Assembly: GCA_020740775.1 (NCBI GenBank)
Contig: JAHEWK010000010.1
Location: 1,674,001 to 1,738,000 of the forward strand
Direction: 5' to 3'
Source: Ilyonectria destructans
Taxonomy: Eukaryota > Ascomycota > Sordariomycetes > Hypocreales > Nectriaceae
DNA length: 64,000 nucleotides
The notes beneath the pieces were generated by a model. That model did no database searches, was not told the origin of the DNA, and saw only the letters and a program-made list of their open reading frames with translations. This document shows positions 1-64,000 of the stretch, in pieces; position 1 is the stretch's first letter; every line of letters starts with the position of its first letter. Both the position numbers and the translations under genes were made by a program.

Positions 1-299
1 GTCCCGCACGGCGATTATCCGCTTGGGCTGCACGGCGATGTCCGCTTGGTTGCCGTTCGGCGATTATGTTGAGGGAGCGTAAGACACGGCTCGCCGGCTG
101 GCTGCACGTTAGTTAACCGAGTGCCAGCTCATGAGACATGCAGATGAGTAGTACATAGTAGGATTGAGATCTTCGGTGTTACTGAGCCGAAAAAGTCTAT
201 AAGAGTGACGAAACCTGGGGTTTTATTTACGATGATCACTCACTCATTACCGACAAGCTTCCCAGTACCACTTCTCCGTGCTCACGACAATCCTTCAAA
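1..299. other. Intergenic / upstream of NADase gene
   Basis: I see no gene here. The first 70 bases contain an imperfectly repeated phrase around 'cggcgattat' and 'tccgcttgg'. The remainder is presumably the promoter and 5' UTR of the secreted NADase gene that starts at 300. Confidence 0.5.
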
Positions 300-1024
300 A
301 TGCAGGTCAAATCGCTCCTCTTCTGGTCCCTCTGCTGGGCTTCCACTGCTTCAGCTCTCCCCTCTCCCGTCCAGGGACCGTCTTGCGACTGCACCGGCAC
401 GAAGAACGGCGGCAAGGAAGCGAAGTCGTACATTTGCCGCGACTCGCGACTCGGGCCCGCCAAGCTCCCCAGGAAGCTGCCTCTGGGAACATTGGTGTCC
501 AGCTACGACCGCTTCGGCGGGTTGAAGCCGGGCGAGTTTCTCGCACAATGGACTGATGCAAGTGGCAACTATGTCTACCCACCGCAGAACGGATTCCAAC
601 TGGATGCGAAGGGCAATGCCATCAACGGCACCATGGTCCTGGAACCGGGAACGCTTGTGGATCGCTTCGGGAGCGAGTATGGTAAGTCGTACCCAGTGTC
701 ATATAGTTGAGAGTATCATTGCTAACTGGTGTTGCAGGGTCGTATATCTCAGCTGCTGCCGCTCCCTACTCTCAGAGGGCTCTACCCCCTTCCAACCTCG
801 ACACCAACCAAGATGCGCCAGAGTACCCCTACAACTACCACATTTACGAGGTCCTCAAGCCGCTCACCGTTGTTGGAGGACCCATCGCGCCTTGGTTCGG
901 ACAGCCTGGACTTGGCGCACAGTTTTTCACTGGTGGCACTGGAAACATCATGGCTTTGATCGCTGCCGGTTACCTGGAGCGAGAGGACCCTGATGTTTTG
1001 ATTGCGAAGAGCAAGGGATGCTAA
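300..1024 (+). CDS. Secreted TNT-domain NAD glycohydrolase-like protein
   Basis: Two exons, 300-681 and 738-1024, with a 56-nt GTAAGT...GCAG intron, give 222 residues. Residues 1-19 are a typical signal peptide (basic start, hydrophobic core, Ala-rich end), followed by a Cys-containing segment. The second half carries the signature of the TNT fold (tuberculosis necrotizing toxin family, fungal surface NADases): a [26 protein letters not shown] stretch ending at LGAQF. Arg71 in YDRFGG and Gln189 in GAQFF fit the Arg and Gln known to be important in family NADases. The expected activity is cleavage of NAD+ to nicotinamide and ADP-ribose outside the cell or on the spore surface. No immunity factor is seen next to it, which is normal for fungal members. 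The family assignment is strong; activity is inferred. Confidence 0.85.
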
Positions 1025-1635
1025 GGGAGAAGAAGCATTTAATACCTGCATGATATTACCAACTCCGACTGTACTACGGGATGGTGTAATTTAATTGATC
1101 TTAATAATCCTGGCACCTACTTCGTACTTCGTACATGACGCCTGTGAAGATAACGATATCTTCTTGGCTTCTCCAATCGCTGGAAAACGAATACGACGCC
1201 TACGACGCCTTGCAGGGCAGCGGCGTACTGCGGGCCACTAATAGGCCACTAATAGGCCACTGAACTCCCGACGGCACGATCCGCTAAGTGTGACAGTCCC
1301 TCCCTAAGGTAGCCGGCTTCCCCCATTAAATTTTAGCACAGGGTCCCTGCGCCACCAATTCCCCTGTGCCGCGTTGCGCTTTCCACTCACTGCGCGTCCT
1401 TTGGCCGCCCTACGTGCCCACCGCTCATTTGCTTTTTTTGCGGGGAAGAATAGATAAGGAGATGCGGATCTGGAGTTTTCGAGCTTCAATTGTCAACCAT
1501 CTCTCTGCTTCAAAAGCCCCAGATCTGTCCTCCGCAACACCCATCCTTGACAATTTACCTTGCCTCGACAGCTCAGGCCCCCTGCGGATTCAATTGCAAG
1601 TTTCTTGATTCGCCAGCCCCCCCGCAACCTTCACA
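1025..1635. other. Intergenic region before EBP-family gene
   Basis: No coding potential is evident. It contains an 11-bp tandem repeat at 1233-1261 and a pyrimidine-rich stretch from about 1380 to 1630 that is probably the promoter and 5' UTR of the EBP-family gene starting at 1636. Confidence 0.5.
1233..1261. repeat. Short tandem repeat, period 11
   Basis: The unit ggccactaata occurs twice in full and then in part (ggccact), directly head to tail. No function is visible. Confidence 0.8.
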
Positions 1636-2408
1636 ATGGACGCTGTTCCCAGCAACGCAACCGGGAGCCTCCCGCTGCACCCATACTTCCCGTTGGATGT
1701 CACCCTCGAGACTTATGCCGCCAACTCTATGGGTGCAGCCACTCTAGTAGGAATCTTTTCGCTATGTTGCTGTGGCGTCTTCGCCGTGACACACCTCTTG
1801 ATCCAGCAGGCTCAGGCGACGCTATCGGGAGGAGCCAAGTTGGCGACCATGTGGTTTGCCCTTTGCGGGTGCATCCACTTGTTCTTTGAGGGTATGTTCC
1901 CATCTCTGCGAACGCATTGCTTTCGCTGGCCGTTGCTGACTATTTGATGCCAGGTTACTTCGCCGTCAACCACCTCGACATGGCCGGCCAGATGGATCTG
2001 TTCGGCCAGCTGTGGAAGGAGTACTCCCTGTCCGACTCCCGATACCTAACCCAGGACTCCTTCGTCGTCTGCATGGAAGCCATCACTGCCTTCTTCTGGG
2101 GCCCGCTCTCCTTCTACTGCGCCTACTGCATCGTCAAGAACCACCCTCTCCGCCATCCGCTGCAGATGATCATCAGCCTCGGCCAGATCTACGGCGATAT
2201 CCTATACTACGCCACGTGCTCTTTCAACAGCATCGTCTACAAGATTGCCTACTGCCGCCCTGAGAGCTTCTACTTCTGGGCGTACTATGTGCTCTGCAAC
2301 GCCTTCTGGATCGTCATCCCGGGCGTGTTGCTGGTACAGAGCGTCATGACGTGCTCGCAGGCTATTGCCAGGGTCCAGGCCATGGACGCGTCCAAGAAGC
2401 ATCTGTGA
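1636..2408 (+). CDS. EXPERA/emopamil-binding-protein-family membrane protein
   Basis: Two exons, 1636-1891 and 1954-2408, with a GTATGT...CCAG intron, encode 236 residues. Four to five hydrophobic segments are visible, and the stretch ALCGCIHLFFEGYF (about residues 75-88) matches the first conserved block of the EBP family, with His81 and Glu85 at the positions of sterol-isomerase active-site residues. A second conserved block, EAITAFFWGP, follows in exon 2. EBP proteins are ER membrane sterol delta8-delta7 isomerases in animals and plants. Ascomycetes use the unrelated ERG2 for that step, so the job of EBP-like proteins in these fungi is open. Family assignment is good; the reaction is not established. 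Confidence 0.8.
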
Positions 2409-2697
2409 GGAGTTTTAGTGGGCTGCAATAGATTTGCTATGCTGTGCGGTGGCATCGGAGCAGAATGCTACCAATACCGCAGGAACGCAGGATACAGGAG
2501 GATTTAGAGGAGTAAAGGGGTTAATCAAGGTATATGTGCTTTTACATCGCCAAACGCCTATATCCTAATAATATCTATGTAATTGGGGGACATTCCCGCT
2601 CGTGTATTCGTCTACTAGGCTTTGCTTTGATCTAAATTAGGGACAAAGACGTCCCAGTCGCAGCTCTATGAGTATCATCTAAAAGAAATGACAAAGA

Positions 2698-4146
2698 TTA
2701 TTCGTTGCGATCAGTTCCCTCCATTCGCAACCAATGTCGTCGCTTTGAGTGCGGGGGCTTAGCAGCAGAGTGGCAGACTCGCTATAATTCCTTATCAGCA
2801 AGGCCTGGGCGGCGAAATCAAGAGTTCTTACCTGGCGGTTTTCAAAAAAGTCTGTGTAGAATTTATTCCAGATCTCTCTCTCGATGCAATCATCCTTGCC
2901 ATTAATCGCCGTACAGTTGGGCTGGCTCTCCTCCCTCAGCACCTCGGGCATGGGGATCCATGGCTTTGGGATAGGCCAGTCGGAGAAGTGCACGAACTTG
3001 GCCTCGTTCAGGATGGCGACAGGGTCCCATTTTTCTTGTTCTGAGCCAAGATAGTCGGCGTGTGAGGTTCGCCGGTACTCAGCCGTCAGCATATCGTATG
3101 GCCTGTGCGGGAGGATGAGGGCGTTGTCGTAGTACAGCTGGTTGACAATCTCCATATCGTAGTCATTGTCGGTGACGGTGTCCATCTTTTTCACGATGCG
3201 GTCGAACTCGACAGTATCTGGCTGGATGAGCATAAGCTGCGACGAAAGAACCCTTTGCACGGGGTCATTGTCCAGCAACCAATATGCTCGAGGCATCGCC
3301 ACAGGACACGGCGGTAGCAAAAAGAGCTCATCCATGGGTTGGAGAATTGTTCCATCCGAGTCGAGCGAGAGGACGCGATCATATTGGGTTTGGTTGAAGG
3401 CAAGGAGCTTGGTGAATGAGTCGGCCCATGTAGCTGCATGTCCATGTTAACAGGGTAAGGGTGGAGAAATGGCAAGCAAACTCACGATCGGCACCTTCGC
3501 GGTGCTGGATCTCAATTGGCATCAATTTGACCTGATATTCGTCGCGCGACTTGATCAAGAGTCGTCCGGCGTGATAATCCGACTCGGTCGCCTCCGGGTC
3601 GAGCATATAGTACGGGTACATCATCACACGGTCGGCCTTGCTCCCGAGGCGATGCAGCGTCTCGAATATCATGACAGAATTGCACAGATAGTCACTATCA
3701 GTGACATATTGCGTGTAAGCGAAACGGGACCAGTCTACATCCTGATCCGAGGGGTCCAGAGGCTGGTGACTCGCCGGTTTGGAGCCGCTGCCATTGGTAC
3801 TGCTTGTCTTGTCGTCGGCATGGTCATTGGAATAGGATGAGGCAGATGCGGATAGTTTTTGCGCCTCCAGCTTTGCCGACGAAGCGAGATCCTCTTGCTC
3901 GCTGTCGAGGGCGGCCGCCTGTGTCCGGATTGCCCCTCGACCTGCTCCAGTGGGGGTGGGAATTGTGACTTCACTGTCGTTGTAGTCGACGCTGGCTTTC
4001 GGCTTGCCAGCGGTCACAGCCTGGGATTGACCGTTCCATGGCCGCGTCTCCGTGTAGCTGTAGTCGTACCTGTTGCTGAAATTGTAGAAAAGGAATATGG
4101 AGAGTATCGCCGCCACCGCGATCAGCCGAAGTCGGCTCGACACCAT
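2698..4146 (-). CDS. GT8-type glycosyltransferase, GNT1-like (type II membrane)
   Basis: Three exons (4146-3486, 3433-2832, 2781-2698) give 448 residues. The first intron uses GTGAGT, and the second (2782-2831, GTAAGA...ATAG) restores the family-like ending ENRQRVC; reading through it gives an unrelated tail. A single hydrophobic anchor lies at about residues 8-23 after a short basic N-terminus, followed by a Ser/Thr-rich stem, as in Golgi type II enzymes. The catalytic domain begins near residue 170 (YVTDSDYLCNSV), and the metal-binding DxD motif is DSD at 245-247 in LSLDSDGT. The closest known role is yeast Gnt1, which adds N-acetylglucosamine to mannose outer chains; the exact donor here is inferred. 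Confidence 0.82.
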
Positions 4147-5616
4147 CGTGGGGGGTTCTCAGACCTACGCGACAGTCGATGGACGGCGTGTCAAAGCCCA
4201 CCGATCCAGGTTCAGGAAAGGCGGTGGGAGAGAAAAGACCGACACATCGAGGGCGAGGTTTACTGGAATGGAGGGTCTGGCTGGAGGATCTGCTCGGCCT
4301 AATACTCCGTATTGCATAGCAATTCAGCGGGCTGAAGCTCCAATGCGGCTTGGCTTGGCTCGTTCAAGGGAAAGTTATCGGTAGGTTGTCGCCCGTTCAT
4401 TGGCCAAGTCGTGATGAGCTATCGGTTCCTGCGTCGATGGGACATCTCGTAATCGCGGAAGGGAAATTACGATATCTAGCCCCACGGAGTAATAAGGGCT
4501 GCCGGAAGTGGGATGGCTTCGTATCTATGGCGCCGGGCTCAGCCGCTGGCAGCGTGGATATGACGTGAGACCCGGCCGCACGATTTCTCGTTTCATGGTT
4601 GCACCGTCAGTAATGAGGCAGCTTGGAGGTACAAATGACAAAAGTCCCCTTTGAAGTGTGGCAATGGTTCTTTTCATTATTGCTGTTACAACCATGGAGG
4701 TGCTGTTGTAAAAGTGGTGAGACAGGTGTGGGAGAGAGGCGCGCACGTGTGTCGATGATTGGTCCGCGTACCGACAGTGCAATGTTAAATTATTCTTCCT
4801 CGAACACTTCAAAAACATTGCTATTGTCTCATTTGAGATCATCCACTATAAACTATCTCAGGGCCAAGTCGGGGCACATCTTACACTCTCGTAGTTCATT
4901 TCCACGGACTCCTTCTCTAATTCATCATGCAATACCATTGCGTACCGCCCGTCCTTATCTCACCAGCCTTCGCTTGAACCCGTTCAAAGTTCATTTAAAT
5001 GCAGTCATACCTTTTCCAGACTTAGGCCTCCTTCAGACATAACCACATGTCCGATATCGTAAATATCCAGATCCGGTGCACCTTGGATAGCGAACAGCAT
5101 AATGGCTGAGCCTCGAAACCATCACAGGATACTTCCTCTGCGGCGCAACCGTATTATTTGACATTAAGGCGCCCTGGCTATGGCCAACATAAATCGAGTA
5201 CTTCTCGTTAGTATCGCCGCTACAAAGCCCTCCGTACGTTATATATAAGTGCCATGCGACTACATACAAGGAAGTCACTGGTTCATGTGGTGCTCTTCTT
5301 CCACCGTCGGCCTTGACGACGACCCAACACTCCGTTCATATACAAAATAAAATTTACGGGTGAGAGCTGTCTGTTGATTCATAAATTCATGGCTTTTTGT
5401 AATTTTGCCTTCTACCAATATGTCACTGCCCAAACCAACTCGCCAAACAACACACTGCTGTCATTCAGCGCTACCCGTGCAACTGCCGTCACCTCTTCTC
5501 TCAGCAGGCACGTTCAAGAAAGTGCTCAGCCTCAGTAGAAATTGGACGAAGATTTACGGGCGTTGGTTGCTCAGGTTGCCCAGTGGTTCCCGCCGAGCTC
5601 CTCTTCAGTTGCTCAA
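4147..5616. other. Long intergenic region
   Basis: About 1.5 kb lies between the start of the GT8 gene (transcribed leftward) and the end of the RidA gene. The open frames here are short, lack family features and have no consistent splice pattern. I see no gene, RNA gene or repeat of note. Confidence 0.5.
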
Positions 5617-6150
5617 TTAAATCTTTGCTTGGATGTTCCAGGGCTTGGAAACCACGCCCATACACTTAATCTCAATGTCCGTGTTGGCCGGCAGGGTCTT
5701 GACGGCAACGCAGCTGGAAGCAAGAGTTCAATTAGCCCGTCGAAAGACATGCGCCGAGTGGTCACAACTTACGTTCGTGCAGGCTTGACATCGCCCCAGT
5801 AGGTCTCGTATACCTCGTTCATCTTGGCAAAGTCTCCCATGTCGGCGAGGTAAATGTTGACCTCGACGACATCATTGATGCTGGAACCAGACGCATCAAG
5901 AACGGCGGAGAGGTTCTGGATGACTCGGTGCTGCGTGACAGGACTCATTAGCATTGCAGCTCTGCCATGTCCTCGCCGCTTGGATCAGCCTTACTGTGTG
6001 AGCCTGGATGTCTCCGTCGATGATCTTGCCGGTGGCGGGGTCCTGGGCAATTGAGCCAGAGGTATAGACGAAGCCGTTGGCAACAATGGCCTGGTTGAAG
6101 ACGGGAAGCGGGGCCGGAGCCTTGTCCGTGAAGGTTGCGATGCGAGACAT
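5617..6150 (-). CDS. RidA/YjgF-family enamine/imine deaminase
   Basis: Three exons (6150-5995, 5930-5773, 5713-5617) join in phase to 136 residues, the usual size of this family. Family landmarks are YTSGSIAQDP near residue 30, the NLSAVLDASGS block, VEVNIYLADM, and the C-terminal PARTCVAV...DIEIKCMGV. Arg104 and Glu119 occupy the positions of the conserved Arg and Glu of the active-site pocket at the trimer interface. RidA hydrolyses reactive 2-aminoacrylate and related enamines released by PLP enzymes, protecting other PLP enzymes. There is no clear mitochondrial presequence, so a cytosolic form is likely. Confidence 0.93.
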
Positions 6151-6735
6151 GTTGTACTGATTCCGTTGATCTGGGTATTCTTCGATTTTTGTTTGAGAAC
6201 AATGAAGCTGGATTGAGTTGACGGTGATACTAATATACGCCGACAGAATGCGGGGATGTTTGGGCCTCTGCAGGCAAACTCCGATCTAACCTGCTAGCTC
6301 TATTATTCATCAGCAGCCTCGGAAGATGGGCGCAGTATTTAACGCATAGAATCGGGTTAAATGCCAATCAAGTGCCCTGCTTATCAAGCCCAAGACCCTG
6401 CGCTGTGATAGCTCTCTTTGCCGATTTCTCAAGCCCGCACGCAGAGACTCGGAGCTTACTTCTTGAACCGATCGCCCCACACGAGCAAGCTCGCAGTCTC
6501 CTTCTTCAATTCAAGGCCCGAGATCGGAGAGCCAGCAATGTGGTTGTCGCAAATACGTCACAGGTCTAGAGAAGCTACAGAATAGAACACTCAAGTCCTC
6601 GTGTGCTTTAATGTCCACTGTATTCCCTAGTCTAGGTATCCGGAAACCGAGCGGATTGATGAATCAGACCTAACGCCGTCGCTATGCTCACATTGCCATT
6701 GATATTCAAATGGAAAACCAACCACACAGGACCAA
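6151..6735. other. Intergenic region, RidA promoter side
   Basis: 585 bases between the RidA start and the 3' end of the ELYS-domain gene, both transcribed leftward. It holds the RidA promoter and the ELYS-gene 3' UTR. No further gene is supported. Confidence 0.5.
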
Positions 6736-7769
6736 TCATTCGGTCTGTCCGCCAATGCCGCCCTTGATTCCCTCCAGGACTCCAGCCCACTGACCGCCGT
6801 GTCGTTGGTTGGACACCTCGGAGAAACGATCGCAGGCAATCTTTCGGATCAACAGCGTGTCCTTGGCCTTCTTATGGCTCTTTCCATTGCCGGTAGTCAA
6901 GTACTCTTCGAACCACTCCTCTTCGGCAGAATCAAGAGGCAAGAATGCGAGCTCCGAAGCTCGGGTTGAGAACTCCTCGCCGGCTCGACCCTCTAGAACA
7001 GATGCAACCAGTTGTCGGAAGAGCAACTGGCGAGTGTGGGTGGGGTGTGTACGAGAGTAGAACAAGGCTTCTGAAACACTTGTTCGGGCCATCGCATTGA
7101 AGAGCAGCTCGAGGGCAGCCGACGTCTTGAGGATCGGTTGGACGGTCTGGAAATAGGACAGCGCCAGGGTATAGTCGTTACCTTGGGCCCGGCGAACGAG
7201 GACGGTGATGATGTCGTCGGCGAAGTCCGGGATGAGGGAAGGGTGTGCGATGTACTCGAGCGCTCGCTGAAAGGATACCAACGTCAGCTGCCGCAGTCAC
7301 TAAATTCGAGAAGTCGCCTTACCGCAAAGTCTTGCTTGTCCATGTACCACAAGCCCTTCATGAAGATCTGGTACTTTTTGGGCATCCCAGAAGCTTCAAC
7401 AAAGGCCTCTGACACATTCTGGTGGCCGGAAGCCTCATCAAAGTCGAGGAGGACATAGTAGAACAGGGAGAATTTGTAGTGCATCGACATGTTGGCGTCG
7501 CAGATTTGCTGGTGCAATTGCTTGACAGCATTGTCGGTTTTAGGAGGGTAGACCTTGGCTGGAGAAGAGCACTATCAGCGACCTGTTCCAATTTCCTCCA
7601 GGAAGTATAACGCACCCTTGGTAATGCCCACGGCCCTCAACACACGGTCGATGAAGAGAATCCCATCGAAGCTCTTGCGGGAGCTCTCAATCTCGTGCTG
7701 CAGCTTGCGATCGTAGGGGTTCGGTAGGCCCGAGGGGAATACATCGTGGAGGTTGGCGTAGTTGAACAT
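6736..7769 (-). CDS. ELYS-domain nuclear pore complex assembly protein
   Basis: Three exons (7769-7616, 7558-7323, 7266-6736) encode 306 residues. The start MFNYANL was preferred to an in-frame Met seven codons upstream because the family begins with a short MF(D/N)Y-type sequence. The protein is helical throughout and matches the fungal ELYS-like domain: an IDRVLRAVGI segment near residue 40, MHYKFSLFYYVLLDFDEASG near 80, an FMKGLWYMDKQDFARALEYIAHPSL block near 120, and a long alpha-solenoid. Fungal ELYS proteins join the Nup84/Nup107 Y-complex and help nuclear pore assembly. The C-terminus lacks the long chromatin-binding extension of animal ELYS, as expected. Confidence 0.8.
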
Positions 7770-8179
7770 GGTGACAGAGAAGCACCTCAATCTGCAAAAG
7801 GATCCAAAAATGCCGGGATGGTAATTGACAAGTAATGGCCAACCGAATCTTGGAAGCTATCGCGACAAACAGCTTTGGCGCCGGGACTTCGCGCGGTCAC
7901 GTGAAGGCGTGGGGCTTCCTCCCCAGGCTCCCCTGGCGTGGAAGGTACGTATTGTTTACAAACCTAGCGACCGATCGGGACATTTCCAAACAAACGCGGG
8001 GCGCAACCACTTTGTGACCGCCCAAACTCCAACACGACACATTCTCAGCCAAACATTCCGGTAAGGCACCGGCTTTCACTTCAGGCGGCATTGTCACTTG
8101 CGATCAGCAGCCGTCATCTTCTTTTACCCTTCGTTTTCTTTCTTTGCGTCTCTAGCACCTACTAGAGCTGCCCGCTACA
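7770..8179. promoter_or_regulatory. Divergent promoter region (ELYS gene / SMC4)
   Basis: 410 bases separate the two start codons, which face away from each other. The stretch from about 8100 to 8160 is pyrimidine-rich (ttctttctttgc), typical of fungal transcription starts before SMC4. No specific site was recognised. Confidence 0.55.
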
Positions 8180-11100
8180 ATGTCAGAGGCTTCACCCACG
8201 AGGCCGTCTCGACGCGCCGCAACCAGGCGCACTGCCGTGATCGACTCGGACGACGAGGAGGAAATCTCCAACCGCACCAAGGCCCACGACGATGAAGAAG
8301 ACGACTTCGAGCCGGAGGCACCCAAGAGCCCCCCCAAGCGACAGACCCGCAGCGGGCGCAAGTCATCTGCCCCCGCTCCAGCTACAGCTCCCGCTCCAGC
8401 TACCCGACGAGGCCGTACGCGGAAGACTCCAGCTCCGGCCGCGACGATTGAGCCCAGCGAGGTGTTCGATGCGGACACCACCATCAAGCCCGACCCAGAC
8501 TCTCCCCCTAAGAAGGCATCCCCTCGGAAGCGCAAGAGCGCTGCCCCTCGAAGCTCGATGGCTTCAATCCCCGACCTTGCCCCGCCAACACCCCAGCCAA
8601 CTGCTTCGCCAGAGTCCTCTCAGATCCAGGCCTCAGCTCTGGCCGACATCACCACTTCCAGTGTGAATACGCAAAATCCCGACGACACCCAGGCGACTAT
8701 CAAGCCGATTAAGCCCATGGACACCATCATGGAGAAGCCCATGGACATTATGCTCAAGGCCCGGACGATGCCTGCCCCCGTTGTCGAGGACACGACTCCC
8801 AAGCCTCGAATTGTTCTCACATACTTGATTCTCAACAACTTCAAGAGTTATGCCGGTAGACAGGAAGTCGGCCCCTTCCACGCATCCTTCTCGTCAGTGG
8901 TCGGGCCCAACGGTTCTGGCAAGTCCAACGTCATTGACTCGCTGCTCTTCGTCTTCGGTTTCCGCGCCAGCAAGATGCGACAAGGGAAAATCTCCGCCCT
9001 CATTCACAACTCTGCCCAACACCCGAACCTTGATCACTGTGAGGTCGCGGTCCACTTTCGGGAAGTAATGGATCAGGTACGTGCCCTCTTCAGCTAAACG
9101 CATAGCTTTAAACTGACAAGTGTAGCCTGGTGGTGGCCACGAGGTTATCCCTGACTCCGAACTCATCATCTCCCGAAAGGCTTTCAAGAACAACTCGAGC
9201 AAATACTACATCAACGGCAAAGAATCCAACTTCACGACTGTCACAACCTTGCTCCGTGACCGAGGCGTAGACCTTGACCACAAGCGCTTCCTCATTCTCC
9301 AGGGTGAAGTCGAGTCAATTGCTCAGATGAAGCCAAAGGCCGGTAACGAACACGAGGATGGTCTGCTTGAGTACCTCGAGGATATCATTGGCACCTCCAA
9401 GTACAAGACTCCTATTGAGGAATCCGCCACCGAAGTCGAGACTCTCAACGAGATCTGTATGGAGAAAAGCGGTCGAGTACAGCATGTCGAGAAAGAAAAG
9501 AACAGCCTGGAGGATAAGAAGGACAAGGCACTCGCATTCGTTCGGGATGAGAACGAACTAGCGATGAAGCAGTCTGCCCTCTACCAGCTTTTCATTCATG
9601 AGTGCAATGACAATCTCACCGTTACCGAGGAGGCAATCAACCAGATGCAGGCCCAGCTGGATGTTGAGCTCGAGAAACATCACGGTGGCCAGCAGGTCAT
9701 CAAGGACCTCGAAAAGGCTCACGCCAAGGGGGCCAAGCAGTTTGAATCGCAAGAGAAGGAAACCCAAACCTTGGTCAAGGAGATGGCCAAGTTCGAGCAG
9801 GAGCGCGTCAAGTTCGATGAGAAGCGGAAGTTCCTCGAGGACAAGAAGAAGAAGCTCGAGAAGACCATCAAGAACGCCGAATCATCCTCTGCCGAAGCCG
9901 ATGAGACTATCCAGCAATGCGGTGAGGATATTGAGAGGCGGACCTCAGACATCGCCGACCTGGAGGCACAAGTAGAGGAGGAGGAAGCAGAGCTTACCAA
10001 GATCCGTGAAGGTTTGAAGGGCAAGACCCAAGCCTTCTCTGACCAGATCGCCGCCAAGCAAAAGGCCCTGGAGCCATGGATGGAAAGGATTAACCAGAAA
10101 CAGTCAGCAATCGCTGTCGCAGAGAGCGAGCTGAACATTCTCCAGGAAAAGGCAAACGCTGGCGCTGTCGCTCTGGAAGACCTCGAGACCAAAATTACCT
10201 CGACTGAGCAGGGCAAGGCGACGAAACTGGAGGAACTTAAAGCTTGCGAAGCGGAGAAGGCTGAGTTACTTGAGGAGGCCGAGAAGATGAAGTCTGAACT
10301 TGAAGTTCTTTCTGGGCAGGAGCCCAAGATTCGATCCAAGATCTCCAACGCACGACAAAAGGCCGACGAGGCTCGCTCGAGTCTGTCTAATACCCAGACC
10401 CGGGGCAACGTCCTTGCAGCGCTCATGCGCATGAAAGAATCGGGTCGTATTGATGGTTTCGACGGACGACTCGGAAACCTCGGTACCATCGATCAAAAGT
10501 TCGATGTTGCCATCTCCACAGCTTGCGGTGCCCTCGACAACTTTGTCACAGAGACGGTTGATGCTGGTCAACAGTGCATCGAATACCTACGAAAGAACAA
10601 CCTTGGACGAGGCAACTTCATATGTCTGGACAAGCTGAGGGTGCGAGACATGTCGCCTATTCAGACCCCTGAGAATGCTCCTCGACTGTTCGACCTGGTC
10701 AAGGCCAAGGAGGACAAGTTCCGACCTGCGTTTTACCACGCCATGCAAGATACTTTGGTCGCAACTGACCTTGCGCAAGCCAACAGGATTGCGTATGGTG
10801 CGAAGCGATGGCGAGTTGTGACCCTTGATGGCGAGCTCATCGACAAATCTGGTACGATGTCCGGTGGTGGAACTACTGTCAAGAGAGGTCTAATGTCCTC
10901 CAAACTTGTTGCGGACATCACCAAGGAGCAGGTTGCCAAGCTTGAGGGCGACCGTGATGGATGGGAATCCAAGTTCCAAGAGTTCCAGGAGTATCAGCGA
11001 GAGTGCGAGACTCGCCTCAAGAAACTGAACGTGGAAATTCCTGAGCTCGATACCAAGATGCAGAAGATCGGCCTAGAGATCGACAGCGCGACACGAAATG

Positions 11101-12814
11101 TCACCGATCTTCAGCGACGAATCAAGGAGTTGAGCAAGGAGCATCAACCCTCGGCTTCAGACAACAACCGCATCGCTGCCTTGCAGAAGGACATTGCCAA
11201 GCTCAACAAGGAGGTGCAGAAGCTACATGGCGAGACCTCCAGCGTGGAGGAGGAGATCAAGGCGCTGCAGGACAAGATCATGGAAGTTGGTGGTGAGAAG
11301 CTTCGTGCCCAACGTGCCAAGGTCGACTCCATCAAGGAGGAGATTACTTCTTACAATGAGGAAATCTCCACCGCCGAGGTCGGCAAGGCAAAGGCCGAGA
11401 AGCAGAAGACGAAGCTCGAGAAGGATCATGCAAAGGCGACAAAGGATCTCGATGCAGCTGCCAGGGATCTTCAAAAACTAGATGATGACATCAACCACCA
11501 AGGCGAAAGGGCGGAGGAACTCCAGAGTCAAGTTGAGGAAGCCGAAGAGGGTCTGGGCTCCAAGAAGAAGGAGCTGAAGTCCTTGAAGGCTGAGTTGGAC
11601 GAGAAGATGACCGAGTTGAACGAAACCAGGGCTGTGGAAATTGAGATGCGAAACAAGCTGGAGGAGAATCAGAAGGCTCTGGGCGAGAACCAGAAGCGAC
11701 TTCGCTATTGGGAGGACAAGCACTCCAAGTTGGTCCTCCAGGACTTGGATGATCTCATCGGCAACTCTACGCCCAGCCAAGTGAAACGGGAGCCCAGGGA
11801 GAACACAGCAGGTGATGAAGAAGACGTCGAGATGGGTGATGCTCCAGCTGAAGACGTTGATATGACTGACGCCCCTGCCGAAGAGGAGGATTCTGAGGAA
11901 GAAGAGCATTCTAATGGCCAGCCCAATGAATTACCCAGGTACACTCCTGACGAGCTCGCCGACATGAGCAAGGAAACCCTCAAGGGTGAAATCGCTGCTC
12001 TCGAGGAAAAGACCCAAAACGTCAATGTCGACCTCGGCGTGCTTTCAGAGTACCGCCGACGAGTGGAAGAGCATGCTGCTCGGTCCTCAGATCTACAGTC
12101 GGCGATTGCGCAGCGAGACTCGGCCAAGAAGCGGTGCGACGACCTGCGCCGCCTCCGACTGGAAGGCTTCATGGAAGGATTCAGCGCCATCTCTCTCCGC
12201 CTGAAGGAGATGTACCAAATGATCACCATGGGTGGTAACGCCGAGCTGGAGCTTGTGGACAGCTTGGATCCATTTAGCGAAGGCATTTTGTTCAGTGTGA
12301 TGCCACCGAAGAAGAGCTGGAAGAACATTAGCAACCTTTCTGGTGGTGAGAAGACGTTGAGTAGTTTGGCTCTGGTATTTGCTCTGCATCACTATAAGCC
12401 GACTCCCCTGTACGTCATGGACGAGATTGACGCTGCTTTGGATTTCAGAAATGTGAGTATTCCCCTTCCCCTTGCAGTCTTTGCCCGAGACACTCGGCTG
12501 CAACCAGTCCAGTGGCATTCCTTTGAGTCACCATGACACTTCGCTTCCATTGTCCTCGATATGCAAGTCACTAACGCAACATGCAGGTCTCGATCGTTGC
12601 CAACTACATCAAGGAGCGTACCAAGAACGCCCAGTTCGTTGTCATCTCGCTCCGAAACAACATGTTTGAGCTCGCGGCGCGACTTGTGGGAGTGTACAAG
12701 GTCAACCATATGACCAAGAGTGTAACGATTGAGAACAAGGACTACATTGTGAGACCACAGAGTCAGCACAAGGCGCAAAACAGTCAAACTACGACAACGT
12801 TGGCGCTTCGATAG
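8180..12814 (+). CDS. smc4: Condensin ATPase subunit SMC4
   Basis: Three exons (8180-9076, 9126-12452, 12587-12814) join in phase to 1483 residues. An Arg/Ser/Pro-rich disordered N-terminus of about 210 residues precedes the ATPase head. Walker A (GPNGSGKS) is near residue 245, the hinge lies about 738-890 (a GFDGRLGNLG start and a GTMSGGG end), and long heptad coiled coils flank it. The ABC signature LSGGEKTL is near 1371 and Walker B (YVMDEIDAALD) near 1395. SMC4 pairs with SMC2 in condensin to compact mitotic chromosomes. An unusually acidic insert (about residues 1195-1235, with repeated DMTDAPAEE-like units) lies near the end of the second coiled coil. The last intron (12453-12586) interrupts just after Walker B. 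Confidence 0.97.
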
Positions 12815-13751
12815 ATGGTACGGGTATGATGATGAACAGGACATCTAATTGTGTATATGACGACGTATATGGACTTGGTGCTGGGCTTGATGGGTAATGA
12901 CTACCAGGACGGGCGGGTGGCTTCGATAATGATTATCTTGATGATTCTTTTTTGCCTTTAAACTACTTGATTATCTCATAGCGACTTATGACGGCGCAAG
13001 GGGTGACTGACTATCTCTCGTCTATGAGGTAGGGGGAGTTGGCTGTCCTGATTCAGCCTGTGCGTTGTTACCCACGGTTCTCTTCTTTCTTGGTCTTGAA
13101 TTAGTTAATGGCTTGTTCATACTACAGTGCCACGGTGCGATGACATCTGGATCAACGGCGGACGACAGAAACAGCAGCCAGTATCAACTCCATCGACATG
13201 AAGCCCCAACACGGCCAGGCCGTGGTGTACAGATCTCGCGTGACGCATAGATCTCGCATTCTCCCCTGGAGGCGGGGGCTTAGGTCCTTAATATCACGGT
13301 TGTGGCCCAGGGGTCAACGAGGGGAGGCCAGTCGGCGATATGAGAGCCACGCCTGCGAAGCGTCAATCGTGGAACCGGGCTCGATTGGGATGTTGCCATC
13401 CAAAGCGAGCCCCTTTTCACAAGCAGGGAGGCAGCCAGAAGTGCCGGTGTCCGACTTTCGTGGCGGGTTCCCTCGATGGGCTCTGGCTTACATTCGACGG
13501 CACGTCTCTCGGCTCACACTACCAGGAGGAATCACTCCGCCTGTTGGTGTCTCTCTGTGCAGTCTCATCCTTCTGTGTCGTAGGTGGTTACGATCTTTCA
13601 GACAGATTCGGCAAATACAGCCATCCATGCATGTGCTTCGTCCTATAAGTAATGCCGGCATAGTTGTCTATGAAACTCACCCAGGCTCATTTCTAGGCTG
13701 GTTCTCTAAGCTTACTATCACCCACTCTCGTTCGCCTCTCACTTCAACAGG
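12815..13751. other. Intergenic region
   Basis: About 0.94 kb between SMC4 and the Ser/Thr-rich secreted protein gene. The overlapping open frames at 13198-13767 show no family features. I see only the SMC4 3' UTR and the promoter of the next gene. Confidence 0.5.
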
Positions 13752-16363
13752 ATGTGGAGGTTTCTGATTCCCTTGCTTCTTCAGAATATCGATGCCCTCC
13801 CTGCAGCTCGCGATGCGACGAGCACTTGTCCCCACGACGCTCTTTACACGTCTCTCGTTAGCAGCGGAATCTCATTCTGCTCCAGTGTGATCGGGAATGG
13901 GCATTGTGCTGGTGGAGGATACAACACTCCTTCGGCGTATTTGACTTACAACCAAACTCAGATATCTTCCTATGTAAGTTGCTGGTTAGATGCAAAAACA
14001 TGGCCCGAGCTAAAGACTAATGGTTAAAGTGTCGATGCATTCTGACCAACTCCAGTATCCCAACTGCAACATCTGGCTCAATGGGGATGACAACGGTCAA
14101 TCATACACCTACTACGACAGATTATGCTTCTTCAACCTCAAACCAGAGATCTGCCTCGACATCAAGGCCCCCGGCCGGAAGGCCACGTCCTGGACGGCCT
14201 CCTGACTCCTCTTCTAGCCGCTCTCGCACAGCGACTACACATTTAGGGTCGAACACTACTACTGCAGGCAATAAAACTGTTCTTACCTCTTCAAGTTTTG
14301 GCCGAGGTACAAAGACAGACGGTTCTGGAACTTTGACGAGCCATACAGTTGACACCACAACCAACCCGACCTCCATGGGATCGTCCACGTATCAAAGCGA
14401 TCAATCAAGCTACTCGACTGGCGACCTGTCAACGAATACTTCACCAGGGTCCCAGAGCTCAAGTTTAACTCTTTCAGCCACGGCAAGTCCTTCTTTAAAC
14501 ATCTCTGGAATACTACAGCCCAGCACAGGCATGCGAAACGCAACATCAGCACCATCCGGGAGGGTTACTGCACCTGGACGGATTCCACCAGACGGACTCA
14601 CTTCCCTGTTTTCAGGCTGGAACTCCTCGCTCAGTTCATCAATTGGGTCTTTTTCTGGATCTGGACTTGAGACTTCATCTGGCCCTGGGACTACAACTGG
14701 AAGGGCGTCAGAAAATGTATCTAGCTCAGGGGGAACAAGCATTCCTGTCCCAACTACCCTCCCATTTTCAACGTCAGAAAGCTTCACCTCCACAACACTC
14801 TTGGCAGATTCGACCGCTTCAGCTTCAAATAACGTCTCCTCAACATCCAGGAACTCCATCTCCACTACAGCCCCAACAGAACCGACTTCTCCAAATAGCA
14901 CAGAGTTCTTTAACAGCACCAGCTCCCAAGTTGACAGCGCAACATCCACTAGAGCGCCTGAGTTCCCCGCTGCCAACTTCACCCAGGTAACTCGGACGGG
15001 TGCCATCTCCCAAGAAACGTGCTACAGTCTTGCACGGGATTCTGAAGGGGACCCGACTCGTCGCGCTCTGCTACACAACGCCCAATTGCGTGAGGAAAAT
15101 GCAACGATTCCAATCCCGTATATTCAGTCGGTGCAGTTTGACAGTGGCGGGCTAGACCCGTTGTACTTAACTGTGAGAGATGTAGCTGAAGGAACATACT
15201 TCATCGATATCTCCAACAAGAACCACATCTGTGTTATCGATACTGAGGATAACTCGATGCTACTGGATGCAAATGGCATTCATTTCTCGACGAGGAATTG
15301 CACTTACGGTGTCTCTATTGGAGTCAATAACATGCTCCAGCAATTGGCCGCCCTCTCTGGAGTGCAATGCGCTGCCTCTGAGCAAGAAAAACGGTCAGAG
15401 GACCTGGAGTTCAGACAAGTCCTCAACCTCCATGATCAATGCGGCAATCCGATTGTCAGAACCCTGAGACAGTATCCTCAACTCCGCGTTGGTGACTCTG
15501 CATGTACAGATACCAACGTCGACGAGACTACGGGCCAATGGGAGTTTGATTGCACGTTTCCCGGGTCGCTCTCGGGCTCGATGAGGTGTCAGTGGGCGAT
15601 CAAGAACGATGTGGTGGACTTTCTTCTCACCGACCCATTTGGAGGCTCTTGTCCCGACATATCCACGGTCGTCACCACTCTTGAGGTGACTGGGCAAGAT
15701 TTTCTGAATGTCGAATCGTTTCGGGAGACTCTGTCCAGCCAGAGACTCAATGAAACGCAAAGAGAGGAGGCAGGTACAGTTGCAGTCGCCTTTGAGCAAC
15801 TCTGGGAGGTGCTCAAGCAAATGTTGTCTAAGAGCAGGACGGAACCCCCGGGAGACTCGAGCGCTCTAGAAGAGTACATTAAGCTTTACAACACCTACAG
15901 GGACCTCGAGAACGACATCTGTGAGGACCTACACGCGGGGGAAATCCCGCTGAGCCTCAGCCTCATTGCCGGGGTGACAAGGATCGACGCCATCACGACA
16001 CTCAACTGGGCGCCCGAATCACCCCGATCCTACAACATCACTATTCAGAACCCCTCCGAGATTGCTTGCTGTCCCAGCGGCGCAGTGGCAGAAGACAACG
16101 GTGATACATGTGCCTACCCAGCAGAGGCCATCATCATCGATACAAGCTGCATCTGCGGCACGATGGTCGGGGGAGAGGCGGTGGCTTTCGAGTACACAGA
16201 ATGCGAAAACTACGTGAGTGAGTGCGACAGTGATAGCGACTGTGTGGATGCTGGACACGCCGGGTTTGTGTGTTTAACTGGGAGTTGTTGTGATGGTGGA
16301 GTGTGTGTGGATCCATATGCCTGCTCGCAGAACGGGACAGAGCTGGTCAAGTTTGGCAGTTAG
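13752..16363 (+). CDS. Large Ser/Thr-rich secreted protein, function unknown
   Basis: Two exons, 13752-13973 and 14030-16363 (GTAAGT...AAAG intron), give 851 residues in one frame. Residues 1-16 form a signal peptide. A short Cys-containing module follows (about 25-80, ending CRC). Residues 85-400 are extremely rich in Ser, Thr and Pro with several N-x-S/T sites, the look of a heavily O-mannosylated stalk. Residues 410-851 form a folded, Cys-bearing region with a C-terminal cluster rich in Cys (SCCDGGVCVDPYAC). There is no hydrophobic tail for a GPI anchor or membrane span, so the protein is probably released or held in the cell wall. I do not recognise the family. It could be an adhesin-like or matrix protein. 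Confidence 0.75.
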
Positions 16364-17806
16364 TGTAGGGTAGCTGAGACGGTACTCGCAACTCAAGCCG
16401 GAAGTCAGTGTTCTTTTATGATTTAAAGTGATTTATGCATTCTCAAGATGGAGTTTTTATTTAAGATGCAATTTATCCTTTTGTTAAAAAGTTAGTGAAG
16501 TCTGTGGTGGTGATGAATCTCTCTCAATTGAAAATGATGAGTTCGGACGGTTGATCGTGGCAGTACAAGTTGAAACTGGCGAAAGCCGAACATTCTTCAT
16601 GAGAACCAAGACATGGCCAAATTCAGCTGCTCACTTTCTAAGAATAGCAAGGAGTGGAAAGATCAGGCTGAGGATCAAGAGAGAAAACCCTGTTCATACA
16701 CGATTAGACGTCGGTGCAACCTGTAATGTGCAAGCCATTCCACAACATTCAGGATTTTGCTGAAGCCCTTGAGTCATTCTCAGCATCACTTCACCCACAC
16801 TTTTTCAAGAGAAATTTGTCCACTGTTTACTGTTTGCTCTCTGCCCAAGTGGCAATCCACGATTTCCTATTGTGCCACATCTTGGGCTGGTTAACCTGCG
16901 TAGGAACACTCTCCTCGGTTGGTGTCCTACCTTGTGTCCGACAATCAACTCACCTGTGCGTTCCAGCTTGTCAACTGGGTAGATGAACTTGAACTCATCA
17001 TCTCGCTCGAACGGGTGGAAAACCAGACCAATGTAAATGGTGTCGATAGTGTCGTCCAGTTCATCGAGCTTAGCGTTGCTCACATGGAGCATGCGTTGAC
17101 AAAACGTGTCTGAAGAGTGTCCTGATCCTTGATCTGTTCGTAGTAGACCCCGGTAAAGCCTTGCTAAAGCCCGATCCGAACAGTTGGTCGATGGGAACTC
17201 CATCAAGACCAGTTTATGAAGGTCCTGGCCGACAAAAAGTAAGATACGTAAGTGTTGATCCTGCCCGCCGGAGTTCGAAAGTGCTTCTCCAGCAGCTCAT
17301 GGGCGTCAGGTTGGATCTCTGCGCCGGCATCGTACCAGCGAACTTGCTTGACCGTGGAGCTGGTGGAATCCTCTGGGCACGAAGAGGCCTTGCCAAGTAA
17401 CGTCATCTTGACGGACGGGACCATGGCGACCGAAGGACAAATTTGGCTTCCGATCAGGTCAACTTCGTTCAGAAGTGAACAAGTGGCTCGCTACTGGCAA
17501 CAGGCTTGGAAGGAGGACCTAATATTGGGGACGACGCGTGACGATTCGAAGCAATGTCGGAAAGTTATGATCAACATCGCTGGAAAGAGGAACATATCAC
17601 GCCGAGTCGAACATTTCTCAGTAAGAGTGACAAGTCACCAAGTACGGAGGAATCAACAAGAAACGAGACAAATGTGAACAGCCAATGTAGTCCGATTGTA
17701 ATTTTGGAATCTCCTAGATTCATAATCCCAAGTGCTCATCCCATCCGTTTTTTGAATGCAGACGTTAACATCACATAACCAGACTCCATCCCAATCATCT
17801 CCACAT
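16364..17806. other. Intergenic region containing a decayed gene
   Basis: About 1.4 kb between the secreted-protein gene and RPS26. Apart from the methyltransferase-like remnant at 16805-17424 (separate entry), I see no intact gene. Confidence 0.5.
16805..17424 (-). pseudogene. Remnant of a SAM-dependent methyltransferase gene
   Basis: Two leftward frames that cannot be joined by a plausible intron resemble parts of the large fungal methyltransferase family. The first (17424-17203) has WYDAGAEIQPDAHELLEKHF, like the N-terminal block that precedes the SAM domain. The second has DELDDTIDTIYIGLVFHPF followed by GELIVGHKVG, like the family's LDxxFDxIxxxxFFHLF and GSxIVGRQVG blocks. The glycine-rich SAM-binding motif and the C-terminus are missing, and the frame changes between the pieces with only 23 nt available for an intron. 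I read it as a decayed copy. The family assignment rests on pattern memory only. Confidence 0.45.
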
Positions 17807-18496
17807 CTAGACCTTAGGGGTGTTGGGGATGATCTTCTTGCCGTCCTTGTTGTAGCGGACGCGAGGGGGAGGGGCACGGTTGCGGCGACCGACAACTGAT
17901 CGGACACTGTAAATTTGGTCAGCACTTCTGTCGAAACGTACCAAGGGGCCCTCTCGTTTTTGAGAGGCCGGGAGTGTGTTCGCAAGTACGACCAAGGTTC
18001 TTCTGAGCACATACGCAACCAAGGCGCAGTCGTCACACTCCCAAGGAGGACAACGTACCGGACAATCTTGCCGTGAATGGCGCAAGAGACGCAGTACTGC
18101 AGCTTCAGGTACATCTTGGGTACGGTGTACTCCGCGAAGACGGAGGCATCGGAGATGTCACCTGCGAGCTAATTAGACTTGGTTCAGGAGACCACGGGAA
18201 ATGCGGCTTGACGTACGAATGGCAGCAGACTCGACCATGTTGCGGATGGTGAAGCGCTTGATGGCCTTATCCTTGGGGGTGCATCGCGAGCAGTTGCTGC
18301 ATCGGATGGGCTTGACGTGGCCGCGACCCTTCTTGTTGCGGCCGCTAATAGAATGTTAGAATGGAACGGAATGAAGCAGTTGGAAGCCGTCGTTGCGAAG
18401 GCGCTCGAGATCTCTCGTTGTGCGAGGCATCGTCGGCGGAGGGCAATCGGCAGCGGGGGAGGAGGAATCGTACTTGTTCTTTCTCTTCTTGACCAT
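17807..18496 (-). CDS. RPS26: 40S ribosomal protein eS26
   Basis: Four exons (18496-18474, 18344-18217, 18161-18059, 17906-17807) encode 117 residues. The first exon is only 23 nt (MVKKRKN plus two bases). Family hallmarks: the [19 protein letters not shown] start, the CxxC...C zinc-binding cysteines, [37 protein letters not shown], and the tail [10 protein letters not shown]. eS26 lies at the mRNA exit channel of the small subunit. Several short introns near the 5' end are typical of fungal ribosomal protein genes. Confidence 0.96.
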
Positions 18497-20671
<2,175 letters not shown>

Positions 20672-22311
20672 CTACTCGTCATCCGCGGCCTTGGACTTTC
20701 TCTTCTTCTTCTTCTTCTTCTCGCCGTCGTCAGCCTTGGGGGCCTCCTCCTCCTCCTCCTCGACCTTGCGCTTCTTCTCCTTCTTCTCTTTCTTTTCCTT
20801 CTTGTCCTTCTTCTCCTTCTTGGACTTCTTGGCAGACTCGGGCTCGGGGGCATCGGCCATCTCCTCGTCTTGGTCACCACCATCGTCCATGATGTCCATG
20901 ACACCCTTCTGTAAAGGCATTAGCATCGATTCTACGGATCAGTGAAACCAATAAACGTACCATGACATCAGCGTTCTTGGCGGGCTTCTTGCCGGTGGCG
21001 TAGAATTCCAAGCGGTCCTCGACCTGCTGCTTCAGGGCCTCACCGAATTTGGTGGAGGGCTCCTCAGAGAAGTTGTCGATACGGCTGGCCATACTGCACT
21101 TGTTGGCGAGGTATCGGGAGATGCGGCCCTTGTTGCGGACACCGGCCTTGCCGATGAAGCTGCTGTGGTAGATGAGACCGTACTTGGGGGTGTTGCTCTT
21201 GGTCTTGAGAGCACGGAACAGAGCCTTCTCGGCACCCAAGATCTGCAGGGTGGAGGCAGGGTACTTGGAAAGGTTGGTCAGGGAACCGGCGTGGGAGATG
21301 AGACGAGCGGCAACGGGGGTGCCGATGAGAACCTGCAGGTTGGGAGCGACGTGGTGCATCTTCTTCTCGAGGTAGAGGGAAGTCGACTTGCGGTTCTCGG
21401 CCTGCTTGACGACAGCCTGGGCGAAGCCGTGGACAATCTCGAGGTCAGCGGCAGAGATGTCAAGACCCATGGAGACCTTGGCAGCGTCGATGATGGCCTG
21501 GGCCTGGTCACCGTCCTCGCCGATGACGGCGGCAATGTCGTGCAGCCTGTCATCGTTGAGGCTCTTCTTGTCGCCAATGACAAGGACGAGCTTGGCGTAG
21601 GTCAGGTTGTCGGGGACAATCTTGACCAGCTCGGGGAAGTGCCAGCCGTACCACTCGCGAACGCGCATGAAGAACTGGTTCACGCCCTTGTCCTGGAAGT
21701 CGATGGTGGCGCTGGCCTGGATGATGTGGTTGTCGTTGCGGGTGACGCTGAACTTGACCTTGGCGCGTGAGTAGGCGTGGCCCATACCCAGACCGGCCTT
21801 CTCGACATCGCCGGACTTGAGGTTGGAGAGCAGCTTGTCGGCGTGCAGGCGAATGCCGCGGATGACGTCCGCGACAATCTCGTTGGTGTCGGCGGTCTCG
21901 CACTCGAGGCCGGGGAACTCGGCCTTGATCGCGCCAGCAAGGTTCTTCTCGGAGACACCCAGCACAACCTTGGACTTCTTGCCGCTGGTCTTGGGGAGGT
22001 TGAGTTCGAGGACGTTCTTGAGGTAGTCGGAGACGATACCCTCGGAGACGAGGTTGATGTTCTCCAGAGCCTCAACGTGACCCCTGCGCGAAACAGTCAG
22101 CGTCTCTATAACATCCAGGTCATACCGGGAAGGAATCATACCTGAAGGGAGTGAAATTGGCGAGCTGGACCATCTTGCCAAACTTGGCGAGATCGTTGCC
22201 AGCGGCTTGGGTCTCCTTCAACTTCAGGCCCACGGCATCCTGCTGATGGATCACCTTGAAGAGGGCATAGCCCACGGGCGACTCGTACAGAGCGTAATCG
22301 ATATGCGACAT
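20672..22311 (-). CDS. nop58: Box C/D snoRNP core protein Nop58
   Basis: Three exons (22311-22142, 22083-20961, 20908-20672) give 509 residues. The N-terminal NOP5 domain starts VGYALFKV, the coiled-coil NOSIC segment follows near residue 150-210, and the Nop RNA-binding domain spans about 250-400 (HVAPNLQVLIGTPVAARLISHAGSL, then AEKALFRALKTKSNTPKYGLIYHSSFIGKA). The last exon encodes the acidic and Lys-rich KKE/D tail. Nop58 assembles with Nop56, Snu13 and fibrillarin on C/D snoRNAs to direct 2'-O-methylation of rRNA. A run of 13 C (sense strand) sits about 35-45 nt upstream of the start. The second intron separates the tail from the Nop domain. Confidence 0.96.
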
Positions 22312-22761
22312 GTTGTTTCGTCCCAGCCTGGTGCCGCAATTGGAGGGGGGGGGGGGGTTCGGTTTGCGAGTGGTGATGTCTCGAGACTGAGATTTTCGCA
22401 CTTTTTTCCAACTGGAAAATTTCTGGCAGCTCGAAAGCTGGCGCACGGGCCGCTATCAGCCGCTTGTGGCTGGTTTTGTGGTCACGTGAGCTCCCGTCAG
22501 CCACGGTCAACAGTTCGTCCATCATGGGTGCATGACGTTCTGAGTGTGAACACCAACGAGTGTGCATGGGAATAGCAATACTCTTTATAGTTAATTTCAT
22601 AGAAAAATTTATTGAATCATGTAATCAATTGATATTCCAAGCCCATTGGGCTCATTTCATTCTCTTTTTTAGGATTCTGGAGTCTGTCCTTGGTCAATGC
22701 CAATACATACGCTCATGCAATCATCTCTTCATCCACCTTGTCCCACAATGGCTCCACTTAA
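22312..22761. other. NOP58 promoter and chitinase 3' flank
   Basis: 450 bases with no gene. A 13-bp poly-G run (22345-22357) is present, and the right part is AT-rich, consistent with a 3' UTR of the chitinase gene. Confidence 0.5.
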
Positions 22762-24101
22762 CTAGTTCTGAGGGAACCCATTTCGGAGGTTATCATACTT
22801 GGTCGCTGGGTACTCAAGGCAGTTATCCTGCCTCATCAGCGCTTGCGGTCCTCCCAGGGTATTTACCACAGTTCCGATCAAGCTGGAATCCCCCTCCTTG
22901 TCGGCGCTGCTCTCCCACCACATGGCGCCGCCCAGGCGGTGCTGCTTGACGTACTCGGCCTTGGTCCGCGCCATCTCGGGCGTGTCGTACGAGACCAGCT
23001 TTCGCTGCTGTGGATTGTAGCAGTAGGTCGCACTACAATGACCGTCGGAGTGGTCTTGGAAACCCTCCAGTGGCAGGCGCTTGTAGTCGTGCACGCCCTG
23101 CTCCCAGCTGCCCTCTCCAATACCTTGGAAGGGACGGCCAGGCCCGTCGGTGTTCTCAAAGGCACGGCCGTAGAGGGGCATGCCGAGGACGATTTTGGAC
23201 GGGTGGACACCACTCCTGGTGTAGAATTCGAGGGCGGCGGAGGTTGAGAAGGGCGTGGACGCCGGGTTCTCTCGAGAAGGATACAGGTTAGCCTGGTGGC
23301 CGCTGACCTGGTCCCACGAGCCAGCGTAGTCGTAGGCCATCAGGTTCCAGAAGTCCAAGTACCGGTCCATTCCGCGGATGTCCATCTTCTCATAGTTCTG
23401 GGCACCGGCAGGGCACGCTACAGTGATCTCGAAGTGGTGGTTGGGGTTGCTGAGGGTTCGGGCATAGAGATCCAGCTCCTCGCGGACAGCAGCTAGCAGC
23501 TCGACAAAGTTCCGGGCCTCGTCGGCATTCTGGGGGTACTCCCAGTCAATGTCGATGCCGTCGAAGCCGAGCGTCTTCAGCAGCTCAACGCTGGACTTGG
23601 CAAATGTCTGCCGGCCCTGCGGTGTGCTAGCGGGACCCTTGAAATTGGAACTATACGTCCACCCTCCGATGGACAATAGAACCTTGAGGTTGCGGTTGCG
23701 CCTTTTGAGGAGATTGAGCTGCTTGAGGCAGCCGTAGAGATTAGTGCCTGAGTCGTTCCACGAGTCTCCCTCCCAGTGGATATCGGTGTCGGCCCAGGAG
23801 TCGGTCAGGTGGCTGTGGGGAAAGGTGAGCGAAGCTTCGGATACCCTGGGAAAGGATACTTACACCTCACCGGTGTCGCTGCGGACATTGGCAAAGGAAT
23901 AGAGAACATGGGTGAGCTTCTCGGCGGGCAGGTCCTGGGGACGATGCTTGCGGGCGTAGATGGCCCTGAAGACACAGACAAGTTAGCAATGGAGGTGGCT
24001 AGTGAAAGGAGCTATCCGCATGAGGAGCTCCAGCTGGGTCGGATGATGTACCAGTTGACGTAGTAGGCAACGGTGCGGAAGCCTTCATATCCTCCACCCA
24101 T
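22762..24101 (-). CDS. GH18 chitinase, subgroup A
   Basis: Three exons (24101-24052, 23965-23864, 23812-22762) join in phase to 400 residues. The TIM-barrel signatures are clear: VAYYVNWAIY at strand 1, [18 protein letters not shown] (about 98-104), the catalytic DGIDIDWE with Asp138, Asp140 and acid Glu142, and the substrate-site stretches [10 protein letters not shown] and GMPLYGRAF. It has the length and insert of endo-acting subgroup A chitinases. No chitin-binding domain follows. From this ATG there is no signal peptide, but an open in-frame stretch upstream (24102-24253) encodes a hydrophobic anchor-like segment, so the true N-terminus may be longer (see findings). Confidence 0.92.
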
Positions 24102-25348
24102 GGTAGCGGTTGGGAGGTGATGGTCGGAAGGAGAGCTGCGGAAGTAGAGGGCTAAGAATAGGGCAACAAGGGCGCCGATGAGGAGAGATCCAAGCTGCGG
24201 GACACTTCCAATCCGTGAACCAGGCCGCTGCTGTCGAGGATCCGTGATGGGCAGCTATTTATCGCCGTATCCGTACTGTGTAGAGGGGGTAGCAGGTAGC
24301 AGGTAGCTAATGCTGAGAAGAGGGGCCGAAAGGTGGGGACGAGATGGAGGAGCTTCTTGTTCGGAGGATGAATAAAGACAAGACAGAGAACAATAGCCGA
24401 GTATAAATGTTTGACTACCATCGGCCTTACTCAGCTCTCGCCTAGACACCGCTTATGAGACTAGGCGGCCTCATTGATGCAGTCCAGCTCCTGGGAGGTT
24501 TGTCTCGTCTCATGGGTGGAAGGCGTCGTCATGGACCTGACTGATTGGCGTAGATGCGGGATGGATGCCCCAGCCCAGGCGTGGCGGTGCTCCTTACCAA
24601 GGCCGAGGCCAAGCCTCAGAAGCAGCCAAGCAGACAAGCACAAGCACCCCCGAGCAAGTGGCGATGCTGCGCCCTGAAAGCCACATTTCTCAGCTGGAAG
24701 AGTGGCGGTAAGAGGGGCATTGAGCTGTCGTGCTACGTAGTGGTGCAAGGCTGAGGAGAAATCCTGTTTTTGGTCATGTTCCCGAAGAGTAACGCAAGTA
24801 CGTACTACGACATGTTCTGGAGCTTTGTTCCGTTGGAGCAGCCACACTGAACTACCTAGGTACGCAATTCCTCAGCGATCCAAGGGTTCCTACATCTGCA
24901 GTGGAACCAACGCTCGTTTCTGACATCAGTTACGGATAACCCGGAATGACGCCAAGTTCTCTTTATCCCCAATCACAATGATGTAGAAAAATCCACAAAG
25001 AGGGTCTTTAGTCGGTGGAACTGGCCCAATTTACGGGCGGGTTACTGCACATTGCGCACACCACATTTGTGTTGGTGCCCTCTTGCTTACCCTAGACCAA
25101 TGGCACGCCTTAAGCTGCCCATCATATATTGGATACCTCAGGCTGATGTCCAATGAGACTGGAGACAGCGTGTAACTGAAATGTTAAGATTGGGTCAGGC
25201 TGTCGTGCAACCCGTGGTGATGGCATGTTACAGTCTTGAAGGCGCTGTCTGCATGTCACCGTTCATCCCGATGTGACCCTTAAAATGGCGATAAGAACTG
25301 TTCAATAGGGTATCATAACGCCGATCTCCGCACCCAAGTTCCCGAGTA
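24102..25348. other. Intergenic region upstream of chitinase
   Basis: 1.25 kb. The 24102-24253 part is in frame with the chitinase and may be coding. A tataaatg element (24400-24407; cattta reading leftward) and a single TAGCCGA heptamer at 24393 lie further out. The rest shows no gene. Confidence 0.45.
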
Positions 25349-27346
25349 TCAAAACACAAACAAAAAGTCCTCGTTCTCCAGGTCTGTAACGTCCCCGAAC
25401 GCCTTGTCGCCCTGCTGGGTTCCATGCCCATCCTCCTCTAGCGCATCCCCTCTAGATGGGTTGTCGGCTTCATCGTCGGCTATCTCCCTGGTACTTCCTT
25501 GGTGTTGTGAATTCTCCATAGTCTCCATTCGTTCCACCTCTTCCGCGGTCTCAAGACTCATATCAACTACAACTGCGCTCTTCCCTAGGGCGACTCTGCG
25601 CCGGCCATGCTGTAGATTGAGCCGTTTGATGTGTAGCGAAGCTCCAACCACAAGGCACATGACCATGACATAGAGACCTAGATTAGCGCGAAGACCAGGC
25701 GAGTATCCAGGGGCATCCTCTGGAGAATAGAGAAGGGGTCCAACAATGTTCCCGGCTGAGGCACCGATAAAGACAAGAGCAGACGTCGATTTGCGCTTTG
25801 TGTCACCGGCAGTGTTTTGAGCAGACCAGGAGTAGATAAGAGGTGCTGTAACGATTCTATTAGGATGAAGCGTACATGATGGACAGGGTGTACACTTACT
25901 GATTCCAGTGTAAGTGGACAGGCAGAAATACCCAGCCAATAGTACGGCCTTGTTCTCTGTCTCGTGGGTAAAATACAACAAAATGCTGCACCCAACAATT
26001 GGGGGGATGCACAAAAGTGCAATGACTGGACCTTTGAGTTTCCAACGCATCGACAAGTACGCGCTCCCAGCAACGGCGATTATATGCGAGAAGCCGATGG
26101 GGACATTGAACAGCATGGTCTGGAACGGGTCGGATACGAATGACTGAATGATGAGTGGCCCAAACGTGGAGATGCCATTGGATGGCACCGAGATGCAGAA
26201 TATCATGGAAACCCAGAACCAGGTTTTGAGATCCCGCAGCGTCTCCCAGACATGGGAAGATCTCCACTCGCGTGACATGACACCCATTTGGTTGTTTCGC
26301 AGTCGCTCGATTGCGATGACCTTGTCGTCGTCGCTAAGAAATTTGGCTTCCGTGGGAGAGTCGGGCATCCAGAAGAACATGATGACGGAGACTCCTACCG
26401 TGATGGCACCGAAGAAGAGGAAGATGACCTGGCCGAACAGTTAGGGAATATACCTGCAATGAGACTCTTGTTCGTACCTGATACGGTTTCATGTGGGAAT
26501 CGATACTGGCTAGTCCATATGTGATGAGACTGCCGAGCTGTGACCATGGCATCCGGTTAGCTGAGTTGTCCATCGACGACAGGGAGACATGTGCGTACCA
26601 CCCAAGTTAAACCATTCATGCAGTACCACGATCCAATCCTCATTGTCTGCTCTCTGTATCCGAGTTAGCGCCGCGAACAGCCTAGTGAGCATATACACAC
26701 ACCTTCTTCTCCACCACATCTGAGTGATGGCAATGAAACTTGGGCCGACACTCGCCTCAAAAGCGCCAAGGAAGAACCGGGCAACCATTAACTGTGAGAA
26801 ATTGTGCGCCCAAGTCATACCAACTAGAGTCATTCCCCAACCCAAGACCATGGCGCTCGTCAACTTGCCAATGGGAAGCTTGACGAGGGCGAGGGCCAGT
26901 GGGGGTTGCATCACCAACTGCGCTAGGAACACAATGCTACCTAGCCACGAGTACTGCGCGCCCTCCAGGTTGGTGTCATCGATGAGCCCAAAGATCGATG
27001 CGTAAGAGAGGGTGGCTTTGTCGAGGGCCTGGAGGAAGTAGACGGCGAGCATGAGCGGGAGCAATGCTAGATCGATTCGGCGGAGGATTCGAGCATCGTC
27101 TGCGGGGGTCACGGAGATGTGCTCGTCAGGGTTTCGCCCAAGCTTGATGAGCAGCATGGCTGCAGCATCGCGGTAGGATGCAGGCTCGCCGCCCTTTCCA
27201 TGTGAAGCTATTCCCATTTCGCTGTCCGTGTCGTGGTGGTCTTCACCGCTATCTTCATGAGGGACTGGTTGGTATTCGGATGCCAAAACGCGGGGTGGGT
27301 GGGCGGTCGATGCCGTCGAGGGCGAGCCGAAGATGTTTCGAAACAT
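25349..27346 (-). CDS. MFS anion:cation symporter, allantoate permease (DAL5) type
   Basis: Five exons (27346-26703, 26653-26599, 26537-26478, 26428-25900, 25845-25349) join in phase to 594 residues. A hydrophilic N-terminus of about 90 residues precedes RRIDLALLPLMLAVYFLQALDK, the usual entry to TM1 in this family. Twelve hydrophobic segments can be traced, with the central loop near WMPDSPTEAKFLSDDDK, also a family landmark, and SWSAQNTAGDTKRK before TM10. The tail of about 110 residues is hydrophilic and acidic. DAL5-type carriers import allantoate, nicotinate, pantothenate and other carboxylates; the substrate here is not readable. It lies beside a P450 and close to the CoA-pathway cluster. 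Confidence 0.88.
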
Positions 27347-29433
27347 TGTCGCCTGCAGGCGTCCTCGCAGGACTGTTCTCCAAGCCCCGATGGGCGAGAG
27401 TTTGCGAGGATCCGGTGTTTCGTAGAGTGTATTCTGGCTTTGTTGATGCTGATGGATGAGAGGTGTCAGGTGGGACGAATGGGACGGCTTGCTTATCAGT
27501 CATAGGCAATGACGTCGGCGCACATCCAATAGCTGCTGGGGTACATGTGAGCGCCCGGCGAACTTCTCGGCAGGGAGCCGTCAGGCTGAACGCAGTGGGG
27601 ACTTGGGCAGTTCCAGCGGGGTTCCAGGGGTCTGAGCGGCAGAGAGCCTCAGTGGACCTCAGTAAACTTTAGTGAACCTTAGTGAAGGGAGCGGCCCAGC
27701 GCAGGTCGGGCATAGGCTCGGCTTCAGGCCGGCGTTAGGGCCTACGCCGTGTGGCCGTAGACGTCGGGTGGTCTTGCTCGCCGATGACCGTGATGCATGT
27801 TGCGAGTGCGCCTGGGACGGAGAGTCACGACTTGCTAGCGAATTGTTTACATAGTCTCATCCGTCTAGTGGAGGGAGAAAAATAGTTATGAGAACTGGGG
27901 AGGCTTTGCTCGTGGCTTCTTACTGGCGGGAAGCCTAACAAGCTCCCCTAACAGGTCCCGGCGGTAGTCCTGGATCGCCCCCTGGATAGCGCCTAAGACC
28001 TTCGGCAAGTCCACTGAAAATCCCAGCTCCAGTTAAGACAGTGGAGGCACTGAGATATTGGAATTTGAGACTCTGATAACTAAGCCCTACCATCGTTTGT
28101 GCTCCCAGGTTTCGCAGGGCCTCCCAATCAATTCCTCTTGCAATGAAGGGATTCATTTCTGAAACCCGTCAATCTCCAATACACCTACGAACAGAGAAAA
28201 TCCAGAAGGGCAGTTTGGAAGTTTGCGTATAGGATCACTCCCTGTTGCTGGCGGACGCAGGCCATTCGGCCCTTTGACTGGCTGTGCTACGCACAGCATT
28301 GCATCCGTGGCAATTTTTCCTCCGATACGTTTATACTGCGTTCCTCCAGCGTATCGTGTACTCCGTCAAGGAAAGGAAAACCCCTCGTGATGGGGAATCT
28401 GATCTTTGGTGTGGGCCGAAAGTTCAGCTCGCTTACTTGAGTGGCCTTGTTGCTCACGTCATCTGGTCCTTCGTGTAAGCCGTTGGTCCTCGTCATGTAT
28501 GTGAAGCTCACCAGATAGGCAACCGCCGCGAAAAACTCCAAATATATATCTTGGCTCCCTATCATTATTGGATGTTGGTTCTGTTAGATGCATCGCTGCC
28601 ACAGCCACAGATGTTTGCTCCAACATCATGCATGTGCTTTGCCGCCGCCCCACGATCGTCGTTTAGCGGCATCATGCACGGGATAGCAGGTTGGCGGTAA
28701 AATTGCCTCGATACGCATGCAAACGCTCAGCTAAGAGTGCAATTTGGACTGACCGTTTGTTGCCGGCAATTTCAGAGACTGAGGCGAGTTGATTTCTGAA
28801 TGTTTAGCTTTTACCGGGCACTTTCTCGTTATTAAACGAACTGACGGCTTCACATCAAAAATAGCCAGCGCATCACTCGGCTAACATGTAGTCTAGTCTG
28901 TGTGGATTATATGCAGCCACCTTCCAACCAACTCGCAGCCTCATCCGTCAAGCGGTCAATACGGGGAAACCAACGAATCGCAGATATCACACTGGACAGG
29001 GAATTATATATCCACCACCAGGTCGTGTTGGTAGCAAATGGCACCCTGCGTCCCGTGGCCCCTTCCAGGCCGCCGACCCATCCGCCCTTTCGACCGTCCC
29101 TAGAATGCAAGGGAGTCTCTTTAACATGCTGCAAGTGCGGCTCGGTTTGACTCACGACGTATGTCCATTGTCGAGTGACACGTGGAGTTCCCACTTGTCT
29201 CACATCCCTCAAACATAACAGGTGGCAGCGCTTACAACCAGCAGCAGCAGTATGCCCTAGTCATATAACTAGCCTTACGGCTGCATCTGCGGATGGGATC
29301 CGGGTGGCAATGGGCGTTGGGAGCTGAAAAGGTGTTGAAGAGGGTATATAGCAATGCCCCCCCCGATGTTGTGTTTCTCTTGAAAAATCCTCAAATTTCG
29401 TTTATGATCGTCTCGAGACCTGAAGTATTCACC
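27347..29433. other. Long intergenic region between MFS and P450 genes
   Basis: About 2.1 kb with no convincing gene. It contains a 10-bp tandem repeat (27646-27685) and one TCGGCTA heptamer (28877). An open frame at 28287-28565 on the minus strand (92 codons, ATG start) has no recognisable features. Confidence 0.5.
27646..27685. repeat. Imperfect tandem repeat, period 10
   Basis: Four head-to-tail units of the form (a/g)cytyagtrr are visible, starting gcctcagtgg. It lies in the intergenic region upstream of the MFS gene. No function is apparent. Confidence 0.6.
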
Positions 29434-31272
29434 ATGGCTTTCCTGAGTTCAGGAGGACTTATTGTGGTTCTCGTTTGCGGCACAGTAATCAGCATCATCA
29501 TTTTTCTATACCGTTTTCTGATCCAGGTTCAATCGGGTCCTTTACCGAAGATCCCCTACAACGCCAAGGCAGCATCCCGATTCCTCGGAGACATCCCTGA
29601 TGTCAAGAGCGCCAAGTACAGACGATCATGGATATGGAGCCAACCCAAGATACACGGCTCTCCACTAGTCCAACTCTTCATCCACCCTTTCGAGAAACCC
29701 GCTGTTGTGGTATCAGACTATCGAGAAGTTGTCGACATTTGCTCCCGCCGACTGAAGGAGTTTGATCGAGGGACCCGGAATAAAGAATGCGTGGGCTTAA
29801 CTGCACCCAATTTCCACATGACGATGGAATCGAGAGACCCTAGGTTCAGGCTACACAAAGAACTGCTGAGAGATCTGATGACGCCCGCTTTTTTGAATGA
29901 GGTAACTTGAGTTGCTGCATACCCTCACACGAGACGGCAAGTGCTAACTCACTGACACGACAGATATCTGCCCCTCGATTGTATGAAAGGACAGGGGTCT
30001 TGATTAATCTCTGGACACTGAAAGCCGACAAGGGACGAGGACGACCATTCAATGCTAGGGACGATTTATACCTGGCTGCACTGGACATTATTTCCAGCGT
30101 CGCCTTCGGTCTTGATGACGGCAAAGGATCATTGGAGAGGGAGATCTCGCACACACAATCATTCAACCCTAACGAGTTCAAGGGCTTCAACGGCCCTTTG
30201 CGTTTCCCCCAGGCGCCGACCGACCCCGAGACCGAGTCCTTGTTCGATCTCGCAGACATGATAGCCATTGCCCAGAGCAGTCCGTTCCCGACATTGAGTC
30301 AGCACTTAGCAATGCTAAAGCCCAAGCACGCCAAGGCGTGGTGGTACCGGCGGCGTCTGATCCATCGCCAGACTACCAGGAGCGTGAAGAAACTTAAGGA
30401 AGGAAGGGGGGAATTCATGCGTGAATGCGCTCTTGACCAGCTCCTGTGGCGAGAGATGAACGCCGCAAAGAAGGCTGATCGCAAGGCGGACTTTTACTCC
30501 CCAAATATTCGAGACGAGGTACGTACTAAACGATGCGAAACTTTCCTCAATCTCTAACATCCACTAGCTCATCGGCTATCTTCTTGCTGGCCACGATACT
30601 ACAGCCACTGCCATCGCATGGTGGGTGAAGTACATGGCTCGCCACCAGCGAGTTCAAGACCGCTTACGATTCGAGATTCGCCAAGCGCATTCCTACGCGG
30701 TCGAAGAAGCCCGCTGGCCGAGCATAAGAGAGATTACCTCGACTTCAATTCCATACTTGGATGCTGTCATGGAGGAAACTGTGAGATATGCTGCCATTGC
30801 AACGCTCATTATCCGGACTGCCACTTGCGACACCGAGATCCTGGGCTATCCCATCCCGAAAGGGGTCAACGTCATTTTGCCCCTGACAGGTCCATCGATG
30901 ACCGAACCAGCCATGGAAATTCCCGAGTATCTCAGATCAACCGCATCTCAAAATGACAAAGATCGTGTGCCGCCCTGGGGTGACAATGTTGGAGAGTTCG
31001 TCCCGGAGCGCTGGCTGAAATGGGAGTGTGGTGCCGAGGGCATTTCAACACAGGTATTCTGTCCAAAGGCCGGTCCAAACCTGGCATTTTCTGCGGGACC
31101 GCGTCAATGCTTTGGCAAGAGGTTGGCGTACCTGGAAATGAGGGTGTTGATGACGCTGCTCATTTGGAACTTCAAGTTTGGAGAGTTGGATGAGCAGCTT
31201 AACAGTGATGGGATAGTGGAAAGTCTGGTCAACCTCCCAAAGGACTGCTACGTGAAGCTCACTAAGGTTTAA
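29434..31272 (+). CDS. Cytochrome P450 monooxygenase
   Basis: Three exons (29434-29901, 29964-30518, 30568-31272) give 575 residues. An N-terminal membrane anchor (about 5-28) is followed by a PKIPY proline-type hinge. The I-helix oxygen-binding motif is AGHDTT (348-353), the K-helix ExxR is EETVR, the PERW region is present, and the heme loop is FSAGPRQCFGKR with ligand Cys522. All catalytic landmarks are intact. The insert between K-helix and heme loop (TGPSMTEPAMEIPEYLRS) is family-specific. The ATG at 29434 was chosen because it directly precedes the anchor. Substrate and CYP family are not assigned. It could modify a compound carried by the neighbouring MFS protein. Confidence 0.92.
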
Positions 31273-31775
31273 AGAAACTGTTCTGTAACCTTCTCACACT
31301 TTGGGGCGTATTTTGGCAGCATCACAGAGGCGTAAGAGGCGACAGGCTGGAGCCTAGACCTAGGGCTAGCTTTTAGGCTCTATTAGTTCTTTCAGCCTTT
31401 TCATCTCTGTCAACCCAACTACTATGCTAGCAACATCAGCCCAGTCAGCTCCGTCGACTAATGGAGCTATCCGGAGGTTGCCGGCGGAGGGTTCGGGAGG
31501 TCCTGTGAGCCTTCATTACCGTCATCGTCTTCACCAAGAGATTGACCCCAAGAGCATCATCAGATAGGAAGAAATTAAGAGGTTTCCCGTGACTCGGATC
31601 CTCACTTCCGCCGGTTAATGCAACAAGCCTTCGACACACTGGGTGATCTTTTGTCTTGGAAACTATTGTATCGAGATCTGATATCCATTGTCTATTTAAG
31701 TCAGACAGAGTGCACGGTGTGAATTATGAACAAGTTTACATAACGCTTGCACCTATGATTCTAATTTCCATGAGC
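31273..31775. other. Intergenic region between convergent genes
   Basis: About 500 bases between the 3' ends of the P450 and carrier genes. No gene or repeat seen. Confidence 0.5.
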
Positions 31776-32890
31776 CTAATCCTGTACACCCATGTACATT
31801 TTGTACAGCGACCTGTGTTGTTCCAAGAGCAGAAGAGTCGCCGCAGTGTGTGGCCCAAGTCGTGCGAAACTAGGAACCCACCCTCTGAATACCCAGCGCA
31901 TACCCTCCGAACGCGTCAACTGCTTTGCCATCCCAAGTATCGACGTTTTACCTCCCTGGCTCATGGTTCTCGTTTTGATCACGTCAATCGGGCTGCAGAT
32001 GGTGGTGGCGATCAAGCTCGCAAGAAGAGATGCTAAGAGCTGCGTGGGCACGCTATCCTTCAACCCGGCATTGGTTATCAAGGCTTGCTTGATCCCGTCG
32101 TAAGATCCAAGTTGACACCCAGTCATGGTACCGGCACGAATAGAATTGGGCAAGACGCCGCGGAAGTATCCTCGTATTCCATCTTGCCTGGCAATGCGCA
32201 CGAGTACATCAACCACGTTGCGATAGTTTTGCCGTTGGTGAGGAGGAAGTGATCTGTCGTTTTGCATGCGGACGTTTGCAATGTCCGCTGGGTTGCCGAC
32301 CAAAGCACCGCATGCCCCAGAGAAGACAGAAGCAGTCAGAAGAATGCTCATTGAGGTCGGCTCATTGTTGGGTCGCGCCGCTCGCTCCTTGATGGATTCG
32401 TAGATTGCGAATCTCGTCGAACCGTACGTTACTGTTTTCGTATCACTTTAGCCATCTAATTTGAGCGAGAACGCTGGTAGGCTTGAAAGGAACCTACATT
32501 GCCTGAGCAGACCTGCAGATAGCTTTGTCCCGAGTTAGAATCTGACACCAAGAGTGAACAGCGTTACCAGATTGCTTACTCCTCGATATAGCCCCGATGC
32601 TCCCTCTTTGCGTAAGATCTGAAGCACCGTTTCAAAGACATTTTTGCGTTCCGATGGTGGTGTAGCTTGAAGGCGAACCTTGACTAAAGACAGACATTGA
32701 TTAGCCTAAACATCACTCGACCGAATGAGGAGAGAGTACCGAGATCAAGTGGGTGCGAGCAGACTACTGCAAGACAAGATGCTGAACCGCCGAACCATTT
32801 AGGATATTGTGTCAACTTTGGAACTGGAGCAATGGAATCTTTGGGAATGGAAACAAGTACGCCCGTTGGAACCTGACTGAGTTCTGACAT
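31776..32890 (-). CDS. Mitochondrial carrier, dicarboxylate (DIC)-like
   Basis: Four exons (32890-32740, 32683-32580, 32522-32498, 32431-31776) give 311 residues. The third exon is 25 nt. Choosing GTAAGC as the donor at 32579 yields the canonical GLYRGLSAGLLRQ block across the splice. Three mitochondrial-carrier repeats are present, with signatures HPLDLVKVRLQ, NPADIANVRMQ and SPIDVIKTR. The RQLTYGSTRFAIYE segment and NPADIANVRMQNDR match the dicarboxylate/oxaloacetate carrier branch. Expected role: exchange of malate, succinate or a similar dicarboxylate with phosphate across the inner membrane. The paired TCGGCT elements upstream are shared with the following CoA-pathway genes. Confidence 0.9.
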
Positions 32891-33222
32891 GACGAGGTTG
32901 GCTTGAGGTCATCGAAAAGAAGTAGATGTAGATGTTTGTGTCGTATAGGAAGTAAATAAGAGCTAACGGCAATTACAACAATGCACTTGTTGCCTTTGGA
33001 TGTATAGAAGTGATTTGATACCCGTAATTGACATTTCATCATGGGACTGCACCGAGTGGACAACTGCTGGAGTCGGCAATATGTACTTCACTTCTACTAG
33101 GCATGTCATATTCGCAAGGACCACGGGGAAATTCTATACGGCTCGCAAATGGGATTCTATGGCTATTTGCTGACATTTGTTTATCGGTACAGGCGATGGA
33201 TTGAGGTGTCGGCAAAGAAACT

Positions 33223-33270
33223 GCTCGGCTTTTGGCTATCCCCAAGGAAGCTCCCAAGTCGGCTATTTGG
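33223..33270 (+). promoter_or_regulatory. Paired TCGGCT elements, carrier promoter
   Basis: GCTCGGCTTTTGG (33223-33235) is followed by CCAAGTCGGCTATTTGG (33254-33270), the cores 34 bp apart, 335-370 bp upstream of the carrier start. The same two-part arrangement recurs at 34267. CGG-containing cores are typical of Zn2Cys6 regulators, and one is encoded in the cluster; the link is inference. Confidence 0.6.
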
Positions 33271-34266
33271 TGCTGGTTCTCTTTCTCTGGAAGAAATACA
33301 GACCATTGCCGACATCTATGTTATTTATTCTCTCAGATAGCAAATTGGAGAAGTCCATGTGCTTGGAAGTTCCTGGAATGTCCAACCACCGAAGATGCCA
33401 TATCAGATGCAGTCCTATATTTCGCATCAACCCTTCATTGAAATCAAGATTAAATTGACGATCTCGCTTATTAACTATGATATAAACAATGTACAGCTGA
33501 CTACAGTAATCTAATCAATTGAATGGAGGCGGCACCCCAAGTCCATGAGATTTCCGAGAAAATCACGTTAAGCAGAGAGTACACCCACTGGATCACTCAA
33601 CTTTCCTAGCTTCTCGTCGCGCCCACTGGTTTTATCTGTGTCGCGAAACCGCCAACCCTTTCGAAGTAACATGGCCGCTGCTCACTACCGTTTTCAGCCC
33701 CTAGCATAATAATAGAGGAGAGGATCTCACGTGGGAGAGCCTCCATGCTCGGTTGATGACTGCGCTTTGAAGAAGATTACAGCCAAGATGGAGGGTGTGA
33801 GAGACATGAAGTAACCAACTAGTTAGTTCCTGATTACGTACCTCGCGCTGAGTCCTTCTTGATATGCAGATACAGCATACAAGGCTTTCAGCAAGGGTGT
33901 CAGGCCCAGGCCCTCAAGCAGAACGATCCCACTTGAGTTTGGGAGGTCAATGCCTATGGCTATTTTGCTCATGATAATAATTATTCTCGAGTCATTTGGA
34001 ATGGTCGCATAGCTAAGACTAATTGCGTGTGCTCCATTCGTGAATCGGATTGCATTGACAGAGCTCTCCCGAGATGGAAGCATCATTTTGCTTAGTGTGA
34101 GCCTTCTGCGATGGCCTACAAGAGGACATCACAGTATGTGACAGGGCCGAATTATTTAAAGATTGTAATAGGCGGCTCCGAAACGATCCTTCCTGTTTCG
34201 TGGTGGTGTGCTGAGAACATCGGCACTGTCGGCACTGGATCCCGATGATGTGTCGGTAAATAAAAC

Positions 34267-34300
34267 GCTCGGCTATTGGAAAACGCCAAGTCGGCTTCTT
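34267..34300 (+). promoter_or_regulatory. Paired TCGGCT elements, acyl-CoA dehydrogenase promoter
   Basis: GCTCGGCTATTGG (34267-34279) is followed by CCAAGTCGGCTTCTT (34287-34300), cores 22 bp apart, about 170-195 bp upstream of the dehydrogenase ATG. Both halves match the pair at 33223 in order and orientation. Confidence 0.62.
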
Positions 34301-34461
34301 TCCACAACCTCCACAACCACAGGCCCTGAGAACGGCGATGCGCCGCCGACTTCCAGAGTCCTGTAAGTCCCATCGAGGAGGCTCTCCGATTAATAAATGA
34401 AGCTTGAGGTTCTATTCTTTGTTGAATTTGAAACATTTCTATTCATCAAATCTCTCCAATC

Positions 34462-35784
34462 ATGTCTGGACCAGCAAACAAGTTCCTGCGATTGAGCCGC
34501 CCGGCTCTTGCCTCTGCCAGATCTTCCTGTGTGCAGAGTGCGCGAAACAATGCCTTCTCAACAACCAGCTCAAGGCAACTCATGGGGCTGGCTGGCTTCA
34601 CAGAAAACCAACTCACAGTTAGAGACGCTGTGAGCCAAGTGTGCCAGGAATTCCCCAACACCTACTGGCAAGAACACGACCAGGAAGAGAAGGACCCCAA
34701 AGAGTTCCATGCTGCACTTGCTAAAGACGGATGGTTGGGAATTGCTCTTCCGGAGTCCCTTGGAGGATCTGGCCTGGGTATCTCGGAGGCCACGATGATG
34801 ATGCAGACCATCACTGAGTCCGGAGCTGGCATGGCTGGAGCACAATCAATCCACGCCAACGTGTATGCGACTCAACCACTCGCAAGATTTGGTTCCAAGG
34901 AGCAGCTGGAGACGACTATTCCTAACATTGTCTCTGGAAAGTGGCGTGTGTGCTTTGGTGTGACTGAGCCTAACGCTGGTCTTGATACCCTTCGCCTAGC
35001 CACCACGGCTAAGAAGAACTCGGACGGATCCTACAGTGTCACCGGCCAGAAGATCTGGATTACTTGCGCTCAGGTCGCCTCCAAGATGATTCTACTGGCA
35101 CGAACTACCCCCTTGGAGGAGGTCAAGAAACCTAGTGAGGGTCTCTCTCTTTTCTCTATCGACTTGAACCGAGACCAGCCTGGTCTCGACATGAGGAAGA
35201 TTAAGAAGATGGGTGGCCGTGCTGTCGACGCCAACGAAGTATTTTTCGACAACTACCAGATCCCTGCCGACTCATTGATTGGCGAAGAGGGCAAGGGTTT
35301 TAAGATGATCCTCCACGGCATGAACGCCGAGCGATGTCTGCTCGCTGGCGAGGCCCTGGGACTTGGATACGCTGCGTTGAAGAAGGCCAGCGATTACGCC
35401 CGTGAGCGAGTTGTGTTTCAGCGCCCGATCGGAATGAACCAGGGTATCGCGCACCCCTTGGCCGATGCTTATATGAAGCTGGAGGGTGCTAAGCTGGCGA
35501 CGTACCACGCTGCCCGACTTTATGATCAGAGCAAAACGGACTCGTCGATTCGCCAGGATGACATTGGCGTTGCCGCAAACAGCGCCAAGTATATGGCCGC
35601 CGAGGCTGCATTTACTGCCTGTGAGCGTGCAGTTCTCACGCACGGAGGAATGGGCTACGCCGTAGAGTACGACGTCGAGAGATGGTTCCGAGAGTGCTTG
35701 GTGCCTCGAATTGCACCTGTCAGCAGGGAGATGATTCTGAACTTTGTGGGCGAGAGGGTGCTTAAGCTCCCGAGAAACTACTGA
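34462..35784 (+). CDS. Mitochondrial acyl-CoA dehydrogenase
   Basis: A single exon encodes 440 residues. The first about 40 are rich in Arg, Ser and Ala without acid, a mitochondrial presequence ending near AFSTTSSRQL. The acyl-CoA dehydrogenase fold is clear: LAKDGWLGIALPESLGGSGLG, the FAD/substrate stretches CFGVTEPNAG and TGQKIWITCAQ, GRAVDANEVFFDNYQIP, and C-terminal LTHGGMGYAVEYDVERWFRE. The C-terminal position that holds the catalytic Glu in most short- and medium-chain enzymes reads RIAPVSREM, with no Glu there. Instead Glu290 in MNAERCLLAGEALG sits on the helix used by isovaleryl-CoA dehydrogenase. Expected reaction: alpha,beta-dehydrogenation of a short, perhaps branched or dicarboxylic acyl-CoA, passing electrons to ETF. 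Confidence 0.9.
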   Translation: MSGPANKFLRLSRPALASARSSCVQSARNNAFSTTSSRQLMGLAGFTENQLTVRDAVSQVCQEFPNTYWQEHDQEEKDPKEFHAALAKDGWLGIALPESLGGSGLGISEATMMMQTITESGAGMAGAQSIHANVYATQPLARFGSKEQLETTIPNIVSGKWRVCFGVTEPNAGLDTLRLATTAKKNSDGSYSVTGQKIWITCAQVASKMILLARTTPLEEVKKPSEGLSLFSIDLNRDQPGLDMRKIKKMGGRAVDANEVFFDNYQIPADSLIGEEGKGFKMILHGMNAERCLLAGEALGLGYAALKKASDYARERVVFQRPIGMNQGIAHPLADAYMKLEGAKLATYHAARLYDQSKTDSSIRQDDIGVAANSAKYMAAEAAFTACERAVLTHGGMGYAVEYDVERWFRECLVPRIAPVSREMILNFVGERVLKLPRNY

Positions 35785-36017
35785 GATGATGATGCCAAGG
35801 AGTTGGGGAAAACATAGAACACGTGCTTAATATACCAAAATAGAATAAGTATTTCGCAGCTTGACTGATAAACCATTGGTTACTGAAGTCGCTTGACCCC
35901 TTGACAATCCGTGTTGATGACTACTACATTGTGGGATTTCGCACTCACAGACCCTGGTGTCCAACATAGAAAATCCATGATAATCAGTGAAAATTACCAC
36001 AGGTCACTCGCCACTAA

Positions 36018-36437
36018 GGCCCTGATCCGCAGAGACGGTAGACGGTAGACGTTAGAGGTACTTCCGGCGTGCATAATAAGCCCGGCCGTACCGGAGGTAC
36101 CTCTCATCGCTAGTTGTGCAGATAAGCCCAGCCCCCTATAGCCCGCTGTAACGAGCCCCCTGTAGCCGCTGTAACAAACCCCCTGTAGCCGCTGTAGCGA
36201 GCCCTCTGTAGTTGCTGTAGGGAGCCCCCTATAGCCCTCCATAACCTAAAAAGGCTAACTCTTTAGAATAATATAAAGAAATTTATAATAAAATCTTTAA
36301 ATTACCTTCTATTATATATCTATCTATCATAATTTTATTTACCTTTTTAGATATTTATTTCGCTTTATTATACTATATTCTATAGCTAACATCTACCGTC
36401 TACCGTCTACCGTCTACCGTCTCTGCGGATCAGGGCC
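36018..36437. mobile_element. MITE, PIF/Harbinger-like, 420 bp with TAA duplication
   Basis: The ends are inverted copies: GGCCCTGATCCGCAGAGACGG at the left and its exact reverse complement at the right, extended by GTAGACG tandem units (about 36 bp in all, more units at the right end). The element is flanked by TAA on both sides (36015-36017 and 36438-36440), a 3-bp target duplication of the TWA type known for PIF/Harbinger elements. It has no coding capacity. The interior is a GC-rich minisatellite (36130-36245) followed by an AT-rich half. The near-identity of its ends suggests recent insertion. Confidence 0.85.
36130..36245. repeat. Minisatellite inside the MITE, period 23, five copies
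   Basis: Units start at 36130, 36154, 36177, 36200 and 36223. The common form is agccccctgtagccgctgtaacg with a few changes; the first unit is 24 bp. It lies wholly inside the MITE. Confidence 0.85.
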
Positions 36438-36752
36438 TAATTGTCGGCAATCGAGAACGCTTTGTTCATCGTGAACTGCTTCGAGTTAAGCGTAGCTGGA
36501 CTCCGGGTCTTAGTCTCGGTTACTTCTCCCGAAGAAAAGTGGACCGGCCGAAAGAAGATGCCCCGCCCCGAAGGTCTCCCCGACGGAGTGGCCGGCTACT
36601 CAACGCATATAAGCGGGACGTGGACGTGGACACTGAACACTCTCGAGCCGTTTCTGAAATTGCTGAGCGTCAAGTGCCCGGTCACTTACACACCAGACTT
36701 ACACACCAGACTTACACACCACAGCGCTGATTCGCGCCGACGCTGACCCGCC

Positions 36753-39263
36753 ATGTCCCCAGCGGAAGTGCCCTTAGAGGAAGTGCCCCCAAATGCAGAG
36801 GGCCAAGAGCCTTCGCAGAGTCCTCCCACTGACGGCATCCCTGCTAAACGGGCTCGGGCGAAGCATGCATGTCGGGATTGCAATTCTCGAAGGGTGAGGT
36901 GCAACGTCACTGAGTCCCACCCTTGTTCAAACTGCCAGGCTTCAGGGGCCAAATGCGAAGTGCTGCCGTCTCGGAGGGGGAGGTTAGTATCCTATGAGAT
37001 TCGGGGAGTACTCATAGCCCAAAACAAAAATTGATGGTTTTAGGTATCCCCGGAGATCACGTCGCCAGAATCAATCAGTTCAGGCGAAGGATCCCGGCTT
37101 GCCTTCGAACACAGCTGTTGATGATGGGATCACTTTGTCCTCCATCGATTCAATCCCACCTGTTCCAACACTGGGAGGCGACTCGATCACCAGCCCACTG
37201 CTAAATAAGAATGTCTTCGATGCTAGACTTCCTGCTAGGACACCATCGCCACCAACCGACTCGGCGGCGCCCGGATCTCTGTTCTTTGGCGAATCCAATT
37301 TTCTGACTCTAGTGCCTGGTCGTCCTCGCCATGGCGATGGACCGAACCAGAATGATGACGCAAACGGGAGCAAGCAAAAAGCTCGCCTTCTGTTTCCCAT
37401 CACTAGCACGCCCCAGTCAATTCCCGAGGGCGAATCTCCTGCCAGCTGTGACCGTGTCAGCTCCGGAACAGCGCGATATCTCCGCGACGAAGGTGCATTG
37501 ACACTGCCGGATCTGCACACCTGTGTGCCAGCACTGCAAGCTTACTTTACCTGGTTTCATCCTTGCTTTCCTATTCTGGATCGTGCGGAGTTCACGCGTC
37601 GACTGGCAAGCTTTGATGTTTCCTATCTTCTCCTCCAGTCCATGCTCTTTATCGGCGCGACTTATTGCGATCATGATACCATTGTCTCAATGGGGTTCCA
37701 GGACCGTTCTGAGGCCAAATCACTGTTGTATACGCGAGCTAGGCTTTTGTTCCATGCGGATTGGGAAAAGGATGAAATCACCCTGATTCAATCCCTGTTT
37801 CTCATGAGCTTTTGGCGAGGCGGCCCATCGGATGTCAGAGATGTCCGGTATTGGTTGGGCGTGGTCATTGGGGTGGCCGAGTCGTATGGACTCCACCGAT
37901 CGTAAGTTGCTATCGCTTCGATAACATCCAAAACCACTAGCTAATTAATATTCCAATAACAGCGCCAAGTTTACAACTCGGGATACCCATCGAGCAAGAA
38001 TAAGAAGAAGGATATGGTGGTCTATTTATGTAAAAATGAATACTCCTTGCTGCTGTACACTTGCTAATCATAATAAAAAGGTTCGTGAGCGCCAGGCCGC
38101 TGCTTCACTCGGTTTGCCTAGCAGGATCCGAGATGATGACTGTGACATTGAGCCGCTCAGTCCCTCGGATCTCGAGTCCGAAGTAGCTAACAACGAGACC
38201 TCTCACTTTGGATCTTGCAAGCCAGAGCATATCCAATATGTAATCAAAATGGTGGAAATTGCCAGAATACGTAAGTGGTTGTCCCAATGCCATCCATCAT
38301 ACAAACCCTAACTAGTGAGTAGTCGGCCAAGTCATCGATGTTCACTTCTCCCCCGGAAGGCCACCGTCAACCCTAGAACAAGTTCGGAATCTTGATCAGA
38401 CTCTCGAGACTTGGAAACAAAGTCTCCCAGATGAGTTGGGCCGTGGCGTAGATGATGGGAATGCCTCGGTGTGGTCACAACTTCTACACCTGGCATACAA
38501 GTGCGCCACCCGCCTATTGAGTAGCAAAGAAATCCTGGCTAATGGTTTCAAAGTCATATCCGAATTCTCATCCATCGCCATAGCTTCCTGAAACAAAAGA
38601 AGGAAGATGGCAATGGCCAGATTGCTGTGGCCGCTGCTTCGCGAATTAGCCGAATCGCAGAGGACATGTTGGCGCAGGGGACGCTCCGCTATGGACAGAT
38701 GCATTTGTGAGTTGCTATCCCATGCGAGCAATGACCACGAGATTGGATATTCTGACTCAATTATTAGGATCACAAGTCTGTTCGCCGCGCTTTGCATTCA
38801 TGCCATCAGCATAAAAAGAGGCGTCGATGTCACCCGACGGATCGCAGAGCACAGAGCCCAGATGTGTTTACTGGCCCTCCAGGAGATACAGAAATACTGG
38901 AGGATCAACAACAACCTGCTTGACTTGTTCCTCCAATATCTCGACGTCTCGATTGCCAAGCGAATCCACGGCACAGGCCAAGTCGAAGGCATGATGCACA
39001 CCATGCCCATTCTGGACCCGCAGTTGATTGGAGAAAACCAGGAAGATGGCCGCCAGACTACTCCTGCGCCAGAAGGCGGGGAGCGGTATGACTTCCCGAC
39101 ACCGCAGACACAGGCCCAGACGAAGGCCTTTGAAGACCAATACTTCAATATGCTTTATGGGCCTTGGGAAGGCGATGATGGCGTGGCTGATCTGGGACTG
39201 GTTCTCCAAGCCGATGACCCCCTGCAAATGGATTGCCTCAACTTTTTGGGCCGGTCTCTCTAG
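36753..39263 (+). CDS. Zn2Cys6 transcription factor of the CoA-pathway cluster
   Basis: Seven exons (36753-36982, 37044-37901, 37963-38029, 38081-38270, 38320-38500, 38554-38706, 38768-39263) join in phase to 724 residues. The DNA-binding cluster CX2CX6CX7CX2CX6C begins CRDCNSRRVRC near residue 45 and is intact, followed by a basic linker. The fungal-specific regulatory domain (about 200-560) is recognisable: FTWFHPCFPILDRAEF, RRIWWSIYVRERQAAASLGLP, LHLAYNHIRILIHRH and GQMHLITSLFAALCIHAI, the order seen in the cutinase factor 1 (CTF1/FarB-like) group. Two of these blocks become continuous only with the introns given here. Position inside the cluster suggests it controls the neighbouring genes; its CGG-type target could be the shared TCGGCT element. 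Confidence 0.88.
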
Positions 39264-39571
39264 AGTCAAACCCGAGTGTCGGGAATGGTTCCCGGTGGTA
39301 AACCTTCGGTTTCTTCGGCTACTTGAATCGTTAAATAGCCGAGAGCCAAGCTCCACACCTCCGGATCCCCACTGGGGCTGCTCCGGTGGCGTCAAAAGCT
39401 CGCATCTATACTATCATCGAATGGTTCGGTTACCTGGAGCAATCTGGTTCTATTAATCCTGCAAGGTCGCCTTTACTTGCGCCTCTAATAAGTTCTAGAG
39501 TCAACTGGATCACTGGAAATTGATCAAATATCCTCAAGCCGTAGGGATAAGCATAGTTGATTGAGGAAGAC
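39264..39571. other. Short intergenic region upstream of HTD2-like gene
   Basis: 308 bases between the regulator's stop and the next start. It carries the inverted TCGGCTA pair described separately and nothing else recognisable. Confidence 0.6.
39311..39345. promoter_or_regulatory. Inverted TCGGCTA pair, HTD2-like gene promoter
   Basis: TTCGGCTACTT (from 39314) faces AAATAGCCGAG (to 39343), so two TCGGCTA cores lie as an inverted pair about 230-260 bp before the HTD2-like start. The cluster's other promoters mostly carry direct copies or single copies. Confidence 0.6.
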
Positions 39572-40693
39572 ATGGCGCAATCCACGACTCTTTGCCAAGC
39601 CCGTCGCCGGCTGGTTCATCAATTGGCACGAGCACAGCGCCGCGGCTTTGTGGCCTCATCCCGATGCTACAAAGCCACCGCCGCTGAGGCCGCCTCTTAT
39701 CTTCTTGAGAATTTCGCCGAAAAGTCTGTTGTTCGTCGACAGTTTATCGACGGAAACCAGCTCCAGAAGTTGCTCCTTACGCTTGGTCAAACATCCATTC
39801 AAGGTGCAGACGTCTCTGAAGTCCCCCCAGTTGCCGGAACGCCAGTGCCGCAAGGCTATCACCTTGCGTACTTTACCCCGAATGGCACGGAGAAGGAGCT
39901 TGGAGCAGATGGTACTGACCGGACATTCAATACGTCGGCTCCATTCACGCGGCGAATGTGGGCTGGTGGAAAGATGAAGTGGCCAGCTCCGTCCAGCGGC
40001 GCCTTGCTTCGCGTTGGAGACGAAGTCGAGGAACGAACACGTCTTGTCAGTGCCACAGCCAAGAAAAGCCGATCTGCGGGAGAGATGGTTTTAGTCGAGG
40101 TGGAAAAAGAATTCTGGGGCCCCAACGGGCTTGCTCTTGTTGATCAGCGGTCCTGGGTCTTTCGACCTGAAATTGACCCTGAGACTGCGCCCCCGGCCCC
40201 GAAACCCCTTGCAGATGTTACTCGCGGGCCTTCTTCAGGGAAGGACTTCACCAATAATGGCGATGGTGAGATTTCAATTCCTATACTATTGTGTGGTATG
40301 CTAATACACCTAGACTTCCTAACTCGAGAGCTTCGATGGTCTCCTGCCGGCCTCTTCAGATTCTCGGCCCTCACCTTCAACGGTCATATGATCCACTACA
40401 ACGAAGACTGGACCCGGAATGTAGAGGGCCACGCTGGCTTGGTAGTCCATGGCCCGCTGAACCTCATCAACCTCCTGAACTACTGGAAGGATGTTCATGG
40501 TAATGGCGAAGGCCCCAGTAGTATTTCATACCGGGCAATGGCACCACTATATGCCGGCCAGACTTATCACATCAAAACCTCGGATGTCAGAGATACTGAC
40601 AATGGCAAAGTGTGGGATGTTGTTGTTGAGAAGGATGGAGTTGTTTGCATGAAGAGCGAGATCTCGAGCCAAAATTGGTGTACAATCCAGTGA
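39572..40693 (+). CDS. Mitochondrial HTD2/MaoC-type acyl-CoA hydratase (mesaconyl-C4-CoA hydratase-like)
   Basis: Start ATG at 39572; a likely 48-nt intron (40266-40313, GTGAGA, GCTAAT branch site, CCTAG) gives 357 residues, or 373 if it is retained, because the intron is a multiple of three without stop. The first about 45 residues are rich in Arg, Ala and Gln without acid, a mitochondrial presequence. The N-terminal half is the divergent hot-dog domain (MWAGGKMKWP near 125), the C-terminal half the catalytic one with FSALTFNGHMIHYNEDW and GLVVHGPLNL. The family includes yeast Htd2 (3-hydroxyacyl-ACP dehydratase) and bacterial hydratases acting on mesaconyl-, itaconyl- or citramalyl-CoA. Next to a CitE-type lyase, a hydratase role is the better guess. 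Confidence 0.85.
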   Translation: MAQSTTLCQARRRLVHQLARAQRRGFVASSRCYKATAAEAASYLLENFAEKSVVRRQFIDGNQLQKLLLTLGQTSIQGADVSEVPPVAGTPVPQGYHLAYFTPNGTEKELGADGTDRTFNTSAPFTRRMWAGGKMKWPAPSSGALLRVGDEVEERTRLVSATAKKSRSAGEMVLVEVEKEFWGPNGLALVDQRSWVFRPEIDPETAPPAPKPLADVTRGPSSGKDFTNNGDGEISIPILLCGMLIHLDFLTRELRWSPAGLFRFSALTFNGHMIHYNEDWTRNVEGHAGLVVHGPLNLINLLNYWKDVHGNGEGPSSISYRAMAPLYAGQTYHIKTSDVRDTDNGKVWDVVVEKDGVVCMKSEISSQNWCTIQ

Positions 40694-40791
40694 TGGCACA
40701 ACATAGAAAGTCACGATGACGCTCCTTGGTGATGTTAAATGAGGAGAGGTTGATCTGAATAATATTACCCAGTATCATATTCCGTGATTTG

Positions 40792-41825
40792 CTACTCAAA
40801 CTCCGTAATATCAATACCACACAGCTGTGCCCGCTCAAGCAAGGCCAATGCTCGTTTCACAACCGGTGCATCAATCATCTTCCCATCCAACTTCCATGCA
40901 CCTTTTCCCTCTGCCCTAGCAGCCGCATCGCCCTGCTGAACCCTCACCGCCCACCGTAGGCTTTCCCCCGATGGGCTAAATGCCTTCTGGACAATCTCAA
41001 CCTGCAGAGGATGGATGCACTGCTTTCCTGTAAACCCAAGAGCACGACCCTCCAGACTGTCATGTTCGAGAGCAGCCCTTGACTCCTCGTCTGACGGGAC
41101 GCCTGTAGATACCAGATCGATAACGGAGGGCAAGTTGTGCGCTAATGCTGCAGTGACGAGGGAACTCCGTGCAAAAAGTAGCTCCCGCCGATCTGGAAGT
41201 CGTGACAACCCAAGCTCGGTTGCAAAGTCTTCGGCGGCGAATGCAAGGCCCGACAAGCCCGTAGTCGGCGCCGCTCGGCAGATGGAGTTAATGTCAGAGA
41301 GGCCTCGGGCAGATTCGATAAGCGCGAGAATGTTGAGAGGGCGAGAGGTGGTCTTCTCAGAGGTCGGGGGTTCGGAGCCATTGAACTTCACTGATCGATG
41401 TGGAGCTACATGGCGCACAATGTCGGCGACAAAGTGAAGATCCTCAGGACCCTGGACTTTAGGAATAACAATCGTGTCGAGGTTATCTCCCGATTTCAAG
41501 ATCTCTGTGAGGTCCTCAAGAGCTAGTCCTGTATCAACGGCGTTGATTCTCACAGCCACCTCCCTTGGAGACCTGGAAGTGCTGCTCATCGAAGTATCCG
41601 CAAGATGTCGTGCAACGAGCCCTCGTGCCGCAGCCTTGGCGTCGGGCGCGACGGAGTCTTCAAGATCGTATATCACTGAGTCAATTTTGAGAGCTTGTGT
41701 CTTTGCGAGCATCTTCTGGGACGCTCCCGGGACTGATATGGCCGTTAGTAACTGGGCAAGTGGGGATGCATTTTCCAATTACCGTAGAGAAGCGCCCGGC
41801 GAAGGAGAGATGGGGCGGTCGCCAT
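40792..41825 (-). CDS. CitE/HpcH-type acyl-CoA lyase (citramalyl/malyl-CoA lyase-like)
   Basis: Two exons, 41825-41783 and 41732-40792, separated by a 50-nt intron (GTAATT, CTAAC branch, ATCAG), encode 327 residues. The short first exon supplies the only ATG and completes the family start RRALLYVPGASQKM. Core motifs: VIYDLEDSVAPDAK (metal and phosphate site), RINAVDT, VIPKVQGPEDL, LNILALIESARGL and GFTGKQCIHPLQV. Members split beta-hydroxyacyl-CoA thioesters such as citramalyl-CoA, malyl-CoA or methylmalyl-CoA into acetyl- or propionyl-CoA plus pyruvate or glyoxylate, Mg2+-dependent. It converges on the hydratase gene with a 98-bp gap. Single TCGGCTA element 120 bp upstream. Confidence 0.9.
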
Positions 41826-42214
41826 TATTAGGATTTTTATGACATAGATAAATGAGTATTTTCGATCAAAGTTTTCTCACTGATTACAAGAATCTCCTGG
41901 TGATATATGGCTTGTTCGGTTAAGTCCTAAGGCGCGGCAGGCCAAGTCGGCTATATGCGACTGGCTGTTCCCAACAACGGCCTCAAACACTAGACATGGT
42001 GTGAAGAAGAGGGTCCATTATATAATTTCGTTTAGGAAGATGATAAATCTGAATTATAACGGCGAGATACGGAGACCGATAGAACATGTCCTGATGCCAC
42101 GAGAAGACACGGAACTTAGGGCATGATGAGCAAGGTTACTCTGATGATTCGCTATCTAGAATTGCGACAATGTACGCAAATAAAAAAAATTACAAGCTAG
42201 CGCGATGCTATCAA
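41826..42214. other. Intergenic region, lyase promoter side
   Basis: 389 bases between the lyase start and the 3' end of the E1 gene. It holds the CCAAGTCGGCTATAT element and no gene. Confidence 0.55.
41942..41956 (+). promoter_or_regulatory. CCAAGTCGGCTATAT element, lyase promoter
   Basis: The first eleven bases, CCAAGTCGGCT, are identical to those in the carrier and dehydrogenase promoters. It lies about 120 bp upstream of the lyase ATG. Confidence 0.6.
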
Positions 42215-45200
42215 TCATTCTTTTACAGAAAATGCATCTTCCAGCAGTTTCTTCTCCTCCGCCTCATGTACCTTCTTCCAACCAGCCGCGGGACTCGCAC
42301 TCGGCGCCCGTCCAGCATACAACAATTTTCTACCCGCAAGGTAGTCCGACTTCCGCAGCACGGCATCCAGGCGGTCGCGGATATAATGCCACGCTCCGCC
42401 GTTGTAGTGTTCTTCCTGGGCCCAGACCACGCTCCGAGCGCTGGGGTACTTGTCTAAGTTGGCCTTGGCTTCGCGCCAAGGGAAGGGGTGCAGCTCTTCA
42501 ATTCGCGTAATGGCGGTGTCACGGAGGCCGAGAGTTGCCCGCTGTTTTACCAAGGAGGCATAAATCTGACCTGAGCAGAAGATGACGCGGGAGATGTTCT
42601 CTGGGTTCTCGATCTCACCGGCCTCATGTGCGGGATCGGCGAGGACAGACTGGAAGGTAGCAGAGGGGTCGGTGAACTCCGAGATATCGGATTTGCAAAT
42701 GGGATGGCGAAGAAGGGATTTAGAAAAGAAGATAACCAAGGCTGTGTGAGTTTGTTAGCACTATATTTCCGACATGTATTTATGCGGCTGTCCACTTACG
42801 TTTTCGGAACTCCCTCTTGAGCTGTCGACGAAGCACATGGAAGTAGTTGGCAGGAGATGTCATGTAAACAATCTCCACATTACAATCCTGATGCGCTCGG
42901 TCAATTCTGCTCTCATCAGTCGGCCATGACCGTCCCTCCTCATTGCACATAAGCAAGAAACGCTCCAGTCGAGCAGAGGAGTGCTCAGCACCCTGCCCAT
43001 CAAAGCCGTGAGGCAGAGACAAGACAAGACCAGACCGGTCAAGCCACTTTGACTCGCCCGCAACGATGAAGTTGTCAAGGATGACCTGTGTGTTGTTGGC
43101 AAAGTCACCGAATTGGGCTTCCCACATAACCAGGGGGTTCGGGTCTGCGAGCGTTACTCCGTACTCGAAGCCGAGCGCGCCAAACTCACTGAGAGGCGAG
43201 TTGGTAGCCTGGAAACGGGCTTGGTCGGGAGAAAGGTTGCTGAGGGGTGTCCATGTTTCACCAGTGGTCTGGTTGTGCAGCACCGAGTGTCTCTGAGAGA
43301 AAGTTCCGCGCTGAACGTCCTGTCCGGTGAGGCGTACTGAATGGCCGTCAAGGCAGAGTGTTCCAAAGGCCAGAGCCTCAGCCGTGGACCAATCGACAGA
43401 GCCTTCTTCGAAACTAGTAAGTCTGCCGGCGAGAATGCGTTTGAGGTTTGGGTGTAGCTCAAATCCCTCTGGCACGCTACTGACTTTGTTGGCGATGGGC
43501 TCTAAGATAGAGTGCTCAACTGCAGTGGGGGTAATGGGAAACTGTTCAGACGCCAGAGCAGTCGGCGAAGGAAGGGATTCCCAAGCAGGGGGAAACTCTT
43601 TTCTCTCTGAGATGTATGTCTTGCTGGTCTCAAAGTTCTCGTTTAGACGATCCCAGACCCATTTCTTCTGATCCTCAATCTCGGTAGCAGTGAATGTGCC
43701 CTCATTCACAAGCTTGTTGACGTATGTCTCCATGGTAGGGGTTTGGCTAGAAACGTTCTTGTACATCATGGGCTGGGTGAAGGTAGGCTGGTCAAATTCG
43801 TTGTGGCCGAACTTGCGGTAACAGACGAGGTCGATGACAATGTCTTCTTGGAACTCGGCCCTCCAGTCGGCAGCAAGCTGGCACACAAAGGTGACAGCCT
43901 CCACATCGTCGGAATTGACATGGAGGATGGGTGCGTTGATGTACTTGGCCAGATCAGAGGCATATGGAGTCGATCGCGAACACTCCACGTCGGTGGTGAA
44001 GCCAATCTGGTTGTTGACGATGACTCTGATGGTACCGCCGACATTGTAATCGTCAAGCCTTGACAACCCGAGTGTCTCATACACAACACCCTGGCCTGAA
44101 AAGGCGGCATCACCATGCAGCGCAAGGCACATGGTGCGCTTCCGTTCCTTGTCGCCTTGGAGTTCTTGCGTGGCGTATGCAGAGCCGGTCGCCACAGGAT
44201 CGACAGCCTCAAGGTGTGATGGGTTGGCTAGGAGGGAGAGACCAACGCGACGACCATCGGGTGTAATGCGATGGCCGTCATGCCCAAGGTGGTACTTGGC
44301 GTCGCCAGCCATGCCAGGGAGATCGGTCTTTACACGCCCGGCAAACTCAGCAAGAATCGCCTCCCGAGGCTTTCCATAGACCGTTCCCATCATGGTCAAT
44401 CTCCCTCGGTGACAGCTGCCGATGATGATGTCTTCGATGCCATGTACATCGGCACTTCGGTCAATGATGGAGGTAATACCCGGAGCCAGTCCCTCAGCAC
44501 CATCAAGACCGAAACGCTTCTCAGTAGGGAACTTGGTCGCAATGAACCGCTCAAAGCTGGTGCTCCAGAGCAAACTATCGAGGATCCGTCGCTTTTCGTC
44601 TTGCGAGAACCGGAATGGAGTTGGCACCTCGAGTCGTTTGCGAAGCCACTCACGCTTCTTGGACTCGGGAATATGCTGGTACTCGACGCCAAAGTTTCCA
44701 CAGTAGACAGACTCACAAGCGGCCACGATCTCGCGCAGAGTCATGGATTCACGCCCCTCGGATGCGAATTGGGGCAAAATATCCGGGTCCAGGGCGAATT
44801 GGCGATCCAGGTCGGTAGTTGTGAAGCCATGGTAGGCAGGGTCAAGTTCCCTGGGATGCCCAGCGTGAATGCCTTGGCCATTCTTGCGGAGACCCAAGGG
44901 ATCAATGTTGGCGATGTGATGGCCCTGGGACTGATATGCAGAAACAAGTTGGACAACCTTGAGATAATCCTTGACTTGGCTAGTCTGTGTTCCTTGGTTG
45001 AGACTAAATCCGGATTTCAAGGCTGGATCCCGGGATGAGAGGAAACCTGGTGGTAGCTGAACCGCCTGATCTGGAGACTTGGACTTGTCTTCCATATTTC
45101 GGAAGTAAGTGCGCCAGGAGACGTGCACAGAATCTGGGGCGAGTCTCCAGGATTCATACATCGCATCAATATACGAGGCTGCAGAACCCTCAAGGAACGA

Positions 45201-45478
45201 CTCATCTACCGTCTTTGGATTATTCAGTCAGCTAACACCCACAACTTATGTGATATTCTCCTGGAATCAGTTAAACTTACAGGCGCCGAAACAGCTGGTG
45301 CCTGTGCCTCAGCTTCCGCCGTCCCATAGCTTCTGTTGCCAGCGACGCTGGGCGAATCCCGAGAAAACCTGCTTGGATTAGAAGTGGTAGAAACGCATCG
45401 CAGCGGTTTCGCTCTCTGGAGCGCCGCGCGTGCAAAACTTCTGCTGGCCGCAGTAATGGGACGTGCAGTTCGCAACAT
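42215..45478 (-). CDS. 2-oxoglutarate dehydrogenase-like E1 component (paralogue)
   Basis: Three exons (45478-45281, 45212-42800, 42741-42215) give 1045 residues, full length for an OGDH E1. The first about 45 residues are Arg/Ala/Ser-rich, a mitochondrial presequence. Family landmarks: VDESFLEGSAASYIDAMYESW, HRGRL, GDAAFSGQGVVYETLGLS, the thiamine diphosphate stretch VNNQIGFTTD, FGHNEFDQP, RGTFSQRHSV, VMWEAQFGDFANN and the C-terminal WAQEEHYNGGAW. Several usually invariant spots differ: IIIGSCHRGRLTMMGTVYGK where housekeeping E1 has a GMPHRGRLNVL-type block, and HVNSDDVEAV for the usual HVNADDPEAV. It most likely decarboxylates 2-oxoglutarate or a related 2-oxo acid and hands the acyl group to the adjacent E2. 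I consider it a specialised paralogue rather than the TCA-cycle copy. Confidence 0.9.
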
Positions 45479-46288
45479 GGCGACGACGAGGGTTTTAGAA
45501 TTACAGGTTCAATTAACAGAGGGCTTCATCCATAAGGAGCCATGAAGACGCGATGATGATAATGAGTGGACAACAACAATAAACCACGAGACATGAGTTC
45601 GCTCGGGGAAGATGATCTAGCGGGATCGGGATACCAAGCCGTTCCGCGGTAATGGGCTGGAGATCCACGGCAATGCCATGGTACCGACATGAAATCGGCT
45701 TCCATATATGGAGTCCTGCCGTTCTCTGATGGCAACTCGGAACCTGGGTACTCGGCCAAACGTGTAAGTGACGGGATAGAGGCTCGGGTAGAGACCACGC
45801 TCAGTGAGAGGGCCTAATATCAGCGAATCAAGAGCGCATTTCGGCTGCGACATCCGAGGGTCGAATGGCGCCAAGGGGCTCCACATGGAAGTACAGCCCA
45901 GCCGGTATCTTGATTGTTGAAGTAGCCGACTTTGCGGGAATCGACAGTAGACCAGACAATTGAGATTGCATTGGAGTAGCTGTAAAATGAGTTGCATCCT
46001 ACGCAATTGACAAGGGTATCCGGATGATTCGGTCGGTTGTCATGATGGACACGATGGTAGACAACTCATAACTTAGACGGCCAAACTAACATGAAAATGG
46101 GAAGCAAAAACACGATCATCTTCGATTGCATTATCTACCATTTGTACGAAAAGCGCCGGTCCATGCAACACCCAAAACAATACACTGTTTTCTGTCTAGT
46201 TTATGAAGCCACCCAAGCCGTCCCTTTCACGCGCAAATGCTAGAATACAAGGTTGTTGTTCCCATTTGGGGAAGTTGGTAGGTGTTGC
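45479..46288. other. Intergenic region, E1 promoter
   Basis: 810 bases between the E1 start and the E2 stop, both transcribed leftward. It carries the AAAGTCGGCTACTT element at 45921-45934 and no gene. Confidence 0.55.
45921..45934 (-). promoter_or_regulatory. AAAGTCGGCTACT element, E1 promoter
   Basis: Read leftward, in the sense of the E1 gene, the site is AAAGTCGGCTACTT, sharing AAGTCGGCT with the carrier, dehydrogenase and lyase promoters. It is about 445 bp upstream of the E1 start. Confidence 0.55.
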
Positions 46289-47785
46289 TTAAACAAGAAG
46301 CATTCGAGAGGGGTCCTCGATGTACTTCTTGACAAGGTTCAAGTAGGTGACGGCTTCCCGGCCATCGATTAGACGGTGGTCGTAGGTCAAGCTGATGTAC
46401 ATCATCTGGACAAGGAGTTTGGTTAGTGGCTAATATTCAAGGGTATTTCATGTTGGACATACCGGTCGGATTTCGGCCTGGCCGTTGATGGCCATGACGC
46501 GCTGTTGGATTCCGTTCATGTTGAAGACGGCGGCCTGGGGGTAGTTGATGAGGGGAGTTCCAAACATGGAACCAAAGATACCAGGGTTGCTGATGGAGAA
46601 GTTGCCTCCCTCGAGGTCGTCCAAGGTCAGCTTGCCATCGCGAGCCTAGTGCGGACACGTATTAGCTCTTGTGAATCTCAAACATTCCCCCTTTGTTTGC
46701 TTACCTTCTTGGCCATGGTAGCGACGTCCCGCTCCAGCTCGACGATGCTCAGGGCGTTTGTGTTTCTCAACACAGGAGTGACGAGACCCTTGGGCGCGGA
46801 AACGGCAATGCTGATGTCGACGTAGTCGCGGTAGGTGATGATCTCCTTCTCAGTGTCGATAGCAGCATTGATCTGGGGTACCTGCTGGGCAGCAAGGGTG
46901 GTGGCCTTGGTGAAAGCTCCCATGTATCCCAGGCGAACACCGTGCTCTTCGGCAACCTCGTCGCGGTACTTGGCGCGCCAGGCCATTAGGTTGGTCATGT
47001 CAACTTCCTGCATGGTGGTGAGCGAGGCGCAGGTGTTCTGCGACTGCTTGAGGCGGCTCGCAATCGTTTTTCGCATACGGGTCATCTTCTCCTGTTTGGT
47101 GGCCCATCGTTAGCTCTGGTGGCATAGAGAGGCCACTGCTTGTATGACTTACAACTCGCTCTCCTCGGGAAGGGCCTGCGGATGTTGAGGCAACGGGCTG
47201 GGATTGCGCCGGCTGAGCAGCGGGCTTGGCCGCGGGAGCGGAAGTAGCAGGTTTGGGAGCTTCAGGAGCAGGAGTCTTGTCCTCGACCTTGGGCTGGGCG
47301 GGTTCGGCGGCCTTCGTCTCCTGCTGAGGAGGAGGAGCTTCTCCCTCGGGCTTCTTGACAGCACCAGCGTCGCCGCCAGTCACAATGCGGGCGAGGTCCT
47401 GGCCAACAACAACGGTATCACCCTCGGCGACGAAGTATTCGGCAATGACGGCGGTCTCGGGGGCGTTGACAGCGACGTCGATCTTGTCCGTCTCGATGCT
47501 GGCGATCTCCTCGTCGGCCTCGATCTGCTCGCCGACCTTCTTGGGCAACGAGGCCAGGGTTCCCTCGCTAATGGACTCGGCCATCTGGGGCACCTTGACA
47601 ATGATGTCGGCATAGCGGGCAGCCGAGCCGCTGAAGAGGCGGCGCTGGGTGTCAATTGCGCCGCGCTGGCACAGGAGGGCGCTGTGGGTGAGGGCGGCCA
47701 CACGCTGCGCCGGCAGCATCTTGGGGGCGGCGCGCGACAGGCCCAACAGGCCGGTCGCGGCCTTCATTCGCACAGCGGACGCCAT
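46289..47785 (-). CDS. Dihydrolipoyl succinyltransferase-like E2 component (paralogue)
   Basis: Four exons (47785-47153, 47091-46705, 46645-46463, 46405-46289) give 439 residues. Residues 1-57 are an Arg/Ala-rich mitochondrial presequence. A single lipoyl domain follows, with the lipoylated Lys101 in ETDKIDV, then an Ala/Pro-rich hinge (about 145-210) and the catalytic domain, with His411 and Asp415 in DHRLIDG. As in OGDH E2s there is no clear E3-binding domain. It departs from the conserved TCA-cycle sequence in [22 protein letters not shown] and [10 protein letters not shown], where housekeeping proteins have GGVFGSLMGTPIIN and LGMHAIKDRP-like text. Lying directly upstream of the E1 gene on the same strand, it probably forms a dedicated complex with it, sharing the cell's common E3. 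Confidence 0.9.
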
Positions 47786-48754
47786 CTTGGCTACTGGCAG
47801 AGGTGAGAGGAAGGGTGGGAGAGGTGAGGGAAAGGGGAGAAGAGAGAGGCAGGTTTAAGCGGGCCAGGTTTGTGGTGAAGGCATCGCACGGGCTGGTGTT
47901 GATGGCTCAAAAATATGGAAGCTTGATTGGGTAGCGCCAACTTGCCCCTTGGCTGAGACAACACCTGGCAAATCATGAGCAATTCCAGGGCTATGGTCGT
48001 TATAGGAAATCTACGAATCAAAGAATAGCCACTTCGGTTTGCCGCTTAACCCTCGACAAAAGGTGTCGGAATTGACACGGTGAATGCCGACTCTCGACTC
48101 TTGGATGCCGTTGATGCCGTCTCTGTTGCCGAACTCGGCTATCACTTCCGAGCCTTCAATACATCGCTTCCAAGTTACCAAGGCCCAAGAGAATATCTTA
48201 CTAAACAGTTCGTATGGTAACAAACACCCATCAGCTCCTTGCACAGCCTGATGTCGAGATTCTGCCTTTGCTTGTCTAAGAGCTCTAATCCAGCTCCTCA
48301 TGTTCAAATGTTGAACATTCAGGAGCGGCAATGCTCGGTACAAGCGGAGCCAGTCAGGACATTTTCAAAGCCACTGACCTCAGAGGTGGCTTTCTGTGGC
48401 TGGTGCTGGGAGCTTACGCCACATCTACATTTCTTCACATTGAGGGAAAGGAAACTCGGGCCATAGCTAAGAAAGAAATATGATCGACTATATTACTGAA
48501 GATACGAATACTTTACACATTTAAGTCCAGTGAACATATTCTGCTTATTAGTGGGATGTGGCCTCTGGAGTATTAAGTGATCCTTCGCACGAGCCGTTAA
48601 TTCAGGCGAGACCATTGTTAGTGGTTAGTGGGCTGGAGTCCAACAAATTAGCAAAGCGTCATGTATTCATACAAGGGCCTACAAAGGTTTTCCATTGCGA
48701 GCGTATCCATCTCGTTGTTTCTGAAGTATCAGCTACCCCGTCTCCAACAACACC
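47786..48754. other. Intergenic region, E2 promoter
   Basis: About 970 bases. It holds the TCGGCTA element at 48131 and, on the other strand, TCGGCA cores near 48088 and 48128. No gene is supported; an open frame at 48011-48343 lacks an ATG start. Confidence 0.5.
48131..48143 (+). promoter_or_regulatory. ACTCGGCTAT element, E2 promoter
   Basis: AACTCGGCTATCA lies about 350 bp upstream of the E2 ATG and resembles the first half (CTCGGCTATT) of the paired elements in the carrier and dehydrogenase promoters. Confidence 0.45.
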
Positions 48755-49549
48755 TCAAACTTGGGAGGCATAGTAAGTGCAAAGCTCACAAGTACAACCA
48801 CCAACGGGCTCAAATGAAGTTTGAGCGAGAAAAGCAAGCTGGGGGAAAACCAGCTCTGCCTCCTCCTCCAACTGTCCCCCGACCAACTGCTCCTGCTCCT
48901 CTTCCGACCGATTCGTTGGCTCCGCACCGCGCATCCACAGGTTCCTCCTACTGTCCGGATGGCCGAACAAGCACATCACGCATCTTGGCTCGTAGAACCC
49001 TCCTTCGGGGATTGTCTCGGGGATGTTCTTTACCTTTTCCGTGCTCTCTCCTGCAGTAGGCGCGGTTCGAGGATCTGGCCGCAAACCACAGGTCTCACAA
49101 TGCAGCTGTAGTCGACAGACTGGACATGTCTCATACTCGTGCTGCATCATACTATCATCGCAGTCCTTGCAGAAAATGTGACCACATGGGTACACGCAAC
49201 CTTTGCGCACCTCATCGTTGTTCATCACTGGCGCTGGAAGGCCTGCGATGCTCACCTCGTTGCTACACATACCACAAGTGACCTTGATAGGGCGTTCAGC
49301 TGGCTCGAGCCCCATGATGTGGCGACGAACTGGCGGCCAGAAGGAAAGTTCCTCAAGAGACTGCGCTTGGTCCGAACCTGCATCTGTGGTTTTATCGGCT
49401 GCTTCAGGCGAGATAGAAAGTTCCCCGGCAGAAGGCGATCCATTAGACTCCAAATCTGTGTGTTCCATAGAAGTGGACGTACCGCTTTGGTCATCTTTGC
49501 CTTCCGGGGAAGACAGGTCGTTGGGAAGTCCGGATCTGGGAGTCGTCAT
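48755..49549 (-). CDS. RING-finger protein
   Basis: The first in-frame ATG is at 49549, giving 264 residues in one exon; the open frame continues upstream only with non-ATG codons. The N-terminal 80 residues are Ser/Asp/Glu-rich and disordered. A C3HC4-type RING follows: CGMCSNEV, then YPCGHIFCKDC, then CPVCRLQLHCETC (about residues 93-155). A second Cys/His group (RCVMCLFGH) and an acidic segment SEEEQEQLVGGQLEEEAE come next, and the tail has CTCELCTYY. It may act as an E3 ubiquitin ligase. A missing upstream exon or a 3' intron cannot be excluded. Confidence 0.65.
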   Translation of the reverse strand: MTTPRSGLPNDLSSPEGKDDQSGTSTSMEHTDLESNGSPSAGELSISPEAADKTTDAGSDQAQSLEELSFWPPVRRHIMGLEPAERPIKVTCGMCSNEVSIAGLPAPVMNNDEVRKGCVYPCGHIFCKDCDDSMMQHEYETCPVCRLQLHCETCGLRPDPRTAPTAGESTEKVKNIPETIPEGGFYEPRCVMCLFGHPDSRRNLWMRGAEPTNRSEEEQEQLVGGQLEEEAELVFPQLAFLAQTSFEPVGGCTCELCTYYASQV

Positions 49550-50186
49550 TGTGCCTAGATAAGAAGTTGTCGCAAGTAAGAAGTTGTTGTGAACCAAGTC
49601 TTTGGTGATTCCAAGTCAAGAAATTCTCGAGTTGCGATGATGAATATAGACCCTGGAAGATTGAGCCTCTGTGCCAATCGTTTCCAAACAGTCGAGATAG
49701 TTCGCGGTCTTCCAAACCTATTCTGGGAATATCCATCCATGATATTGCGGTCAAGACTCGTCATCGCCATATAATCGCGAACATGTCTCAACATCGCTTG
49801 ATCTCAATTGCTTACCCGAGGAGTGAGGAGGTAGTGTCCGTCGGCTCAGTGTGTTTCTATTTGTGCAATCTGTGTTCTTTGAACGTTGCGCAGTTCACGC
49901 TGTCCAAGAGCCGCAAAGTGTCCCAGGTCGGAGACAAAAGCGGGAACATGTAAACTTGTTCAAAGCAACATGAAAAAAACTTGCGCTTCGAACAATAGGT
50001 AAAATCATCATGACCTTCGATTGGCGACGTACTGGGAGAATGGAGCAGTACTCACGCGGTTGTAATGATAATGCAGTTTACACTTATTAACCAAAACTCC
50101 AATTCACATCGCTGTATAAAAAGTATGAAAGTCTATCTTATTTTGTCTATCCTGATCAAACAAAGGGAATGATAAAAATGTGATGC
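49550..50186. other. Intergenic region
   Basis: About 640 bases between the RING gene start and the 3' end of the Mpv17-like gene. No gene seen. Confidence 0.5.
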
Positions 50187-51105
50187 TTATGCAGCTTGCG
50201 CTTCGACGGCAACCAACTTGACGTCCTCCAATTTAACACCCTTCACCTTGACCTCTTCCACCTTCACGACGGCAAGCTTACCCTGCTCCAGCCCAGTCTT
50301 TTGAGCCTCTAGCAGCTCGGCTTGCTTGTTAATATAGCTCAAGTAAGTCTGCCATCCTACAGCAATGCAGCCTGTGAAAATGCTGCGGTATTCCATGGGT
50401 ATATAAGTGAAGCAGAAGGCAGTGAATGGCGGCCAGAACTTGGCCGAGTTGACAATGGACGCGGGAACGCAGTTCTTGATGCGCTCGACGGCTCCGCTGA
50501 TGCCGTCGCCGGAGAGGACGGCCTGGGCGCCGAAGAAGAAAGAGTTGAAGGTTGGGGTGAAGACAATTTGGCTGACGACAATTTTGGTTGAAAGTGTTCG
50601 CCACCGGCTTGCGTAATTAAAGTGATTTGAGAGAAAAATGAACCTGGAAACAGTCAGCGCCGCCCGAGGATGGCGCGCATAAAATTGACTCATACCATTT
50701 ATAATTGGGAATCGCGACCATACCACCGATAGCCATGCTTCGGGCAGTTCTCACGGGATCGTACTCGTCCCCTCCAATAGACTGGGCGCTCAGGTCGGCT
50801 AACAGGTAGATGATGACGGCGCTCCAGAACTGCGTCGTGTACGGCCTGGCCCTTTGCGATCTTCCGTACGCCTGCGCGGCCGTGGTCAAGGGGCCGAGCC
50901 GTTGCCAAAGGGGCAGCGGCGCAACGGCGGCGCTGGCAGTTGTAGATACAGGCGTTGAGTCAACGGCCTTAGCGCCATCGCGGATGATACCCGCGGCTTT
51001 CGAAGGCGAGCTCTGCAGTCGGCGCTGGGCCTGGAAGACCGGCGGGCGCTGGCCGAGGCCGAGGCCGTTCCTCCGGAGCGAGGCACGGAGCAGCATCGTG
51101 GCCAT
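50187..51105 (-). CDS. Mpv17/PMP22-family inner-membrane protein
   Basis: Two exons, 51105-50696 and 50643-50187, encode 288 residues. The first about 70 residues are Arg/Ala/Ser-rich, a mitochondrial presequence. The family core starts LWQRLGPLTTAAQAYG and has YLLADLSAQSIGG, TARSMAIGGMVAIPNYKWF across the splice, TPTFNSFFFGAQAVLSG and the FWPPFTAFCFTYIPMEYRSIFTGCIAVGWQTYLSY signature. Yeast Sym1 and animal Mpv17 form channels in the mitochondrial inner membrane. The last 35 residues are an unusual Val/Lys-rich tail with repeated VKVEEVKVKGVKLEDVK-type steps, absent from typical members. Confidence 0.88.
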
Positions 51106-52428
51106 CGTGGGTCACATCAACGGCCGGGTTGGTTGTAGAACGCAAGTCATAGTGGCCAAGGGAGGATACTATCGCGCCCAGCTACGGCGCTGGATGGCGG
51201 CCCCGAGTTCGGGCTCGATCGGAAAATCCGATATAAGCCTCGGCGTTGACGGTGTTAGTGTCTCCAGAATTCCGAAACCTAGCACGCAAAGTTGCCACCA
51301 GATTGGCTGCAGCAGGGGAAAGGTGGAGATGAGATGGATCTAGTTTCGGCCGGCTAACATCCAAGACTACGTAACCACGGTGCCAAGACGTCGGAAACGT
51401 CAACCGACGAATAGATTAGATTAAGCAGTTCAGAGCCGACTTCTCCAGGCAGGTCACCCCGAGCCCAATCTAGGTCGTTGGTGTATAATTGCGATCCTAG
51501 CCAGATGGTGCAAGATGCTATTGTCCACAACCAAGACAAATGTCTTAGATCAATTCACTGACAGGACAACATCAAAAAGGCCACAGTACATCGACACGCT
51601 GTAGAGATGACGTAGTATCCGAAGCCGGATGTTGATGATCCGGTTCCCAGGGAGATCACATGCTCTAGCTCGTAAGTCATCATGGATGCACGGCCAGAGT
51701 CTCAGGTAACGAGAGGCTTGAACATCTTTTCAGATATTTGGAGTCCTGGTATTCTCAATTGAACCCTCATTATGTACAAGATACATACCCATCTCCTTAA
51801 CATGGTATTTTCTTGATGCCTGTCAACATTGCATAGAGCAGCCAATATTCTCCGACGCACCTCATGTCTCTCGCCGGAAAGTGGGGGGGGGGGGCCACCG
51901 AGCCAGTTCTGCACCTTAATTATCGACTTCTAAAGCGTACACTTAAATGCCCGCGGAATCGTTCCAAGATCGTGTGCCAGTACCTGCCTTTCAACCTAGA
52001 CCGACATTCAATTATTTGCAGCCCCCACATACTGGATGGAACTTTTGTAAGACAGCCAGGATAGACGATGTGCTATCTGCGGAAAGTTGAGAAAATGACA
52101 TGGGGGCTAGCCAGCTACTCTCTAGACCCAGGCAGGGTATGCACGTCTTATCAGTGCATACGCATATCAATACCGTATTCCTTCTGGAGAACCGCGTGAT
52201 TACATCCAGACGACCATCTTCATTCGCCCGGAATTTGGTGTTCCTTGTTCCTGGCTCAATAAGGAAGCTACATGTCTCAGCCACTCCCTGCGAGGTACGG
52301 CATTGTTGGAGAACCCCAGGACTTAAAAGACCAATGTCAGCACTTCCCCTCACTTCTAATGTTCACTTTTCATAGTTCCTTGCGCTTTGAACAAAACGTG
52401 GTGATTTCAGTAATCATCCCATTTCGCC
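51106..52428. other. Long intergenic region
   Basis: About 1.3 kb between divergent genes. It contains a 10-bp-plus poly-G run near 51884-51893. No coding, RNA or mobile feature recognised. Confidence 0.5.
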
Positions 52429-54147
52429 ATGTCTCAGTATCAATCCGCCGAGCTTTCATCGGAAATGGACGGCGCTTGGGTTAATCTCCCAGATGCCAAC
52501 AATTCCATCGATGATGAAGCCGAATCCATGCCAGATCGTGTCCAAAGAGTGCGATTCGATCTCAAGGAGCTTCTCAAGTTCTACAGCATCACCATATCTC
52601 CGCGGCGCCATGCGAGACTGGCGCAATTCTACTCAGACGAGCTTGGATCGTTGTTTCAGGTTCGCTTCGAGGACCTCTCACAGCAACACAGGGTCGACTT
52701 TATCCTGCTGCGAAATTTCCTCAGGCGAGAGCAACGCCAGCTGCATTTAGATCAAAAAGCGCAGAAAGCAGCCGGTTTCCTTTTGCCCTTTGCGCCGCTC
52801 ATAGTCTCCCTTTGTGAGTCTCGGCAAGATGTCGATGAGATGCAAGGAGACAAGGCGGCCGGGGCACTAGATGCGATTAAGCGCGGCATCTGTCAGACCC
52901 AAGATGAAGTGGAAGCGGGCAAATTACACACCAGCAAAACCACTGCGTACAAAGCCACGCAAATCCTTATTGAACTCCGTGGCCATCTCCAGGAACTTTT
53001 GCGCTTCTATTCCTCGTACGACCCAATGTTCGACTGGTGGGCGACAAAACCCTGGCAGGAAGCAAACACGGCCATATCGCAGTACCTTGCTGTCATCCAA
53101 ACTAAACTGGCGGGGATGCGACCCGATGCTGAGGATGAGATCATCGGGGAACCTATTGGCCGAGCCGGACTTCTCGTCGAACTCGAGGCCGAAATGATCC
53201 CTTATACGCCAGAGGAGTTGATCAAACTCGCGGAAGAAAAGTACAAATGGTGCCAAGCGCAGATGATAGCCGCCTCGGAGGAACTGGGATATGGAGAAGA
53301 CTGGAAGAAGGCTCTGGAATACGTAAAAACACGGTCCGTTCCTCCCGGCCAGCAAACGCAGCTCGTCATGCAGCTCGCTCGCGAGGGTACGGAGTTTGTT
53401 CAGAAGCACGACCTTGTCTCGGTCCCCAAAATCGCCGACGAGACATATCGCATGTTCACCATGTCCGCGGAGCGCCAAAAGGAGAATCCGTTCTTCCTGG
53501 GAGGCCCGTCGATTATCGTGTCCTCGCCAACAGCCGACATGTCACATGAGCTGAAGAAGATGGTCATGAGAGGGAACAACACACACTTCTCTCGCGCCAC
53601 GGCTTTCCACGAACTCATTCCCGGACACAGGCTGCAACTGTACATGGGCAAGCGCCACCACAGCCATAGAACCATGTTCGAGACCCCCTTCTTCGTTGAG
53701 GGCTGGGCCATGTACTGGGAGCTCGTGTTCTGGGAGATGGGCAACTTTTTCGTGTCGCCAGAGGACCGCATCGGGACCCTGTTCTGGCGGATGCACCGCT
53801 GCGCGCGCATCATCTTTTCCCTCAAGTTCCACCTCGGCGACATGACGCCCCAGGAGTGCGTAGACCTGCTGGTGAATTGGGTAGGCCACGAGCGATCGAA
53901 CGCCGAAGCCGAGGTCAGGCGATCCTTTACTGGCGATTACTCGCCCCTGTACCAGGTCGGCTACATGCTTGGCGCTTTGCAGATCTTTGAGCTGCGGAAC
54001 GAGGCTTTGGGACAGGGACGGTTCAAGGAGAAGGAGTTTCACGACCAGGTTCTGAAGGCGAATACCATGCCTATTGAGCTGCTGCGGGCACTTCTGCTTG
54101 GTCTGGAACTAAGTCCTGACTACAAAGCCAAATGGAGATTCTACTAG
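52429..54147 (+). CDS. DUF885-family zinc metallopeptidase-like protein
   Basis: A single exon encodes 572 residues. There is no signal peptide. The zinc-site signature is FHELIPGHRLQ (about residues 392-402), the HExxPGH form of the DUF885 group, with EGWAMYWELVFWEMG 33 residues later supplying the further acidic ligand, and FHLGDMTPQECVDLLV after it. The rest is helical. Members are thought to be cytosolic peptidases or related hydrolases, but substrates are known for few. Length is typical. Confidence 0.85.
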   Translation: MSQYQSAELSSEMDGAWVNLPDANNSIDDEAESMPDRVQRVRFDLKELLKFYSITISPRRHARLAQFYSDELGSLFQVRFEDLSQQHRVDFILLRNFLRREQRQLHLDQKAQKAAGFLLPFAPLIVSLCESRQDVDEMQGDKAAGALDAIKRGICQTQDEVEAGKLHTSKTTAYKATQILIELRGHLQELLRFYSSYDPMFDWWATKPWQEANTAISQYLAVIQTKLAGMRPDAEDEIIGEPIGRAGLLVELEAEMIPYTPEELIKLAEEKYKWCQAQMIAASEELGYGEDWKKALEYVKTRSVPPGQQTQLVMQLAREGTEFVQKHDLVSVPKIADETYRMFTMSAERQKENPFFLGGPSIIVSSPTADMSHELKKMVMRGNNTHFSRATAFHELIPGHRLQLYMGKRHHSHRTMFETPFFVEGWAMYWELVFWEMGNFFVSPEDRIGTLFWRMHRCARIIFSLKFHLGDMTPQECVDLLVNWVGHERSNAEAEVRRSFTGDYSPLYQVGYMLGALQIFELRNEALGQGRFKEKEFHDQVLKANTMPIELLRALLLGLELSPDYKAKWRFY

Positions 54148-54408
54148 ATGTGTAGAACAGAGCTCTCTTGAGTCGACCTCTCTTTGCCATGCCTCGGGTT
54201 GCCATGAATACTTTCGATGGAACGGTTGCAATTACGTTTAGTCTTGGTCTATTCATATTGCATTGCAGTCAGATAAACTACAAGAACCATTCATTCAAGA
54301 TCCCGCAGGATGTATTAAGTATCGTACACAACAAAGGAAATGTATCATAACGAAGGTATACAACAAACGCCGTCCGTCCCTGCCAGCCCATGTATCGTAA
54401 CAAAGCTT
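54148..54408. other. Short convergent intergenic region
   Basis: About 260 bases between two convergent genes, AT-rich, probably 3' UTRs. Confidence 0.5.
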
Positions 54409-56553
54409 TTAGAACATTTCAACCTCGTCCTCGTCCAACAAGCCCATTCCGCTATCATGGCGCTTCTGGCTGCGTCGTTTTGCCAGGCCCGCGGCCAGGA
54501 ACCCACCAGGGCCGCTCCGCCGCACCACCGTCGCCGGGGGCGATCGCGGGCCAGGAGCTGAGTCGGACTTCTTGGGGGTGTTGAGAAAGTCCTGGCTCAT
54601 CTGCAGAACGCGCTGCAGCTCGCCCTTCATCGAGTCGATGACGGCCTTGGCCTTTGTCCGCTCTTCGTCCATCTTGGTCCGGAGCCCGCCGTTCTCCACG
54701 CGGAGTCCCAGCACCGTCTCGTGCGCGACTCGGAGCGATTCGTTGACGCGGTCGATCTCGCCGCGGAGTTCCACGACCCTGGAGTCTCGGATCGCCAGGG
54801 AGGCGCCGTGCTTTTGATTCAGGGAAGTCATCTCCTTCGACTTGGCGTCCTGGAGCTCGACCATTTGCTTCTGAAGATCGGCGGATCGCTGCAGCGTGTC
54901 GGTCAACTTGGTCTCCAACTCGGCAATGACGTCTTCCTTGCTGCAGAGCACCCGACGGTTCGACTCAAGTTGAGCATGGCGGGTTGCTTCGGAATCGCGG
55001 TTGTCACGCTCCATCTGTTGTACGAGACCCTCCAGCTCCGAAAGATCCCGGATGTAGCCATCCACTGCACCCTTGAGTCTCTCGTTGGCGACTTCCAGCT
55101 CTCGTATCCTTGCAATCTTGTCGCCCATGAGCTTCTCAGCTTTAGACATCTCCCCCTTGAGGCCGTCCATGACAGTGACTCGCGCGTCGAGCTGCTGCCT
55201 CAACGACAGTTCGATTTGGTGATATTCGTCGATGGCATCTTCGTCCTCCTTTGCCTTCTTGGCCATGACGCGGAGCCGGGTGAGCATCAAGTCCAGCACC
55301 TCAGCACCGCGCGACGTTAGAGGAAGTGCGATTTCTCCGGGCGTGAGATATTCCAGCTCTAGGCGAGCGGCACGGAAGCCAGATGCGAGGGCGATGACCA
55401 TTTCACTCGCATCTCCTCCCGAGAAGCCCAAGTCTCCGATGGCGGATTTAAGTTGAGTCAGGGCGCAAGTGCGGTCGGACATGGTTTGTAGCAGGGCCTC
55501 GATCCGAACCTCGAGATCATCGGGTGGCGATGTGGGCGAGTCGCCATTGGAGTCGGGCGAAAACTGAGAGAGCTTGTCGCCGAGACGGCCACTGAGGGCT
55601 TTGTAGGAGTTGAGTGTATCCGTCAGCTTGTGCATCTCGAGTTGAAGAGAAGCAACGTCCTCTTCCAACTGTTGCTGCTTGGGGTCTGAGAAAAAAGCCT
55701 GAACTCCAACATGAGACATGGGAGTAGGCATGGGCGTGGATCTGGGAGTGGCCTTGCGGAAACACGGCGATCCGGGGATTGCTGGACTGGTTGCTGGGGG
55801 AGTTGGGAATGAGGATCTAGCTCTTGAAGGCGTGCTGCAGGCAAGCTGGGCCACGGTCTCGTCACCAAACTGGTCCTCGTCCTCGCTCATATCCATGAAG
55901 TCGTCTTCAAACGGATCTCTCGCGGCGAGCGTCCAGTTGTACCCGCGGCCTTGTTCGGACTCGGCGACAGATCTTTTGGACAGCTCGTCTTTGAGGTCCT
56001 CAACCTGCTTCTCCAGGTCCCACATGCGGTCCGTGTCCATGATGATGGTGGCGTTTTGCAGTTCGTAGATTTCCCGGTCTCGGGCCTTGAGCTCAGTCTT
56101 GAGACGGTCGATCTCTGCCTTGGTCTGCTGGGCCCTCCGTCGCTTTTCTTGCTGGATTGTGTTCATCTCTTCGCTGAGTCCATTGCGGCGGATGCGACGC
56201 TGGACACGGCCGTCGAGCACCTGACGCAGAGGAAGAAAGTTGACTTCGCCGCTGTGAGGCAGACTTGAGCTTCCGGAGACAATGGGCTTCCCCGCACTGC
56301 CAACTGGGGCAGAAGAATGGCGGCGCTTTGGGGTAGCGACGGAAACACGGCGGATCATAGGGGTCAAGCCGCTGGATGCGGCGCAGCTGCCGGAGTGGAT
56401 GCCTGGGTCTGAGAAGCGGACACGACGTTTGGCCCCCTTTCGTGGAGTTTTTGCGGCGACCGGCTGAGGTCTTGCAGCATCTGAGAAGGATTCGGGCGCG
56501 GGGAGACTGCGACGCGTCCGCCGGAGGGCGATAGGGAGGTCGAGGTCATCCAT
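54409..56553 (-). CDS. Long coiled-coil protein with PP1-docking-like motif
   Basis: A single exon encodes 714 residues. The N-terminal 130 residues are basic and disordered and contain KRRVRFSD near 42-49, which fits the RVxF docking motif for protein phosphatase 1, next to IRRVSVATPKRR. From about 130 to 215 and again from about 280 to 650 the sequence is heptad-rich coiled coil (EEMNTIQQEKRRRAQQTK onward). A Ser/Pro-rich linker (about 215-280) separates them. The tail is basic (AAGLAKRRSQKRHDSG). I do not recognise a named family. The layout resembles spindle-pole, kinetochore or septum scaffold proteins. Confidence 0.7.
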   Translation of the reverse strand: MDDLDLPIALRRTRRSLPAPESFSDAARPQPVAAKTPRKGAKRRVRFSDPGIHSGSCAASSGLTPMIRRVSVATPKRRHSSAPVGSAGKPIVSGSSSLPHSGEVNFLPLRQVLDGRVQRRIRRNGLSEEMNTIQQEKRRRAQQTKAEIDRLKTELKARDREIYELQNATIIMDTDRMWDLEKQVEDLKDELSKRSVAESEQGRGYNWTLAARDPFEDDFMDMSEDEDQFGDETVAQLACSTPSRARSSFPTPPATSPAIPGSPCFRKATPRSTPMPTPMSHVGVQAFFSDPKQQQLEEDVASLQLEMHKLTDTLNSYKALSGRLGDKLSQFSPDSNGDSPTSPPDDLEVRIEALLQTMSDRTCALTQLKSAIGDLGFSGGDASEMVIALASGFRAARLELEYLTPGEIALPLTSRGAEVLDLMLTRLRVMAKKAKEDEDAIDEYHQIELSLRQQLDARVTVMDGLKGEMSKAEKLMGDKIARIRELEVANERLKGAVDGYIRDLSELEGLVQQMERDNRDSEATRHAQLESNRRVLCSKEDVIAELETKLTDTLQRSADLQKQMVELQDAKSKEMTSLNQKHGASLAIRDSRVVELRGEIDRVNESLRVAHETVLGLRVENGGLRTKMDEERTKAKAVIDSMKGELQRVLQMSQDFLNTPKKSDSAPGPRSPPATVVRRSGPGGFLAAGLAKRRSQKRHDSGMGLLDEDEVEMF

Positions 56554-58071
56554 GATGGTGATGACGGCAGATGACGGTGGGGGATATACAAGACAGAGTA
56601 TAGAAAGCAGTTGCCAACACAGTCACAAAAAGGCTTTTGTGGTTGGACAAAGACAAAGACTGGGCCGCAGGAAGACCTGAGGTGCTGGCGAAAGCAGGTA
56701 TTGCGAGAAGATGTATTTATCAAGTCGTTCCGCAGGTAAACATGGATCCAAGGAGACGTGGTCGCGACTCTCGACGCAGGCCGACCCTGACGCATTGTTT
56801 ACATATTTCCTATCGCGGTTAGCGGCCGCGGGGCGGGCAGCCGGTGCCGCCACCCCGCGATCGACGGCAGCCAACGGATTTGGGCAAAACAAGGGTCTCA
56901 CCAAACGACGGTCCTCGACGCCCTGGTCGCGCCACGGTCACGTTCGGGAATCTCGTGTGGGGCGACAGTGGATGATTCACGGCGAGGTCGACGCCGTGAA
57001 TTCTAGGCCTTGTTTGTGGTGGGAGGTGCACCGAAGGCGGATGGCCTGGTTCACGCCGTGGACGGGGCTCGCGTTCTGTCAGTCCCATCTCCACCGCAAC
57101 CCTAGCGTGGAAATAAACAACGGAAGCGAGGGAATGTAGGAACTCATGCGCGGCCAGTGCCGAGTTCTAGGCCTTGGGGGGTTCTATGTGCGACCGGTTG
57201 GTCATTGGAGGAGCCACGGTTGGCGGGCATGAGCCGGTAGATTGTATCATGATGATCCGGCCATGATGCGGTGCTCTGTATTTGTTTACAACCATTCCGC
57301 CATTCCGCCATTCCCTGGGCGACGGTCCATCTACGGAACCAAAGCTGCTTGTCTCTCGTGCTCTCTTCACTTGAATTCATCATTTACTCCCTAATGCAAA
57401 TCCCACATGGGCATCATGGCCGCCGCGCCGCAGCCGTTGATGGTGTGCAGCTGGGGTCGCCCCCGTCAGCCCAAAGGTTTGCGTCCGGTTTTGCTCCACC
57501 GCTATTGCATCTGGCTGCCTTAATCATCGGTCATTAAAGAAACGGCGTGAGGCTAAGTACATAGTATGCAACAAGAGATGCAGCATATATCCTAGACCCA
57601 GCCGCGTGGGATAAGTCCTTGAGCACACCCAACAAACCTTATGCACAGTGCCGCAGTCTAGGTCCAAGCGTGTGGGCCGCCGTCTCCAATTCCCCAATTC
57701 CCCAACTGTGCCAATTCATCCAAATCCTATTGTGCTCTTTGTTGGCCAGCAGCAGCTTGTATGCGGTGTTTTTGCACGATTGCAAGAGTCACACTCTCAA
57801 ATTGCACCAAGTTGACACGCAAGCTTCGCGTAACCACGAAAATACACACCAGCTAGGATGGATGACTAATACCCGCGAAACTCTGAGCCCACACCCGTGG
57901 CTGACTTCCTTGAGTCCCCAAGGTAGGAGTCATGGCCATCTCACGATAACACAATAAACACGCACAGTCACCCAACGGACAACGAACAATCGCACGCCTG
58001 GACGGAACTCCTGCAGGGAGAGATCGGCTCCCCGTGCTGTACTCCGCTCCACATTGCATGGAGGATCCACC
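56554..58071. other. Long intergenic region, divergent promoters
   Basis: 1.5 kb between the coiled-coil gene and the second regulator, which point away from each other. It has a short tandem (cattccgc, three units, about 57292-57313). No gene is supported. Confidence 0.5.
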
Positions 58072-60313
58072 ATGCCCGCGCCTGGGAAACAGCTCCCAAA
58101 TGGGACAAACGGGAAACAGGTCAAGTTTGTGGCCTCGGATCCCAATCGCGGCGGCCTGCCCGTGAAGCGCAAGCAGGTCCAGCACGCCTGCGCTGCGTGC
58201 CGCCGAAAGAAGGTATGTGTGAGATTGAGAGGGGTGTGAATGAGATTGAGACGAGTGTGGATGAGATTGAGACAAGTCTGGACGAGAACCGTTGGTTAAT
58301 TGAAGTCTTAGAGACGATGCCTCCATGCTGAAGATGCCGCTGATGAGCCCACAATCACCGGTAACGATCCCGCTTCAGTTACAGATGAGCCAGCCGGCCA
58401 GGAATCTCCTGTTCAGCCGTCGTGAGTTGCATCCCACCGTTGCCATCTGCGCCTTGCTCATTTTCATGATAGTCCCACGTCTATAAAGCTGGATCAGACG
58501 CGTCACGACGCCCAGGAACCAAGCGCAACCAACCCATCCGGCTTTCGCTATGAGGAGCCGAATGCTGCGCCTGCGGCCGTTCCCGCGAGGCCACCCAGCA
58601 TCACTACGCCAAATGCGCAGTCTTCGCGCTTTGTGGGCGACTTGAACCCGGAAGGCATGTTTGTAGAGGCAACAGGATCCGCCTCAATTCGCGAAACATC
58701 CCAGAAAGGTGACGTCGGTATCTGGCTCTCCTCCGCAGAAGGGGCCGCTGGCCAAGGGTCCCAGTTCATCACGTCACGACCGCCGCCCATCATGGACCAG
58801 TTCTTACTTCCCTTTGTAAGGGAACATTGCTTGTCATGTCTTCCCCCAGACAAGGACTATCGCAAGCTGAAGCATGTTTTCTTGCAAAAGATTCATCCCA
58901 TTTTCCCCGTCATCCCAGAAGCCGCTCTGGCAGGTTCTTCAGAGAGCCCAAGTGATATTGTCCTGCGGCAATTAGTTTGTCTAGCAGCAGCCCCTGATCC
59001 CACCATGGCCCAGCATCTTCGTCTCAAGAATCGTGGGTCCGATGCGATATCCTGTCAGGATTTTATGCAATCACTCTCCTCGGCAGTTCGGGCTATCCTC
59101 GAGACGAGCATTATCCCTGACAGAGTCCTTCACGTTAGGGCTCTCGTCATGTTGTCGCTCTACACTCAGCCTAGTAGCACTGAAGAATCCGATCTCCCCG
59201 CCCAGCTTGGCGGCCGGGCCATCCATCACATTCAGACTCTCGGCCTACATCTTCTACGTTACGAGTCTGACAATGGAGAGGATTTCGAAACGCTATTTTG
59301 TGCAGTCTGGGCCCTGGACAGGATCAATGCCGCGTCTTACGGAAGACCCTGCATAATGCACGAGCGAGATATTGGCGCCAACTTAGAGAGGTGCATCAAG
59401 AGGCGTCCTCCCTGCTTTCGACTCCTTCTCTCTGTTTGCCAGTGGCTTGACCAAGTCATTGAGCTGTATCGTCCAGGGGCAAGCGCCGAGGCATCTGGTC
59501 TCGAAAAGATTGCCTATATCGACCTTCCTGTGCTTGAAGCCATGATCGTCAACGCTGATGCCTTGAAGGTCCCCACTTCACTCATCGGTCAGTCGCATCT
59601 CACGTATATTCACGACCCTGCTAACGGTGCATATAGCGACCATTGAAACATTCTACCATGCTGTCATTATTTTATCATGCCGACTTCCTCGGCCTGGGAC
59701 CCGCACTGCAGCTTCAACCCTTCCTCCTCCATCAGCTAACGCGCGGCGCTCGCTCGCAGCCGAACGAATTGCATGTGCAGTTCAACGGGATAACCTGAGC
59801 CCCGTCCCGTTCATTCCTTATGCCGTATCCCTTGCTCTAAGTGTCGAATATCGCAAGATGCGGCATAGTCGCCTTCCGATGTTCCGCGCAAGAGCCATGC
59901 ATGCTTTCAGACGGAATTGCGAGATGTTGAGGGATTTTGGTGACTACTTCTGGAGCGCAAGTGTTGTGGCGGGACTGGGTGAACGAGTACTGAAAGAGAT
60001 GGAGAGAGCTGCAACAACCCTCACGAAGGATATCACGCCGCCTCCGCCGGAAACGCCCGGTTCTGATCCATCGTCCCATGCGACAGTACCCCGGCCAAGT
60101 GAGCTCCCTGTGGCAGATCCCGCGGCGTTGAACTCGGCGCAAGGCACCGAGAACCCCGTCGATTTCTCCCTCCTAGATGCCCTTTCTGGGCAAGATGTCT
60201 TTGGTCACATTGATCCAAGCTTCAACTTGAACGCCGTGGAGGATGCCCTTGAAGCAAATCTCGACATTGGGCTTCCAATCAACTGGGGTGATTGGGGTCA
60301 GTTCACGACCTGA
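58072..60313 (+). CDS. Fungal transcription factor with apparent half Zn-cluster
   Basis: Four exons (58072-58212, 58312-58421, 58473-59587, 59637-60313) join in phase to 680 residues. The DNA-binding part is ACAACRRKKRRCLHAED at about residues 38-54, split by intron 1. It supplies CX2CX6C, but the second Cys triad of a normal Zn2Cys6 cluster is absent; the next 35 residues have no Cys. The regulatory domain starts RFVGDLNPEGMF and runs to DYFWSASVVAGLG, with IHHIQTLGLHLLRYES and FCAVWALDRINAASYGRPCIMHERDI in the fungal_trans region, so the gene is certainly of this class. Function unknown. Intron 1 contains a 21-bp minisatellite. Confidence 0.85.
58220..58282. repeat. Intronic minisatellite, three 21-bp units
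   Basis: Units start at 58220, 58241 and 58262 with the form tgagattgagacgagtgtgga. It occupies most of intron 1 of the regulator gene, between the halves of its DNA-binding motif. Confidence 0.85.
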
Positions 60314-62984
60314 GGCGACCACTGATCGCCAAAGTTTACTGATCTGGTAACGTCCATGGCCACGTTTACGTAGCCTGGCAAACAATTCGAGCCGAGTCTC
60401 TGAACGCAGTTCGACGCATGTTGCCATCCTTGACCAAGTTTCATCGCCCGAACAAGTTGCCTGACAGGCGAGGATGGACACGCTTGCTACTGCGTCATGT
60501 TCTGCCCTCACGCATGTCACGCATGTCACGAGGATGCAATGAACACATTGCGAAAGGTTCTGTCGCGATATGTAAACAGAGGGTCATGCCACACGTGTTC
60601 AGTCGACTGCAAATTGACACTACAAACGGCAGCCTATTCCTGTTAACGTGACGGGGTGCAACCGCATACTCATACCGACCACTTCACGCCATAGAACGTG
60701 GTACTTGCTCCATCTTCAAAAAGCATATGTCTGTTTGAACGAGATGCGCATGAGCAGGCCAGGAGTTGAGCTCAGAAACTCATCGTGCTCAAACGTCGCG
60801 ACTTCACATAAAATGTATACAAGGGATGCAGAGAGAGGAGCTGAGATAGCTAACTGATCCTTGGCAGGACCAAATCCATGCTTCAACTCCGCCAGCGCAT
60901 AAGTAAAAATACGATAATCTAATAACAAGCCATGCCTAGAAACCTTCGGAGCGTAGGACTCGGTACCAATTTCGTCGTACATACAATCTTCCCATGGTCC
61001 TGTTGTTTTCTCTTATTCCTGCCATAGGTGTACAGCGGAGAAGAGACTAGTAGACGTGAGAGCTGTCTATATCGTCGTCAATATGGGCATCCCCTGCCGT
61101 CAGAACTTCATGGCAAAGCCGCAAAAGCATTATTTGTACGTTCTGAAGACCTTGTCTGATGTGCGACCATGACGCTCCCACAATCCCGCTTACACCTCCG
61201 CGGCATGACGACTGCCGGCAACGCAAATTCTCTGATGACCGTTCGTCAAGGAGGTGAGGTTGAAAGAAAGCCTGAAGGATCTCCCGGAGAATTAACTTTG
61301 TTTCACGGACTGCACGTTGATTGGCCCTCGAGTCAGCATCCATGAGCCAAGGCAGTTAGAAGCAAATCACCACCCTCGATGGCGCCTCAGCTTCTCGCGT
61401 GTTGCCGTTTCTGGACAAGGACATCCCCCAGAACGCCTTGAAGGCTCGTCAGGGCATCCAGCTGAGCTATTGTTGCTGTGAGGTTGCTGTGCAGATGCAT
61501 CGACCCAGAAGTAAAACTCGGCGGTGCCCGTCCGCGATGCCAATCGCTTCCAGATGGAAACTCCAGCAGGCATATTGCTGGGCGGCTTTTGAGCACCTCT
61601 GAAGAGAAGCCAGTATGTTCCTCTATTTCGGCACCACCGCCGACTCGTGGGCGGTTGGCAACGACCACTTCTCCCTAGCGTAAGCAGACCTAACCTCCAC
61701 AACCCATCGCAGTGATACTAACACATAATCTCTCCTCAAGAGCCTGCCCACGCCAATCCATGGGATAGACTCCCGGGTGTGTTCGATAGCCCGAGCATAG
61801 CCGGCACCATGATCTCGTGGATGTCGACCGCGCCGGATGGGACAAACGCGTACGGCAATAACTCCTCCGTCAACTGGCTCGCAAACACAGCATTGTCAAA
61901 CTGCGCCTGTTCTGCCTTCGACATACTCTCCGCCTCAGAGCCACGCACCGCCACCTTATCAGTCTGGGTTATCTGTCAGCCAAGCAGTTTCCACACATCC
62001 AAGTCAAGCAGCAGCTTAGCATCATCAGCTTTCTCAACATTATCAACAGCCTCAGCACCATCAACCTCCTCAACCGCTTCAGCAAACCCCGCCGAGTTTC
62101 CATGTACTCCAAACGATAGAAATCCTAGTCGCAGTAGTCACAGTGGTCTACAGAGGCTATGGAAACGGCCTCGGTCTCAACGACTCCGCATACCGCTTGT
62201 TAGCCGGCTATGGCGGCGTCGACTACTCTGCAACAACTGCTTCCAGGTCGGCAGATGCGCTCGCAATGCCACGTCAGCCAGGTTCAAGGCCGGGCAACAC
62301 GTCGCATCACGGAAGAAGACGACGACTAGGTGTGACGGGTGCTGGCGGGATATCAAAAAGGGCGAGATGGCGTGGCACTGCAAGAAGTGCTGGGACAAGG
62401 ACCTGTGTCAGAAGTGCTGGGGACGAAGCAGAGGCATTGTAGGCACGTATCACAAGGACGAGTGTCGATGACAGGAGTAGGCAAAGGCGGTGACGACCCG
62501 TGGAGCATGACCGATATGGTCGGTGCGATTGGAAATTTTGCATCCTCTGCGACATAGTCAACAGTTCAGAGTCGGCCAGATGGTTGCCAATTCTGTCCAA
62601 CAAGTAACCCCGTTGAAATCATTTGGGCGTGTACAAATACAACGCGTAGCCGTGCTACCGCAGACCTAGGGTTTCGAAGACGCTAGAGGCTCAATAGATG
62701 GCCTCCCGTCCCATTTCAAAGAGCCCATTTTCCAGTCTCCCGTCCGAGATATCCTAACTCGGAGTTTTGCAGCGACCCAAGAGACGATGCCAGCTGCTCT
62801 CAATGGACATGTCTGTCGCTGGCTCGGTCCTTTCCGAGGCTTGATTCCTGTTCCCTTGTGTAACCTCGTGTTACAATCGTCGGTTCCTTTAAGGCATTCC
62901 TTGTATCGTGTCTCGCTCGTTTCGTATCGGAAGGTCATGAGTTGAGTGGTGCGTAATGTGTGGATCATGGAGCCGTTATTGTCG
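60314..62984. other. Long region with a damaged locus
   Basis: About 2.7 kb. The left part (60314-61380) shows no convincing gene; a leftward frame at 61047-61343 has an ATG but no recognised features. The right part holds the ZZ-finger remnant described separately. Confidence 0.45.
62000..62471 (+). pseudogene. ZZ-type zinc-finger gene, apparently frameshifted
   Basis: The end of this stretch encodes CDGCWRDIKKGEMAWHCKKC and DKDLCQKCW...H in frame to a stop at 62471: a ZZ-type zinc finger. Upstream the protein-like sequence jumps frames. A segment QLSIISFLNIINSLSTINLL lies in one frame (about 62007-62080), LQTIEILVAVVTVVYRGYGNG in a second (about 62108-62170), and CNNCFQVGRCARN with the ZZ finger in a third (from about 62229). 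No intron fits between them, so at least two shifts seem to have broken it. No ATG precedes it. An assembly error is the other explanation. Confidence 0.4.
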
Positions 62985-63454
62985 TCACTTCCTGGGCGGC
63001 TCATGCGGCAGATCGGTCGGTTTCCCGCGGACCTGGTTCTTCAGCTCGTCAAGGAAATGTTTCGCAAAGCGTTGCTTGCGATCGACAGCGCCCGGGTCGG
63101 CTGGAACGGTCACAGTCAGCTTCTTTGTCATAATGGCAACGTCATGCTGGAGGGTGACAAACCTGTCGCCTCGCCGGGAGCCAGCGGCTGGTTTGGATTC
63201 CGGCCATGCTGGGCTTCGTGGACCCTTCGGTGGATTTGGCCGACGGCGCGATGGAAGCCGGGCATTCGGAGGATCTGGACGTTGTCAGCGACAGTGGAAG
63301 AAGGGATGCGATTGCGATTGCGATTGCGATTGCGTACCGAAGCGACGATCCTGTCCTGCGAATTGTCAGCGATTCTGGGTTGAACAAGCATTTGCAGTAG
63401 ACGACGTACCTCAAAGGACTGGACCACACGGAGCGCCCACCAGTAGATCGACAT
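62985..63454 (-). CDS. Mrx7-like mitochondrial (MIOREX) small protein
   Basis: Four exons (63454-63410, 63355-63338, 63274-63163, 63100-62985) join in phase to 96 residues. The second exon is only 18 nt (DRIVAS). Start MSIYWWALRVVQSFE, the middle ILRMPGFHRAVGQIHR, GRNPNQPLAPGEAT, and the end FAKHFLDELKNQVRG match the short fungal Mrx7 family, whose yeast member associates with mitochondrial ribosome-expression complexes. The last splice (63101-63162) was fixed by the GEAT-ADPG continuity. Intron 2 is a multiple of three without stop codons and contains the hexanucleotide repeat. Confidence 0.75.
63306..63334. repeat. Hexanucleotide microsatellite (gcgatt)n in Mrx7 intron 2
   Basis: Four to five gcgatt units (aatcgc on the sense strand) sit inside the 63-nt second intron. 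Read through, they would encode alternating Asn-Arg. Confidence 0.85.
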
Positions 63455-63852
63455 GGCGAGCTCCTCTTGGGATGGCGATGTCGGCGAGGAGAGCTTCCCA
63501 TGGGAGTGAAAGGGAAGAGAAGGTATTCGTAGAGTATGTAAGCATGGATGGAAATTCTAGCGGGGTGGCAACGGCATTGTACTGTCAATTTCCGAGATGC
63601 GACCTACCCTGGAGAACTTACACCCCGCATCACCGTCGAGACATTCACTTCCTGGGCATTCACAGACGACTCAATTTTGATCATTCATGTTTTATTTGTC
63701 ATCTAAGCATCTGTGCGGACTAGAAGTCTATCCTTCATATTGTCCCGCTACCATCTAGTAACTTTTGTTCCTTTATCCTCCTCTGCCACGCATCTTCAGT
63801 AACATACATTTGTCACGTCCATCTCCTTGTGTTTCCTCGCAGGGCATTGCAC
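63455..63852. other. Intergenic region
   Basis: About 400 bases between the Mrx7-like gene start and the stop of the DUF1993 gene. No gene seen. Confidence 0.5.
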
Positions 63853-64000
63853 TTAAGACGCATACTTGCCGATGAAAGGGGTGAGGTAGTCCGCCTTGCC
63901 GAGCTCGACTCCCTCCTTGCGCAGGATGCCGTAGGCGGTGCTGGTGTGGAAGAACAAGTTGGGCATGGCGTAGCCGGTGACGTACTGCTTCAGCTTCATC
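63853..64000 (-). CDS. DUF1993-family protein, C-terminal fragment (cut by window end)
   Basis: The last 49 codons are visible, ending LGKADYLTPFIGKYAS. The block YAMPNLFFHTSTAYGILRKEGVELGK is the conserved C-terminal signature of fungal and bacterial DUF1993 proteins (a DinB-like four-helix fold, function unknown). The rest lies beyond the window's right edge. Confidence 0.8.
   Translation of the reverse strand, partial: MKLKQYVTGYAMPNLFFHTSTAYGILRKEGVELGKADYLTPFIGKYAS

What the first reader, a model, noticed from the sequence alone, without database searches (positions are those of the whole stretch)
31776..47785. A mitochondrial CoA-thioester catabolic gene cluster of unknown substrate
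Seven adjacent genes form a chemically coherent set: dicarboxylate-type carrier, acyl-CoA dehydrogenase, Zn2Cys6 regulator, HTD2/MaoC-type hydratase, CitE-type lyase, and an OGDH-like E1 plus E2. Seen: the genes and their order, the presequences, and shared promoter elements. Known: these families catalyse 2-oxo acid decarboxylation to acyl-CoA, dehydrogenation, hydration, and aldol-type cleavage. Inferred: they act in series, for example a C6 branched 2-oxo-dicarboxylate to a methylsuccinyl-CoA-like ester, an unsaturated ester (mesaconyl or itaconyl type), a hydroxy ester (citramalyl or methylmalyl type), then acetyl- or propionyl-CoA plus pyruvate or glyoxylate. Fungal itaconate breakdown uses a hydratase and lyase of these kinds, but adding a dedicated E1/E2 and a dehydrogenase would be a different, longer route. 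No CoA-transferase is present, which fits CoA entry through E1/E2.
Basis: partly seen in the sequence, partly recalled or inferred. Interest (0 to 1): 0.88.

Follow-up and report, generated by a model that had tools for sequence, protein, structure and literature searches.

The report
Fungal branched-acid pathway with own oxoacid dehydrogenase
A soil fungus related to Ilyonectria keeps seven neighbouring genes, including a private second copy of a central-metabolism enzyme complex, that together look like a mitochondrial route for breaking down a branched acid into ordinary building blocks.

Summary
The cluster is real. Seven intact gene models at 31,776-47,785: DIC-type mitochondrial carrier, acyl-CoA dehydrogenase (ACAD), Zn2Cys6 regulator, mesaconyl-C4-CoA-hydratase-like HTD2 protein, CLYBL/CitE-type lyase, OGDH-type E1 and E2. 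The E1/E2 are not the only copies: a housekeeping-type E1 (54% identical) and E2 lie on other contigs. The window E1 belongs to an old paralogue clade (support 100/100) with a fixed, altered signature (GSCHRGRLT, not GMPHRGRLN) beside both substrate histidines. Linkage recurs in part of the other fungi listed (locus tags, contigs, merged gene models). The same genome holds a sister cluster (C35) with paralogous lyase (77%), hydratase (67-70%), carrier and regulator, but succinyl-CoA-ligase-like and fumarate-reductase-like genes instead of E1/E2 and ACAD. Both clusters share the intergenic motif TCGGCTA. Best reading: E1/E2 turn a 4-substituted 2-oxoglutarate (4-methyl or 4-methylene) into methylsuccinyl-C4-CoA or itaconyl-CoA, then ACAD, hydratase and lyase give acetyl-CoA and pyruvate. 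The lower half matches the bacterial methylsuccinate/itaconate pathway (PMC12290011). I found no such E1/E2 entry in the papers listed. The substrate is unproven; a rival is that E1/E2 merely supply succinyl-CoA.

The parts
31776..32890 (-). Mitochondrial carrier of the DIC/OGC/UCP branch, 311 aa, 4 exons (32890-32740, 32683-32580, 32522-32498, 32431-31776)
   Evidence: Model; PF00153 E 1.5e-61 with 3 stretches; nearest solved are uncoupling proteins, with 2-oxoglutarate/malate carriers weaker. 'DIC' is a recalled type name. One acceptor (ACAAAG) is not a typical fungal one.
33203..33268 (.). Promoter module between carrier and ACAD: composite TGTCGG..CTCGGCTTTTGG (33207-33235) plus CCAAGTCGGCTATTTGG
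   Evidence: composite found at only two places in the genome
34246..34302 (.). Second copy of the promoter module (composite 34251-34279), about 160-220 bp upstream of the ACAD start
34462..35784 (+). Acyl-CoA dehydrogenase, 440 aa, single exon; Glu290 (MNAER) at what I take to be the IVD/LCAD-type base position, no Glu at the MCAD-type position (IAPVS from 417); the base assignment is recalled
   Evidence: H.MN.ER in 119 of 120 listed relatives, exact PRIAPVS in 87 of 120
36753..39263 (+). Zn2Cys6 transcription factor, 723 aa, 7 exons
   Evidence: Model; PF00172 and PF04082; 54% over 506 aa to the TF part of a merged E1-TF model in Fusarium avenaceum
39572..40693 (+). HTD2-like hot-dog hydratase, 357 aa, 2 exons (39572-40265, 40314-40693)
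   Evidence: 97% to a protein named mesaconyl-C4 CoA hydratase in Ilyonectria robusta
40792..41825 (-). CitE/CLYBL-type acyl-CoA lyase, 327 aa, 2 exons (41825-41783, 41732-40792)
   Evidence: PF03328 E 8.5e-42; best solved match 5vxc (citrate lyase subunit beta-like, mitochondrial) E 1e-45 against malyl-CoA lyase 5ugr 2e-27
41942..41961 (+). CCAAGTCGGCTATATGCGAC motif upstream of the lyase
42215..45478 (-). OGDH-type E1 (ThDP), 1,045 aa, 3 exons (45478-45281, 45212-42800, 42741-42215), paralogue-clade signature GSCHRGRLTM and KYHLGH
46289..47785 (-). E2 dihydrolipoyl acyltransferase, 439 aa, 4 exons; lipoyl Lys in ETDKID (E2 residues 98-103), catalytic YDHRLIDG from residue 409
   Evidence: catalytic part 82% to the E2 half of the Clonostachys protein P0021, against 58% between own housekeeping E2 and window E2
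48134..48142 (+). CTCGGCTAT motif upstream of E2

Best explanation
The seven genes encode a mitochondrial route for a branched C6 2-oxodicarboxylate, most likely 4-methyl-2-oxoglutarate and/or 4-methylene-2-oxoglutarate, as would arise by transamination of 4-methyl- or 4-methyleneglutamate. The carrier brings the dicarboxylate in. E1/E2 with the shared E3 decarboxylate it to methylsuccinyl-C4-CoA (from the methyl acid) or itaconyl-CoA (from the methylene acid). The ACAD oxidises methylsuccinyl-C4-CoA to mesaconyl-C4-CoA. The HTD2-type hydratase makes citramalyl-CoA. The CLYBL-type lyase splits it to acetyl-CoA and pyruvate. The Zn2Cys6 protein regulates the set through TCGGCTA-type sites. Shown: gene content, intact models, clade-specific E1, recurring linkage, sister cluster, shared motifs. 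Inferred: every reaction, the serial order, the regulator-site link, and the substrate.
For: (1) E1/E2 are a dedicated paralogous pair. Housekeeping-type E1 is at C6 (54% identity) and E2 at C34. The E1 paralogue clade is separated at 100/100 by a long branch from 19 canonical fungal OGDHs, which include the own C6 copy. (2) Of 26 fixed diagnostic E1 positions, 6 lie within 10 residues of the two substrate histidines (H334, H374) against 1.1 expected (P 5e-4) and 8 within 15 (P 1e-4); positions 332 and 339 are M and N in the E. coli and human enzymes. (3) By motif, the residues that adapt human DHTKD1 to the longer 2-oxoadipate (PMC7340257, passages) are OGDH-like here (F300, Y373, F471, E809), which suggests a C5 backbone. 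(4) Linkage in other fungi. (5) Sister cluster C35: same lyase, hydratase, carrier and regulator, but succinyl-CoA-ligase-like genes and a fumarate-reductase-like enzyme in place of E1/E2 and ACAD, as if CoA entry were an exchangeable module; the TCGGCTA motif is found there too, 8 against a mean of 0.69 (max 3, 0 of 300 shuffles). (6) Bacterial precedent for the lower half: methylsuccinyl-C4-CoA dehydrogenase, mesaconyl-C4/itaconyl-CoA hydratase and citramalyl-CoA lyase act in series, and succinyl-CoA synthetase can activate itaconate (PMC12290011, sections 6, 12, 14 part 1). (7) Analogous architecture in bacteria: beside 38-39% ACAD relatives in L043 and L045 lie E1 alpha, E1 beta and enoyl-CoA hydratase genes (Pfam), with an E2 next to the ACAD (Pfam in L043; tblastn in L043-L045). 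That E1 is of the two-subunit, not the OGDH, type.
Against: No activity, expression or metabolite data. The histidines are kept, so plain 2-oxoglutarate remains possible. Nearer bacterial relatives of the ACAD (51-56%, 7 of 14 loci) sit in mixed contexts: a CitE-type lyase lies next to the ACAD in 5 of the 14 loci, but the window hydratase and E1 match nothing in any of the 14. Of four annotated plasmid loci viewed, Diaphorobacter has a CoA-ester lyase next to it, Roseomonas and Paracoccus CoA-transferases, Paraburkholderia ETF and transhydrogenase genes; in Cupriavidus metallidurans the ORFs, read by eye, show no hydratase or lyase. Similarity to PA0879 itself was not tested. Many Fusarium species list ACAD and hydratase linked with no E1 paralogue of that species in the listed hits, so E1/E2 may be an add-on. 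In six species whose E1 and HTD2 are both listed they are on contigs of different length, so E1-HTD2 linkage holds in 4 of 10 such species (two contigs of one length are taken as one contig). The lyase and ACAD fall far below NCBIfam equivalog cut-offs. The cluster-A motif count is inflated because the motif was picked there.
Confidence: 0.45

Rival explanations
1. The cluster degrades free itaconate or methylsuccinate. The E1/E2 pair is an inducible 2-oxoglutarate dehydrogenase that supplies succinyl-CoA as CoA donor for a transferase encoded elsewhere, or that keeps the TCA cycle running under such acids.
For: Sister cluster C35 carries succinyl-CoA-ligase-like genes, whose ordinary product is also succinyl-CoA. 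Type III CoA-transferases exist in the genome, one SUGCT-like beside the ACAD paralogue on C56. Bacterial clusters use itaconate CoA-transferase (PMC12290011).
Against: Fixed substitutions flanking the substrate histidines over the whole E1 clade are not expected for a plain isoenzyme; no transferase seen in the cluster; a housekeeping-type OGDH is already there.
Confidence: 0.22
2. Same logic with a larger substituent: alkyl-substituted 2-oxoglutarates, alkylsuccinates or alkylitaconates of fungal secondary metabolism are degraded to acetyl-CoA plus a longer 2-oxoacid, or to pyruvate plus a longer acyl-CoA.
For: E1 changes near the histidines include two from bulky to small, canonical M to S at 332 and F to G at 379; the ACAD seems to have the IVD/LCAD-type base position (assignment recalled).
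Against: No PKS, FAS or alkylcitrate-type gene was noticed by eye among the listed window ORFs, which were not scanned by HMM for this; the lyase most resembles CLYBL, a citramalyl-CoA lyase (recalled).
Confidence: 0.12
3. One carbon longer: 4-methyl-2-oxoadipate to 3-methylglutaryl-CoA, 3-methylglutaconyl-CoA and HMG-CoA, cleaved to acetoacetate and acetyl-CoA.
For: A Mycobacterium tuberculosis enzyme serves both itaconate dissimilation and leucine catabolism (PMC6689899; title and start of abstract in a listing; that it is CitE-like and cleaves HMG-CoA is recalled). The ACAD paralogue on C56 sits near an HMG-CoA-lyase/enoyl-CoA-hydratase ORF and a SUGCT-like transferase.
Against: E1 keeps the OGDH-type residues that DHTKD1 changes for 2-oxoadipate; relatives of the hydratase are named mesaconyl-C4 type; C56 already carries its own set.
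Confidence: 0.08
4. Unbranched route: 2-oxoglutarate to succinyl-CoA, fumaryl-CoA, malyl-CoA, then glyoxylate and acetyl-CoA.
For: All enzyme classes are present and need no unusual substrate.
Against: Lyase nearer the CLYBL structure than malyl-CoA lyase (E 1e-45 against 2e-27; NCBIfam 137 bits RipC against 71 malyl, all below cut-off); little metabolic point beside the TCA cycle; altered E1 signature.
Confidence: 0.06
5. Neighbours by chance: an isoenzyme pair next to an unrelated itaconate-type cluster.
For: E1 and HTD2 are on contigs of different length in 6 of 10 species in which both are listed; many species keep ACAD and hydratase with no E1 paralogue listed.
Against: E1 and HTD2 exactly two loci apart in 3 of the 6 species with both tags printed, and on one contig in a fourth species; F. 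avenaceum E1-TF and Clonostachys E2-E1 merged proteins; motif upstream of E1 and E2.
Confidence: 0.05

Closest known systems
Bacterial itaconate/methylsuccinate degradation cluster (Pseudomonas aeruginosa, Cupriavidus necator; PMC12290011)
   Same: Acyl-CoA dehydrogenase, mesaconyl-C4/itaconyl-CoA hydratase and citramalyl-CoA lyase in one cluster, ending in acetyl-CoA and pyruvate
   Different: There CoA entry is by itaconate CoA-transferase (or succinyl-CoA synthetase) from the free acid, plus an MmgE/PrpD isomerase; here neither was seen in the cluster and an E1/E2 pair is present. The bacterial proteins themselves were not compared with the window's.
Fungal itaconate degradation IctA-IchA-CclA (Aspergillus terreus, A. 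niger; PMC6862759, passages)
   Same: Hydratase and lyase classes; mitochondrial location given for A. niger
   Different: In A. niger the three genes have widely separated locus numbers (An07g00760, An07g09220, An01g08610); 'acyl-CoA dehydrogenase' does not occur in the text and 2-oxoglutarate dehydrogenase only as a TCA-cycle row
2-Oxoglutarate dehydrogenase complex (KGD1/KGD2)
   Same: E1 and E2 domain architecture, ThDP and lipoyl motifs, E1-E2 pairing
   Different: 54% identity, separate old clade, GSCHRGRLT/KYHLGH instead of GMPHRGRLN/KYHLGM, clustered with catabolic genes
2-Oxoadipate dehydrogenase DHTKD1
   Same: An OGDH paralogue used for a different 2-oxodicarboxylate
   Different: Window E1 scores higher to OGDH (804 against 601 bits) and keeps OGDH-type pocket residues; it also has its own E2
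Sister cluster on contig C35 of the same genome
   Same: Lyase 77%, hydratase 67-70%, carrier 49% (main segment), regulator 33%, shared TCGGCTA sites
   Different: Succinyl-CoA-ligase-like genes, a fumarate-reductase-like FAD protein and an aldehyde dehydrogenase instead of E1/E2 and ACAD
Bacterial operon-like sets beside distant ACAD relatives (L043, L045; E2 and ACAD also in L044)
   Same: 2-oxoacid dehydrogenase E1 and E2, enoyl-CoA hydratase and ACAD side by side
   Different: Two-subunit E1, crotonase-type hydratase, no CitE-type lyase found; ACAD only 38-39% identical

Membership tests
Bacterial itaconate/methylsuccinate degradation cluster | Dedicated CoA activation of the free acid (Ict, or succinyl-CoA synthetase) | tested here: not met
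   No such gene among the ORFs of at least 100 aa and models of 31,776-47,785; succinyl-CoA-ligase-like genes are in sister cluster C35 instead
Bacterial itaconate/methylsuccinate degradation cluster | Itaconyl-/mesaconyl-C4-CoA hydratase | tested here: inconclusive
   97% to a protein so named in Ilyonectria robusta, FN.H.IHY[ND] motif in 104 of 120 listed relatives; no NCBIfam hit; the name need not rest on experiment
Bacterial itaconate/methylsuccinate degradation cluster | (S)-Citramalyl-CoA lyase RipC/Ccl | tested here: not met
   RipC model 137 bits, cut-off 375; nearest solved structure is animal-type CLYBL, itself a citramalyl-CoA lyase (recalled)
Bacterial itaconate/methylsuccinate degradation cluster | Methylsuccinyl-C4-CoA dehydrogenase | tested here: inconclusive
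   51-56% to bacterial ACADs in mixed contexts; PA0879 itself not compared
Bacterial itaconate/methylsuccinate degradation cluster | MmgE/PrpD methylsuccinate isomerase (saprophyte type) | tested here: not met
   No eighth gene recognised among ORFs of at least 100 aa in the cluster; no PrpD profile was run
TCA-cycle 2-oxoglutarate dehydrogenase | E1 and E2 domain architecture with ThDP and lipoyl motifs | tested here: met
TCA-cycle 2-oxoglutarate dehydrogenase | Sole or orthologous KGD1/KGD2 copy | tested here: not met
   Other copies at C6 and C34; separate clade for E1
TCA-cycle 2-oxoglutarate dehydrogenase | Preference for 2-oxoglutarate | not testable with these tools
   Needs enzyme assay
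2-Oxoadipate dehydrogenase (DHTKD1) | Tyr190, Ser263, Tyr370, Asp707-type substitutions (PMC7340257) | tested here: not met
   F300, Y373, F471, E809; positions matched by motif, not by structure or by a printed alignment to DHTKD1

The most novel reading that the evidence does not exclude
Hypocrealean fungi keep a second, old OGDH-type complex dedicated to 4-substituted 2-oxoglutarates, clustered with carrier, ACAD, hydratase, lyase and regulator. This makes a complete mitochondrial route from 4-methyl-/4-methyleneglutamate-type compounds to acetyl-CoA and pyruvate, in which CoA entry is a swappable module (E1/E2 in one cluster, succinyl-CoA ligase in its sister).
Probability: 0.35. Interest if true: 0.76.

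Novelty: new variant of a known kind. Interest (0 to 1): 0.62.

Why it matters
If true, it is a further kind of OGDH-type complex in eukaryotes besides OGDH and OADH, with a signature readable from sequence, and a fungal way of using branched dicarboxylates that enters through oxidative decarboxylation rather than a CoA-transferase. It gives clear, cheap tests (one ThDP enzyme, a few candidate 2-oxoacids), and it flags proteins now named '2-oxoglutarate dehydrogenase' in Hypocreales as possibly something else.

Tried and rejected
HTD2 as the mitochondrial fatty-acid-synthesis dehydratase: rejected as the likely reading, since a separate more distant relative sits at C2:826360-827375 (31-40%) and is the better candidate. 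E1 as 2-oxoadipate dehydrogenase: rejected on score and pocket residues. Third lyase copy at C1:3829500 (48%) as part of a further cluster: of the seven window proteins only the lyase matches in the 30 kb fetched there at E up to 1e-4, so it is the likely stand-alone CLYBL/CclA. Bacterial origin or context of the ACAD: contexts are mixed and not decisive. Literature: 4-methyl-2-oxoglutarate and kin, methylsuccinate with fungus, mesaconyl-C4-CoA hydratase, itaconate with Fusarium, itaconate clusters with ACAD or OGDH: no listed title or abstract start describes an E1/E2 in such a cluster. Parapyruvate inhibition and E1 histidine mutants: 0 papers. Linkage could not be checked by reading other fungal genomes, none being held; locus tags, contig lengths and merged models were used instead.

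Full report
WHAT IS THERE. The window is G000:C2:1,674,001-1,738,000 of a 71.7-Mb, 74-contig genome. Protein matches place it in or beside the fungus Ilyonectria: HTD2 97% to I. robusta, E1 93% to Ilyonectria sp. MPI-CAGE-AT-0026. Seven intact gene models were built: carrier 32890-31776(-), ACAD 34462-35784(+), Zn2Cys6 factor 36753-39263(+), HTD2-like hydratase 39572-40693(+), lyase 41825-40792(-), E1 45478-42215(-), E2 47785-46289(-). Pfam agrees for all but the hydratase, which reaches PF13452 at 21.8 bits against a cut-off of 22. E1 keeps its OGDH-type domains, including the N-terminal one; E2 keeps the lipoyl lysine and the YDHRLIDG motif. Four proteins have basic, nearly acid-free leaders; lyase and carrier do not.

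E1/E2 ARE NOT THE ONLY COPIES. The genome holds another OGDH-type E1 at C6:937538 (54% over the main segment) and another E2 at C34 (45-66% by segment). Of 121 E1 sequences aligned (window plus the 120 best of 7,811 hits), 27 including the window carry GSCHRGRL, 93 carry GMPHRGRL, and one (P0011) lacks the stretch. In a 43-row tree the 24 paralogue rows and 19 canonical rows separate at 100/100, with the own C6 copy nested among canonical Sordariomycete enzymes and a long branch between. Three paralogue rows (P0024, P0077, P0113) are long-branched and their exact place is unsure. The duplication therefore looks old, or the paralogue evolved fast. Named paralogue rows are all Hypocreales except Plectosphaerella (orders recalled); four rows are unnamed.

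ALTERED ACTIVE-SITE NEIGHBOURHOOD. 26 positions are fixed differently in the two groups (at least 95% and 97% within group). Six lie within 10 residues of the two histidines equivalent to E. coli H260 and H298 (numbering recalled; alignment), 1.1 being expected, P 5e-4; eight within 15, P 1e-4. The histidines themselves are kept, so a dicarboxylate remains likely. Residues that distinguish human DHTKD1 (2-oxoadipate) from OGDH (PMC7340257, passages read) are OGDH-like here. I matched them by motif, not by structure.

LINKAGE ELSEWHERE. No other fungal genome is held, so I used locus tags and exact contig lengths of the 120 listed hits in each of three searches (E1 120 of 7,811; ACAD 120 of 8,000; HTD2 120 of 3,742). 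Each row stands for a cluster of proteins and shows one name. Sixteen contig lengths are shared between the ACAD and HTD2 lists, four between the 27 E1 paralogue rows and HTD2, one between E1 and ACAD (119 of 120 HTD2 rows transcribed). E1 and HTD2 with tags of one prefix: 6 species; exactly two apart in 3 (Neonectria punicea, Stylonectria norvegica, Tolypocladium paradoxum), far apart in 3 (F. sarcochroum, F. torreyae, F. oxysporum f. sp. albedinis). Thelonectria olida has both on a contig of one length; Plectosphaerella plurivora, Purpureocillium lavendulum and P. takamizusanense on different ones. So E1-HTD2 linkage holds in 4 of 10 species, all four outside the F. oxysporum-type E1 branch. 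E1 and ACAD are three apart in F. lateritium. Merged gene models add adjacency: F. avenaceum E1 followed by a regulator 54% identical to the window's; Trichoderma evansii carrier followed by E1, the carrier being nearer to the C56 carrier (49%) than to the window's (31%); two Clonostachys rosea proteins E2 followed by E1 in one frame, the E2 catalytic part of P0021 82% to the window E2 against 58% to the own canonical E2. Whether the Clonostachys fusion is real or an annotation merge is open.

SISTER CLUSTER. On contig C35 (stretch 176,000-216,000) lie a lyase (77%), hydratase (67-70%), carrier (49% over the main segment) and regulator (33%) paralogous to the window's, within about 19 kb, with an aldehyde dehydrogenase, a fumarate-reductase-like FAD protein and succinyl-CoA-ligase-type beta and alpha pieces between them. 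The alpha piece scores just below the Pfam cut-offs (23.9 against 24.5; 21 against 22.3), and exon models were not built there. No E1, E2 or ACAD match was found in that 40 kb (E up to 1e-4). The simplest reading is a common core (carrier, hydratase, lyase, regulator) with different front ends. A third locus, C56 around 641-661 kb, has the nearest ACAD paralogue (57%), a carrier, a SUGCT-like type III CoA-transferase, a thioesterase-like ORF (recalled type) and an HMG-CoA-lyase/enoyl-CoA-hydratase ORF.

BACTERIAL RELATIVES OF THE ACAD. Fourteen loci came from one scan. In 5 of 14 a CitE-type lyase follows the ACAD directly; the window hydratase and E1 match in none of 14; E2 matches in 3 (L043-L045), directly before the ACAD. 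In L043 and L045 the genes before it are E1 alpha, E1 beta and enoyl-CoA hydratase, and the L043 E2 is confirmed by Pfam. So bacteria also put a 2-oxoacid dehydrogenase complex next to a hydratase and an ACAD, with a different E1 type. Plasmid loci viewed (5 of 25 listed, 220 found) show mixed neighbours.

SHARED SITES. TCGGCTA occurs 7 times in 4,921 bp of cluster intergenic sequence (shuffle mean 0.55, max 3, 0 of 300 reach it). That motif was picked from this cluster, so the fair test is C35: 8 in 8,911 bp of intergenic sequence, mean 0.69, max 3, 0 of 300. Controls of the same genome: 3 in 30 kb, 2 in 20 kb, 0 in 20 kb, 6 in the 47 kb of window outside the cluster, and 1 in 10 kb of C56. 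The region upstream of the regulator itself has none. The 29-bp composite before the carrier and ACAD is found only at those two places genome-wide at up to 3 mismatches.

MECHANISM. In bacteria the ACAD of the itaconate cluster is a methylsuccinyl-C4-CoA dehydrogenase giving mesaconyl-C4-CoA, hydrated to citramalyl-CoA and cleaved to acetyl-CoA and pyruvate (PMC12290011: abstract and sections 6, 12 and 14 part 1 read). By structure, the 2-oxoacid whose oxidative decarboxylation gives methylsuccinyl-C4-CoA is 4-methyl-2-oxoglutarate; 4-methylene-2-oxoglutarate would give itaconyl-CoA, which the bacterial hydratase also accepts. That is inference. 3-Methyl-2-oxoglutarate would give the C1 ester and need a methylmalyl-type lyase, which fits the CLYBL-like lyase less well. 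Natural sources such as 4-methyleneglutamine in legumes and tulips are recalled, not looked up.

CLAIM OF NOVELTY. In the held library, searches listed no title or abstract start on an E1/E2 pair in an itaconate- or methylsuccinate-type cluster. Only the passages and sections named were read. Subscription papers are missing.

VERDICT. Observation confirmed, interpretation partly supported and sharpened; substrate unproven.

Noticed in passing
window 36009-36446: A 438-bp MITE-like element in the regulator's upstream region, with 48-bp inverted arms (92%) and internal 23-bp tandem units; it matches itself and six other places in the genome at 67-82%, some as separate pieces.
   Followed up: partly
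L043, L045 (E2-ACAD also L044): Bacterial sets of 2-oxoacid dehydrogenase E1 alpha, E1 beta, enoyl-CoA hydratase, E2 and ACAD side by side; substrate unknown to me.
   Followed up: partly
G000:C56:641000-661000 (L069, L070): A third dicarboxylyl-CoA-type locus: carrier, ACAD (57% to the window's), SUGCT-like CoA-transferase, thioesterase-like ORF, second ACAD, HMG-CoA-lyase/enoyl-CoA-hydratase ORF.
   Followed up: partly
P0021, P0023 (Clonostachys rosea): Single predicted proteins with lipoyl, E2 catalytic and OGDH-type E1 domains; if real, a eukaryotic E2-E1 fusion of a 2-oxoacid dehydrogenase complex.
   Followed up: partly
window about 29433-31272 (+): A cytochrome P450 in several ORF pieces directly left of the cluster (PF00067 in one piece); no sign that it belongs to it.
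   Followed up: no
window about 25350-27370 (-): An MFS transporter (PF07690 in one piece), possibly an organic-anion importer, left of the P450.
   Followed up: no
L025-L028 (C35 sister cluster): The sister cluster lies on a small contig (270 kb) with transposase-like ORFs nearby, judged by eye, so it may sit in an accessory region.
   Followed up: no
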